From Verrucomicrobiota bacterium (lineage in GTDB: Bacteria; Verrucomicrobiota; Verrucomicrobiia; Limisphaerales; UBA11358), in contig JAJPJM010000141.1 in the NCBI GenBank assembly GCA_021324235.1, forward strand, positions 1 through 38,826: a stretch of 38,826 bases of DNA. The letters are read 5' to 3'. Below the pieces are notes generated by a model. That model worked only from the letters and a program-made list of their open reading frames with translations, did no database searches and was not told where the DNA came from. Both the position numbers and the translations under genes were made by a program. Of this stretch, positions 1 through 38,826 are shown one piece after another. Every line of letters starts with the position of its first letter. Position 1 is the stretch's first letter.

Positions 1-118
1 AGAACGCTGCGCTGTCCGTGGCGGTGTAAGCCGGTTGCCAAAAGGCGATCATCGGTGAAGCGGTCGACATTGCGGTTGACCGCTCTTGTGCGGGCGCATG
101 TCTGCGGCGGGCCGGCCT

Positions 119-328
119 TTAGGCCCGGGCGTACATCTGCAAGGGACCGCCCAAGCTGGTCACGCCATTGAACTGCGCAGTTTTTGCAGCCTTCGGCTGG
201 TTGCGGTTTGCGCTGGCCGCGACCGTTCCGATTTCATCAAAGTAAAAATTTTCCGAGGCCACCAGCATCTGCTTGATGCCTCGCGGCAGGGACTGGTATC
301 CCGGATAGGTCAAAATGATCGTTCTCAT
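119..328 (-). CDS. Small uncharacterised protein, 69 aa
   Basis: I do not recognise a named family. The start is the ATG at 326-328, preceded by AAGGA on the coding strand; an upstream in-frame ATG would add 14 unlikely residues. The product begins MRTIILTYPGYQSLPRGIKQ, has no clear signal peptide or membrane segment, and contains a short Asn/Lys/Ala-rich stretch near residues 36-50. A small inverted repeat (GTAAC, 6-nt spacer, GTTAC) lies about 35 nt upstream at 363-378 and could be a regulatory site. It is separated from moaA by about 120 nt with a possible terminator, so it is probably a separate unit. That it is a real gene is inferred from the clean start and the protein-like N-terminal half. 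Confidence 0.5.
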   Translation of the reverse strand: MRTIILTYPGYQSLPRGIKQMLVASENFYFDEIGTVAASANRNQPKAAKTAQFNGVTSLGGPLQMYARA

Positions 329-392
329 TTTCCTTAATACAACTGAACTATAAGACGTATCGGTAACCAAATAGTTACAGGAATTCGATCAT

Positions 393-420
393 TGAAAATT
401 CCGGCGTTGACGACCGCCGG
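393..420 (-). terminator. Possible terminator after moaA
   Basis: On the minus strand, 28 nt past the moaA stop, a perfect 6-bp stem (CCGGCG/CGCCGG) with an 8-nt loop is followed by AATTTTCAAT. The stem is short and the T-run weak, so this is a modest candidate for the end of the molybdenum operon. Confidence 0.4.
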
Positions 421-447
421 GTGTGCGGCTGAATGATTTGAATGCCA

Positions 448-1422
448 TCACCCGCCGATGGCGGTCATGGGGCGGCAGGGCTGATAGTTGGTGCGGAACT
501 GATGTTCCAGCGGTTTCAATCTGAGCGCCGTTTCCAGCAATTCCTTCAACGCGCCGTCGTCCGCGCCATGCCGCAGCGCCGCGCGCAGGTCCACCTCGAT
601 GTGATTGCCGAGACAGGGACGCACCTTGCCGTCGGCCGTGAGCCGCATCTTGTTGCACTGTTCGCAGAAATGCTCGTTCGTCAACGCGCCGATGAAACCG
701 ACGAGCGCGCCGGTTTGTTTCAATAGATAATACTTTGCCGGGCCGTGGCCGAGTTTGCGGTCGGGTTGCGGAACCAGTTCGTCCCGTTGCGCCAGCGACT
801 GCATCGCTTCGCCGCAGGGCAGGAAATTTTTTTCGGTCAGAACCTCGGTGGACGTGAGCGGCATCAGCTCGATGAACCGCAATGGCAGGCCATGTTCGGC
901 GGCGAACAAAACCAGCGGCCAGAGTTCCGTCTCATTGACGCCGCGCATCAGCACGCAATTCAGTTTCACGCGTTCGAATTCTGCCACGATCGCCGCCTGG
1001 ATGCCGGCCAGGACCTTGGCCACGTCTCCCCCGGTGATGCGCCGGTAAATTTGCGGATCCAAGGCGTCCAGGCTTACGTTCACCGTGCGCAGACCGGCTG
1101 CGCGCAGCGGTTGCGCCAGCGCGGCCAGCCGCAGACCGTTGGTGGAAAGACCGACCGATTCGACCCCGGGAATTTTGGCCATGGCGCGGGCGATGTCGGG
1201 AAGGTCGCCACGCACGAGCGGTTCGCCGCCAGTCAGCCGGAATTTGCGAAAGCCCAGCCCCGCCGCCACGCGCGCCACCCGGATGATTTCCTCCGCCGTC
1301 AGGTGGTCCGGATTGCTTTCCCAGCCCTTGTACCCTTCCGGCATGCAATAGAGGCAACGCTCGTTGCACCGGTCGGTGACCGAGATTCGCAGATAATCAA
1401 TTTGTCGTCCAAACGGATCCAT
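448..1422 (-). CDS. moaA: GTP 3',8-cyclase MoaA (radical SAM)
   Basis: First step of molybdenum cofactor synthesis: radical-SAM rearrangement of GTP to 3',8-cyclo-GTP. The SAM-cluster cysteines are C19, C23 and C26 (CNERCLYC). The second cluster is C253, C256 and C270 in FCEQCNKMRLTADGKVRPCL, and the chain ends in the GG typical of MoaA. The glycine-rich LTGGEPLVRGDL motif is present. The 324-aa length is normal. I chose the ATG at 1420-1422, which lies 1 nt after the mog stop; the longer frame adds 17 residues overlapping mog. It is the last gene of the molybdenum run, tightly coupled to mog. Confidence 0.97.
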   Translation of the reverse strand: MDPFGRQIDYLRISVTDRCNERCLYCMPEGYKGWESNPDHLTAEEIIRVARVAAGLGFRKFRLTGGEPLVRGDLPDIARAMAKIPGVESVGLSTNGLRLAALAQPLRAAGLRTVNVSLDALDPQIYRRITGGDVAKVLAGIQAAIVAEFERVKLNCVLMRGVNETELWPLVLFAAEHGLPLRFIELMPLTSTEVLTEKNFLPCGEAMQSLAQRDELVPQPDRKLGHGPAKYYLLKQTGALVGFIGALTNEHFCEQCNKMRLTADGKVRPCLGNHIEVDLRAALRHGADDGALKELLETALRLKPLEHQFRTNYQPCRPMTAIGG

Positions 1423-1423
1423 T

Positions 1424-1912
1424 TTATTTCCGCCCGTGCGGGTCTTCGCCGCACAAATGAGCCAGCCCTTCACGGATGGCCGGTGCGAGTATTTCCAGGC
1501 ATTCGCGCACCGCCGAGGGTTTGCCGGGCAGGTTCACCATCAGACACGCGCCGCGCGTCCCCGCCACCGCGCGCGACAAAACCGAGGTTCGCACTTTGGC
1601 AAACGATTGGGCGCGCATGATCTCGCCAAACCCGGGCAATTCCTTTTCCAGCACCGCCCGGGTCGCCTCCGGCGTCACGTCGCGCGGTGAAATGCCCGTG
1701 CCCCCCGTCGTCACCACCATATCGCATTTCAGCTCATCTGCAAATTTTCTCAGCGCTGCGGAAATCAAGGGTTGCTCGTCCGGCACGATGAGCGATTCGA
1801 ATTGCGCGCCGCCGAGAAATTCCCGCAACACGTTTTCAATCTCCGGCCCGCTGCGGTCTTCGTAGATGCCCGCCGAGGCGCGGTCGCTGACGGTGAGGCG
1901 GCCGATTTTCAT
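1424..1912 (-). CDS. mog: Molybdopterin adenylyltransferase, MogA/MoaB family
   Basis: 162 aa. It adenylates molybdopterin to prepare it for metal insertion by MoeA. The sequence follows MogA: MKIGRLTVSDRASAGIYEDR at the N-terminus, TTGGTGISPRDVTPEA in the nucleotide-binding loop, LPGFGEIMR, SVLSRAVAGTRG and NLPGKPSAVRECLE. The frame is open far upstream, but the start is the ATG at 1910-1912, which overlaps the moaC TGA as ATGA and implies translational coupling. It resembles MogA more than MoaB through the SDRAS.G.Y.D start and the LSR...R segment. Confidence 0.92.
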   Translation of the reverse strand: MKIGRLTVSDRASAGIYEDRSGPEIENVLREFLGGAQFESLIVPDEQPLISAALRKFADELKCDMVVTTGGTGISPRDVTPEATRAVLEKELPGFGEIMRAQSFAKVRTSVLSRAVAGTRGACLMVNLPGKPSAVRECLEILAPAIREGLAHLCGEDPHGRK

Positions 1913-2358
1913 TCCTTGATTTTCTCCACGACCCGGATGCCCTCGATCCGCATTTTTTTGTCCACGGCCTTGCACATGTCGTAAAGCGCCAACGCCGCCA
2001 CGCTCACACCGGTCAGCGCCTCCAATTCCACGCCGGTTTGCGAACTGGTTTCCGCGGTGCAACGGACCTCGATGGCCGCGCGCCGGATTTTGAAACGGAT
2101 TTCGATGTGGTTCAAGGCCAGCGGATGGCAAAGGGGAATCAACTGGGCCGTCCGTTTGGCGGCCTGGATGCCGGCAATCTGGGCCACGGTCAAAACATCG
2201 CCCTTTGGCAGCGCGTTTTTTTTGAGCGCGCGAATCGTGGCCGGGGCGCAAACCAGCTTCCCTTCCGCCACCGCGCGCCGGCGCTGAACCGGTTTGTGGC
2301 CGACGTTGACCATGCGCGCGCCGCCGCGCGCATCCAGATGCGAAAACATTTTGTTCAT
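1909..2358 (-). CDS. moaC: Cyclic pyranopterin monophosphate synthase MoaC
   Basis: Converts the MoaA product 3',8-cyclo-GTP to cyclic pyranopterin monophosphate. Family signatures are clear: KGDVLTVAQIAGIQAAKRT, LIPLCHPLALNHIEI, GVELEALTGVSVAALALYDM and CKAVDKKMRI. The last two carry the Asp and Lys known to be catalytic in MoaC. With the ATG at 2356-2358 it is 149 aa and begins 1 nt after the moaE-moeA stop; the longer frame would overlap moeA by 49 nt. It overlaps mog by 4 nt. Normal length and no missing motif. Confidence 0.96.
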   Translation of the reverse strand: MNKMFSHLDARGGARMVNVGHKPVQRRRAVAEGKLVCAPATIRALKKNALPKGDVLTVAQIAGIQAAKRTAQLIPLCHPLALNHIEIRFKIRRAAIEVRCTAETSSQTGVELEALTGVSVAALALYDMCKAVDKKMRIEGIRVVEKIKE

Positions 2359-2359
2359 C

Positions 2360-4048
2360 TCAATCGGTTGATAAGAATTCAACTTCGCCGCCCGCTTCGA
2401 TTGAACCACGATCCGCCGGAATCCGGATCAAGGCGTTCGCTTCCGTCAGACAGGTCACGTCGCCGGAACTTGCCCACGCCAGCGGATGCAGACCGGTCGG
2501 TTCCCGGCGCGCCGGCCAGAGCGTTTCGCGCGGACACGGCGCGTCGTCCAATTTTGCCCCGAGCCGGCCGCGCCGGAACTTTACCGGTTCCGCGCCGGTG
2601 AGTTTCGCCAGAGTTGCGGCGACAAACAAATGAAAACAGACAAAATGCGACAGCGGGTTGCCCGGCAAGCCAAACGCCACACGGACTTTATCGGGTGGGG
2701 CGAGGCTACCGACGAGCCGGCTCGCGGGGACGCTCGCCCCACCAGCGATTCCAAAAATAAGAGGCCGGCCGGGGCGCACGTTGACTTGTGAAAAGACGAT
2801 TTCAAATCCAAGCCATTCGAGCAGCGGACGGGTGAAATCCCGGTCACCCACGCTCGCGCCGCCAGAAACCAGCAACACATCCGAATTACCGATTGCCGAT
2901 TGCTGATTGCCGATTTGCTCCTTCGCAAGATCAAAATCTTCCGGCAGATGAGCTTGTTCTGTCTCACACGCAAAGCGCCGCAACAGGCTGTGAATCAAAA
3001 TCGAATTACTGTCGCGAACCTGTCCCGGTCGGGGGGTATGCTCCGGTGACACAATTTCGTCGCCGGTGGTGAAATGAACGACACGCAGGCGCGGGCTGAC
3101 GAGCGGCTGAGTACAGCCGGCGGACGCAAGCAGGGCCAGTCTGCCCGCATTCAGATGCGCACCGGCCGGCACCAGCGGCTGTCCGGCCTTTACGTCTTCG
3201 CCGCGTTGGCGGAGGTTCAGGGCCGACTCGTGTTTTGTGATCCGGATTCGGTCGCCGTCACGTTCTACGTGTTCCTGTATTACCACGCGCAGATTTTCGC
3301 ACGGTAGCGCCGCGCCGGTGGCAACGCGCACGGTTTCGCCGGATTTGAGCTGGCACGGTTTCCAATCGGCGGCATGAAGGGTGTCCACGACCCGGAAGCT
3401 TTCAGACGCATCGTTTTGCCGAATGGCATAGCCGTCACGGGTGGAACGATCGCGATCCGGCAAATCCGACGGCGCGCAGACGGTCTCGCGCAATACGCGG
3501 CCAAACGCCTCGGCCAGGGGCGCACGGATGGCAGGCAACGGCCGGCAGCACGACTGGATTTCTGCAAGGGCTTCGTTGACCGACAAAATGTTTTGTGGCC
3601 GCCGATGTGAATCAGCGGATGCACCGGGCCCGGAAGTCCGCAAATTTGCATTTGCGGCCACCGGCGGTAACGCTCGCCGTTTCCAAATCGGCACGTCTTG
3701 TTTGAGGCGGTCCATGAATCCGGCCAACAGGGCGATGGCTTCGCCGCGGTGCGGGGACGCCACGCCGACGTAAATCGCCGTGTCACCGACCGGAATGACG
3801 CCGACGCGATGGATTACTTTCGCGGCGAGGCACGGAAATTTTGTGCCGAGCGATTCGAGGATGCGCCGGATTTCGCCCGTGGCCATCTCCGGGTAGGCCT
3901 CGTATTCGAGCGCGGAAATATTTCCGCCGTTTTCCTCGCCTCGAACGACACCGCGAAATTCCAGCCAGGCGCCGTGCGCGCCCAGTGACGGCGGCGGAGA
4001 AATGGTTTCCGCAATGGGGTCAGGTGTGAGCTGGATTTCGATTTCCAT
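2360..4048 (-). CDS. moaE-moeA: MoaE-MoeA fusion: molybdopterin synthase large subunit joined to molybdenum insertase
   Basis: 562 aa with two enzymes in one chain. Residues 1-130 are MoaE: FRGVVRGEENGG, ALEYEAYPEMA, and LKQDVPIWKRR with the two lysines (K116, K123) that match the MoaE active site. Residues 131-152 are a linker. Residues 153-562 are MoeA: DRSTRDGYA (200-208), GETVRVATGAALP, TTGDEIV, RDSNS, SGGASVGDRD (395-404), RPGRPLIFG and GLPGNPLS (460-465). MoaE with MoaD sulfurates the pterin; MoeA inserts molybdate after Mog adenylation. Two in-frame insertions unlike MoeA elsewhere are seen: residues 379-389 (tandem 7-mers) and 435-454 (a palindromic repeat). moaD ends 11 nt upstream. 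Confidence 0.95.
   Translation of the reverse strand: MEIEIQLTPDPIAETISPPPSLGAHGAWLEFRGVVRGEENGGNISALEYEAYPEMATGEIRRILESLGTKFPCLAAKVIHRVGVIPVGDTAIYVGVASPHRGEAIALLAGFMDRLKQDVPIWKRRALPPVAANANLRTSGPGASADSHRRPQNILSVNEALAEIQSCCRPLPAIRAPLAEAFGRVLRETVCAPSDLPDRDRSTRDGYAIRQNDASESFRVVDTLHAADWKPCQLKSGETVRVATGAALPCENLRVVIQEHVERDGDRIRITKHESALNLRQRGEDVKAGQPLVPAGAHLNAGRLALLASAGCTQPLVSPRLRVVHFTTGDEIVSPEHTPRPGQVRDSNSILIHSLLRRFACETEQAHLPEDFDLAKEQIGNQQSAIGNSDVLLVSGGASVGDRDFTRPLLEWLGFEIVFSQVNVRPGRPLIFGIAGGASVPASRLVGSLAPPDKVRVAFGLPGNPLSHFVCFHLFVAATLAKLTGAEPVKFRRGRLGAKLDDAPCPRETLWPARREPTGLHPLAWASSGDVTCLTEANALIRIPADRGSIEAGGEVEFLSTD
2694..2743. repeat. Palindromic repeat inserted in frame within moaE-moeA
   Basis: Two 25-bp arms abut with no spacer. 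The left arm starts GGTGGGGCGAG and ends CGAGCC; the reverse complement of the right arm has the same start and end, and 20 of 25 positions match. Read on the minus strand it encodes GGASVPASRLVGSLAPP between RPGRPLIFG and the GLPGNP motif, where MoeA proteins normally have only a few residues. The same family appears at 31020-31091. Confidence 0.8.
2885..2912. repeat. Tandem 7-mer repeat (ATTGCCG x4) inside moaE-moeA
   Basis: Four consecutive 7-mers read ATTACCG, ATTGCCG, ATTGCTG, ATTGCCG. On the coding strand they give IGNQQSAIGNS, placed just before the MoeA SGG motif. It looks like an expanded low-complexity insertion that kept the reading frame. Confidence 0.8.
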
Positions 4049-4059
4049 ACCAAAGAGTT

Positions 4060-4299
4060 TCAGCCTCCGGACACGGGCGGAATGAGTGCGATTTCGTCAT
4101 CCGATGCAAAAACGGTGTCAGGCCCGGCATACTCGCAATGGTTGGCGAGCCGGACACTGGAGCGATGGGCGGCAAGCTCCGGAAATTGCTTCAGTAATTC
4201 CGTCCACAACTGATGCGCAGTCAACGGCGCCGGCGACAGGATTTCGACCGAATCGCAACCGGTGACGTCTTTGAGTTGGGCGAAAAACAGGACGCGCAT
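4060..4299 (-). CDS. moaD: Molybdopterin synthase small subunit MoaD
   Basis: 79-aa ubiquitin-fold sulfur carrier. It begins MRVLFFAQLKDVTG and ends PPVSGG; the C-terminal Gly-Gly is the residue pair that is adenylated and thiocarboxylated. It partners with the MoaE half of the fusion encoded 11 nt downstream. The length is normal. No moeB-type activating enzyme is visible in the window, so activation must be done by a protein encoded elsewhere. Confidence 0.95.
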   Translation of the reverse strand: MRVLFFAQLKDVTGCDSVEILSPAPLTAHQLWTELLKQFPELAAHRSSVRLANHCEYAGPDTVFASDDEIALIPPVSGG

Positions 4300-4320
4300 G
4301 GAATTTCTTTAACAGTAGTT

Positions 4321-5391
4321 TCAGCGTGGCACAAGGTGGACGGCGGGCGCCTTGATGAAGGCGGTGATGGCTTTACCATCATGCAACGCGAGTTCGGCGC
4401 TCGCGGCGCGGGTGACCAGCGCGAATAACGGGAATCCGGCGTCCAATTCCACGCGCACCAGAGCGCCTTCCGGATGAAGCGAGACCACGCGGGCGGGGAG
4501 ACGGTTGCGGACACTGCTGGTGGTGACGGTATCATGCTGGAGGACCACGTCCTCGCCGCGGATACAGACAAACACTTCGCGCGATGCGGTTGGGGGTGCA
4601 AGCGCGGTGAGCGTGACCCGATTGACGCTCACGGTGGCGAGTCCTTCGTTTATGTTCATAATGCTGCCGGGCTGGAGGGTTTCGACGGCGACCAGCCGGG
4701 CGACCTCGGCGCTGGCCGGGCGGGTGAAAACTTCCGACACGGGACCGGTTTGCCTGACCTGCCCGTCCACCAGCACGACGATTTCGTCCGCCAGCGCGAG
4801 CGCTTCAAAGCGGTCGTGGGTCACGCACAGCATCGGAATCCGGAACTCGTCACGGACCCGGGCCAGGTAGGGGATGATTTTCGCCTTCAACGACGCGTCA
4901 AGGCTGGCCAGCGGTTCATCGAGCAACAACAGGCGCGGCGATGCCAGCAGGGCGCGCGCGAGGGCGACGCGCTGTTTTTCGCCACCGGAAAGTTCCGTCA
5001 CGCCGCGCGAAATCAGCGGCTGGATTTCCAGAACTTCAGCCACGTGATCGAAGCGGAACGACGGATCGTTCGCGCCACCGGATTTACAGCCGTAAAGCAG
5101 GTTCCGGCGCACCGAGAGATGTGGAAACAGCGCGAGGTCCTGCGGCACGTAACCGATGCCACGTTGGTATGTGGGCACGAAGATTTTTTGGGTCGTGTCG
5201 GTAAGCGTGCGGTCGTCGAGTTGAATGAAGGCGGAACGCGCGGCGCGCAGTCCGGCGATGAGATCGAGCAGCGACGTTTTGCCCGAGCCGGAGGGGCCAA
5301 AAACAGCGGTCACATGCCGATGCATTTCGACATCCACTTCGAGTGTGAAATCAGCCAGCGACAGTGAAATGTTTTTCAACAGCAGGCTCAT
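4321..5391 (-). CDS. modC: Molybdate ABC transporter ATP-binding protein ModC
   Basis: 356 aa. ABC ATPase domain at residues 1-230: Walker A GPSGSGKT (32-39), signature LSGGEKQRVALARALL, Walker B LLLLDEPLASLD and switch His in CVTHD. The C-terminal region from about residue 285 resembles the TOBE/Mop oxyanion-binding domain of ModC (VNRVTLTAL, VCIRGEDVVL, NRLPARVVSLHPEGALVRVELD). The ATG at 5389-5391 is 1 nt after the modB stop; the longer open frame overlaps modB and is not used. It energises molybdate import with ModA and ModB. Confidence 0.95.
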   Translation of the reverse strand: MSLLLKNISLSLADFTLEVDVEMHRHVTAVFGPSGSGKTSLLDLIAGLRAARSAFIQLDDRTLTDTTQKIFVPTYQRGIGYVPQDLALFPHLSVRRNLLYGCKSGGANDPSFRFDHVAEVLEIQPLISRGVTELSGGEKQRVALARALLASPRLLLLDEPLASLDASLKAKIIPYLARVRDEFRIPMLCVTHDRFEALALADEIVVLVDGQVRQTGPVSEVFTRPASAEVARLVAVETLQPGSIMNINEGLATVSVNRVTLTALAPPTASREVFVCIRGEDVVLQHDTVTTSSVRNRLPARVVSLHPEGALVRVELDAGFPLFALVTRAASAELALHDGKAITAFIKAPAVHLVPR

Positions 5392-5392
5392 G

Positions 5393-6058
5393 TCATTTTT
5401 TGCGGCGCAGGAAAAATTCGCTGCACCACACGGCGGTGAAGGCAAGGACGACCGATACTCCCAGCAGGCGGTAGGCGTGCGTGTCCTCGCCGATTTGCAC
5501 GTTTTCGAAAATGGCGAGCGAGAGTGTCGAGGTCTTGCCTGGAATATTGCCGGCGACCATGATCGTGGCGCCAAATTCGCCGAGTGCGCGGGCGAATGCG
5601 AGCAACATTCCGCTGATGACGCCGCGTGCGGCCAGCAGGAGAGTGATGGTAAAAAACACGCGCAGACCGCTGGCGCCGAGGGTGCGGGCGATTTGTTCCA
5701 GGCGCGGGTTGACTTCTTCGAACGCCACGCGCGCGGCGCGGACCAGCAGCGGCATCGACATGACGCTCAGTGCCAGCAGAACGGCGCGCCAGGTAAAGAT
5801 GACATCCAGATTGAGCTGGTTGTGGAGGAAGCCGCCAATGACGCCACGTCGGCCAAAAAGCTTCAGCAGAATCAAACCCGTGGCCACCGGCGGCATGACC
5901 AGCGGCAGCGTAACGAAGGTTTCCACGATGGATTTGCCCGGCCAGTCGCGCCGGGCCAGCGCCCACGCCAGCGCGAGGCCGAACGGCAGAATGATCACCG
6001 TGCTCAACGCGGATACCCACGCGGTGAACCAGACAATCTGCCATTCTTCAGCGGTCAT
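5393..6058 (-). CDS. modB: Molybdate ABC transporter permease ModB
   Basis: 221-aa inner-membrane permease with about five hydrophobic segments. The EAA loop that docks onto the ATPase is ARTLGASGLRVFFTITLLLA. It contains LPLVMPPVATGLILL and RALGEFGATIMVAGNIPGKT, both typical of ModB/CysTW permeases. Its ATG overlaps the modA stop as ATGA (6055-6058) and its stop lies 1 nt from the modC start. Confidence 0.96.
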   Translation of the reverse strand: MTAEEWQIVWFTAWVSALSTVIILPFGLALAWALARRDWPGKSIVETFVTLPLVMPPVATGLILLKLFGRRGVIGGFLHNQLNLDVIFTWRAVLLALSVMSMPLLVRAARVAFEEVNPRLEQIARTLGASGLRVFFTITLLLAARGVISGMLLAFARALGEFGATIMVAGNIPGKTSTLSLAIFENVQIGEDTHAYRLLGVSVVLAFTAVWCSEFFLRRKK

Positions 6059-6813
6059 TCACGCAAGAGGAAGCCAAATCGGGTGAAGACCTGTCCAGCT
6101 TCTTCGGACGAAAGGTAATCCAGGAATTTTTTCGCGGCTTCGGGTTGCTTTGAATTTCTTACCAGCGCCATGGGATAGCTGATGTCGGGGGCATCCGCGC
6201 GCGGGACCTCGTAGGCGACTTTGACATTTTTGGAAATGGCGGCGTCGGTTTTGTAGACCACACCCAATTCGACGTTGCCGGACGCCACGGCGGCGAGGGC
6301 GGCGCGGACATTTTCCGTCGGAATCACTTTCGGCTCAATGGCCGGCCAAAGTTGCTGCCGGGTCAGCCAGCCTTTGGCATAAACCCCCGCCGGCACGGAC
6401 TTGGGATCGGCCAGGGCGATTTGTTTCACACCGGCGTTGGTGAGGTCGCTGGCGGATTTGATTTGCAGTGTACTGGTGCTCGGAACCACGACGACAAGCG
6501 AGTTGCCGAGACGGCTTTTGCGCGTAGCCGGGTCGATCAACCCCTTTTTCTCCAGCCGGTTCATTTGCGTTTCATCGGCGGAAAAGAAAAGGTCGGCGGG
6601 CCCGCCTTCCTCAATCTGCCGCGCCAGGGTGCTGGAGGCGGCGAAATTAAAGACGACTTTGTCGCCGGACTGTTTTTCGTAAGCGGCGGCGATTTCCTTC
6701 AATGAATCCGTCAGACTCGCGGCGGCGAAGACGGTTACTTCCTCCGCGCAAACAGGCGACGCCAGGGCCGGCAGCAGGAGACATGCGGCGAGGAAGAGAA
6801 TTTGTTTTTTCAT
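6055..6813 (-). CDS. modA: Molybdate-binding periplasmic protein ModA
   Basis: 252 aa with a signal peptide, probably cleaved after ASPVCA (residue 23). The mature protein follows ModA: VTVFAAASLTDSLKEIA, NFAASSTLARQIEEGGPADLFFSAD, and GVVYKTDA with the late Tyr that contacts the oxyanion in known ModA structures. It delivers molybdate (possibly tungstate) to ModBC. It overlaps modB by 4 nt and starts 36 nt after the upstream secreted-protein gene, the widest gap in the run but still consistent with one transcript. Confidence 0.95.
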   Translation of the reverse strand: MKKQILFLAACLLLPALASPVCAEEVTVFAAASLTDSLKEIAAAYEKQSGDKVVFNFAASSTLARQIEEGGPADLFFSADETQMNRLEKKGLIDPATRKSRLGNSLVVVVPSTSTLQIKSASDLTNAGVKQIALADPKSVPAGVYAKGWLTRQQLWPAIEPKVIPTENVRAALAAVASGNVELGVVYKTDAAISKNVKVAYEVPRADAPDISYPMALVRNSKQPEAAKKFLDYLSSEEAGQVFTRFGFLLRE

Positions 6814-6849
6814 GCTGTTTTTTCAGTGTCAGTTTTTGGTTGGGGAAAT

Positions 6850-7788
6850 TCAACGGGAAAGCCGGTAGAACCGTTGGGAATTGGTCGCGGTGATGTCGTC
6901 AAACTGAATCATACCTACACCGTCCGCGGTCACCGTTCCAATCGTTTGCCAGTTGGTCATTGTCAAACTGGAGCTGGCCTGGACCTGGTATTGCAAATTC
7001 GTTCCGCCGATGCCGGTGAGGTGGAAAAGGCCGTTGGTGAAATAACCTGAAAGAATTTTAAGCTGCACCGCTTTGAGCGCGGCCGTGATATTAATCAGTG
7101 GTTCATTGCCGCGCCCGTAGTTTTGAGAATTGAACAGGTATCCAATCTGGTTGTCGGCCGCATGGAAAAGAAGCGTGACATCGCCGCCGTCCGCCACATC
7201 GGAAACGAGGTTGGTATTGAGTGGCAACGCATAAGTCACCGGCACATTATTGCCGGGCGGCGTGTAGGTGTTCGTGCAAAGGATTTCATGCGCGCCAGAC
7301 AGCAAAACGGGAAGTGAATCGTAGGTAACTCCGTCGGTTGTGGGTAAATTGGGGGTTCCGGTTCCCTCCACCCAATCATCGTCAGACAACCATTCGATGA
7401 TAAAATTCCCGCTGCTAATCATGGGGAAAATCGCATTGTTCGGCTGCACCCCGTTTGTCCCGTAGTTACTGGTCAATGCGATTGAAATGCCGGTGATTGT
7501 CCAGTTCCCCGCGCCATAGTTCGTATTGAACATGGCAACCGCGTTTGAAAGGCTGAATTTGAGCACACTCTGAAATTCTCCTTTTACCGATGCCGCCGGA
7601 GCGACAACCAGGGTGCCCGCCGCGCCAAAGTTCAATCCCGTCAAGTCACTGCCTTCCGGGTTGTTCGACGAACCCGTTGCGAGGAAGGCATCAGCGGAAG
7701 TTGTTCCGGTGTAAGTGACCTGCGCCTTGGTGATTGAACCAAGGCGCAGCAGCGCGATTACGAAAACGATTACCCGGCAGCGGTTCAT
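6850..7788 (-). CDS. Secreted protein, paralogue of the upstream PEP-CTERM protein, with VQAS...FYR C-terminal module
   Basis: 312 aa from the ATG at 7786-7788, which overlaps the upstream TGA as ATGA and has GGA at good spacing; another ATG lies 9 nt upstream. It has a signal peptide ending about SITKAQ. Residues 20-235 closely match the upstream protein: GEFQSVLKFS, FNTNYGAGNWTITG, DDDWVEG, YTPPGNN, LVSDVADGG and YLFNS, a DNRLRE-like beta-rich domain by my reading. The C-terminus, LQYQVQASSSLTMTNWQTIGT to RFYRLSR, is the module seen on many verrucomicrobial secreted proteins and replaces the PEP-CTERM signal. Function unknown. It lies between the PEP-CTERM gene and modA. Confidence 0.85.
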   Translation of the reverse strand: MNRCRVIVFVIALLRLGSITKAQVTYTGTTSADAFLATGSSNNPEGSDLTGLNFGAAGTLVVAPAASVKGEFQSVLKFSLSNAVAMFNTNYGAGNWTITGISIALTSNYGTNGVQPNNAIFPMISSGNFIIEWLSDDDWVEGTGTPNLPTTDGVTYDSLPVLLSGAHEILCTNTYTPPGNNVPVTYALPLNTNLVSDVADGGDVTLLFHAADNQIGYLFNSQNYGRGNEPLINITAALKAVQLKILSGYFTNGLFHLTGIGGTNLQYQVQASSSLTMTNWQTIGTVTADGVGMIQFDDITATNSQRFYRLSR

Positions 7789-8561
7789 TTTTTCCATTTC
7801 TGTCTGAACGAAAACAGAAAGCCGCCAAGTGATGCCGCCAGTAACGCAGCGCTGGTCGGTTCTGGAACCGGAGTCGCCGTGATAGTAAGTTCAGGGTGGT
7901 TTGATGCGAACTCCTTGGAATTGAATAGATAGCTGACCTGAGTATCCGCCGCGTAAAAATAAAGTGAGACCGCGCCGCCCGCTGCGGCATCGGACACGAG
8001 GCCGGCATCAAGCGGCAGCGAGTAACTGGCGTAAACGTTGTTGCCCGGTGGGGTGTAGAGATACGTGCCAAGCGAATCAGAGCCGGCCGAGAACAAAGTG
8101 GAAATCGAATTGAAACTCACGGCCCCATTGGCCACGCCCATGCCACCGCCATTACCTTCCACCCAACTGTCATAGGACAGCCAGTCAATGCCGAAATTGC
8201 CTCCGCTGACGGTGTTAAGCAAATTGTTGTTGGGAATGGCGCCGTTGGCGCCGAAATTACTGGCCAGTGATAACGTAAAGCCGGTGATTGCCCAATTTCC
8301 CGCACCGTAGGTCGTGTTGAATTGGCTGACCGCGCCTGCGGTATTGAACATAATCACGCTGTCAAATTCGCCTTTGGCCGAAGATGCGGGGGCAATGGCC
8401 AGCGTTCCCGCACCGCCGAAGTTCAAAGTTGGTGAAGCCCCCGATAGAAGCGCGTCGGCAGTGGTGTTGTTGATAGTGTATATCGCTGCTTTGCCGGTGG
8501 AAGGCAGGATGAAAAACATGCCGCAGGCCGCGGCGAACAATAAACTTTGTGCTGGTTTCAT
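7785..8561 (-). CDS. PEP-CTERM sorted exported protein, DNRLRE-like
   Basis: 258 aa with a signal peptide (about residues 1-25, ending TGKAA). The C-terminus VPEPTSAALLAASLGGFLFSFRQKWKK is a textbook PEP-CTERM signal: VPEP, a membrane segment and a basic tail, processed by exosortase in species that have it. No exosortase gene is in the window. The body is beta-rich (GEFDSVIMFN, FNTTYGAGNWAITG, YDSWVEG, YTPPGNN, YLFNS) and is paralogous to the next gene. It starts 22 nt after the TupA-like gene, so it sits inside the molybdenum run. Binding partner and role are unknown. Confidence 0.88.
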   Translation of the reverse strand: MKPAQSLLFAAACGMFFILPSTGKAAIYTINNTTADALLSGASPTLNFGGAGTLAIAPASSAKGEFDSVIMFNTAGAVSQFNTTYGAGNWAITGFTLSLASNFGANGAIPNNNLLNTVSGGNFGIDWLSYDSWVEGNGGGMGVANGAVSFNSISTLFSAGSDSLGTYLYTPPGNNVYASYSLPLDAGLVSDAAAGGAVSLYFYAADTQVSYLFNSKEFASNHPELTITATPVPEPTSAALLAASLGGFLFSFRQKWKK

Positions 8562-8583
8562 GGTATTTGATTTATTTCGGGAT

Positions 8584-9423
8584 TTATTCGTGAGTAGTGG
8601 CTACCGGAAAAAAGATCGGCCCCGGCCCGTTGGTTTGGGTGCCAAATTCGAGCAGGAAATTCTGCACCTTGTCGGAAAGCAGAAAGTCGGACAATGCGCG
8701 TGCGCCGGCATGATTGGCAGTGGGAAATTTCTTTGGATTCGTCTCCATGACGATGAAGGGCCGCCGCATGACCGGGTCGCCTTTGACCAGGATTTCCATC
8801 CCTTCCGCGTACATCTTGCCCAGGTGCGCGGGGATGTAACCCACCACCACATAGGCATCGTTGGTGCGCGCAAATTGCAGGATGTTCCACCGGGAGACCG
8901 TGCCATCCTTGAGCATCCAATCGCCTCTGGGTTCGGTATCCGCCAGCCGCCACAGGGTATGCACCAGTTCGCGACTGCCGATGCCTTCAAAATCCACAAA
9001 ACGGGCATGCGCTTCGGCAATTTTCCGTAATGCGGCGGCGCCGTTGGTCATGCCCCGGATGTGCGCCGGGTCGTCGGGCGGGCCGACAATGCATAACTCA
9101 TTGCGTGTCCACGGACGCATATTGACGCCATATCCGTCAGCAACAAGATCGGTGGTGATGTCGCCTGAGTGCATGGTGAGCAGATCCACTTTTCCCGCGC
9201 GCATGGCGGCATCAAGGATGGGACGCGGCCCGGTCGCCACGACTTCAATCCGATAACCCGTTTGCGCCTCAAACATTTTGGAGATCTCCTGCCACAAACC
9301 CGTCATGGTCATGCCGCCAATAACGGCGCAACGGACAACGTGACGGTCCATGGGCGTTACAACGTTGCGGCGACACGACACGGCCAGCATTACCAACAGG
9401 GCAAAATAGAAGCTTCTTTTCAT
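8584..9423 (-). CDS. TupA-like oxyanion-binding lipoprotein
   Basis: 279 aa. The N-terminus has a lipobox-like AVSC with Cys17, so it is probably lipid-anchored. The body resembles the tungstate/molybdate-binding TupA-type fold: LWQEISKMFEAQTGYRIEVVATGP, VDLLTMHSGDITTDLVADGYG, NELCIVGPPDDPAHI, an ALRKIAEAHARFV region, then ELVHTLWRLADTEPRGDWM. TupA proteins feed TupBC or WtpBC permeases, but no second permease is present, so it may serve ModBC or act as a scavenger. It starts 14 nt after the pseudopilin stop. The ligand could also be phosphate or sulfate; tungstate or molybdate is inferred from context and motifs. Confidence 0.75.
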   Translation of the reverse strand: MKRSFYFALLVMLAVSCRRNVVTPMDRHVVRCAVIGGMTMTGLWQEISKMFEAQTGYRIEVVATGPRPILDAAMRAGKVDLLTMHSGDITTDLVADGYGVNMRPWTRNELCIVGPPDDPAHIRGMTNGAAALRKIAEAHARFVDFEGIGSRELVHTLWRLADTEPRGDWMLKDGTVSRWNILQFARTNDAYVVVGYIPAHLGKMYAEGMEILVKGDPVMRRPFIVMETNPKKFPTANHAGARALSDFLLSDKVQNFLLEFGTQTNGPGPIFFPVATTHE

Positions 9424-9437
9424 TGTCCCAGGCGGCG

Positions 9438-10127
9438 CTAATAATTATGGGCGGTGACATCGCTGGCGGTGCCGGTGAGCCAGCGTACGTCGGCAAGTTT
9501 CGGGTCCCCGACGCCGCAGCCCACATAAGAACCGGCGAAGGATTGCACCTGACCGGCCAGGAACAGCAGATTAATTCGTCCGGCATGGCGGGCCACCATG
9601 CTGTAAGGCTGGACGGATGGATAAGTTGAAGCATAAGGCCCCGGCGCATCGGCCATCGCCACGACATAATTCGGCTGAATCACCATGTCGAACTTTGTGG
9701 CCAGCGGCAGGTTCCACGGCGAAAGATTCATGTTCATGCCATACGGCAAAAAGTAGGTTCCACCCGGATTATTGGCGGTTGGGCAGATAAAGACGGATTG
9801 AGTATGGGCAATGGGCCTTGTGCTGTTGGTGACCATGGCTTGAAAAGAGGGAAGACCAAAATAAACCGGCAAGGCATTGAACCAATCATCCGGCCGGTCA
9901 ATCACCGCCAGCGTTTGAACCCCCTGCCCGCGGCGCGGAAGGAAGTTGTTGTGATCGTCGGCGTACATCCGGTAAGCCAATCCCCACTGATGAAGGTTGC
10001 CTGCGCACTGGGTCGAGCGCGCCCTTTCTTTGGCTTGCGCCAGCGCTGGCAGGAGCATGGCTGCGAGGATCGCGACAATGGCGATGACGACGAGCAGTTC
10101 GATGAGCGTGAAACCCCATCTCCTCAT
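9438..10127 (-). CDS. Type II/IV pseudopilin-like protein (prepilin N-terminus)
   Basis: 229 aa from the ATG at 10125-10127 (a GTG at 10143-10145 would add 6 residues). The leader is MRRWG, with cleavage expected before [24 protein letters not shown], giving Phe+1 and Glu+5 as in class III prepilins. [34 protein letters not shown] follows, the standard start of the large verrucomicrobial/planctomycete pseudopilin family. The tail contains [19 protein letters not shown], a degenerate version of the family's H-X9-DG motif. It is the first gene after the ModE-type operator, which is an odd place for a pilin-like protein. Confidence 0.85.
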
Positions 10128-10147
10128 GCGGCCTAACAAAGCCACAT

Positions 10148-10173
10148 CCGTTATACTTTGTCAAGTATAACGG
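10148..10173. promoter_or_regulatory. ModE-type operator palindrome
   Basis: A perfect inverted repeat: 10-bp arms CGTTATACTT and AAGTATAACG around a 4-bp TGTC spacer, plus one more C/G pair outside. Known ModE operators, including the E. coli modA site as I recall it, have the same CGTTAT...ATAACG ends and a 24-bp core. On the minus strand TATACT (10164-10169) is a good -10 match inside the palindrome, so binding would block the promoter; the -35 match is poor. It lies 21 nt upstream of the pseudopilin ATG. Confidence 0.8.
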
Positions 10174-10218
10174 GAAAAGAACCCGGCAAAAATTTTATTT
10201 TCGGCTGTACCCGTCGGT

Positions 10219-10578
10219 TCAATCGCGCAAAAGCTTTCGCAACGCTTTCCAGTCCGTCCGGATAATTTTAAGACTGTTCATTTCCATGTGCCGATACAGA
10301 CCCAGCACGCGCCGCCCGGTTTCCGTCAATTCCGCGCCGCCCCGCTTCCGACCGCCGCGCACCGCCTTGATGACCGGTTGTTTGAAACACGCGTTCATGG
10401 TCTGGATGAGCGACCAGGCGCGCATATAAGACATGCCCATGCGTTTGGCCGCCCTGCCAATCGAGCCGGTCTCCGCCACCAGCGCCAGTAATTCCGCTTT
10501 ATCCGGGCCAAAGGCGACCGCTTTGCCGGTTACAATGCGCAGCCGGGGAACCAGGAAAGGCGTGGGTTGGGATTTCAT
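10219..10578 (-). CDS. Single-domain ModE-like winged-helix regulator
   Basis: 119 aa. It matches the N-terminal DNA-binding domain of ModE: ELLALVAETGSIGRAAKRMGMSYMRAWSLIQTMN, then VIKAVRGGRKRGGAELTETGRRVLGLYRHME. It lacks the two C-terminal Mop/molybdate-binding domains of E. coli ModE, so how it senses metal is not visible. The start is the ATG at 10576-10578; the longer open frame adds 41 residues with no family match. It ends 46 nt before the ModE-type operator, which it presumably binds, and is divergent from the MOSC gene at 10731. Confidence 0.88.
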   Translation of the reverse strand: MKSQPTPFLVPRLRIVTGKAVAFGPDKAELLALVAETGSIGRAAKRMGMSYMRAWSLIQTMNACFKQPVIKAVRGGRKRGGAELTETGRRVLGLYRHMEMNSLKIIRTDWKALRKLLRD

Positions 10579-10730
10579 TTTGTCATCGCCCCCGGGTAAA
10601 ATTCCATCGGTGCCTACCCTGAAGCATTCCTGGGAACGGTCTGTTAATTCCGGTAAAGGCACAAGTCGCGATTTTTTTAAAAATGGATTGCCGCGTAACA
10701 AGCGGCTGCGTTATTGGTCTGGGGCTGCGA

Positions 10731-11501
10731 ATGCAACTCGGCCAAATCATCATTTTTCCCATCAAGTCTCTGGACGGTGTCCCGGTGGAAACCGCCCGCA
10801 TTACCGGCGGCGGCATCCTGGAGCACGACCGCAGCTATGCGATTTACGATGCGGACGGAAAAGTGGTCAATGGGAAACGCACGCCACGCGTTCATGAGTT
10901 GCGTTGCCAGTTCGACGCCAGGATCGCCGAGGTCCGCCTGTGGCCCAACGGCGAATCGTCGTCGGCACAGTTTCAACTGGATGATCCGGTTTGCATCGGT
11001 CAATGGTTGAGCGATTTTTTCGGTTTTGCCGTTGCCTTGCGGCATGAACCGCACAGCGGGTTCCCCGACGATCGCACGGCTTTTGGGCCAACGATTACGA
11101 GCGAGGCCAGCCTCCGCACCATTCAAGGCTGGTTTCCACAAATGACGCTCGAAAGTGTGCGCCGTCGTTTTCGGACGAATCTGGAACTGACTGGTGGCGA
11201 GCCATTTGGCGAAGATCACCTGTTCGGCGCACCGGACGAACTGAAGCCATTCCAGGTCGGTTTGGTGAAATTTTTTGGCCACAACCCCTGCCAGCGATGT
11301 GTCGTCCCCACGCGCGATCCGGACTCCGGACAAGCCACCGGTGATTTTCAGAAAAAGTTCATGGAGCTGCGGAAGCGGCTTCTTCCCGAATGGGCGAATG
11401 CACAGCGCTTCAATCATTTTTACCGGTTCACGGTGAACACTTCCATCCCGCCGACCGAAGCGGGAAAACAATTGAGCCTCGGCGACCCGTTGGTGTTTTG
11501 A
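10731..11501 (+). CDS. MOSC domain protein (N-terminal MOSC barrel plus MOSC)
   Basis: 256 aa from the ATG at 10731, after TGGGG; an upstream ATG at 10683 would add 16 unlikely residues. N-terminal part: QIIIFPIKSLDGVPVETARITGGGILEHDRSYAI, the MOSC_N barrel. C-terminal MOSC part: FRTNLELTGGEPFGEDHL and GHNPCQRCVVPTRDPDSG with the conserved Cys pair. MOSC proteins bind molybdenum cofactor (mARC, YcbX, YiiM), reducing N-hydroxylated compounds or carrying sulfur. Divergent from the ModE-like gene, it fits the molybdenum theme as a likely Moco user. Substrate unknown. Confidence 0.9.
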   Translation: MQLGQIIIFPIKSLDGVPVETARITGGGILEHDRSYAIYDADGKVVNGKRTPRVHELRCQFDARIAEVRLWPNGESSSAQFQLDDPVCIGQWLSDFFGFAVALRHEPHSGFPDDRTAFGPTITSEASLRTIQGWFPQMTLESVRRRFRTNLELTGGEPFGEDHLFGAPDELKPFQVGLVKFFGHNPCQRCVVPTRDPDSGQATGDFQKKFMELRKRLLPEWANAQRFNHFYRFTVNTSIPPTEAGKQLSLGDPLVF

Positions 11502-11638
11502 TTTTCGGATTTTATTTGACCGCGCTGCTCAATTCACGACAGCCATTTTCCCCGGCGGCGAACCTCACTGTCAATTTTCCTTAAGGATTTTCACTCTGTT
11601 ATCATTGGCATTAGGTATGCTTTTGGATGGTTGCCTGT

Positions 11639-12382
11639 ATGACAACAGCATTACCTGAAAGGCATCAATCCGCGGACGGCATGGATAACACGGTACAGTC
11701 CCAGCTTCATTCTTTTGGCGCGCGACTGCGCGAACTGCGCCTGCGGCGGGGTTGGACCCTTCAGGAACTGGCCTGTCGGAGCGGGCTTTCCAAGGCCTTT
11801 TTATCGCGGCTGGAGTCGGGGGACCGTCAGGCTTCCATCGCCGCCGTGCTGACGCTTTCCCGGATTTTTGACATCTCGCTGGCGTCGCTTTTCGAATCGC
11901 CACTGGCCACCGAGCCTTGTGTGATCGTGCGCGCGGCGGATGCGGCCGAAAAAACCATCAACGGGCTGAAATATGTGCCGCTGTCCAATGCGGGCCGGTT
12001 CTTTAATCTGCAACCGTTGCGCATCAAAGTGTCCCCGTCTCGCCGTGGTAATGAGCACTACCATCACGATGGTGAGGAATGGATTTATGTCTTGTCCGGC
12101 AAACTCACGCTGTCACTGGCGGGAAAAACCCATGATTTGTCGCCCGGCGACGCCGCGCATTTCGAATCCCGCCTGCCGCACCGGTTGATCGCGCCGGGGC
12201 CAAAGGACGCAGAGGTTCTGGTTGTGGCGTCGCCGGTTTCCAGTACCCCGGCGAATCCCCATCTCAACCAGCATCGCGCGATTCCCGTCGTCCGCCCGCT
12301 GCCACTGCCCAAGCCGGAACCGTTTCCAGCATCCCGGCGCGGGAGTTTGAAGTCCGCCCATCTTAAAAGAGCCAAACGTTAA
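11639..12382 (+). CDS. XRE-family regulator with C-terminal cupin domain
   Basis: 247 aa from the ATG at 11639; an ATG at 11627 and a later one at about codon 15 are alternatives, and none has a strong ribosome-binding site. HTH: LRELRLRRGWTLQELACRSGLSKAFLSRLESGDRQASIAAVLTLSRIF. The C-terminal half is a cupin_2 fold: HYHHDGEEWIYVLSGKLTLSLAGKTHDLSPGDAAHFESRLPHRL, which would bind a small ligand or metal. The tail is Pro/Arg-rich. This domain pair is common in regulators of amino-acid or polyamine use and sits 15 nt ahead of a permease, so it probably controls that operon. Confidence 0.9.
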   Translation: MTTALPERHQSADGMDNTVQSQLHSFGARLRELRLRRGWTLQELACRSGLSKAFLSRLESGDRQASIAAVLTLSRIFDISLASLFESPLATEPCVIVRAADAAEKTINGLKYVPLSNAGRFFNLQPLRIKVSPSRRGNEHYHHDGEEWIYVLSGKLTLSLAGKTHDLSPGDAAHFESRLPHRLIAPGPKDAEVLVVASPVSSTPANPHLNQHRAIPVVRPLPLPKPEPFPASRRGSLKSAHLKRAKR

Positions 12383-12397
12383 CCAAGGAGAAATATT

Positions 12398-13795
12398 ATG
12401 AACAAGTTGCGTTCCAATTGTTTGAACTTCATGGAATTACTGGCGCAAAATATTGCGCTCATTTCGCCGACGATGACGGCGGCGTTGATTGTGCCGCTGA
12501 TGTTTGCCACCACCGGCAACCTCAGCTGGTTGTCCTATGCCGTGGGCACGGTCATGCTGTTGTTCGTCGCATTCAGCCTGAACCAGTTCGCCAAGCGCAC
12601 GACGATGGCCGGTTCGATGTACAACTATGCCTCGTCCGGCCTGGGTTTCACCGGCGGTGCACTCTGCGGCTGGTGTCTGGTATGGGCGTATCTGTTCATC
12701 GGTCTGGCGGGGACAACGGGCTTTACGATTTTCGCCGGCAAATTACTGGCGGCGATCCACATCAGCCTCCCGCCCGTGATTCTTTTTGCGGTCTGTTTGG
12801 GCACCTGTTTTTTCATGGCCTACAAGGACATCAGAATTTCAACGCTGATCATGCTGGGCTTTGAAGCGTTCTCGTGCTTCTTTATTTTGTTGCTGGTTGG
12901 CATCGTATTGGGACATCACCATTTTGCCATCGACACGACCCAGTTCAGTTTCAAGGGCGCGTCCATGTTGAGCCTGGGCATGGGTGTGGTGGTGGCCATC
13001 TTCAGTCTGGTTGGATTTGAAAGTTCCACCGCCTTTGGCGAGGAGGCGGTCAATCCACTTAAAACCATTCCGCGCTCCATCATCTGGAGTCTGCTGTTGA
13101 CGGGTGCGTTCTTTATTCTGGTCAGCTATACGGAAGTGCTGGGCACGCGCGGCTATTCGACCACCCTGGACCAGATCGACGCGCCACTGAATGTTCTGGC
13201 CACCATGTATCATGTGCCCTACCTGTGGCCGCTGCTTTCGGCAGGCGCCATGTTCAGTTTTTTTGCGCTGGCTTCCTCCTGCATGAACGCCGGAGCCCGG
13301 GTGATGTTCGCCATGGGGCGTCACGAGTTCTTTCACAAATCCACAAGCACTGCGCATCAGAACCATGGGACGCCGCATGTGGCGCTGGCCACGATGGCGG
13401 TGGTTATGTTCAGTGTGGTAACGGTGAGTTATTATGTACTGGTTGATAATGGCATGGCTGTGCTCGACGAATTCAACGATGCCGGCACGATGGGCGCCTT
13501 TGGCTTTCTCGGCGCTTACATTCTCATTACGCTTGCCGCGCCCGCTTTTCTCAAGAAACGGGGCGAACTCATGGCCAGGGACATCGTTATGTGCGTGGCT
13601 GCCATGGTATTGTTGCTGGTGCCCGCGATTGGCAGTGTTTATCCGGTGCCAGCCCCGCCGGTTAATGCATTTCCCTACGTTTTTGCCGCCTACTTGTTCA
13701 TCGGTTATGTGAGAATCATGGCGATGCAACATCAGAAGCCACAGCGGGTCGAGGAAATCAGCCTCGAAATCAAAAAAGTCGCCCAACCCGCATGA
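12398..13795 (+). CDS. APC-superfamily amino acid/amine permease
   Basis: 465-aa integral membrane protein with about 12 hydrophobic helices. The N-terminal region LAQNIALISPTMTAALIVPLMF and the TM6 region GMGVVVAIFSLVGFESSTAFGEEAVNPLKTIPRSI are typical of APC amino acid transporters. A clear AAGGAG site is at 12385-12390. It follows the XRE-cupin gene by 15 nt and overlaps the next MOSC gene by 4 nt (ATGA). The substrate cannot be read from the sequence; a nitrogen compound later handled by a Moco enzyme is a possible link. Confidence 0.9.
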   Translation: MNKLRSNCLNFMELLAQNIALISPTMTAALIVPLMFATTGNLSWLSYAVGTVMLLFVAFSLNQFAKRTTMAGSMYNYASSGLGFTGGALCGWCLVWAYLFIGLAGTTGFTIFAGKLLAAIHISLPPVILFAVCLGTCFFMAYKDIRISTLIMLGFEAFSCFFILLLVGIVLGHHHFAIDTTQFSFKGASMLSLGMGVVVAIFSLVGFESSTAFGEEAVNPLKTIPRSIIWSLLLTGAFFILVSYTEVLGTRGYSTTLDQIDAPLNVLATMYHVPYLWPLLSAGAMFSFFALASSCMNAGARVMFAMGRHEFFHKSTSTAHQNHGTPHVALATMAVVMFSVVTVSYYVLVDNGMAVLDEFNDAGTMGAFGFLGAYILITLAAPAFLKKRGELMARDIVMCVAAMVLLLVPAIGSVYPVPAPPVNAFPYVFAAYLFIGYVRIMAMQHQKPQRVEEISLEIKKVAQPA

Positions 13796-14616
13796 GCAGC
13801 CCAATCGGCGTGATCGCGGCGATTCACCGCTATCCGGTCAAATCCATGATGGGCGAGGAATTGAACGCCGCGCAGATTGGGGCCAAGGGTGTGCTGGGCG
13901 ACCGGGCGTTTTCCGTGGCCGACCCGGCGACGGGGAAGATCGCCAGTGCGAAAAACCCCTCCAAATGGCCGGCGCTGTTTTCCTTCCGGGCAACATTCAC
14001 GCAACCGCCGGAGGAATCCACCGCGTTGCCGCCGGCGCGAATCACGTTTCCGGACGGGAGCAGCATGTCCACGGGTGACAAAGGTATTGAGGCAAAATTA
14101 TCGTCCAGCCTGGGCAAGCCGGTCCGGTTTTTGTCCGGCGCCCCACCGGCCGGCATGCTGGAGGAATACTGGCCGGATATGGATGGTCTGGCGCGACGCG
14201 ACGTTGTCACCGAAGAAGCGATGCCGGCCGGGACTTTTTTCGACTGTGCCGTCATCCATTTTCTCACCACGGCAACGCTCGACAGCCTGCGCGGGTTTTA
14301 TCCCGAAGGCCGGTTTGAATCGCGCCGCTTTCGCCCGAACCTCGTCATTGAAACCCCGCCCGGCGTCAAAGGGTTTCCGGAAAACGACGAATGGAATGAA
14401 AAAGTTGTGGCCATCGGGAGCGAAGTGAAGCTGAAAATCACCGGTCCCTGTGGCCGCTGTGTGATGACCACCCTGCCCCAGGGTGACGTGCCCCGGGACA
14501 TTGGCATTTTGAAAACCGCGGCCAGGCACAACCAGGCGCGCGTCGGCGCTTACGCGTCGGTGGTGCAGGGCGGCATGGTCCGCCGGGGCGATTCGGCACG
14601 GATTGAACCGGCTTGA
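13792..14616 (+). CDS. MOSC domain protein, second copy
   Basis: 274 aa. It begins IGVIAAIHRYPVKSMMGEELNAAQIG (MOSC_N) and carries the MOSC core FRPNLVIETPP, WNEKVVAIGSEVKLKITGPCGRCVMTTLPQG with the conserved Cys. Its ATG overlaps the permease stop, so the two proteins are made together. It is diverged from the MOSC protein at 10731 and is probably not a recent duplicate. Likely a Moco-dependent reductase or Moco-binding protein. A small hairpin (GGTTCG/CGAACC) lies at 14618-14634 just after the stop, without a T-run. Confidence 0.9.
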   Translation: MSSPIGVIAAIHRYPVKSMMGEELNAAQIGAKGVLGDRAFSVADPATGKIASAKNPSKWPALFSFRATFTQPPEESTALPPARITFPDGSSMSTGDKGIEAKLSSSLGKPVRFLSGAPPAGMLEEYWPDMDGLARRDVVTEEAMPAGTFFDCAVIHFLTTATLDSLRGFYPEGRFESRRFRPNLVIETPPGVKGFPENDEWNEKVVAIGSEVKLKITGPCGRCVMTTLPQGDVPRDIGILKTAARHNQARVGAYASVVQGGMVRRGDSARIEPA

Positions 14617-14755
14617 AGGTTCGGGGGTCGAACCGGCAGGAAAATTTCCAGTTCCCATTTTGGCGGAAGGGGTCCTTTTCAACCCATCGATTGCGCAACA
14701 AAATGACGGTCGACTCTTTGCTCACAATGGCGAATTGTTGTCCCCCGCCCCGAAT

Positions 14756-15184
14756 TCAAAAAATCTCACCGCGCAAACCCTTCAAGAGTTGGGTGATCTG
14801 CGGTGCCATGCGTTGCAGTTGTTCACTGTGGATGGTGGAGAGATTTTCGAGAATGGTTTCACCCCGAAGGGTCAGCACCAGCCGAACCTGACGACGATCT
14901 TTCCGGTCCATCACCCGCTGGACGTAACGTTCCGCCACCAGCCGGTTGACCAATCCGACCGTGCTATGGTGCAGAATCTGCAGCCGCTCGGCCAGTTCAC
15001 CAATCGTTATAAGGTCAGGACCGGGAAACCCCTTGATGGCCAGCATGGCCTGATGCTGTTGGGGCGTGACCCCGGCCGCTTGAGCCGCGTTTTCGCTGAA
15101 ACGCAGGAACTGCCGCAGGGCGTAGCGCAATTCGGCCAGCGCCTCATAACGGGCCTTGGTGATTTTCCGCTTTTTTGCCGGCAT
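14756..15184 (-). CDS. MarR-family transcriptional regulator
   Basis: 142 aa. Winged-helix core: VTPQQHQAMLAIKGFPG, TIGELAERLQILHHSTVGLVNRLVAERYVQR and RKDRRQVRLVLTLRGE, the DxRxxR wing of MarR proteins. It contains no cysteine, so it is not an OhrR-type thiol peroxide sensor. It is divergent from the ClC/peroxiredoxin/cysteine synthase genes, with a perfect palindrome in the shared promoter region, and is the obvious regulator of both. The ligand is unknown. Confidence 0.92.
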   Translation of the reverse strand: MPAKKRKITKARYEALAELRYALRQFLRFSENAAQAAGVTPQQHQAMLAIKGFPGPDLITIGELAERLQILHHSTVGLVNRLVAERYVQRVMDRKDRRQVRLVLTLRGETILENLSTIHSEQLQRMAPQITQLLKGLRGEIF

Positions 15185-15235
15185 GAACTAAGCTTTTGCC
15201 GGAGCCTATCACCTTCCGCTGATAAAATCCAGTTG

Positions 15236-15260
15236 AATTATATCGTATCACGATATAATT
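15236..15260. promoter_or_regulatory. MarR operator palindrome
   Basis: Perfect inverted repeat: 11-bp arms AATTATATCGT and ACGATATAATT with a 3-bp ATC centre. The size and AT-rich character fit MarR-family operators. It lies between the divergent MarR gene (start 15184) and the ClC gene (start 15268), only 7 nt from the latter, so binding should block its promoter or translation initiation region. Confidence 0.85.
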
Positions 15261-15267
15261 TGGGCGC

Positions 15268-17139
15268 ATGGTGTTCAAGCTTAAAATACCCATGGTTGCT
15301 GAAGCCCAAACCGTAAAGGGGTCCAGTGATGTTCCCTCCGATTCATTGGGGGACTACCGCACGGACCGGCGGATGCTGTTGTTATCGGTCCTGGCGATTC
15401 CCATTGGGGTTATTGGCGCAGCGGTGGCGAAGGCCCTGCTCTGGTTGATCGCGGTTATCACCAACCTTTCGTTCTTTCACCGTCTTTCGGCAAATACGTT
15501 GTTACCGGAAAACAGCCGTCTTGGTTGGTGGCTGTTGCTGGTGCCGGTCGCGGGAGCGCTGATCATCGGGTTGATGGCCCGTTATGGTTCCGAAAAAATC
15601 CGCGGCCATGGGATACCGGAGGCGCTGGAAGCCATTCTCCTGGGGCGCAGCCTGATTAATCCCAAAGTGGCGATATTGAAACCGCTTTCGTCGGCCATCT
15701 CGATTGGTACCGGCGGACCATTCGGAGCAGAGGGACCGATCATCATGACGGGAGGAGCGTTTGGTTCGTTGTTCGCCCAGTTTTTTCATCTTTCCGCAGC
15801 CGAACGAAAAACCTTATTGGTTGCCGGCGCGGCCAGCGGAATGTCGGCTGTGTTTGCCACCCCGGTTGCCGCAGTGCTGTTGGCCGTGGAGCTGTTGTTG
15901 TTTGAGTGGAAGCCGCGAAGTTTCATTCCGGTGGCGGTGGCCTCCCTGGTTGCTTCCATTTTGCGGGTGCCGCTACTCGGAGCCGGACCGATGTTCCCAG
16001 TTTTTCCGCACGGGGTAATGGGAACCGGTGAACTCCTCGCCGCCCTGCTCGTGGGTATCACTGTCGGCTTCGGGTCGTGGCTGTTGACGACCCTGGTGTA
16101 TGCGTTTGAGGATTTATTCCAGAAACTGCCGATTCACTGGATGTGGTGGCCGGCTCTGGGCGCGGTGGTGGTGGGCGTCGGCGGTTTGATTGAACCGCGC
16201 GTGCTGGGGGTGGGTTATGACACGATTCACGCCTTGATGCGGGGGCAATTGTTGGGTGAAGTATTGGTTGGATTGTTGATTGCCAAGGCGTTGGTCTGGT
16301 CGGTGGCATTGGGATCGGGCACTTCGGGTGGTGTCCTCGCGCCTTTGCTCATCATCGGCGGCGCTCTGGGCGCATGGCTGGGACAATGGCTGCCGACCGG
16401 CGACCCGGGCTTATGGGCCCTGATTGGCATGGGAGCGATTATGGGAGGCACCATGCGTTCGCCGTTCACCGGGACGGTGTTCACGCTGGAACTGACTCAT
16501 GATTTCAATGCGCTGCCGGCATTGTTCATTGGCAGTGTGGCGGCGTTGGGGGTCACGGTGCTGGTGCTGCGCCGATCCATCTTGACGGAGAAGCTCGCCC
16601 GCCGCGGCCAGCACATAGCGCGTGAATACAGCGTGGATTTGTTTGAGATGATGCGGGTGGGCGATGTCATGGACCGCCAGGTCCCTATGGTCCCCGCGAA
16701 GATGACGGTCCGGGAACTTTCGGACCGGATTGCCAAAGGCGATTCCACCATTTCCAAGCGTCAGGGAACACTCATTGTTGACAGCGGTCAAAAACTGACG
16801 GGAATTGTTACCCGGGGAGATTTGGTGCGTGCGTTACAGGGCGCGCCTGCGGGGAATCTGTCCGTGCTCGAAGCTGGAAAGACAAAGTTAGTGGTCACCT
16901 ACCCGGATGAATCATTGCATGACGCCATTGCCAAGATGCTCCGCCACGGCGTCGGACGGCTGCCGGTGGTGATGCGAAATGAACCGGATCAAGCCGTGGG
17001 CTACCTGGGGCGCGGGGATATTATTGCGGCCCGGATGCGTTATCACGAAGAGGAGGAATTTCGCAGCCAGGGGCCATTGGCTGGTGATTGGAATGGCTCA
17101 AAATTCTGGCCGGTTAGACTTTTAAACCAAAACCAATAG
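15268..17139 (+). CDS. ClC-family chloride transporter with C-terminal CBS pair
   Basis: 623 aa. Membrane part, about residues 35-435, with ClC filter motifs: GHGIPEALEA, GTGGPFGAEGPI (with the gating Glu) and GSGTSGGVLAPLLIIGGALG. A Glu in LLLFEWKPRSF may align with the internal proton Glu of exchangers, so it could be an H+/Cl- antiporter. A pair of CBS domains follows (VGDVMDRQVPMVPAKMTV..., then LVVTYPDESLHDAIAKMLRHGVGRLPVV), likely regulatory. Start taken at 15268; an in-frame ATG at 15292 is possible. First gene of a run with peroxiredoxin and cysteine synthase, under the MarR operator. Confidence 0.93.
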   Translation: MVFKLKIPMVAEAQTVKGSSDVPSDSLGDYRTDRRMLLLSVLAIPIGVIGAAVAKALLWLIAVITNLSFFHRLSANTLLPENSRLGWWLLLVPVAGALIIGLMARYGSEKIRGHGIPEALEAILLGRSLINPKVAILKPLSSAISIGTGGPFGAEGPIIMTGGAFGSLFAQFFHLSAAERKTLLVAGAASGMSAVFATPVAAVLLAVELLLFEWKPRSFIPVAVASLVASILRVPLLGAGPMFPVFPHGVMGTGELLAALLVGITVGFGSWLLTTLVYAFEDLFQKLPIHWMWWPALGAVVVGVGGLIEPRVLGVGYDTIHALMRGQLLGEVLVGLLIAKALVWSVALGSGTSGGVLAPLLIIGGALGAWLGQWLPTGDPGLWALIGMGAIMGGTMRSPFTGTVFTLELTHDFNALPALFIGSVAALGVTVLVLRRSILTEKLARRGQHIAREYSVDLFEMMRVGDVMDRQVPMVPAKMTVRELSDRIAKGDSTISKRQGTLIVDSGQKLTGIVTRGDLVRALQGAPAGNLSVLEAGKTKLVVTYPDESLHDAIAKMLRHGVGRLPVVMRNEPDQAVGYLGRGDIIAARMRYHEEEEFRSQGPLAGDWNGSKFWPVRLLNQNQ

Positions 17140-17156
17140 ACAGAAAGGAACGGCAT

Positions 17157-17792
17157 ATGTCATTAAGATTAGGAGACGTGGCCCCCGATTTTTCGGTCGC
17201 AACCACCGAAGGGCCAATCAAGTTTCACCAATGGCTCGGCAATTCCTGGGGGGTGTTGTTTTCGCATCCCGCCGACTACACCCCTGTGTGCACGACCGAG
17301 TTGGGGGCGGTGGCAAGAATCAAGGCCGGATTCGAAAAACGGAACGTGAAGGTGATCGCTGTCAGCGTGGATCCGCTGGATTCCCACCTTGGCTGGATCA
17401 AGGACATCAATGAGACCCAGGCCTGCACGATGAATTTCCCAATCATTGCCGACGAAGACCGCCAGGTGGCCTCGGCCTATGACATGATTCATCCCAACGC
17501 TGACGACAAGGCGACCGTACGTTCAGTGTTTATCATTGGTCCGGACAAAAAAATCAAATTGACGCTGACCTATCCTGCCAGCACCGGCCGGAATTTTGCT
17601 GAAATTCTTCGGGTGATCGACTCGCTTCAGCTCACCGCCGGGCACAAGGTCGCCACGCCTGCCGACTGGCATGAAGGGGACGACTGCATCGTGGTTCCCT
17701 CCATTTCCGACCAGGACGCCCGGAAACTTTTTCCTAAAGGTATCCGCAAGGTGAAGCCGTATTTACGGTACACCCCGCAACCCAACCGGTAA
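17157..17792 (+). CDS. 1-Cys peroxiredoxin (Prx6/AhpC-TSA family)
   Basis: 211 aa. It reduces peroxides through Cys45 in HPADYTPVCTTELG. The long C-terminal arm (HKVATPADWHEGDDCIVVPSISDQDARKLFPKG) is characteristic of the Prx6 group. A strong AGAAAGGA ribosome-binding site precedes the ATG. It follows the ClC gene by 17 nt, so they are probably co-transcribed. An additional Cys in the DDC stretch is common in this group and is not assumed to be resolving. Confidence 0.96.
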   Translation: MSLRLGDVAPDFSVATTEGPIKFHQWLGNSWGVLFSHPADYTPVCTTELGAVARIKAGFEKRNVKVIAVSVDPLDSHLGWIKDINETQACTMNFPIIADEDRQVASAYDMIHPNADDKATVRSVFIIGPDKKIKLTLTYPASTGRNFAEILRVIDSLQLTAGHKVATPADWHEGDDCIVVPSISDQDARKLFPKGIRKVKPYLRYTPQPNR

Positions 17793-17908
17793 TCGCCATT
17801 ATGGACAAACTTCTTCCCTTTTTATCTCCAGGGAATAATCCACCAGGAGAAAGCGGTGAGCGGGGAGCCGGGGCTGGAGCGCATCAGCGCCGTTCCCTGC
17901 GCGGCAAA

Positions 17909-18925
17909 ATGAGCGGCAGGCGTTATTATGGGATTGAACGTTTTGTTGGTCGAACCCCGTTAATCCGGCTACGACATCTTTCGGAAATGACCGGTTGCGA
18001 AATTCTGGCCAAGGCCGAGTTTATGAATCCCGGTGGATCGGTCAAAGACCGGACGGCTTATAGCATCATCGCTGAGGCCGAGGCCGCCGGGGAACTGAAA
18101 CCCGGCGACACGATTGTCGAAGGTACCGCCGGCAATACGGGCATCGGCCTGACCGTGGTGGGGCAGGCAAAAGGTTATCGGACGGTCATCGTCATAGCGG
18201 ACAACCAGTCTTCCGAGAAAATCCAGTTGCTTCAAACCTTGGGGGCCAAAGTGATTACTGTGCCCGAGAAGCCTTACAGTGACCCGGGCAATTACATCCG
18301 CCAGGCGCAGCGCCTGGCGGAGGAGCATGGCTGGTTCTGGGCCAACCAATTTGACAACATCAATAATAGCCTCGCCCATTACACCACCACCGGCCCCGAA
18401 ATCTGGAAACAGACTTCCGGCGAGGCAACGGCCTTTGTTTCTTCGGTTGGCAGTGGCGGGACGCTGGCCGGCACGAGCCGGTTCCTGAAGGAACGTAATC
18501 CCAAAATACTGACGGTATGTTCCGATCCTTATGGTGCCGCCATGTGGTCGTGGTTCAAGCACGGGAATCTGAACACCAAGGATGGGGATTCTTATGCGGA
18601 AGGCATCGGGCTGACCCGCGTAACGAAAAATCTGGAAGGCGTTTCCACGGATGAGGCATATCGAATTGAAGACCAGACCGCCTTGACGATCATCCACCAC
18701 TTGTTGCGGGACGAGGGATTATTTGTCGGCTTGTCTTCGGGAATCAATCTTGCCGGAGCAACTTGCTTGGCTCGTGAACGGGGGCCGGGCCAAATCATCA
18801 CCACCATTCTTTGTGATTCAGGCATCCGTTACCGGTCAAAGATTTTTAACCGGGAATGGCTAAAGGAGCATCATTTGAATCCTGATTTGCCGTTGGAATC
18901 CATCTTCCATGAAGACATTCATTGA
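17909..18925 (+). CDS. cysK: Cysteine synthase (PLP-dependent, CysK-like)
   Basis: 338 aa from the ATG at 17909 (MSGRRYYGIERFVGRTPLIRL). The open frame extends up to 17801, but those 36 residues look non-conserved. The PLP lysine is K46 in NPGGSVKDRTA. The phosphate loop is SVGSGGTLAG and the substrate loop EGTAGNTGIGL (Ala where most CysK have Ser, as in a known subgroup). The C-terminal TILCDSGIRYRSKIFN matches cysteine synthase A. It makes cysteine from an activated serine and sulfide, supplying thiols alongside the peroxiredoxin encoded just upstream. Confidence 0.88.
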   Translation: MSGRRYYGIERFVGRTPLIRLRHLSEMTGCEILAKAEFMNPGGSVKDRTAYSIIAEAEAAGELKPGDTIVEGTAGNTGIGLTVVGQAKGYRTVIVIADNQSSEKIQLLQTLGAKVITVPEKPYSDPGNYIRQAQRLAEEHGWFWANQFDNINNSLAHYTTTGPEIWKQTSGEATAFVSSVGSGGTLAGTSRFLKERNPKILTVCSDPYGAAMWSWFKHGNLNTKDGDSYAEGIGLTRVTKNLEGVSTDEAYRIEDQTALTIIHHLLRDEGLFVGLSSGINLAGATCLARERGPGQIITTILCDSGIRYRSKIFNREWLKEHHLNPDLPLESIFHEDIH

Positions 18926-19017
18926 ATTATGAAATCCATTCGATCACAACCAGCCCGATTCCGGTGAACCTTTCAAAATTGTTGATGCACATGCCCAAGC
19001 GGACCGGCTGTTCACCG

Positions 19018-19197
19018 GCGTTGATGGATCATCCGGGCATCGCCCGGGTGCTGGATGCAGGCGCCACGGCAACCGGGCGGCCTTATTTCGTGATGGAACC
19101 GGTCCGCGGCATCCGCATTACTGACTATTGCAAGCAGAATCAATTCGACACCCGCCAACGACTGGCCTTGTCCGTCCGGGTTTGCCACGCCATCCAA
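19018..19197 (+). pseudogene. Remnant of a Ser/Thr protein kinase gene
   Basis: An open stretch translates to ALMDHPGIARVLDAGATA, then TGRPYFVMEPVRGIRITDYC, then ending VRVCHAIQ. This is the middle of the N-lobe and hinge of the large Planctomycetes/Verrucomicrobia Ser/Thr kinase family. The glycine loop and catalytic Lys upstream and the HRD loop downstream are absent, and the frame ends at 19215. It is a broken fragment, not a working kinase. A TTG at 18922 could open the frame, but the first 32 residues look random. Confidence 0.75.
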
Positions 19198-19293
19198 TCA
19201 CCTTTCATTCCGTGAGCACTTCAACACTTCATTTCCTGTTCGGTGCCACGGCCAGCAGCGATTGCATTGGTCGAAGCCAAGGCATTCAAATAG

Positions 19294-19567
19294 GGTGATC
19301 GGAACAACCGTTACCGCGGGCTTATAAACTAATCTTGGCTTATGGGACTTTTGTGCGCAAAATCGGTCTGAACAATTTTCAGGTGGCGACCGGCCGGATG
19401 GTGCGCGACATTAACCGCCGCATCAATCATGGTGATCGGAACAACCGTTACCGCGGGTTTATGAACTAATCCTGGTTTAAAGGACCTTTGTGCGCAAAAT
19501 TGATCTGAACAATTTTCAGGTGGCAACAAGCGGGATAGTGCGCGACATCAACTGTCGCATCATTCTC
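19294..19567 (+). repeat. 137-bp tandem duplication covering the ROK gene leader and first codons
   Basis: Copy 1 (19294-19430) and copy 2 (19431-19567) align at a constant offset of 137 nt. Both start GGTGATCGGAACAACCGTTA, include the untranslated leader and a GTG start (19353 and 19490), and encode the first ~26 residues of the ROK regulator (RKIGLNNFQVATGRMVRDIN versus RKIDLNNFQVATSGIVRDIN). They differ at scattered positions, so the duplication is not recent. Confidence 0.9.
19353..19469 (+). pseudogene. Truncated 5' copy of the ROK regulator gene (38-codon leader ORF)
   Basis: It starts at a GTG in the same context as the downstream ROK gene and reads VRKIGLNNFQVATGRMVRDI, continues into the junction with copy 2, and ends at a TAA at 19467-19469, 20 nt before the intact GTG. 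It is either a relic or a short leader that affects translation of the intact gene. Confidence 0.65.
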
Positions 19568-20674
19568 AACCTGATGCGCAAGTATCAGCCGGTCTCTCGC
19601 GCCGACCTGATGCGCCATTCGGGTCTGCAACGCAGTACCGTCTCGGTTATCACCGAACAACTCATCGCCGAGCGTTGGTTGCGGGAGGGGGAGGTCGGTC
19701 AACTGCCACGGGGACGCCGCCCGACATTTTTGCACTTAAATGAAAATCGAGTTGGTGTTTTTGGGATTAATATCCAGCCTTTTACCACGGACATAGCCTT
19801 GGCGAATTTAAACGGCCATTTCCTTGCCCAGGAGACGATATCCACACCCAAAAAATCTGAAACTTTTATCACACAATTCAGCGCCCGGATTCGTGAATTA
19901 ATGGAGGAATATCCGCTGATGACTTATGAGGAAATCGGCGTCAGTTTGCCCGGTCGTGTGGATTTATCCTCGCAGAAGTTTATTTTTGCCCCAAACTTGG
20001 GCTGGCAGGCGGCGGATCTAAAAGGCCAGCTTGAAAAGGCCACCGGACTTTCTGTCAGCATGGAGAACGCGGCCAATGCTTGTGCCCTTTCGGAATTATG
20101 GTTTGGCAAGCGTACCAATGGCGAGCGTAATATTTTGGTGGTTACCGTTTCAGAAGGTATTGGCGTGGGCATGATTATGAATGGCCAGCTGGTACGGGGT
20201 ACGTCGGGTCTGGCGGGAGAATTCGGCCATGTCACAATTGATGAAAATGGTCCGCAATGCGGCTGTGGCAATTACGGTTGTTGGGAGGTTTTCGCATCTA
20301 ATTCGGCCGCGGTGCGATATTACAATGAGATGACGGGGAAAGATTCGCTAAAGACTTTCGCCGAAATCCTGGCATTGGCATTTCAAAAAGATCCAACCGC
20401 ATGGAAAGCCTTGGATCGTATGGCGGAGTATTTGGGAAAAGGGATTGCCATGCTGGTGACGGGACTTGCGCCGGATGCCGTTGTGATTGTCGGGGATGTA
20501 ATCCATGTGTGGGACAGGATGAATCCCATCGTTATGAAAGTGATTCAGCAGCGCGCATCGACTCATCCAGCAGTCAGGATCATGGCCAGCGGCTCGACAT
20601 CACAACAACCACGTCTGAGTGGAATCATTGCGCTGGTTTTACAAAAGTATTTTGCGGCTCCGACAGTGGCGTAA
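19490..20674 (+). CDS. ROK-family transcriptional regulator (NagC/XylR type)
   Basis: 394 aa with a GTG start. N-terminal HTH at about residues 35-63: SRADLMRHSGLQRSTVSVITEQLIAERWL. ROK domain: IGVSLPGRVD, FAPNLGWQ, NAANACALSELWFG, LAGEFGHVTIDENGPQ and the zinc motif CGCGNYGCWE (C257, C259, C264). Proteins like this repress sugar-use genes and release DNA on binding a sugar or sugar phosphate. No sugar gene adjoins it, so the target is unknown. Its upstream region is duplicated (19294-19567). Verrucomicrobia carry many such regulators with the same RKIxLNNFQVA start. Confidence 0.93.
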   Translation: MRKIDLNNFQVATSGIVRDINCRIILNLMRKYQPVSRADLMRHSGLQRSTVSVITEQLIAERWLREGEVGQLPRGRRPTFLHLNENRVGVFGINIQPFTTDIALANLNGHFLAQETISTPKKSETFITQFSARIRELMEEYPLMTYEEIGVSLPGRVDLSSQKFIFAPNLGWQAADLKGQLEKATGLSVSMENAANACALSELWFGKRTNGERNILVVTVSEGIGVGMIMNGQLVRGTSGLAGEFGHVTIDENGPQCGCGNYGCWEVFASNSAAVRYYNEMTGKDSLKTFAEILALAFQKDPTAWKALDRMAEYLGKGIAMLVTGLAPDAVVIVGDVIHVWDRMNPIVMKVIQQRASTHPAVRIMASGSTSQQPRLSGIIALVLQKYFAAPTVA

Positions 20675-20733
20675 CTGGCAAGAAATATTATCGGGCTGCC
20701 AATGGCGTTCCATGGACCTCGTTGGGAACGTAC

Positions 20734-20765
20734 AAAACCCAACACAGGACGCTAGTGTTGGTTTT
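20734..20765 (+). terminator. Possible terminator after the ROK gene
   Basis: The arms AAAACCCAACAC and GTGTTGGTTTT pair with one bulged C around a 9-nt loop, 60 nt after the ROK stop; CAACCTTTT follows. The T-run is mostly within the stem. Confidence 0.5.
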
Positions 20766-20947
20766 CAACCTTTTGGGAAGGTGGAATCATGCTGAAGTCT
20801 GAAGTCATCGCTCTTTGCTTCGACCAAGAGTGACTCGGCTGCAAACCGTCAGAAAGGAAAATCCCGAAAAGAAGTCAGGAATGTTTAACTTTAACATCGC
20901 TATCGCATCGGGGTGGATGCTGCCGCCGTGGCAGGTCAGCCAGGGAA

Positions 20948-21199
<252 letters not shown>

Positions 21200-21515
21200 G
21201 TGTTGCCGCCAGGGAAACATTTTGCGCAGGTTCGGGTCGCGGGCAAGCTCATTCGTCGTCCGTTTAATCGAGGTGATTCTTTACCGCCCGGCCACGGCCT
21301 GCCGGCGGTAAAAACAGGAAGGCGCTGGCGGTCAGAATTCGCCAGCGCCGATGCTAGGCGTCGGTAGGACTTTCTCTGTCATGAGCAGTCAACCACAGTC
21401 CCACAATTTCGTCAAAGACGGTTCGGAAACAAGCGGGTGACATTTGGGAAAAGCGTCGGGAATGGGGGGCACATTTCGCGCTTTTTTCGCCTCCGGTCGT
21501 TGTTTAGAGTGGGGC
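21200..21515. other. Intergenic region with two strong hairpins
   Basis: About 315 nt between tRNA-Ser and the TPR gene. It holds two perfect inverted repeats: TTTACCGCC/GGCGGTAAA (21280-21312, 15-nt loop) and GGCGCTGGCG/CGCCAGCGCC (21321-21349, 9-nt loop). Neither is followed by a T-run on either strand, so they are not obvious intrinsic terminators. I see no gene here. Confidence 0.6.
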
Positions 21516-24170
21516 ATGTTTTGGGGTTGCCGTTGGTTGATGATCATTTTCGCATTGGGGTTGAGCGGCGAACAAACGTTTGCCGCCAGCGCCCGCGAGG
21601 ACCGCGCATACGCCGCGGCCGCCAGCGCGTTTCAGGACGGCATGTGGAGCCGCGCGGAAGTGGAATTTGCCGCGTTCGCCGAAAAATATCCCAAGTCCGG
21701 TCGTGTCGCCGAGGCGTTATTAATGCAGGCGGAGGCGGATATCAAACAGGCAAAATTTTTGCCGGCCATTGAGCTGCTCACCGTGCAAGCGGCGCAGGCG
21801 GGCAAGCTGGCCGATCAATATGTCTATTGGCTGGGTCAGGCGCAGTTTCAAAACCAGGACTATCCGGCGGCGGCGGCAACGTTTTCCCGATTGGTGCGGG
21901 ATTTTCCCGACTCAAGCCGGCGGCTGGATGCGGCGGTGGACGAAGCGGCCGCGCATGCCAGGCTCGGTCAATGGCCGCTCGTGAGCGCCGGGTTGCAGGC
22001 GCCGGACGGAGTGTTCCAGACCGAGGCGGAAAAAATCCCCGCCGACGACCGGGTGGTGCGCGGTCAATTGCTGCTGGCCGAAGCGCTGTTCCGGCAGGAC
22101 AAACTCGGTGCCGCTGCCACGGTTTTGAATTTGTTGGGCGCGCAAAAACTAGCGCCGGAATTGAACTGGGAACAGGCACGCCTGCTTTGCCGGGTGCAGC
22201 TGGCGAGCGGCGACACCAACGCGGCCCTGGCCACGACGACAAATCTGCTCCGGCTGGCGGATTCGACCGGGCAGGCCGGGATGCGCGCCGAGAGCGTGGT
22301 GGAGCAAGGCGGCATCCTCGAGCAGATGGGACGAATGGAAGAGGCGTTGTCGGTGTACCAGCGGAACCTTTCCACCAACGTGCCGGTGGCATGGCAGCAT
22401 CAGGCGATTTTAAAAATTGCGGAATTGGCCGCCGCGCAGAGGAAATTTTCAGACGCGGCCCAATCGCTGGAACAGTTTCTCGCGCAATTTCCGGATTCAC
22501 CGGCCGCGGACATCGCGCGTTTGACGTTGGGCGAGTTGTATTTGAAGGAATATCTTGCGGACCCGGCGGTGGCGACGAACAGTTTGGCGGAGGCGCGGGC
22601 CCAGATTGCCCAGTTCCTGGCTGCGTATACCAACAGCCCGTTGATGGGCAAGGCATATCTGGACCAGGGCTGGGGTTTCTGGATCGATGGAAAGATTCCC
22701 GAAAGCCTTGCGGCCTTCAAGACCGCGGCGCAGATGTTGTCGCCCTCGGTGGACCTCGCGGTGGCCCGATTTAAAACGGGTGACGCGCTGTTCGCGCAGA
22801 AGGATTACGCGGGCGCCCGGGAAAATTACGAGGCGGTGGTGAACGATTTTACAAATTTTCCAGCCGTGACCGAAGCCATCGGCGCGCAGGCGCTGTACCA
22901 GACGTTGCGCGCCTGCCTGGAGTTGAATGACGTGACGGGGGCGAGCAATGCGCTGGCGCGGATCCTGAAGGTTTATCCCACGAGCAACCTGGCGGACAAC
23001 AGCGTGTTGCTGGTGGGTGAAGGGATGGCGGATATGCAGCAGCCGGCGGCGGCACGCGCCCTGTTTGAGAAATTTGAAGAACGCTTTCCCGAGTCGCCGT
23101 TGCGATCGGAAGTGGAACTGGCGCTGGCACGCACTTACGAACAGGAAAACCAATGGCCCACCGCCATCGACATCTATGACCGCTGGGTGGACCAGTACAC
23201 CAATGACACGCGGTTGCTGCCGCAAGTGGAATATGCCCGCGGCTGGGCGAATTTTCAGGCCGGACGCGAGACCAACGCCTTTCAACTGTTCACCAATTTT
23301 ATTGTCCAATTTCCTCAAAACGCCCTTGCTCCCGTCGCCCAATGGTGGGTGGGCGACTATTTCTTCCGGCAGGGAGCAACCAACAACTCCTATTTCGTTG
23401 ACGCGGAAAGGAATTATCAGCTGCTCTTTCAGAAATGGCCGGCGTCCAGTCTCGCCTATCCGGCCCGCATGATGGCCGGGCGCGCGGCCATGGGCCGCCT
23501 TGGCTATTCGGATGCCATCCAATATTTCATGAGCCTGACGAGTGATACCAATTGTCCGCCGGACCTCGAGGTGCAGGCGTTGTTCGCTTACGGCAGCGCG
23601 TTGATGCACATGGAATCGACGGACACCAATAATCCGCTGGCCAATTTCAAACAGGCCATCCAGGTGTTCCAGGCCATCAGCCAATCGTATCCGCAGTCCG
23701 AACAGGCCGCGCTTGCCTGGGGGGAAGTCGGCGATTGCTATTTGCAACTGGCCGGGCAACCGCAAGGCGCGCATTTTTACGACGATGCCACCAACGCCTA
23801 CGCCCAGGTCATCAGTTCACCACCGGCGTCCGCCGGCGCGCGCAGCCAGGCGCAAATGGGCATCGGGCTGGTGTTGGAAAAGCGCGCCGCGCAGGCGACG
23901 GGCCCGGACCAGACCGCGTTGTTCCAGCAGGCCTTGCAGAATTATCTCGACGTGTTCTATGGAAAAAATCTGCACGATGGTGAAGTGGCGGATTCGTTTT
24001 GGGTGAAGAAAGCCGGGCTGCAGGCGGCGGGCGTGGCCGAGACGCTGGGGGAATGGACGCAGGCGGTGAATGTGTACCGGCGTCTGGAGTCATTACTGCC
24101 CCAGTTGCACGATTTGCTCGAGAAGAAAATCGATAATGCCCGGGAACACATCGCGCCGCCGCAAAATTGA
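21516..24170 (+). CDS. Large exported TPR-repeat protein
   Basis: 884 aa from the ATG at 21516 (MFWGCRWLMIIFALGLSGEQTFAASA), which gives a signal peptide; the open frame extends back to 21444 but those residues do not fit an export signal. The rest is helical TPR-like repeats with patterns such as AEVEFAAFAEKYPKSGRVAEA, YPAAAATFSRLVRDFPDSSR, AAQSLEQFLAQFPDSPAADIARLTLGELYL and ARENYEAVVNDFTNFPAV, resembling the YbgF/BamD-type outer-membrane TPR groups. A periplasmic scaffold or cell-envelope role is inferred. It is a single gene with the Fe-S carrier 47 nt downstream. Confidence 0.85.
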   Translation: MFWGCRWLMIIFALGLSGEQTFAASAREDRAYAAAASAFQDGMWSRAEVEFAAFAEKYPKSGRVAEALLMQAEADIKQAKFLPAIELLTVQAAQAGKLADQYVYWLGQAQFQNQDYPAAAATFSRLVRDFPDSSRRLDAAVDEAAAHARLGQWPLVSAGLQAPDGVFQTEAEKIPADDRVVRGQLLLAEALFRQDKLGAAATVLNLLGAQKLAPELNWEQARLLCRVQLASGDTNAALATTTNLLRLADSTGQAGMRAESVVEQGGILEQMGRMEEALSVYQRNLSTNVPVAWQHQAILKIAELAAAQRKFSDAAQSLEQFLAQFPDSPAADIARLTLGELYLKEYLADPAVATNSLAEARAQIAQFLAAYTNSPLMGKAYLDQGWGFWIDGKIPESLAAFKTAAQMLSPSVDLAVARFKTGDALFAQKDYAGARENYEAVVNDFTNFPAVTEAIGAQALYQTLRACLELNDVTGASNALARILKVYPTSNLADNSVLLVGEGMADMQQPAAARALFEKFEERFPESPLRSEVELALARTYEQENQWPTAIDIYDRWVDQYTNDTRLLPQVEYARGWANFQAGRETNAFQLFTNFIVQFPQNALAPVAQWWVGDYFFRQGATNNSYFVDAERNYQLLFQKWPASSLAYPARMMAGRAAMGRLGYSDAIQYFMSLTSDTNCPPDLEVQALFAYGSALMHMESTDTNNPLANFKQAIQVFQAISQSYPQSEQAALAWGEVGDCYLQLAGQPQGAHFYDDATNAYAQVISSPPASAGARSQAQMGIGLVLEKRAAQATGPDQTALFQQALQNYLDVFYGKNLHDGEVADSFWVKKAGLQAAGVAETLGEWTQAVNVYRRLESLLPQLHDLLEKKIDNAREHIAPPQN

Positions 24171-24217
24171 CGGTCGTTTGACATGCCATCGCGCCCGGCT
24201 TAGCTTAGCCAAAGACA

Positions 24218-24565
24218 ATGAGTGAAATCATCACCGCCGAACTGGTCGTCTCGCTGACCCGCAGCGCGGCGGAAGAAACCAAGGTACTGCTCGCGAAACC
24301 TGAAAATGCCGGCAAAGCCTTGCGCATTTTTGTGGAGCAAGGCGGCTGTTCCGGCATGCAGTACAACATGATTTTCGACGAAAAGCGGGATGGCGACTCG
24401 GCCGCCGAGCAGCACGGCGTGACCGTGCTGGTGGACCCCTTCAGTGCGACCTATCTGCGGGGTACCGTGGTGGATTTCAGTGCCGCCCTGACCGGTGGCG
24501 GTTTCAAAATCACCAACCCCAACGCCAGGCAAAGTTGCGGTTGCGGAAAATCCTTTGAGGCTTGA
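24218..24565 (+). CDS. erpA: HesB/IscA/ErpA-type iron-sulfur carrier
   Basis: 115 aa A-type carrier that delivers Fe-S clusters to apoproteins. The three cluster cysteines are C44 (GGCSGMQY) and C107/C109 (SCGCGKSF). It also has FKITNPNA just before the last motif, as in the family. ErpA rather than IscA is a guess, since the length and motifs do not separate them. A strong terminator follows at 24599. MoaA, which needs two Fe-S clusters, is a possible client. Confidence 0.92.
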   Translation: MSEIITAELVVSLTRSAAEETKVLLAKPENAGKALRIFVEQGGCSGMQYNMIFDEKRDGDSAAEQHGVTVLVDPFSATYLRGTVVDFSAALTGGGFKITNPNARQSCGCGKSFEA

Positions 24566-24598
24566 GCGGAGCCGATCAAGCCGCGCACGCCTAAACAT

Positions 24599-24632
24599 GC
24601 CGTTCCGTGTGATGCGGAACGGCTTTTCTTTT
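24599..24632 (+). terminator. Rho-independent terminator
   Basis: A perfect 9-bp stem GCCGTTCCG/CGGAACGGC with a 7-nt loop, followed by TTTTCTTTT, 33 nt after the Fe-S carrier stop. Confidence 0.92.
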
Positions 24633-24646
24633 CCGGTGACAGGCGA

Positions 24647-24711
24647 CAAGTGGCAGGTGACAGGAAAGTCGAGCAGACGCTCGCCAAAAAATTCTTGTCA
24701 CCTGTCACTTG
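24647..24711. repeat. Long imperfect inverted repeat between convergent genes
   Basis: The 16-nt arms CAAGTGGCAGGTGACA and TGTCACCTGTCACTTG pair with a single G-T mismatch around a 33-nt spacer. It lies between the Fe-S carrier (+) and the ATPase (-), ending 8 nt from the latter's stop. GGTGACAGG also occurs as a direct repeat at its left edge. Possibly a dispersed repeat doubling as a terminator for the minus-strand gene. Confidence 0.6.
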
Positions 24712-24719
24712 CCACCGGT

Positions 24720-27374
24720 TCACACCCATGATTTGCGGATGAGCCAGGTCTTGATGACCTGGGTCAGACCGACGTAGCAGATCAGCGTGATGGCCAGGAA
24801 AGGCCAGAACTGCCAGGGCAACGGCACGAATCCCAGGAACCGTGCCACCGGCGAAAACGGCAGATAAGCTCCAACGCCCATGATGGCGATGGTGGTCATG
24901 GTCAGTTGCCAGCTTGCCCGTGATTGGATGAACGGAATCAGGTTGGTGCGGATGACGTGGACGATGAGCGTTTGGGTCATGATGGATTCGACAAACCAGC
25001 CGGTATTAAACAACGCCGCCGCCTGAGTGTGATTTACGGCGTCGTCGTGGAATCGCGCCAGCAGATCCGGGGTCACGATGGCATGGCTGCACTTGAAGAA
25101 AAACCACATCAGACAGAAGGTCGTGTAATCAAAGATCGAACTGATGGGGCCGATGAACATGATGAACCTGGCGATTTCGCCCATGGCCCACGGGCGCGGC
25201 TTGGTGATTTGTTGTTCGCCGACATTATCGGTGGGAATCGGCACCTGGGAGAAATCGTAGAGCAGGTTGTTGGTCAGCACCTGGATGGGCTGCATGGGCA
25301 GATAGGGCAGCCAGGCGCTGGCGCCCAGCACGCTGAACATATTGCCGAAGTTCGAGCTGGCACCCATGCGGATGTATTTCAGGATGTTCACAAACACCTT
25401 GCGGCCTTCGAGCACGCCTTCCTCCAGCACCATCAGGTTCTTTTCCAGCAAAATCATGTCGGCGGATTCCTTGGCGATGTCCACCGCATTGTCCACGGAA
25501 ATGCCCACGTCGGCGGCCCGCAACGCCGGGGCGTCGTTGATGCCATCGCCCATAAAACCGACGACATGCTTGTTGCGTTGCAGGGCCTGAACGACACGCT
25601 TTTTGTGCGCCGGCGAAAGGCGCGCAAACACATCCGTGGTTTCCACCTCCTGGGCAAGTTGGTCCTCGGCCATGTTTTCCACCTGGCTGCCGAGCAGGAT
25701 TTTTTCGGCGTGAATGCCGACTTCACTGCAAACCTTGCGGGTGACGAGGTCATTATCGCCGGTCAACACCTTGACGGTCACGCCGTGTTGCCGGAGGGCG
25801 GTAATGGCTTTGGAGGCGGTTTCCTTGGGCGGATCCAGGAACGCCAGATAGCCGGTCAGGACCAGATTGCTTTCGTCCGCCTTGGTGAACGTGGCCTGCT
25901 GCCCCAATTTTTTGGTGGCCACGGCCAGCACCCGGAAACCGTCTTCGCTCAATTCATTGACCTGTTGCACGAGGTCGCCGACCAGGACCGGTTCCATCGG
26001 GAAAATTTCGCCGTCACTCTCGAAGTGCGTGCATTTGGCAAAGACCGCCTCCGGCGCGCCCTTGGTCAGCAATTGCCGCTCGCCGTCCGGACAGGCGATG
26101 GCCACGGACATCATCCGGCGCGAAAAATCGAACGGAATCTCATCCACCATCTTGTATTTATCGATGCCGAGTTCGCCGTGCAGTTCCTTGTAACGCAGCA
26201 CGGCGCGGTCCAGCAGGTTTTTCAACCCGGTCTGGAAATGGCTGATCAGGTAGGCGTCGCGCAGCACGGCCTCGCTTTCGTTTTTGAATACGTCGCAGTG
26301 CAGTTCGAGGATGACGTGGTCAATGGTCAGCGTGCCGGTCTTGTCCGTGCAGAGCACGTCCATGGCGCCGAAGTTCTGGATGGAATTCAGCCGCTTGACG
26401 ATGACCTTCTTTTTCGACATGGCCAGCGCGCCCTTGGACAGGCAGACGGAGACGATCATCGGGAGCATTTCCGGCGTGAGGCCCACCGCCACGGCCAGGG
26501 CGAAGAAAAACGCGTCCTTCCAGTTGTGCTTCAGCAGACCGTTGATAAAGAAAACCATTGGCACCATCACCAGCATGAACGTGAGCATCAGCCAGACGAA
26601 ACGTTTCACGCCGCGGTCAAAGGCCGTGTCGGGCTGCTGGCCGGCGAGGCTGCTGGCCATTTTGCCGAAGTAAGTCTGGGTGCCGGTGGCGACGATGACC
26701 GCCATGGCCGTGCCGCTTTCCACGCTCGTTCCGAGAAAGCAGAGGTTCGTGTGTTCGATGGAGGAAACGTTGGTGCGCAGGTCGCGCGCGTCGGTTTTTT
26801 CCACCGGCAATGATTCGCCGGTGAGCGTGGCCTGGATGATGAACAGGTCCTTGGCCGACAACAACCGGACATCGCCGGGGATCATGTCACCGGCGGACAA
26901 CTTTACCACGTCGCCGGGGACGAGTTGCTGCAGGGGAACTTCCTTCGGTTGTCCGTCGCGCACCGCCGTGGCCGTGACTTTGATCATGGCCTTCAGTTTG
27001 GCCGCCGCGTTGCCGGCACGGGTTTCCTGTACGAAACGCAGCGATACGCCCAGAAAAACCATCACCAGCATCACCACGCCGCAGGCGTAATCGCTGGAAC
27101 TTTCCGCGGTGGCAAAAGTCAGGGTGGCCAGAATGGTCAGCAGGATGACCAGCGGGTTGCGGACGGCGATCCAAAGCCGGTGCAGCCATTCGTGCCTTCG
27201 TTCATGCGCAACTTCGTTGGGTCCAAACACTTCCAGCCGCTCGGCTGCTTCCGCCTCGCTCAAACCCGTCGGCGAGGTTTTCAGGCGTTCCAGGACCTCG
27301 GCGATTTCACCGGTCGCCGCGTCACGCAATAAGTCGTTCGCCCGTTGGCCGTCGGATTTTTTTTCAGCGGGCAT
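24720..27374 (-). CDS. P-type ATPase, magnesium-translocating type (MgtA/MgtB-like)
   Basis: 884 aa. Cation-ATPase N-domain (GLSEAEAAERLEVFGPNEV), TGES loop (LTGESLPVEK), phosphorylated Asp344 in CTDKTGTLT, and hinge GDGINDAPALRAADVGISV. The membrane motif before the Asp is GLTPEMLPMIV, typical of the Mg2+-type group and unlike the CPC of copper ATPases; there are no N-terminal heavy-metal domains. About ten membrane helices. It imports Mg2+ (or a related divalent ion) at the expense of ATP. The start lies 6 nt after the CsoR-family gene stop, so they are co-transcribed. Confidence 0.92.
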   Translation of the reverse strand: MPAEKKSDGQRANDLLRDAATGEIAEVLERLKTSPTGLSEAEAAERLEVFGPNEVAHERRHEWLHRLWIAVRNPLVILLTILATLTFATAESSSDYACGVVMLVMVFLGVSLRFVQETRAGNAAAKLKAMIKVTATAVRDGQPKEVPLQQLVPGDVVKLSAGDMIPGDVRLLSAKDLFIIQATLTGESLPVEKTDARDLRTNVSSIEHTNLCFLGTSVESGTAMAVIVATGTQTYFGKMASSLAGQQPDTAFDRGVKRFVWLMLTFMLVMVPMVFFINGLLKHNWKDAFFFALAVAVGLTPEMLPMIVSVCLSKGALAMSKKKVIVKRLNSIQNFGAMDVLCTDKTGTLTIDHVILELHCDVFKNESEAVLRDAYLISHFQTGLKNLLDRAVLRYKELHGELGIDKYKMVDEIPFDFSRRMMSVAIACPDGERQLLTKGAPEAVFAKCTHFESDGEIFPMEPVLVGDLVQQVNELSEDGFRVLAVATKKLGQQATFTKADESNLVLTGYLAFLDPPKETASKAITALRQHGVTVKVLTGDNDLVTRKVCSEVGIHAEKILLGSQVENMAEDQLAQEVETTDVFARLSPAHKKRVVQALQRNKHVVGFMGDGINDAPALRAADVGISVDNAVDIAKESADMILLEKNLMVLEEGVLEGRKVFVNILKYIRMGASSNFGNMFSVLGASAWLPYLPMQPIQVLTNNLLYDFSQVPIPTDNVGEQQITKPRPWAMGEIARFIMFIGPISSIFDYTTFCLMWFFFKCSHAIVTPDLLARFHDDAVNHTQAAALFNTGWFVESIMTQTLIVHVIRTNLIPFIQSRASWQLTMTTIAIMGVGAYLPFSPVARFLGFVPLPWQFWPFLAITLICYVGLTQVIKTWLIRKSWV

Positions 27375-27380
27375 AAACTT

Positions 27381-27665
27381 TTAGACGGCGTATCGCTCCA
27401 GAACCGTGAGCAGGGAACGCAGGTTGTGGCGTCCTTCGGGCCGGCTGGTGGCGCCTTCGAGGCACGTGCGCATGTGGGACTCAAGGACTTTTTCGCTGAA
27501 TGATTTCAGCGCCTGGCGCGCCGAGACGACCTGCATCAGCACGTCCGAACAATCAGCGTCGGCCTCCACCATTTTTTCGATGCCCTCGATCTGGCCCTTG
27601 ATTTTCCGCAGGCGGATGACCAGCGCCCGTTTTTCCAGTCCGGGACGAACAGGTTTCACTTTCAT
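27381..27665 (-). CDS. CsoR/FrmR-family metal-sensing repressor
   Basis: 94-aa all-helical repressor. It has IRLRKIKGQIEGIEKMVEADADCSDVL and SFSEKVLESHMRTCLE; C39, H64 and C68 line up with the Cu(I) ligands of CsoR. The frame is open to 28052, but only the part from the ATG at 27663-27665 matches the family. Its operator may be the C-rich site at 27721-27746. Copper (or formaldehyde-type) sensing is inferred from the ligand set, yet the adjacent gene is a magnesium-type ATPase. Confidence 0.9.
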   Translation of the reverse strand: MKVKPVRPGLEKRALVIRLRKIKGQIEGIEKMVEADADCSDVLMQVVSARQALKSFSEKVLESHMRTCLEGATSRPEGRHNLRSLLTVLERYAV

Positions 27666-27720
27666 GACAAAATATTTAACAGGTTTCACCGGGTGCGCCA
27701 CTCCCAAAATAAGGATTTGA

Positions 27721-27764
27721 CCATCATGGGGGGTAGGGGTATATGGCAGCGTGTTTTTTGTCAA
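27721..27764 (-). promoter_or_regulatory. Candidate csoR-ATPase promoter with C-rich operator
   Basis: On the minus strand TTGACA (27759-27764) and TATACC (27738-27743) are spaced by 15 nt, slightly short. The -10 runs directly into CCCCTACCCCCC flanked by CCAT/ATGG at 27721-27746. CsoR-family operators are typically G/C runs flanked by AT-rich inverted ends, so this is a plausible self-regulated promoter. Confidence 0.5.
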
Positions 27765-27926
27765 CCGCCGTTTCAAGAAATTGTCGGCGGCTGCCCGGCC
27801 GGTGATTGCGGCGGCCAGCCTCCAGCCGCTGCGAACGTTTCGACAAGCCCACCGCGCCTGCGCGCCGGATGCCGTTGCGGTGGCGCAAATTATTCGCGAG
27901 CAGACGTTCGCGGCCAAAACCATTGC

Positions 27927-28658
27927 ATGAAACGCGGATTTCTTTTGGGGTTGCTGCTGCCGGTGTGCCCGGCGCTGGCGGTGGTTCCGCTGGTCACGGA
28001 TGACGCCGACCCGGTTGAGCTCGGCCACGTCCAAATTAATTCCGGCTGGCAATTTAGTCGCGCTGATACTGTGGACCTGAACAGCCTTGACCTCATTCCG
28101 GTGATGGGTATCACGTCACGCAGTGAGTTCGGAATGATTTTTGGCTATCAATGGCGCGACGGAACGGCAGGCGCGGATGGCATCACTGACCTGACGCTCG
28201 AAACGAAGTGGCGGCTTTGGGGAAAGGCCGGGGACAATTTCAAGTTGAGCACGCGCTTCGACATGAAACTGCCGACCGCCTCGGTGCGGCTCGGCCTCGG
28301 TACGGGCGACCCGGACGCGGACGCATTTCTTATTGCCACCTGTAGCCGCGGGAAAACGTCGTTCGACTGGAACGTTGGCTACATCAAAATGGATGCTTCG
28401 CGGGCCGTGTTCGACGCCGACCAATGGTTTCTCGGCCAGGCTTTCCGTCAACAATGGAACGACCGCTGGGCGTTAATCGGCGAAACTTACGCGATAATTC
28501 CGCAGGGCGCCGCGGGTGCTCCGCTGAATTTTGATTTCGACGGCGGTATTCAATATTCCGTGAGTGAAAATTTTCTTTTTTCATTGCTCGTCGGTTCAGC
28601 CATCGGCCGCAACAGTCCCGACCTGACCACAAATTTTGGTTTCACCTGGACTTTTTGA
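27927..28658 (+). CDS. Predicted outer-membrane beta-barrel (transporter-like) protein
   Basis: 243 aa from the ATG at 27927, with a signal peptide (MKRGFLLGLLLPVCPALAVV). The rest alternates polar and hydrophobic residues with many aromatic ends and finishes FGFTWTF, a terminal Phe typical of outer-membrane barrels. Segments such as LVTDDADPVELGHVQINSGW and LETKWRLWG, then FKLSTRFDMKLPTA, resemble the MetA-pathway/transporter barrel family. It is divergent from csoR with about 260 nt between them, so it may share its control. Substrate unknown. Confidence 0.75.
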   Translation: MKRGFLLGLLLPVCPALAVVPLVTDDADPVELGHVQINSGWQFSRADTVDLNSLDLIPVMGITSRSEFGMIFGYQWRDGTAGADGITDLTLETKWRLWGKAGDNFKLSTRFDMKLPTASVRLGLGTGDPDADAFLIATCSRGKTSFDWNVGYIKMDASRAVFDADQWFLGQAFRQQWNDRWALIGETYAIIPQGAAGAPLNFDFDGGIQYSVSENFLFSLLVGSAIGRNSPDLTTNFGFTWTF

Positions 28659-28705
28659 TTTGCCACTTTTATTGAGTCACCTTTTACAGTTGTTATCATC
28701 GACGC

Positions 28706-29419
28706 GTGACAACGCTATTTTTGGCCACCCGCAACGCCCACAAAGCCGGCGAAATCCACGCCATCCTCGGCAGTGGCTTCAAACTATTGACGCTGACTGA
28801 TTTTCCCGCCGCGCCGACCGTTGTTGAGGACGCCGCCACGTTCGCCGGCAACGCGACCAAAAAAGCGGTTGAACTGGCGCGCTGGCTGCCGCGCCAGTTC
28901 CCCGGCCCCCAGATGCCAGACACCAGACCCGATTTCGTTCTGGCCGACGATTCCGGTCTCGAGGTGGACGTGCTGAACGGCGCGCCGGGTGTGCATTCGG
29001 CGCGGTTCGCCGCCGTGGATTCCTCCAAATCCGGCAACACAGCGGATGCCGACAATAACATCAAGTTGTTGCGCCTGCTCAAAGACGTTCCCCCCGAAAA
29101 GCGTACGGCACGGTTTCATTGCGTCATCGCCCTGACGCCCATGTTGACCGAAACAACTGAGAGCGCATCGCCGGTTTGCTACGGGGATGAATTTGAGATG
29201 CAGACGAAGTTGTTCGACGGCGTGTGCGAAGGCCGGATTCTGTTCGCGCCGCGCGGACAGAACGGGTTCGGTTACGACCCGTTGTTTGTGCCGGTGGGGT
29301 TCGAACAGACCTTTGCCGAGCTGGGTAACGACGTGAAGAACAAATTGAGCCACCGCGCACAGGCCCTGGCCAAATTGAAACAGCAACTGGATGCCACGGC
29401 AGGCAAGCGCCTCGTTTAA
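28706..29419 (+). CDS. rdgB: RdgB/HAM1 non-canonical purine NTP pyrophosphatase
   Basis: 237 aa with a GTG start. It hydrolyses dITP/XTP to keep deaminated purines out of nucleic acids. Motifs: LATRNAHKAGEI, ADDSGLEVDVLNGAPGVHSARF, GFGYDPLFVPVG and SHRAQALAKL. Two insertions relative to E. coli RdgB are seen, around RWLPRQFPGPQMPDTRP and LTETTESASPV. It is convergent with the cyclophilin gene 17 nt away. Confidence 0.94.
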   Translation: MTTLFLATRNAHKAGEIHAILGSGFKLLTLTDFPAAPTVVEDAATFAGNATKKAVELARWLPRQFPGPQMPDTRPDFVLADDSGLEVDVLNGAPGVHSARFAAVDSSKSGNTADADNNIKLLRLLKDVPPEKRTARFHCVIALTPMLTETTESASPVCYGDEFEMQTKLFDGVCEGRILFAPRGQNGFGYDPLFVPVGFEQTFAELGNDVKNKLSHRAQALAKLKQQLDATAGKRLV

Positions 29420-29436
29420 GAAAAAATCGTTTCGAT

Positions 29437-30291
29437 TCAATAAACGACCTGCACCCGGTAAAACCGGCTGGGCGCAGCGGCGTTGTCCACCACGGTCATT
29501 GGCGCTCCAGTACCATTGGTGGTGACCAGTGTGTTCCAGACCGGCGGGAAATTCGTCGCATACTCGACCAGGTTCGTCAATCCAGTCGCGCTGTTCCAGG
29601 AAATTTGCTTTCCACCGCCGGCGGCCGGACTGATGGCCACTTGTAGCAAGGAAATATTCACGAAGATAAAGTTGGTTTGGGCGATAACGGGATAGAGCAA
29701 CGGGCACGTCGCGAAGTTCGGATAATAAACATTGCCCAAGGCCGGATCCACATTTGCCACCAGGTTGCTTTGCTGCGTGCCGGTGTAATTCTGGAAGCTG
29801 TTAAAAATATTCAGCACATTCGTACCGGCAATGACATGTCCGAACACCACGAACAAATCGTTCGTATTCGGGGCGTCGAGAAAGGCATTGTTCGTAAGGT
29901 TGAGATACCACTGCGACGTAGCGGAGTTGGTGTCGCCGCCAAGCTTGGCCATCGCGATGGTGCCGAATACGTTGCTGAATTGCCGGCCGACGTCAAATTC
30001 GTTGGTGATGGGCGGAAAGGTTGCGATGGGGCTGATCGTGTTGCTGACCAAAGTGTAACCGCCGCCTTGCAGGACGAAACCCGGCACCAGCCGGTGCGCG
30101 ATCCCGTTCTGGTAGTGCCCGGTTTTGACGTAATTCAGAAAATTCTGCACCGTCACCGGTTTGTCCTGGTCGTACAACTCCACTTCCATGTCGCCAAACA
30201 CAGTGCGGAATTGGACGAGGGTGCCCGCGCCGGCTGAATGGAGAACGGTGATGAAGGCGATTAAACCACAAATCGTCCGCAGGTATGACAT
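29437..30291 (-). CDS. Secreted cyclophilin-type peptidyl-prolyl isomerase with FYR C-terminal module
   Basis: 284 aa. Signal peptide 1-22 (MSYLRTICGLIAFITVLHSAGA). Cyclophilin domain about 25-200: GDMEVELYDQDKPVTVQNFLNYV, HRLVPGFVLQGGGY, FGTIAMAKLGGDTNSATSQWYLNL and FVVFGHVIAGTNVL. The usual catalytic Arg is present in AHRLVPGF. The C-terminal part, ISWNSATGLTNLVEYATNFPPVW to RFYRVQVVY, is the same type of module as at the end of the 6850-7788 protein. It likely folds proteins outside the cytoplasm. Confidence 0.9.
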   Translation of the reverse strand: MSYLRTICGLIAFITVLHSAGAGTLVQFRTVFGDMEVELYDQDKPVTVQNFLNYVKTGHYQNGIAHRLVPGFVLQGGGYTLVSNTISPIATFPPITNEFDVGRQFSNVFGTIAMAKLGGDTNSATSQWYLNLTNNAFLDAPNTNDLFVVFGHVIAGTNVLNIFNSFQNYTGTQQSNLVANVDPALGNVYYPNFATCPLLYPVIAQTNFIFVNISLLQVAISPAAGGGKQISWNSATGLTNLVEYATNFPPVWNTLVTTNGTGAPMTVVDNAAAPSRFYRVQVVY

Positions 30292-30395
30292 GCCTCAAAA
30301 GATACTCATTTGGAGCCAAATTTCAACGTGATCGTACTGGCCGGCTTTGAGCTCACCTTTGGCGGGTCAGGGGCGATCTGAAAACCTGTTGACAT

Positions 30396-30409
30396 GCTGT
30401 GTACACAGC
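30396..30409. promoter_or_regulatory. 14-bp perfect palindrome
   Basis: GCTGTGTACACAGC reads the same on both strands. TTGACA starts 7 nt upstream (30389), but there is no good -10. It lies about 105 nt upstream of the cyclophilin gene start and could be a regulator site; no partner is known. Confidence 0.35.
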
Positions 30410-30445
30410 CAGGCTCAATTTCAAAGCGTTTTTAATCTGAATCCC

Positions 30446-30521
30446 GTAGCCTGGCGGACGTCAGTCCGCGCATTCTTTATTTCTCAGGCGAATATCAGCG
30501 CCGACCTACGTCGGCGGCTAC
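30446..30521. repeat. Dispersed hairpin repeat (GTAGCC...GGCTAC)
   Basis: A 76-bp element bounded by GTAGCC and GGCTAC. Each arm also folds on itself: GCGGAC-GTCA-GTCCGC on the left and GCCGAC-CTAC-GTCGGC on the right. This paired-hairpin layout is typical of REP/BIME-like intergenic repeats. It lies between the cyclophilin and monophosphatase genes. Confidence 0.75.
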
Positions 30522-30567
30522 AGAGGTCGGGCTGATGGGAGATGGCACTACGAAACGGCGGGTGCGA

Positions 30568-31416
30568 TTATTTCAGCAGACCGTTGATCTGAAGCTTCCG
30601 CCGCAGCTTGCCGTTGTCGGCGCACATCCGGAATTTTCCGCCGGGCGCCGGCCGGGTGTAGAATTCACCGCCCGAACACTCGACCATCAACGCGCCGGCC
30701 GCCACGTCCCACAAATTGATGGTGCGTTCAATATAGGCGTCGAGCCGGCCGGAGGCGACGTAAGCCAGTTCGAGTGCCGCCGAACCCATGATGCGGATTT
30801 TTTTGACGCGCCGGGCGAGTCGGTTCAAGTGCGGCAGGCTTTTCTCCAGGTTTTCCCGGCTCTTGGAAAATCCCATCGCGATGACAGTTTCGTCCAGGCG
30901 CGCACGCCGGCTGACGCGAACGACCTTTCCATTCAGTCGGGTGGGCCCGCCGCGAACGGCTGTCCAAAGCTCGTCGTTGAACGGATCATAAATCACGCCG
31001 AGGAGCGTTTCGTAATTTCGGCGGGGCGGGACTCCGTCGAACCCTGATTTCGATTTATTCAAGTTGGGGCTCGAGCGACTCTCGCCCCACCATTGTAAAG
31101 CAATCGAAACCGCCGCATGCGGCATTCCGAAGAAATAATTCACGGTGCCGTCAATCGGGTCCACCACCCAGCGATATTCGGCGTTCACATCGCCGGTATC
31201 GCCTTCCTCGCCCAGCAGCGGGATTGAAGGAAAAGCCGACCGCAGGATTTTTTCGATGAGTTTCTGGCAACGTACGTCCAGTTCCAGTTTGATGTCGTGG
31301 GCTTCCACAACCTTGACGCGTTTCGGCAGATGCCAGTTGGCGCGCATGACTTTCCCGGCCGCGCGCGCGGCCTTGATGGTGGTGGCCAGGGAGGATTTTT
31401 GCGAAATGGTTTTCAT
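30568..31416 (-). CDS. Inositol monophosphatase-family phosphatase
   Basis: 282 aa. Mg2+-dependent phosphatase of the SuhB/CysQ superfamily. Metal site: GEEG (69-72), VVDPIDGTVNY (85-94, Asp86 and Asp89) and NLWDVAAGALMVECSGG near residue 230. Residues about 109-137 (WWGESRSSPN to PPRRNYE) interrupt the strand that normally joins VSIALQ to LLGVIYDP; this is an in-frame palindromic-repeat insertion. The substrate could be inositol phosphate, PAP or histidinol phosphate. The MgtE-like gene is 61 nt upstream on the same strand. Confidence 0.9.
   Translation of the reverse strand: MKTISQKSSLATTIKAARAAGKVMRANWHLPKRVKVVEAHDIKLELDVRCQKLIEKILRSAFPSIPLLGEEGDTGDVNAEYRWVVDPIDGTVNYFFGMPHAAVSIALQWWGESRSSPNLNKSKSGFDGVPPRRNYETLLGVIYDPFNDELWTAVRGGPTRLNGKVVRVSRRARLDETVIAMGFSKSRENLEKSLPHLNRLARRVKKIRIMGSAALELAYVASGRLDAYIERTINLWDVAAGALMVECSGGEFYTRPAPGGKFRMCADNGKLRRKLQINGLLK
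31020..31091. repeat. Palindromic repeat inserted in frame within the monophosphatase gene
   Basis: Two 25-bp arms match at 19 of 25 positions around a 22-nt AT-rich spacer. On the minus strand it begins GGTGGGGCGAGAGTCGCTCG, close to the repeat at 2694-2743, but it is read in a different frame there, giving WWGESRSSPN. Confidence 0.75.
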
Positions 31417-31477
31417 TAAATGTTTGCGGGAAGAGGCGGTTGCCGTTTCTCCGGAAATTTCAGCGATTCGGCCGGTT

Positions 31478-32467
31478 TCATAACAGCAACGCGGCCAGGC
31501 TGAAATAAAACAGCAGCGTAAAAATGTCCGTGAACGCGAGCGTCACCGGCCCGGCGGCAATCTTCGGATCGAGCCGCAACGCATGCAATACCGCCGGGAC
31601 GGTCAATCCCCAAAAGCACGCCGCGCCGAGCGCCAGCAGGATGCTGGCGCCGATGACGAAACCCGCCAGCCCGTTTCCGCGCCATAGCCAGACGATGAGA
31701 CCGACCACCGTGCCGCAACCGGCGCCCAGCAACAGGGCCGTGCCCGCTTCACGCCGGAACGCCCGGGCATACCAGCCGAAGCTCGGCCGCGCCGCGCGCA
31801 ATGCCTGAATGGTAACGGTCATGGATTGGATGCTCACGCTTTCCCCCAGTCCCAGGACCAGCGCGAGGAAGAATGCCAGGACGATGCTTTTGGCGAGGGT
31901 GACGGCGTAAGCACTGGCGAGCAGCGCGCACAGCGTGCCACTGCCGATGGTCGCCAGCAACCAGGGAAAACGGAATCGAAATGCCCGCCACGGCGATGCA
32001 TCATGCACCTGCGACACGCGAAAACCGATGGATTCAAACAGCGCGTTCGTCTGCTCGCGCTCGGCGATGTCGAACGCTTCCTCCGTCAACAAACCCACGT
32101 CCACCACCCCGACGATCCGCCGCGCCTCGTCCACCACCGGGAACGCCAGAAACCGGTGCAGGACAAATGCCTCGCAGGCTTCCAGCACCGTCGCCGTGTG
32201 TGGGATGGCCGCCACCTGCCGGATCATCAACTCCGACAACCGGCGCTCCAGCGGCGCCGTCAGCAGCTGACGCGTGGGCAGGACGCCGGCGAGCCGTTCC
32301 TCCGCGTCCACCACGTAGAAATAAACGATTTTTTCGCCGATGCCGCGCTGTCGGATCGCGTCCAGCGCCTGTTGGACGGTGAAATCTTCGCGCAGGATGG
32401 CCGCGTCCTTGCGGGCGACCGCCAAAACCGGCTGATGCAAATGGTCCTGTTTATCTGTCAGCTCCAT
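31478..32467 (-). CDS. MgtE-like divalent cation transporter with CBS pair
   Basis: 329 aa from the ATG at 32465-32467 (MELTDKQDHLHQPVLAVAR); the open frame extends 35 residues further without family match. CBS1 about 20-75 (YFYVVDAEERLAGVLPTRQLL), CBS2 about 80-140 (LAFPVVDEARRIVGVVDVGLL). Membrane part from about 165 with five helices, including FLALVLGLGESVSIQSMTVTIQALR and TLAFTDIFTLLFYFSLAALLL, which match the MgtE channel. The N-terminal helical domain of full-length MgtE is missing. Probably Mg2+ or Co2+ transport. Confidence 0.85.
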   Translation of the reverse strand: MELTDKQDHLHQPVLAVARKDAAILREDFTVQQALDAIRQRGIGEKIVYFYVVDAEERLAGVLPTRQLLTAPLERRLSELMIRQVAAIPHTATVLEACEAFVLHRFLAFPVVDEARRIVGVVDVGLLTEEAFDIAEREQTNALFESIGFRVSQVHDASPWRAFRFRFPWLLATIGSGTLCALLASAYAVTLAKSIVLAFFLALVLGLGESVSIQSMTVTIQALRAARPSFGWYARAFRREAGTALLLGAGCGTVVGLIVWLWRGNGLAGFVIGASILLALGAACFWGLTVPAVLHALRLDPKIAAGPVTLAFTDIFTLLFYFSLAALLL

Positions 32468-32670
32468 GCAACGGCAAATTAAACCAGCCGGGGCGACGCC
32501 GTCGAGCAACGGTTTTGAGGCGGTTCCAAAAACGTCAATCACCCGACCCGGGGCCCGCGGATTGGCACTCAAGGTGCTGATTGATGTGCTTCGTCACCCC
32601 ATTGGATTTATGACCATGACGGGAAGAACCGGGGATTGTGGGAATAAAATACAACCGGGTTGACGATGAC

Positions 32671-33180
32671 ATGAACGTTCAATTATTTCCAGACGAGCAA
32701 CAACTGTGCGCGGCGAAAATTCTCATCGTTGACGATGAGGAAGCGGATATTCGGGTGCTCCAATGGACCTTGCGCGTGGCCAAATTCGCGAATGTCCGCA
32801 GTCTGACCGACCCCACCCGGACACTGGAAATTTTCCAACAATTTCAACCCGACCTGCTGCTGCTCGATTTGTTCATGCCCAAACTGGATGGATTCGCGAT
32901 TCTGAAGCAACTCCGGGAGACAATGCGGACCGGGGATTTTCTGCCGGTGCTGGTGCTTACGGGTTTTGACACGGCCGAGACGCGCAGCCAGGCCATGGCG
33001 GCCGGTGCCAGTGATTTTCTGGGCAAACCCCTGGATTGCACCGAGGTCATGCTGCGGATTCGGAATTTGTTGCAGACCCGCTTCCTCCACCAACGCGCCC
33101 TGGAAATGCAGAAACAACTGGAGGCCCGGCCGGCCGTCCGGGAAACCAGCCCACCAACCTCAACCGGTCGCAAACCCTAG
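32671..33180 (+). CDS. Response regulator receiver protein
   Basis: 169 aa, from the ATG at 32671. A stand-alone receiver domain: acidic pair D21-D22 (ILIVDDEEADIRVLQW), phospho-acceptor D66 (LLLLDLFMPKLDG), T97 and K119 (FLGKPLD). The tail of about 35 residues is Pro/Thr-rich with no DNA-binding domain. Followed 24 nt later by a PilT-like ATPase gene, so it may act like PilG/PilH in controlling pilus motors. The partner kinase is not in the window. Confidence 0.92.
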   Translation: MNVQLFPDEQQLCAAKILIVDDEEADIRVLQWTLRVAKFANVRSLTDPTRTLEIFQQFQPDLLLLDLFMPKLDGFAILKQLRETMRTGDFLPVLVLTGFDTAETRSQAMAAGASDFLGKPLDCTEVMLRIRNLLQTRFLHQRALEMQKQLEARPAVRETSPPTSTGRKP

Positions 33181-33204
33181 GTGAATGACCGTATCCCAGT
33201 CTGA

Positions 33205-34464
33205 ATGATGGAAACGATCCCGACCGAACAGCTCGACCAACTGCTGGCGGCAATGATTCAAAGCGCCGGCGGCATCTCGGATTTGCTGTTTGTGGCCGGC
33301 AAACCGCCGCAGGCGGAAATCCATGGCAAGCTTCAACCGTTTGGAATGGAGCCGCCGGAATCCGTGCTGACCAGCAAACGTATCGAAGGTCTGGCCGGGG
33401 CCATCATTAATAAAAATGCCCGGCTGCTGCAGGACCTGGCGGACCGCGGTTCATGCGATTGCAGCTATTCCCTTCAGAATTTTTGCCGGTTTCGTGTCAA
33501 CATCTACCGCCAGAATGGAAGTTACGCGATGGTGTTGCGCCAGCTTCAGGCCCAGGTGCCCTCCCTGAAAGTGCTCCAATTGCCGCCGGTGTTCCAGGAG
33601 GTCATCAAGGAGAAGAACGGCCTTGTTTTTGTGACCGGCGCCACCGGCAGCGGCAAAACCACCACGCTGGCGGCCCTGTTGAACGAAATCAACCAGAACA
33701 GCGAGATCCATATCGTCACGCTGGAAGATCCGATTGAATTTCTCCATCCGCATCTCAAGGCCACGTTCAGTCAGCGCGAATTGGGACGCGATTTCTATAC
33801 TTTTCCCGACGGCATGCGCGCCGCCCTGCGGCAGGCGCCCAAGGTGATTCTGGTCGGCGAAATTCGCGACCGCGAGACCATGGAGATTGCGCTCACGGCC
33901 GGGGAAACCGGCCACGTGGTTTACAGCACCCTGCACACCATCAGCGCGGGGCAAACCATCCATCGCATTCTGGGCATGTTTACCAAGGACGAGGAACAAC
34001 AGGTGCGGGAGCGCCTGGCCGGCAGCCTGCGCTACATCATCAGCCAGCGCCTGATTCCCCAAAAGGACGGCGGGCGGCGGCTGGTCACCGAGTTGATGGG
34101 CAGCAGCCTGCGCACCCGCGAAGCCATCGTTCTGGGAGAAAACGAAAACCGCCGGCTCGCGGACATCATTGAAGCCGGAAACACCTACGGCTGGCACAGC
34201 TTCGAACAATCCCTGATTGACGCCTACGAAAAAGATTTGATTACCGAGGAAACGGCGTTGCTTTCCAGTGTCAACAAACCTGCGATGCACCAGCGTCTGG
34301 ATGCCGTCAACAAGCGCCGGGCCAATTCGCCTACACCCAGTTCCCTGAAGATGAAAGCCGATACGCGTTTCCTGAAGAAAAATGCCTCGCATGCACCCAA
34401 ACCGCCGGCCCCGAAGGAGTTGAAACCGGCTGAGTCAAATGTATCCGTGCCGGGTACGACCTGA
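33205..34464 (+). CDS. PilT/PilU-type secretion ATPase
   Basis: 419 aa. Hexameric motor ATPase of the PilT group: Walker A GATGSGKT (145-152), LEDPIEF, Walker B ILVGEIRD (215-222), His box TGHVVYSTLHT (235-245). It has the PilT-style N-terminal PAS-like domain (LLFVAGKPPQAEIHGKLQPF). The PilT AIRNLIRE-type motif is not obvious and the C-terminus carries a Lys/Pro-rich extension of about 50 residues, so it may be PilU-like. Co-directional with the receiver gene. Confidence 0.9.
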   Translation: MMETIPTEQLDQLLAAMIQSAGGISDLLFVAGKPPQAEIHGKLQPFGMEPPESVLTSKRIEGLAGAIINKNARLLQDLADRGSCDCSYSLQNFCRFRVNIYRQNGSYAMVLRQLQAQVPSLKVLQLPPVFQEVIKEKNGLVFVTGATGSGKTTTLAALLNEINQNSEIHIVTLEDPIEFLHPHLKATFSQRELGRDFYTFPDGMRAALRQAPKVILVGEIRDRETMEIALTAGETGHVVYSTLHTISAGQTIHRILGMFTKDEEQQVRERLAGSLRYIISQRLIPQKDGGRRLVTELMGSSLRTREAIVLGENENRRLADIIEAGNTYGWHSFEQSLIDAYEKDLITEETALLSSVNKPAMHQRLDAVNKRRANSPTPSSLKMKADTRFLKKNASHAPKPPAPKELKPAESNVSVPGTT

Positions 34465-34638
34465 CGGCAATTGGCCAACCTGCTCGCAGTCTGAATCTTG
34501 CACCGCCGCGGGTGCGATTTCATATACCTCACTTGTTTTGCCACACAGTGGACAAGTTTGGTCTTGAACCTGCCCGGAAACCGGCTAAAATGGCGCAGAC
34601 CCGAGCGTATTCAGAGTGGATAAAGTTGTCCGACTGCC

Positions 34639-37032
34639 ATGCAACAAATCCATCGCCGATCTTCGATGGTTGTCTTGCTCATAATTACGTGGGCGGGGAT
34701 CCAGCCGGCTTCAGGGCAATACACCGCCAACCTTCAAACCAACACCATCAGCGGCGTGATCAGCAACTGGCCGGGCGATTACGTGGTTGGCTCAAATACT
34801 TTCGCCGATGTGCTGCTGGTCCGGAATGGCGGCGCGCTCTCCACGGCCGACGGTTACGTGGGTTACCTGCCGGCCAGCAATACCAACTTCGTGATGGTTA
34901 CGGGCGCCGGCTCGGTGTGGACCAACGCCTTTATGTATTTCGGTTACTCGGGCAGCGGGAATTCCATGGTGATCAGCAATGCCGGGAGCGTCGTCGAGGC
35001 CGGTCAGGGTACTTATGTTGCCTACAACACGACGAGCAGCAGCAACCGCGTCCTGGTCACTGGCACCAATTCGCTTTGGAACTGCGCCGGCCATTTCTTC
35101 ATGGGAAATTCCGGTTCCGGCAACAGTCTGGTCATCAGCAACGCCGGCCAGGTGGTCGGCGGCGTTTCCTACATCGGCGAAACGTCCGTCAGCACCAACA
35201 ACAGCGTGCTCGTGACTGGCGCAAATTCACTTTGGAACAACAGTGCTTGCCTGATCGGCGACAATGGCAGTGATAACAGCCTGATCATTAATAAGGGCGG
35301 CCGCGTGGTCTGCGGCAGCGCACAGCTCGGCTATTTCGGTTCGGCCAGCGGCAATTCGGCCTGGATTTCGGACACCAATTCTGTGTGGGATGTGTCGGCG
35401 ACGGCCGCAATTTTATCGGTGGGTTTGACCGGCCCGGGCAACAGTGTCGTGGTCACCAACGGCGGAAAAATATTGGGCTACTACGTCTATCTGGGAAATT
35501 ATTCGTCCAGCGGCAATTCCATGCTGGTGACCGGCCCGGGTTCGGTCCTTTCGGGCAACTGCTATGTTTACACCGGCAATCAGGGCAACAACAATACCTT
35601 TACGGTTGCCCACGGCGGCGCGGTTTCGGACAAATTTTGCTACATCAGCTATGTCGCCGGCAGCAGCAGCAACACGGTGTTGATCACCGACCCCAACTCC
35701 TCCTGGCAAAACAGTTACAGCACGTTCGTCGGCTTTGACGGCGTGGCCGGAAACCTGATCATCAGCAATGGTGCGACGATGGCGGTGGCCCAGGAAGGCG
35801 TTCTCGGGTACGATCCCACCAGCAGCAATAATAACGCCCTGGTGACGGGCGGCGGGTCCACCTGGAACAATTCCGACAATATGTACGTGGGCTACAATGG
35901 CGGGGCCAGCAGCCTGGCGATCAGCAATGGCGGCTGGGTCATCGATTTGTCCGGCGCGACGGGGTTCGGTTTGGACAGCTACAGCAACAGCGTGCTGGTC
36001 ACCGACGCCGGCTCGGTCTGGACCAACTATGAAGAGGTATATGTCGGATATTTCGGTTCGAGCAACAGCCTGGTCATCAGCAACGGCGGCCAGGTCCTCG
36101 ACTACGATGGCTACCTCGGATATACCAACGGTTTCAACAATCAGGTGCTGGTCACCGGCGCCGGCTCGGTCTGGAGCAACGATGATGCGACGCTGATTGG
36201 CGACTTCGGCTCGAGCAACATCCTGGTGATTGGCGGTGGGGGCCTGGTGATCGATTACTGGGGGCTGGTCGGCGAGGACGACTCGGGCAGCAACAACAGT
36301 GTGTTCGTGGAACCCGGCGGCGTCTGGACCAATCAGCAACTCGCAGTTGGCGACCTGGGCTCGCAGAACGCCTTGTATGTGGAAGGCGGTTCGGTTTTCG
36401 TCACCACCAGCATGGAAGTGGGGTACAATTCGCTCTACTGCAACAATCTCGTTCAGGAGGACAGCGGACAGATGATCGTCACCAACCAGACCGGCAGCGC
36501 GGTGCTGGAAGTGTACGATGGCTCATTGGTGCTCAACGGCGGTACGCTGCGGGTGGATACGCTGATCGTAACCAATGACTGCGCTCAATTCAGGCATGTC
36601 GGCGGCACCTTGATTTACAAAACCCTCCAGCTCAACCCGAACCAGAGCGCCGTCGGCGACGGCATTCCGAACTGGTGGAAGCAGCAGTACGGCTTCGACC
36701 CGTTGGATCCCACGGTGGCCGGCGCCGATCCCGACCATGACGGCATGAACAACCTGCAGGAGTATTTGGCCGGCACCAACCCGACCAATGCAGCATCGCG
36801 ACTCGCCATCACGTCGCTGGTATTCACCAACAGCAATGTCCGGGTGAACTGGTCGGCCGTCGGTGGCAGGAGCTACGTGGTGCAGACCAATGTCGTCCTG
36901 GGTAACAGCTTTGCCGACGCCAGCCCCGTCATTACCGTGCCCGGCACGAACGGAACGGTGACGAATTATCTCGATCCGGGAGTTGCGACCAATAGCCAGA
37001 CTCACTTCTACCGCATCCGGCTTGGTCCGTGA
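34639..37032 (+). CDS. Large secreted T5SS/PEP-CTERM-associated repeat protein
   Basis: 797 aa with a signal peptide (to about residue 26, PASG). From about 85 to 570 there are about ten repeats of roughly 50 residues with the pattern LVTGAGSVWTN...YVGYxGSGNSLVISNGGxV, as in the T5SS/PEP-CTERM-associated repeat family. This suggests a right-handed beta-helix. C-terminal part: WWKQQYGFDPLDP then DPDHDGMNNLQEYLAGTNPT (calcium-binding, thrombospondin-3-like), ending in a module finishing HFYRIRLGP. No autotransporter barrel or PEP-CTERM is present. Likely a surface protein. The 3' end overlaps the convergent PEP-CTERM gene by 25 nt. Confidence 0.88.
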   Translation: MQQIHRRSSMVVLLIITWAGIQPASGQYTANLQTNTISGVISNWPGDYVVGSNTFADVLLVRNGGALSTADGYVGYLPASNTNFVMVTGAGSVWTNAFMYFGYSGSGNSMVISNAGSVVEAGQGTYVAYNTTSSSNRVLVTGTNSLWNCAGHFFMGNSGSGNSLVISNAGQVVGGVSYIGETSVSTNNSVLVTGANSLWNNSACLIGDNGSDNSLIINKGGRVVCGSAQLGYFGSASGNSAWISDTNSVWDVSATAAILSVGLTGPGNSVVVTNGGKILGYYVYLGNYSSSGNSMLVTGPGSVLSGNCYVYTGNQGNNNTFTVAHGGAVSDKFCYISYVAGSSSNTVLITDPNSSWQNSYSTFVGFDGVAGNLIISNGATMAVAQEGVLGYDPTSSNNNALVTGGGSTWNNSDNMYVGYNGGASSLAISNGGWVIDLSGATGFGLDSYSNSVLVTDAGSVWTNYEEVYVGYFGSSNSLVISNGGQVLDYDGYLGYTNGFNNQVLVTGAGSVWSNDDATLIGDFGSSNILVIGGGGLVIDYWGLVGEDDSGSNNSVFVEPGGVWTNQQLAVGDLGSQNALYVEGGSVFVTTSMEVGYNSLYCNNLVQEDSGQMIVTNQTGSAVLEVYDGSLVLNGGTLRVDTLIVTNDCAQFRHVGGTLIYKTLQLNPNQSAVGDGIPNWWKQQYGFDPLDPTVAGADPDHDGMNNLQEYLAGTNPTNAASRLAITSLVFTNSNVRVNWSAVGGRSYVVQTNVVLGNSFADASPVITVPGTNGTVTNYLDPGVATNSQTHFYRIRLGP

Positions 37033-38012
37033 CCGGCGGCTTTATTTTCCATGGCAGGGGCGCGCGGCCTGCGCGTCCGGGCGGGACAGCCCGGCGAGCC
37101 TTTTCCCCTCCAGAGCAACCGGGTGGCTGCCATTCCAAGTGCCATCAGGATTATGCCCGAAGGCTCCGGTACACTTACGATCATGAAGGACGGATCAGTC
37201 TGCTGAGCGAACAATGAAATTGTCCCGTCAGGTGCGACTTTCCAGATACTGTCACGCAGATTTGAAACATAAAGGTTGTTCTGACTGTCAATGGCCAGGC
37301 CGCGCGTCGTCGTGGTTTGTGGTGAGTCAAAAGCAAAGTTGGCGAACATCAAATCGGTGCCCGTGGCGGTCAGTTCTTCAACCCCTTCCGGGCTGGATAC
37401 GAACATATTTCCGTAAGTGTCGAACACGAGACCGCCGGGCAAACCGGCGTTCATCAGTTGAGCCACCTGCGTTGCGTTGCCGGAAGCATCGTACTTCATC
37501 ACGGTTCCGTCGATATTCACGCAGTAGAGATTTCCATCATGGAACGCAAGCGGGCTGGGTTGCGGCCCGGCATTCGCAAAAAAGGAAACGTTACCACCGG
37601 GAGTGATCTCCTGAATGATCCCGCTAGTCCTGCTGGAAACGAACAGATTTCCGCCGGTTCCGAACGCGAGGCCATAGGGGTCGGCCAGCCCTGAATTCGC
37701 GTCTGCAAAAACCGTGGAATTGCCCGACGGACCAATCTTCAAGATCACCTGGTCCGCGTTGAAAGCGGGATGGTAGGCCACATACAAGTTCCCGCTGTTA
37801 TCGAATGCCAGTCCTCGCGGGACAGTATCCTGTGGTTGCCCTGGTGTCGCGAATATTGCCGGCGCACCGCCGCCACCGGGAAGCGCATAGGAAGTAATCG
37901 GCGTGTTCACGCCTTGTTCCCCAACGAAAAGAACCTGTGCGGCAGCGCCGCTGATGCCGATCCAGAGCAAGGTTATGGTGACCGTGATAAACAGGCGAAA
38001 GTGGGTTTTCAT
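37008..38012 (-). CDS. PEP-CTERM beta-propeller (NHL/SMP-30-like) protein
   Basis: 334 aa. Signal peptide about 1-25 (MKTHFRLFITVTITLLWIGISGAAAQ). Blades repeat patterns such as PRGLAFDNSGNLYVA, DPYGLAFGTGGNLFVSS, PGGLVFDTYGNMFVSS and RGLAIDSQNNLYVSN, typical of NHL-type propellers. The PEP-CTERM is VPEPSGIILMALGMAATRLLWR, followed by an unusual 30-residue tail rich in Pro, Arg and Gly that runs into the end of the convergent gene. The usual short basic tail would end about 30 codons earlier, so the original stop may have been lost. Confidence 0.85.
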   Translation of the reverse strand: MKTHFRLFITVTITLLWIGISGAAAQVLFVGEQGVNTPITSYALPGGGGAPAIFATPGQPQDTVPRGLAFDNSGNLYVAYHPAFNADQVILKIGPSGNSTVFADANSGLADPYGLAFGTGGNLFVSSRTSGIIQEITPGGNVSFFANAGPQPSPLAFHDGNLYCVNIDGTVMKYDASGNATQVAQLMNAGLPGGLVFDTYGNMFVSSPEGVEELTATGTDLMFANFAFDSPQTTTTRGLAIDSQNNLYVSNLRDSIWKVAPDGTISLFAQQTDPSFMIVSVPEPSGIILMALGMAATRLLWRGKGSPGCPARTRRPRAPAMENKAAGHGPSRMR

Positions 38013-38137
38013 GGCTTCATTACCCGATCATCCGAACCGTCTGCCGAGGCTCGATTTTCCCACTCTCAATCAAATCTGTCAATCGTTTTTACCCGACCGC
38101 ACGGAAAACGTTATGGACGCAATCCTTGCCGATGAGA

Positions 38138-38218
38138 TCAGCCTTCCAATGTTTTCAGTGCGGCCTGGACGTGATCTCGTTTCGCAAGCTGGTCGGCGAG
38201 TCGCACCTGCCTTTGCTC
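38138..38218 (-). pseudogene. Diverged copy of the ValS C-terminal tail, in a shifted frame after the valS stop
   Basis: The minus strand just past the valS TGA reads, in another frame, EQRQVRLADQLAKRDHVQAA then LKTLEG and a stop at 38138-38140. The real ValS end is EHKQRLVEWQGKREHVKSAL then AALG. About half the residues match, so this looks like a tandem duplication of the last 25 codons. Confidence 0.55.
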
Positions 38219-38826
38219 AACCCAGCGCAGCGAGCGCGGATTTCACGTGCTCGCGTTTGCCCTGCCACTCAACGAGGCGTTGTTTGTGCTCCTCAAGCAC
38301 GTTCGCCGGGACTTTTTGCGCGAAGTTCGGGTTGGCGAGTTTTTGCTCGACCTTGGAAATCTCGGCCTCGATTTTCTGCAGCTCTTTCGTCAACCGGGCC
38401 TTCTCCGCTTCCACATCAATCAGTCCTTCAGTTGGCAGGTATAAATCACCCAGTTCGGTCCGCACGGTCAGCATGTTTTTGCCGGGCTGATCTTTCGTGC
38501 TCATTTCAATCGCTTCGGCATTTAGCAGCAGCCTGATTACTTCAAGGTCATGTGGTGCCAGTTCGTGGGCCGGCTGGAGGATGAATTTGACCTTTTTGTT
38601 CGCGGCAATGTTTGCCGTGCGACGCAGGTTGCGGCCCTGGGAGACCAGTTCGTTCCGCTTTTCGATCTGTTGTTCATCGCCGCTGGTCAGCTGGTAATGG
38701 GTCTTGAAATCGTCATCCAGCGGTTTGGGCCAGGGCGCCGACATGATGGTCTGGCCGCCTTGATTGTCCGGCATGTCCTCGGCGTAACCCATCCCATGCC
38801 AGAGCTCCTCCGTAATGAACGGCAGG
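38217..38826 (-). CDS. valS: Valyl-tRNA synthetase, C-terminal part (5' end beyond the window)
   Basis: The last ~202 codons. The visible part begins LPFITEELWHGMGYAEDM, continues IMSAPWPKPLDDDF, and ends in the helical arm characteristic of ValS (TEGLIDVEAEKARLTKELQKIEAEISKVEQKLANPNFAQKVPANVLEEHKQRL). That coiled arm contacts tRNA-Val. The stop TGA is at 38217-38219. The gene continues past 38826. Confidence 0.95.
   Translation of the reverse strand, partial: LPFITEELWHGMGYAEDMPDNQGGQTIMSAPWPKPLDDDFKTHYQLTSGDEQQIEKRNELVSQGRNLRRTANIAANKKVKFILQPAHELAPHDLEVIRLLLNAEAIEMSTKDQPGKNMLTVRTELGDLYLPTEGLIDVEAEKARLTKELQKIEAEISKVEQKLANPNFAQKVPANVLEEHKQRLVEWQGKREHVKSALAALG

Follow-up and report, generated by a model that had tools for sequence, protein, structure and literature searches.

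The first component of the importers ModABC, TupABC and WtpABC is a binding protein that is either periplasmic or lipid-anchored; to our knowledge, the passage of scarce molybdenum and tungsten (Mo/W) oxyanions through the outer cell layers to that protein has been little described. This question is raised by a molybdenum operon of a Verrucomicrobiota bacterium, in which four envelope genes lie between a ModE-type operator and modABC. What are a pilin or pseudopilin, a TupA-like lipoprotein, a PEP-CTERM protein (PEP1) and its paralogue (PEP2), hereafter the cassette, doing at the head of such an operon? The locus lies in a stretch of 38,826 nucleotides (the window) from a 185-contig draft assembly of 3.09 Mb.

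All twelve genes are on the minus strand, and every ORF runs from ATG to stop (Table 1). Successive intergenic gaps were 14, 22, −4, 36, −4, 1, 21, 11, 1, −4 and 1 nt, and these measured spacings (−4 to +36 nt) bear out a preliminary description of the run as having gaps of at most 36 nt or overlaps behind a ModE-type operator. A separate promoter before modA, which that description had regarded as evidence against its reading, was not found: between the operator and modA, no minus-strand promoter-like site was detected in a weak scan whose promoter and terminator counts were near those of shuffled sequences. No match to the Moco riboswitch reached the gathering score in six sources. The pilin ORF has an alternative start, GTG 10145, upstream of ATG 10127; the ATG is likelier, since the equivalent start is kept in L015 as judged by eye. 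The modA, modB and modC products all scored above curated NCBIfam cut-offs.

Table 1 Features of the molybdenum operon and its control region in the window
Feature	Position	Strand	Evidence
ModE-type DNA-binding protein, 119 aa	10219..10578	-	HTH_1 34.1 bits (cut-off 26.6); TIGR00637 76.1
ModE-type operator	10148..10173		perfect 26-bp palindrome, 11-nt arms, 4-nt centre
Cassette pilin/pseudopilin	9438..10127	-	N_methyl PF07963 34.0 bits (cut-off 21.2); DUF1559 29.4 bits
TupA-like lipoprotein	8584..9423	-	SBP_bac_11; lipobox LAVSC, by eye
PEP1, secreted DNRLRE/CBM96-like protein with PEP-CTERM	7785..8561	-	TIGR02595 21.6 bits (cut-off 16)
PEP2, PEP1 paralogue, extra C-terminal beta domain	6850..7788	-	without PEP-CTERM
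modA	6055..6813	-	TIGR01256 214 bits (cut-off 62.5)
modB	5393..6058	-	TIGR02141 213.5 bits (cut-off 182.6)
modC with TOBE domain	4321..5391	-	TIGR02142 332.2 bits (cut-off 285.05)
moaD	4060..4299	-	ThiS PF02597 46.1 bits
moaE-moeA fusion	2360..4048	-	MoaE, MoeA_N, MoCF_biosynth, MoeA_C within single 562-aa ORF
moaC	1909..2358	-	TIGR00581 175 bits (cut-off 141.5)
mogA, molybdopterin adenylyltransferase type	1424..1912	-	NF006932 182.1 bits (cut-off 158)
moaA	448..1422	-	TIGR02666 340 bits (cut-off 284.05)

The arms of the operator (10148-10158 and 10163-10173) are perfectly palindromic, and from position 10149 the site has no mismatch to the ModE regulon operator CGNTATA-N10-TATANCG, which is the core of the consensus given for E. 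coli ModE (PMC545781), so that its assignment as a ModE-type operator agrees with the published consensus in both core and spacing. It is the sole site with fewer than three mismatches to CGTTATAC-N8-GTATAACG in the whole draft. The adjoining regulator comprises the HTH alone, without TOBE or either of the two molybdate-binding domains by which ModE is recognised; its top NCBIfam model, ModE_repress, was matched below the cut-off of 98.5 bits. Judged from its sequence, this protein appears to be the DNA-binding half of a ModE-type regulator only, and HTH-only ModE genes are known from Desulfovibrio (PMC545781). In 369 kb from 22 loci, six operator sites with at most two mismatches in 14 positions were found against a simulated mean of 0.33, each lying upstream of a cassette or TupA-like gene by about 180 bp or less. 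With at most one mismatch to the published core, the 526 kb taken from 35 loci contained nine sites, and every one of them lies upstream of a cassette gene or a mod operon; ten simulations gave no site in eight cases and one site in two. Other spacings (8, 9, 11 and 12) at eight loci yielded one extra two-mismatch site, in L058 and distant from the cassette. At L016 the operator is decayed (3/14 mismatches) and no regulator adjoins the cassette. Beside other cassettes lies an HTH-PBP_like regulator, for which the top NCBIfam model, matched below its cut-off (90.6 and 244.4 against 534 bits), is that of a molybdopterin biosynthesis protein; the inverted repeats upstream of these regulators vary among loci.

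The twelve genes do not form one old fixed operon, a candidate that was rejected on genomes G009, G018 and G021, in which ModE, operator, mod and Moco genes are present without the cassette. G025 carries the cassette and modABC, with the Moco genes on the opposite strand. The slot before modA varied among the 17 genus genomes in which the surroundings of modA were seen, being occupied by the cassette in three, a TupA-like fragment in one, an unrelated pilin in three, Porin_O_P in one (81.2 bits), another secreted-looking protein in three and nothing recognised in six. Since the cassette is present, absent or replaced in this slot, it appears to be an optional Mo/W-linked envelope module. We see about an even chance that the four genes are an optional, patchy module between operator and modABC which serves as a surface or periplasmic accessory for Mo/W scavenging.

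The cassette recurs well beyond the window. Across 10 Verrucomicrobiota genomes there are 11 full-length TupA-like loci, and at every one of them the TupA-like gene has pilin and DNRLRE genes as neighbours. Because the loci were selected by the TupA-like gene, this count shows which genes accompany it, not that these neighbours need it. One or two DNRLRE/CBM96-type genes are present per Verrucomicrobiota cassette. A second phylum, identified as Planctomycetota by a named record, contributed six loci, at five of which the pilin gene adjoins and at five DNRLRE; L093 starts inside the TupA-like gene, leaving its upstream side unseen. Excluded from the cassette counts were G005, with a TupA-like fragment (113/279 residues), and L060, where the gene is cut by the contig end. 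Conservation of gene order in relatives, which had been proposed as a check, was found in part: the unit recurs, including in the second phylum, but its internal order is variable (pilin-TupA-PEP1-PEP2, PEP1-PEP2-pilin-TupA and pilin-DNRLRE-TupA). Among loci, the identities of the TupA-like protein rise and fall with those of the pilin (r 0.91 over 16 loci and 0.74 over the 11 Verrucomicrobiota loci), and none of 10,000 permutations gave a correlation as high in either set. The distribution is patchy: a TupA-like match was lacking in 43 of 49 genus genomes, one match being a fragment, and was present in 1 of 387 in a phylum sample.

A regulator gene lies beside the cassette at 10 of the 11 Verrucomicrobiota loci (ModE at three, PBP_like at seven) and at two of six in the second phylum (ModE at L092, PBP_like at L094); at L091 a ThiF/MoeB-family gene lies beside the pilin gene. 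modA is within the same stretch at six of the 11 Verrucomicrobiota loci and absent from the fetched stretch at the other five, one of which is a 4.4-kb contig; in G023 and G048 the cassette and modA are on different contigs. A weak ModA match was seen in G045. No Mo link was seen at L056 and L090. The preliminary description had tied the surface genes to Mo/W as a part of the operon; a conserved unit beside Mo-type regulators in two phyla upholds the tie, but the cassette is free-standing rather than a fixed part of the operon. This recurrence in other groups, usually near a Mo-type control gene or site, suggests a hitherto undescribed cell-surface helper for Mo/W scavenging.

The TupA-like protein is predicted by structure modelling to have the two-lobed TupA fold, and its match to the TupA equivalog NF041772 was far below the cut-off of 400 (50.2 bits in the window, 41.9 bits in L017). 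The TupA pocket includes the TTTS motif, R118, D170, H59 and T124 (PMC5517513). In our alignment TTTS is replaced by VIGG, R118 by a deletion or F145, D170 by G195 and T124 by S150, with H59 kept as H85. Since TTTS and R118 are absent, bare tungstate held as in TupA is probably not the ligand, and the loss of most pocket residues leaves simple oxyanion capture no more than a conjecture. A plain TupABC reading was thus rejected on pocket motifs and equivalog score.

The cassette pilin carries a prepilin N-terminal methylation motif, and its identity to the cassette pilins of the other Verrucomicrobiota is 63-74% at nine loci and 43% at L056. Since there are 27 N_methyl matches in the source genome, a single pilin neighbour is weak evidence and conservation is the strong evidence. 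A T2SSE-family ATPase is encoded at 33205-34461 in the window, so the machinery is present; assembly of the cassette pilin by it is a separate, predicted matter. Of the two proteins described as PEP-CTERM paralogues, PEP1 has PEP-CTERM by the NCBIfam model (the Pfam model gave 18.1, below 20.7) and exosortase was matched at 133.5 bits in G000, making PEP1 a candidate exosortase substrate, but PEP2 lacks the signal and matched nothing in Pfam or NCBIfam. Exosortase was found in 16 of 16 cassette genomes, against 1 of 14 control genomes. PEP1 matched DNRLRE at 25.9 bits (cut-off 34) and CBM96 at 21.2 bits (cut-off 26), both below the curated cut-off, which homologues exceed at L056 (CBM96, 40.2 bits) and L094 (DNRLRE, 62.5 bits). 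The DNRLRE proteins were modelled as beta-sandwiches, and their fold matches were chondroitin-sulfate and alginate binding modules, in alignment lists of only those chains that Foldseek ranked high, from which absence of a family does not exclude it.

From the genes, the operator, the conservation of the unit, the recurrence of Mo-type regulators and the modelled folds of two proteins, we infer a possible route, of which the ligand, direction of regulation, pilin role, polysaccharide binding and hand-over to ModABC are the conjectural steps. When molybdate is scarce, ModE in the window, or the HTH-PBP_like regulator in relatives, would permit expression of the cassette. The pseudopilin would join type II secretion or type IV pilus machinery and help the CBM96-type beta-sandwich proteins to reach the surface or be presented there, and the PEP-CTERM protein, after exosortase processing, may lie in or on extracellular polysaccharide. 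The TupA-like lipoprotein would take Mo/W species concentrated at the surface and pass them to ModABC or another importer. The fullest version of this route, pilus-assisted and surface-displayed acquisition, is unlikely to hold in every part and is offered tentatively: the pseudopilin would move or display beta-sandwich proteins that bind polysaccharide and concentrate Mo/W extracellularly, and the TupA-fold lipoprotein, with its remodelled pocket, would collect chelated or polymeric Mo/W that neither ModABC nor TupABC can import directly.

The differing pocket also fits another reading, in which the cassette handles a different ligand (chelated or polymeric Mo/W, or another anion), the TupA-like protein is no tungstate protein and Mo/W control reflects a Mo/W-dependent process. 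TonB-dependent receptors normally transport larger complexes, and a gene for one lies near the TupA-like gene at two of four Thermodesulfobacteriota/Deltaproteobacteria loci (L057 and L058); together with the tight conservation of the family's own motifs (VIGGMT, TMHSGDITT and MRRP), this makes such a ligand possible, though rather unlikely. Two regulator types adjoining the cassette, and several cassettes without a permease next door, would suit a sensing device in which the TupA-like and surface proteins report Mo/W instead of delivering it, but the presence of modA in more than half of the Verrucomicrobiota stretches renders this quite improbable; nor did any transmembrane signalling protein catch the eye in the clusters.

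A cassette for adhesion or matrix that simply shares the control of Mo operons or a place in them, and has no part in metal uptake, would account for the carbohydrate-binder likeness, which does not point to metals, for the abundance of pilins in the genome and for the ease with which genes come to lie between operator and modA in this lineage. Relatives of DNRLRE, with 31-40% identity, were also seen in three genomes that gave no TupA-like match (G014, G015 and G016), and three of their four loci (L110, L111 and L112) showed neither a Mo gene nor a regulator or pilin in the vicinity. Against this, Mo-type regulators or operators stay by the cassette without adjoining modABC at L017, L070, L074, L075, L092 and L094, and at the G014 locus L109 pilin and DNRLRE genes precede a TauE/SafE anion permease gene (109.7 bits), moaD, moaE-moeA and moaC even without a TupA-like gene; we regard the adhesion reading as improbable. 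A chance neighbourhood, conceivable in a metagenome bin of 185 draft contigs, is scarcely credible and was rejected on the conservation of the unit, the eight-gene order from ModE to ModC being repeated on a 286-kb contig of G025 and the unit recurring at nine further Verrucomicrobiota loci with either a single DNRLRE gene or a pair.

Among known systems, ZepA is a Zur-controlled PEP-CTERM exoprotein mediating zinc uptake, patchily distributed over distant phyla, with the PVC superphylum among them, and encoded near genes for ZnuA, ZupT, TonB-dependent transporters and a regulator of the FUR family (PMC10957091). Compared by architecture and control only, the cassette resembles it in PEP-CTERM, predicted extracellular location, metal-regulator control, proximity to metal transport genes and patchiness in distant phyla, but is associated with Mo/W and ModE or PBP_like rather than zinc and Zur, and the ZepA passages compared mention no pilin. 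Unlike TupABC (PMC5517513), the TupA-like protein has modABC-type genes or no transporter beside it, in addition to lacking TTTS, R118 and D170. The window shares ModABC and an E. coli-type operator core with ModABC/ModE systems, but its ModE has no molybdate-binding half and the envelope genes come first in the operon. Porin O/P (PF07396) occupies the equivalent slot before modA in one relative, at locus L103 of G010, but is a single outer membrane protein by family, with no homology to the cassette seen. The modelled beta-sandwich fold likens the DNRLRE proteins to the CBM96 module, which is part of an alginate lyase and bears a lysine-rich groove (PMC9971899). Judged by title among the matches listed, the open-licence literature held no paper linking PEP-CTERM and pilin to molybdate, DNRLRE to tungstate or pseudopilin to molybdate in this sense, and no such cassette in work on TonB-dependent outer-membrane uptake of these oxyanions; the one paper found on ModE with a periplasmic binding protein and regulator was unrelated by its title.

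A regulator-linked surface cassette in two phyla, and a lineage with a porin, two kinds of pilin or the cassette in one slot, narrow the question of oxyanion passage through the outer layers to a few genes on which it can be tested. If the proposed scavenging role is true, the idea of metal-controlled exoproteins as uptake factors, known from ZepA, would extend from zinc to Mo/W, and some of the many pseudopilins and PEP-CTERM proteins that stand as orphans in Verrucomicrobiota and Planctomycetota would gain a function.

The preliminary description held that twelve genes of the window form a closely packed run, and this is borne out: in the draft genome (3.09 Mb, 185 contigs), of which the window is one entire contig, the successive gaps are 14, 22, -4, 36, -4, 1, 21, 11, 1, -4 and 1 nt. 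The palindrome ahead of the run has the core CGTTATA-N10-TATAACG, in agreement with CGNTATA-N10-TATANCG, to which the E. coli ModE consensus ATCGNTATATA-N6-TATATANCGAT, as given in extracts of PMC545781, boils down. The ModE-type protein is without the molybdate-binding half, and how such a protein senses molybdenum is a puzzle that extracts of the same paper (PMC545781) remark on for Desulfovibrio. MoaE and MoeA are one fused protein; its presence also in genomes G009, G018, G021 and G014 of the genus sample is suggested by ORFs of similar length in this position, with Pfam confirming it only in G014. Two MOSC-domain proteins are encoded close to the operon; elsewhere, the window encodes a T2SSE-family ATPase and a beta-propeller protein with PEP-CTERM.

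Coordinates of features in the window and in fetched loci (L numbers)
Feature	Location	Strand	Remark
12-gene run	window 10127 down to 448	minus	pilin, TupA-like, PEP1, PEP2, modA, modB, modC, moaD, moaE-moeA fusion, moaC, mogA, moaA (family matches)
MoaE-MoeA fusion	window 2360-4048		
Perfect palindrome	window 10148-10173		between ModE-type gene and pilin gene
ModE-type HTH gene	window 10219-10578	minus	upstream of pilin
MOSC-domain protein	window 10683-11501		divergent from modE
MOSC-domain protein	window 13666-14613		
T2SSE-family ATPase	window 33205-34461		
PEP-CTERM beta-propeller protein	window 37011-38027		
PBP_like regulator	L018:13429-14592		G043; in-frame stop
Second pilin	L096:6938-7735		G018
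Second pilin	L097:7233-8027		G032
Second pilin	L098:5478-6317		G020
Porin_O_P gene	L103:4829-6247		G010
Secreted-looking family	L100:5788-6726		ahead of modA; operator seen
Secreted-looking family	L101:2602-3627		ahead of modA; operator seen
Secreted-looking family	L106:8044-9075		ahead of modA
Pilin to moaC	L109:765-5399		G014, contig C202
Nramp-family transporter gene	L056:6748-8040		ahead of Planctomycetota cassette
Propeller-like secreted protein	L058:10807-12156		after TupA-like gene
Propeller-like secreted protein	L095:9081-10424		after TupA-like gene

The genes between operator and modA form a cassette of a pilin, a TupA-like lipoprotein and one or two secreted DNRLRE proteins (here PEP1, with PEP-CTERM, and its paralogue PEP2). 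A TupA-like gene was found in 6/49 genus genomes, the window genome counted in, one being a fragment. The gene order described for the window, from pilin and TupA-like gene through the PEP-CTERM paralogues to modABC, recurs completely in G025 (ModE, operator, pilin, TupA-like, PEP1, PEP2, modA, modB, modC) but not in G043, where an HTH-PBP_like regulator is followed by PEP1, PEP2, pilin, TupA-like, modA, modB and modC, nor in G023 and G048, whose four cassette genes and modA lie on different contigs. In the order sample 8/245 genomes matched, three already known from the genus and five new ones giving six loci; since the window genome was the only match among 387 in the phylum sample, the cassette is patchy.

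At each of the 11 full-length Verrucomicrobiota TupA-like loci (10 genomes), the TupA-like gene has pilin and DNRLRE genes as neighbours, with two DNRLRE genes at eight and a single one at L071, L073 and L074. Beside the cassette stands a ModE gene at three (window, L015, L075) and a PBP_like regulator at seven (L017, L018, L070, L071, L072, L073, L074), while L016 is without a regulator and retains a decayed operator with 3/14 mismatches. The regulator gene of L018 is interrupted by an in-frame stop, which may reflect a sequencing error or leave the protein inactive. modA lies within the same fetched stretch as the cassette at 6/11.

Because the window genome has 27 pilin-type N-termini, a single pilin neighbour means little. 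TupA-like and pilin identities co-vary across loci, with r of 0.91 (16 loci) and 0.74 (11 Verrucomicrobiota) and 0/10,000 permutations reaching either value, related rows not being independent. In loci picked by genes, not by sites, six ModE-like sites with at most 2/14 mismatches were counted over 22 loci (369 kb), where simulation gives 0.33 on average; each precedes a cassette or TupA-like gene by no more than about 180 bp. The published 12-base core, with at most one mismatch, occurs nine times over 35 loci (526 kb), always ahead of a cassette or mod operon; of ten first-order simulations, eight produced no site and two produced one.

When compared with genome contigs, the window TupA-like protein matched six loci: two Verrucomicrobia subdivision 3/Verrucomicrobiia metagenome bins (L055, L059), one Planctomycetota (Sedimentisphaerales), two Thermodesulfobacteriota/-bacteriales and one Deltaproteobacteria record, whose gene is cut by the contig end. 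A search for homologues of the TupA-like protein scored 1,975 proteins with E no higher than 1e-3, some of which may fall outside this subfamily. In the class of the Planctomycetota genome, 6/298 genomes, that genome included, have a TupA-like gene, adjoined by a pilin at 5/6 loci and by a DNRLRE gene at 5/6. The order is ModE, operator-like site, pilin, DNRLRE, TupA-like at L092, and divergent PBP_like regulator, pilin, DNRLRE with PEP-CTERM, TupA-like at L094. At L091 a ThiF/MoeB-family gene precedes the pilin and no DNRLRE gene was found near the TupA-like gene; at L093 an operator-like site lies ahead of the DNRLRE gene, and no Mo link was found at L056 or L090. An Nramp-family transporter gene stands ahead of the cassette at L056. 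Neither pilin nor DNRLRE genes were found at the four Thermodesulfobacteriota/Deltaproteobacteria loci (L057, L058, L060, L095), which instead have TonB-dependent receptors (two), PBP_like regulators (two), FmdE with a molybdopterin-binding-domain gene (one) and a FecCD-type transporter (one); 2/17 genomes of a further class sample have a TupA-like gene. At the Thermodesulfobacteriota loci L058 and L095, a secreted propeller-like protein is encoded beside a PBP_like regulator.

A search independent of the TupA-like gene, with PEP1 as query, found relatives in 8/49 genus genomes, and all four loci in the three of these genomes without a TupA-like match (two in G014, one each in G015 and G016; 31-40% identity) were examined. 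One G014 contig (5.4 kb) carries a pilin, a DNRLRE gene, a TauE/SafE-family anion permease (109.7 bits, cut-off 32.6), moaD, moaE-moeA and moaC before it ends, the pilin being 44% identical to the cassette pilin across 212 residues; neither a TupA-like gene nor modABC was found on it. Thus pilin and DNRLRE genes stand with Moco genes also where the TupA-like gene is missing and a different transporter takes the position of ModABC; this arrangement is a candidate for an alternative molybdate importer. Around the DNRLRE genes of the remaining three loci (L110, L111, L112), the search for Mo genes, regulators, operators and pilins found none.

ModA occurs in 18/49 genus genomes, and its surroundings were viewed in 17 (13 fetched, plus G000, the window genome, G025, G043 and G005). 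The cassette lies ahead of modA in three (G000, G025, G043), and G005 has a TupA-like fragment there. In G018, G032 and G020 the first gene ahead of modA encodes an unrelated second pilin, directly behind ModE and operator in G018 and G032; within this trio, identity to the first member is 77-84%, and alignment with the cassette pilin is confined to an N-terminal stretch of 62 residues. In G010 a PBP_like regulator, another ORF and a phosphate-selective Porin_O_P gene (81.2 bits, cut-off 20.9) precede modABC, and the last is a possible outer-membrane molybdate porin. A secreted-looking protein with no match in Pfam, possibly a beta-barrel as judged by eye only, takes this place in G021, G019 and G013. 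Nothing of these kinds was recognised ahead of modA in G009, G003, G022, G038, G023 and G048. G009, whose ModA is closest to that of the window (75% identity), has ModE, a perfect operator, modABC, moaD, moaE-moeA, moaC, mogA and moaA; the cassette is absent.

Every functional statement here is based on sequence, and searches of the open-licence literature turned up no paper on a Mo/W counterpart. Against a role of the cassette in scavenging Mo/W stand the 43/49 genus genomes without a TupA-like match, several cassettes with no transporter seen nearby, the DNRLRE folds, which point to carbohydrate, the lack of Mo company for some DNRLRE relatives, the 6/17 genus mod operons with nothing recognised before modA, and the missing molybdate-binding half of the ModE-type protein. 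We put the odds near even that the cassette serves, outside the inner membrane, as an accessory for scavenging Mo/W. Less certain than this scavenging role as a whole are its steps, in which the pseudopilin would assist the display of surface proteins, polysaccharide would anchor them and Mo/W species would be handed over to ModABC. The strongest hint at the purpose of the cassette is the recurrence of envelope genes ahead of modA, one of them from a recognised anion porin family.
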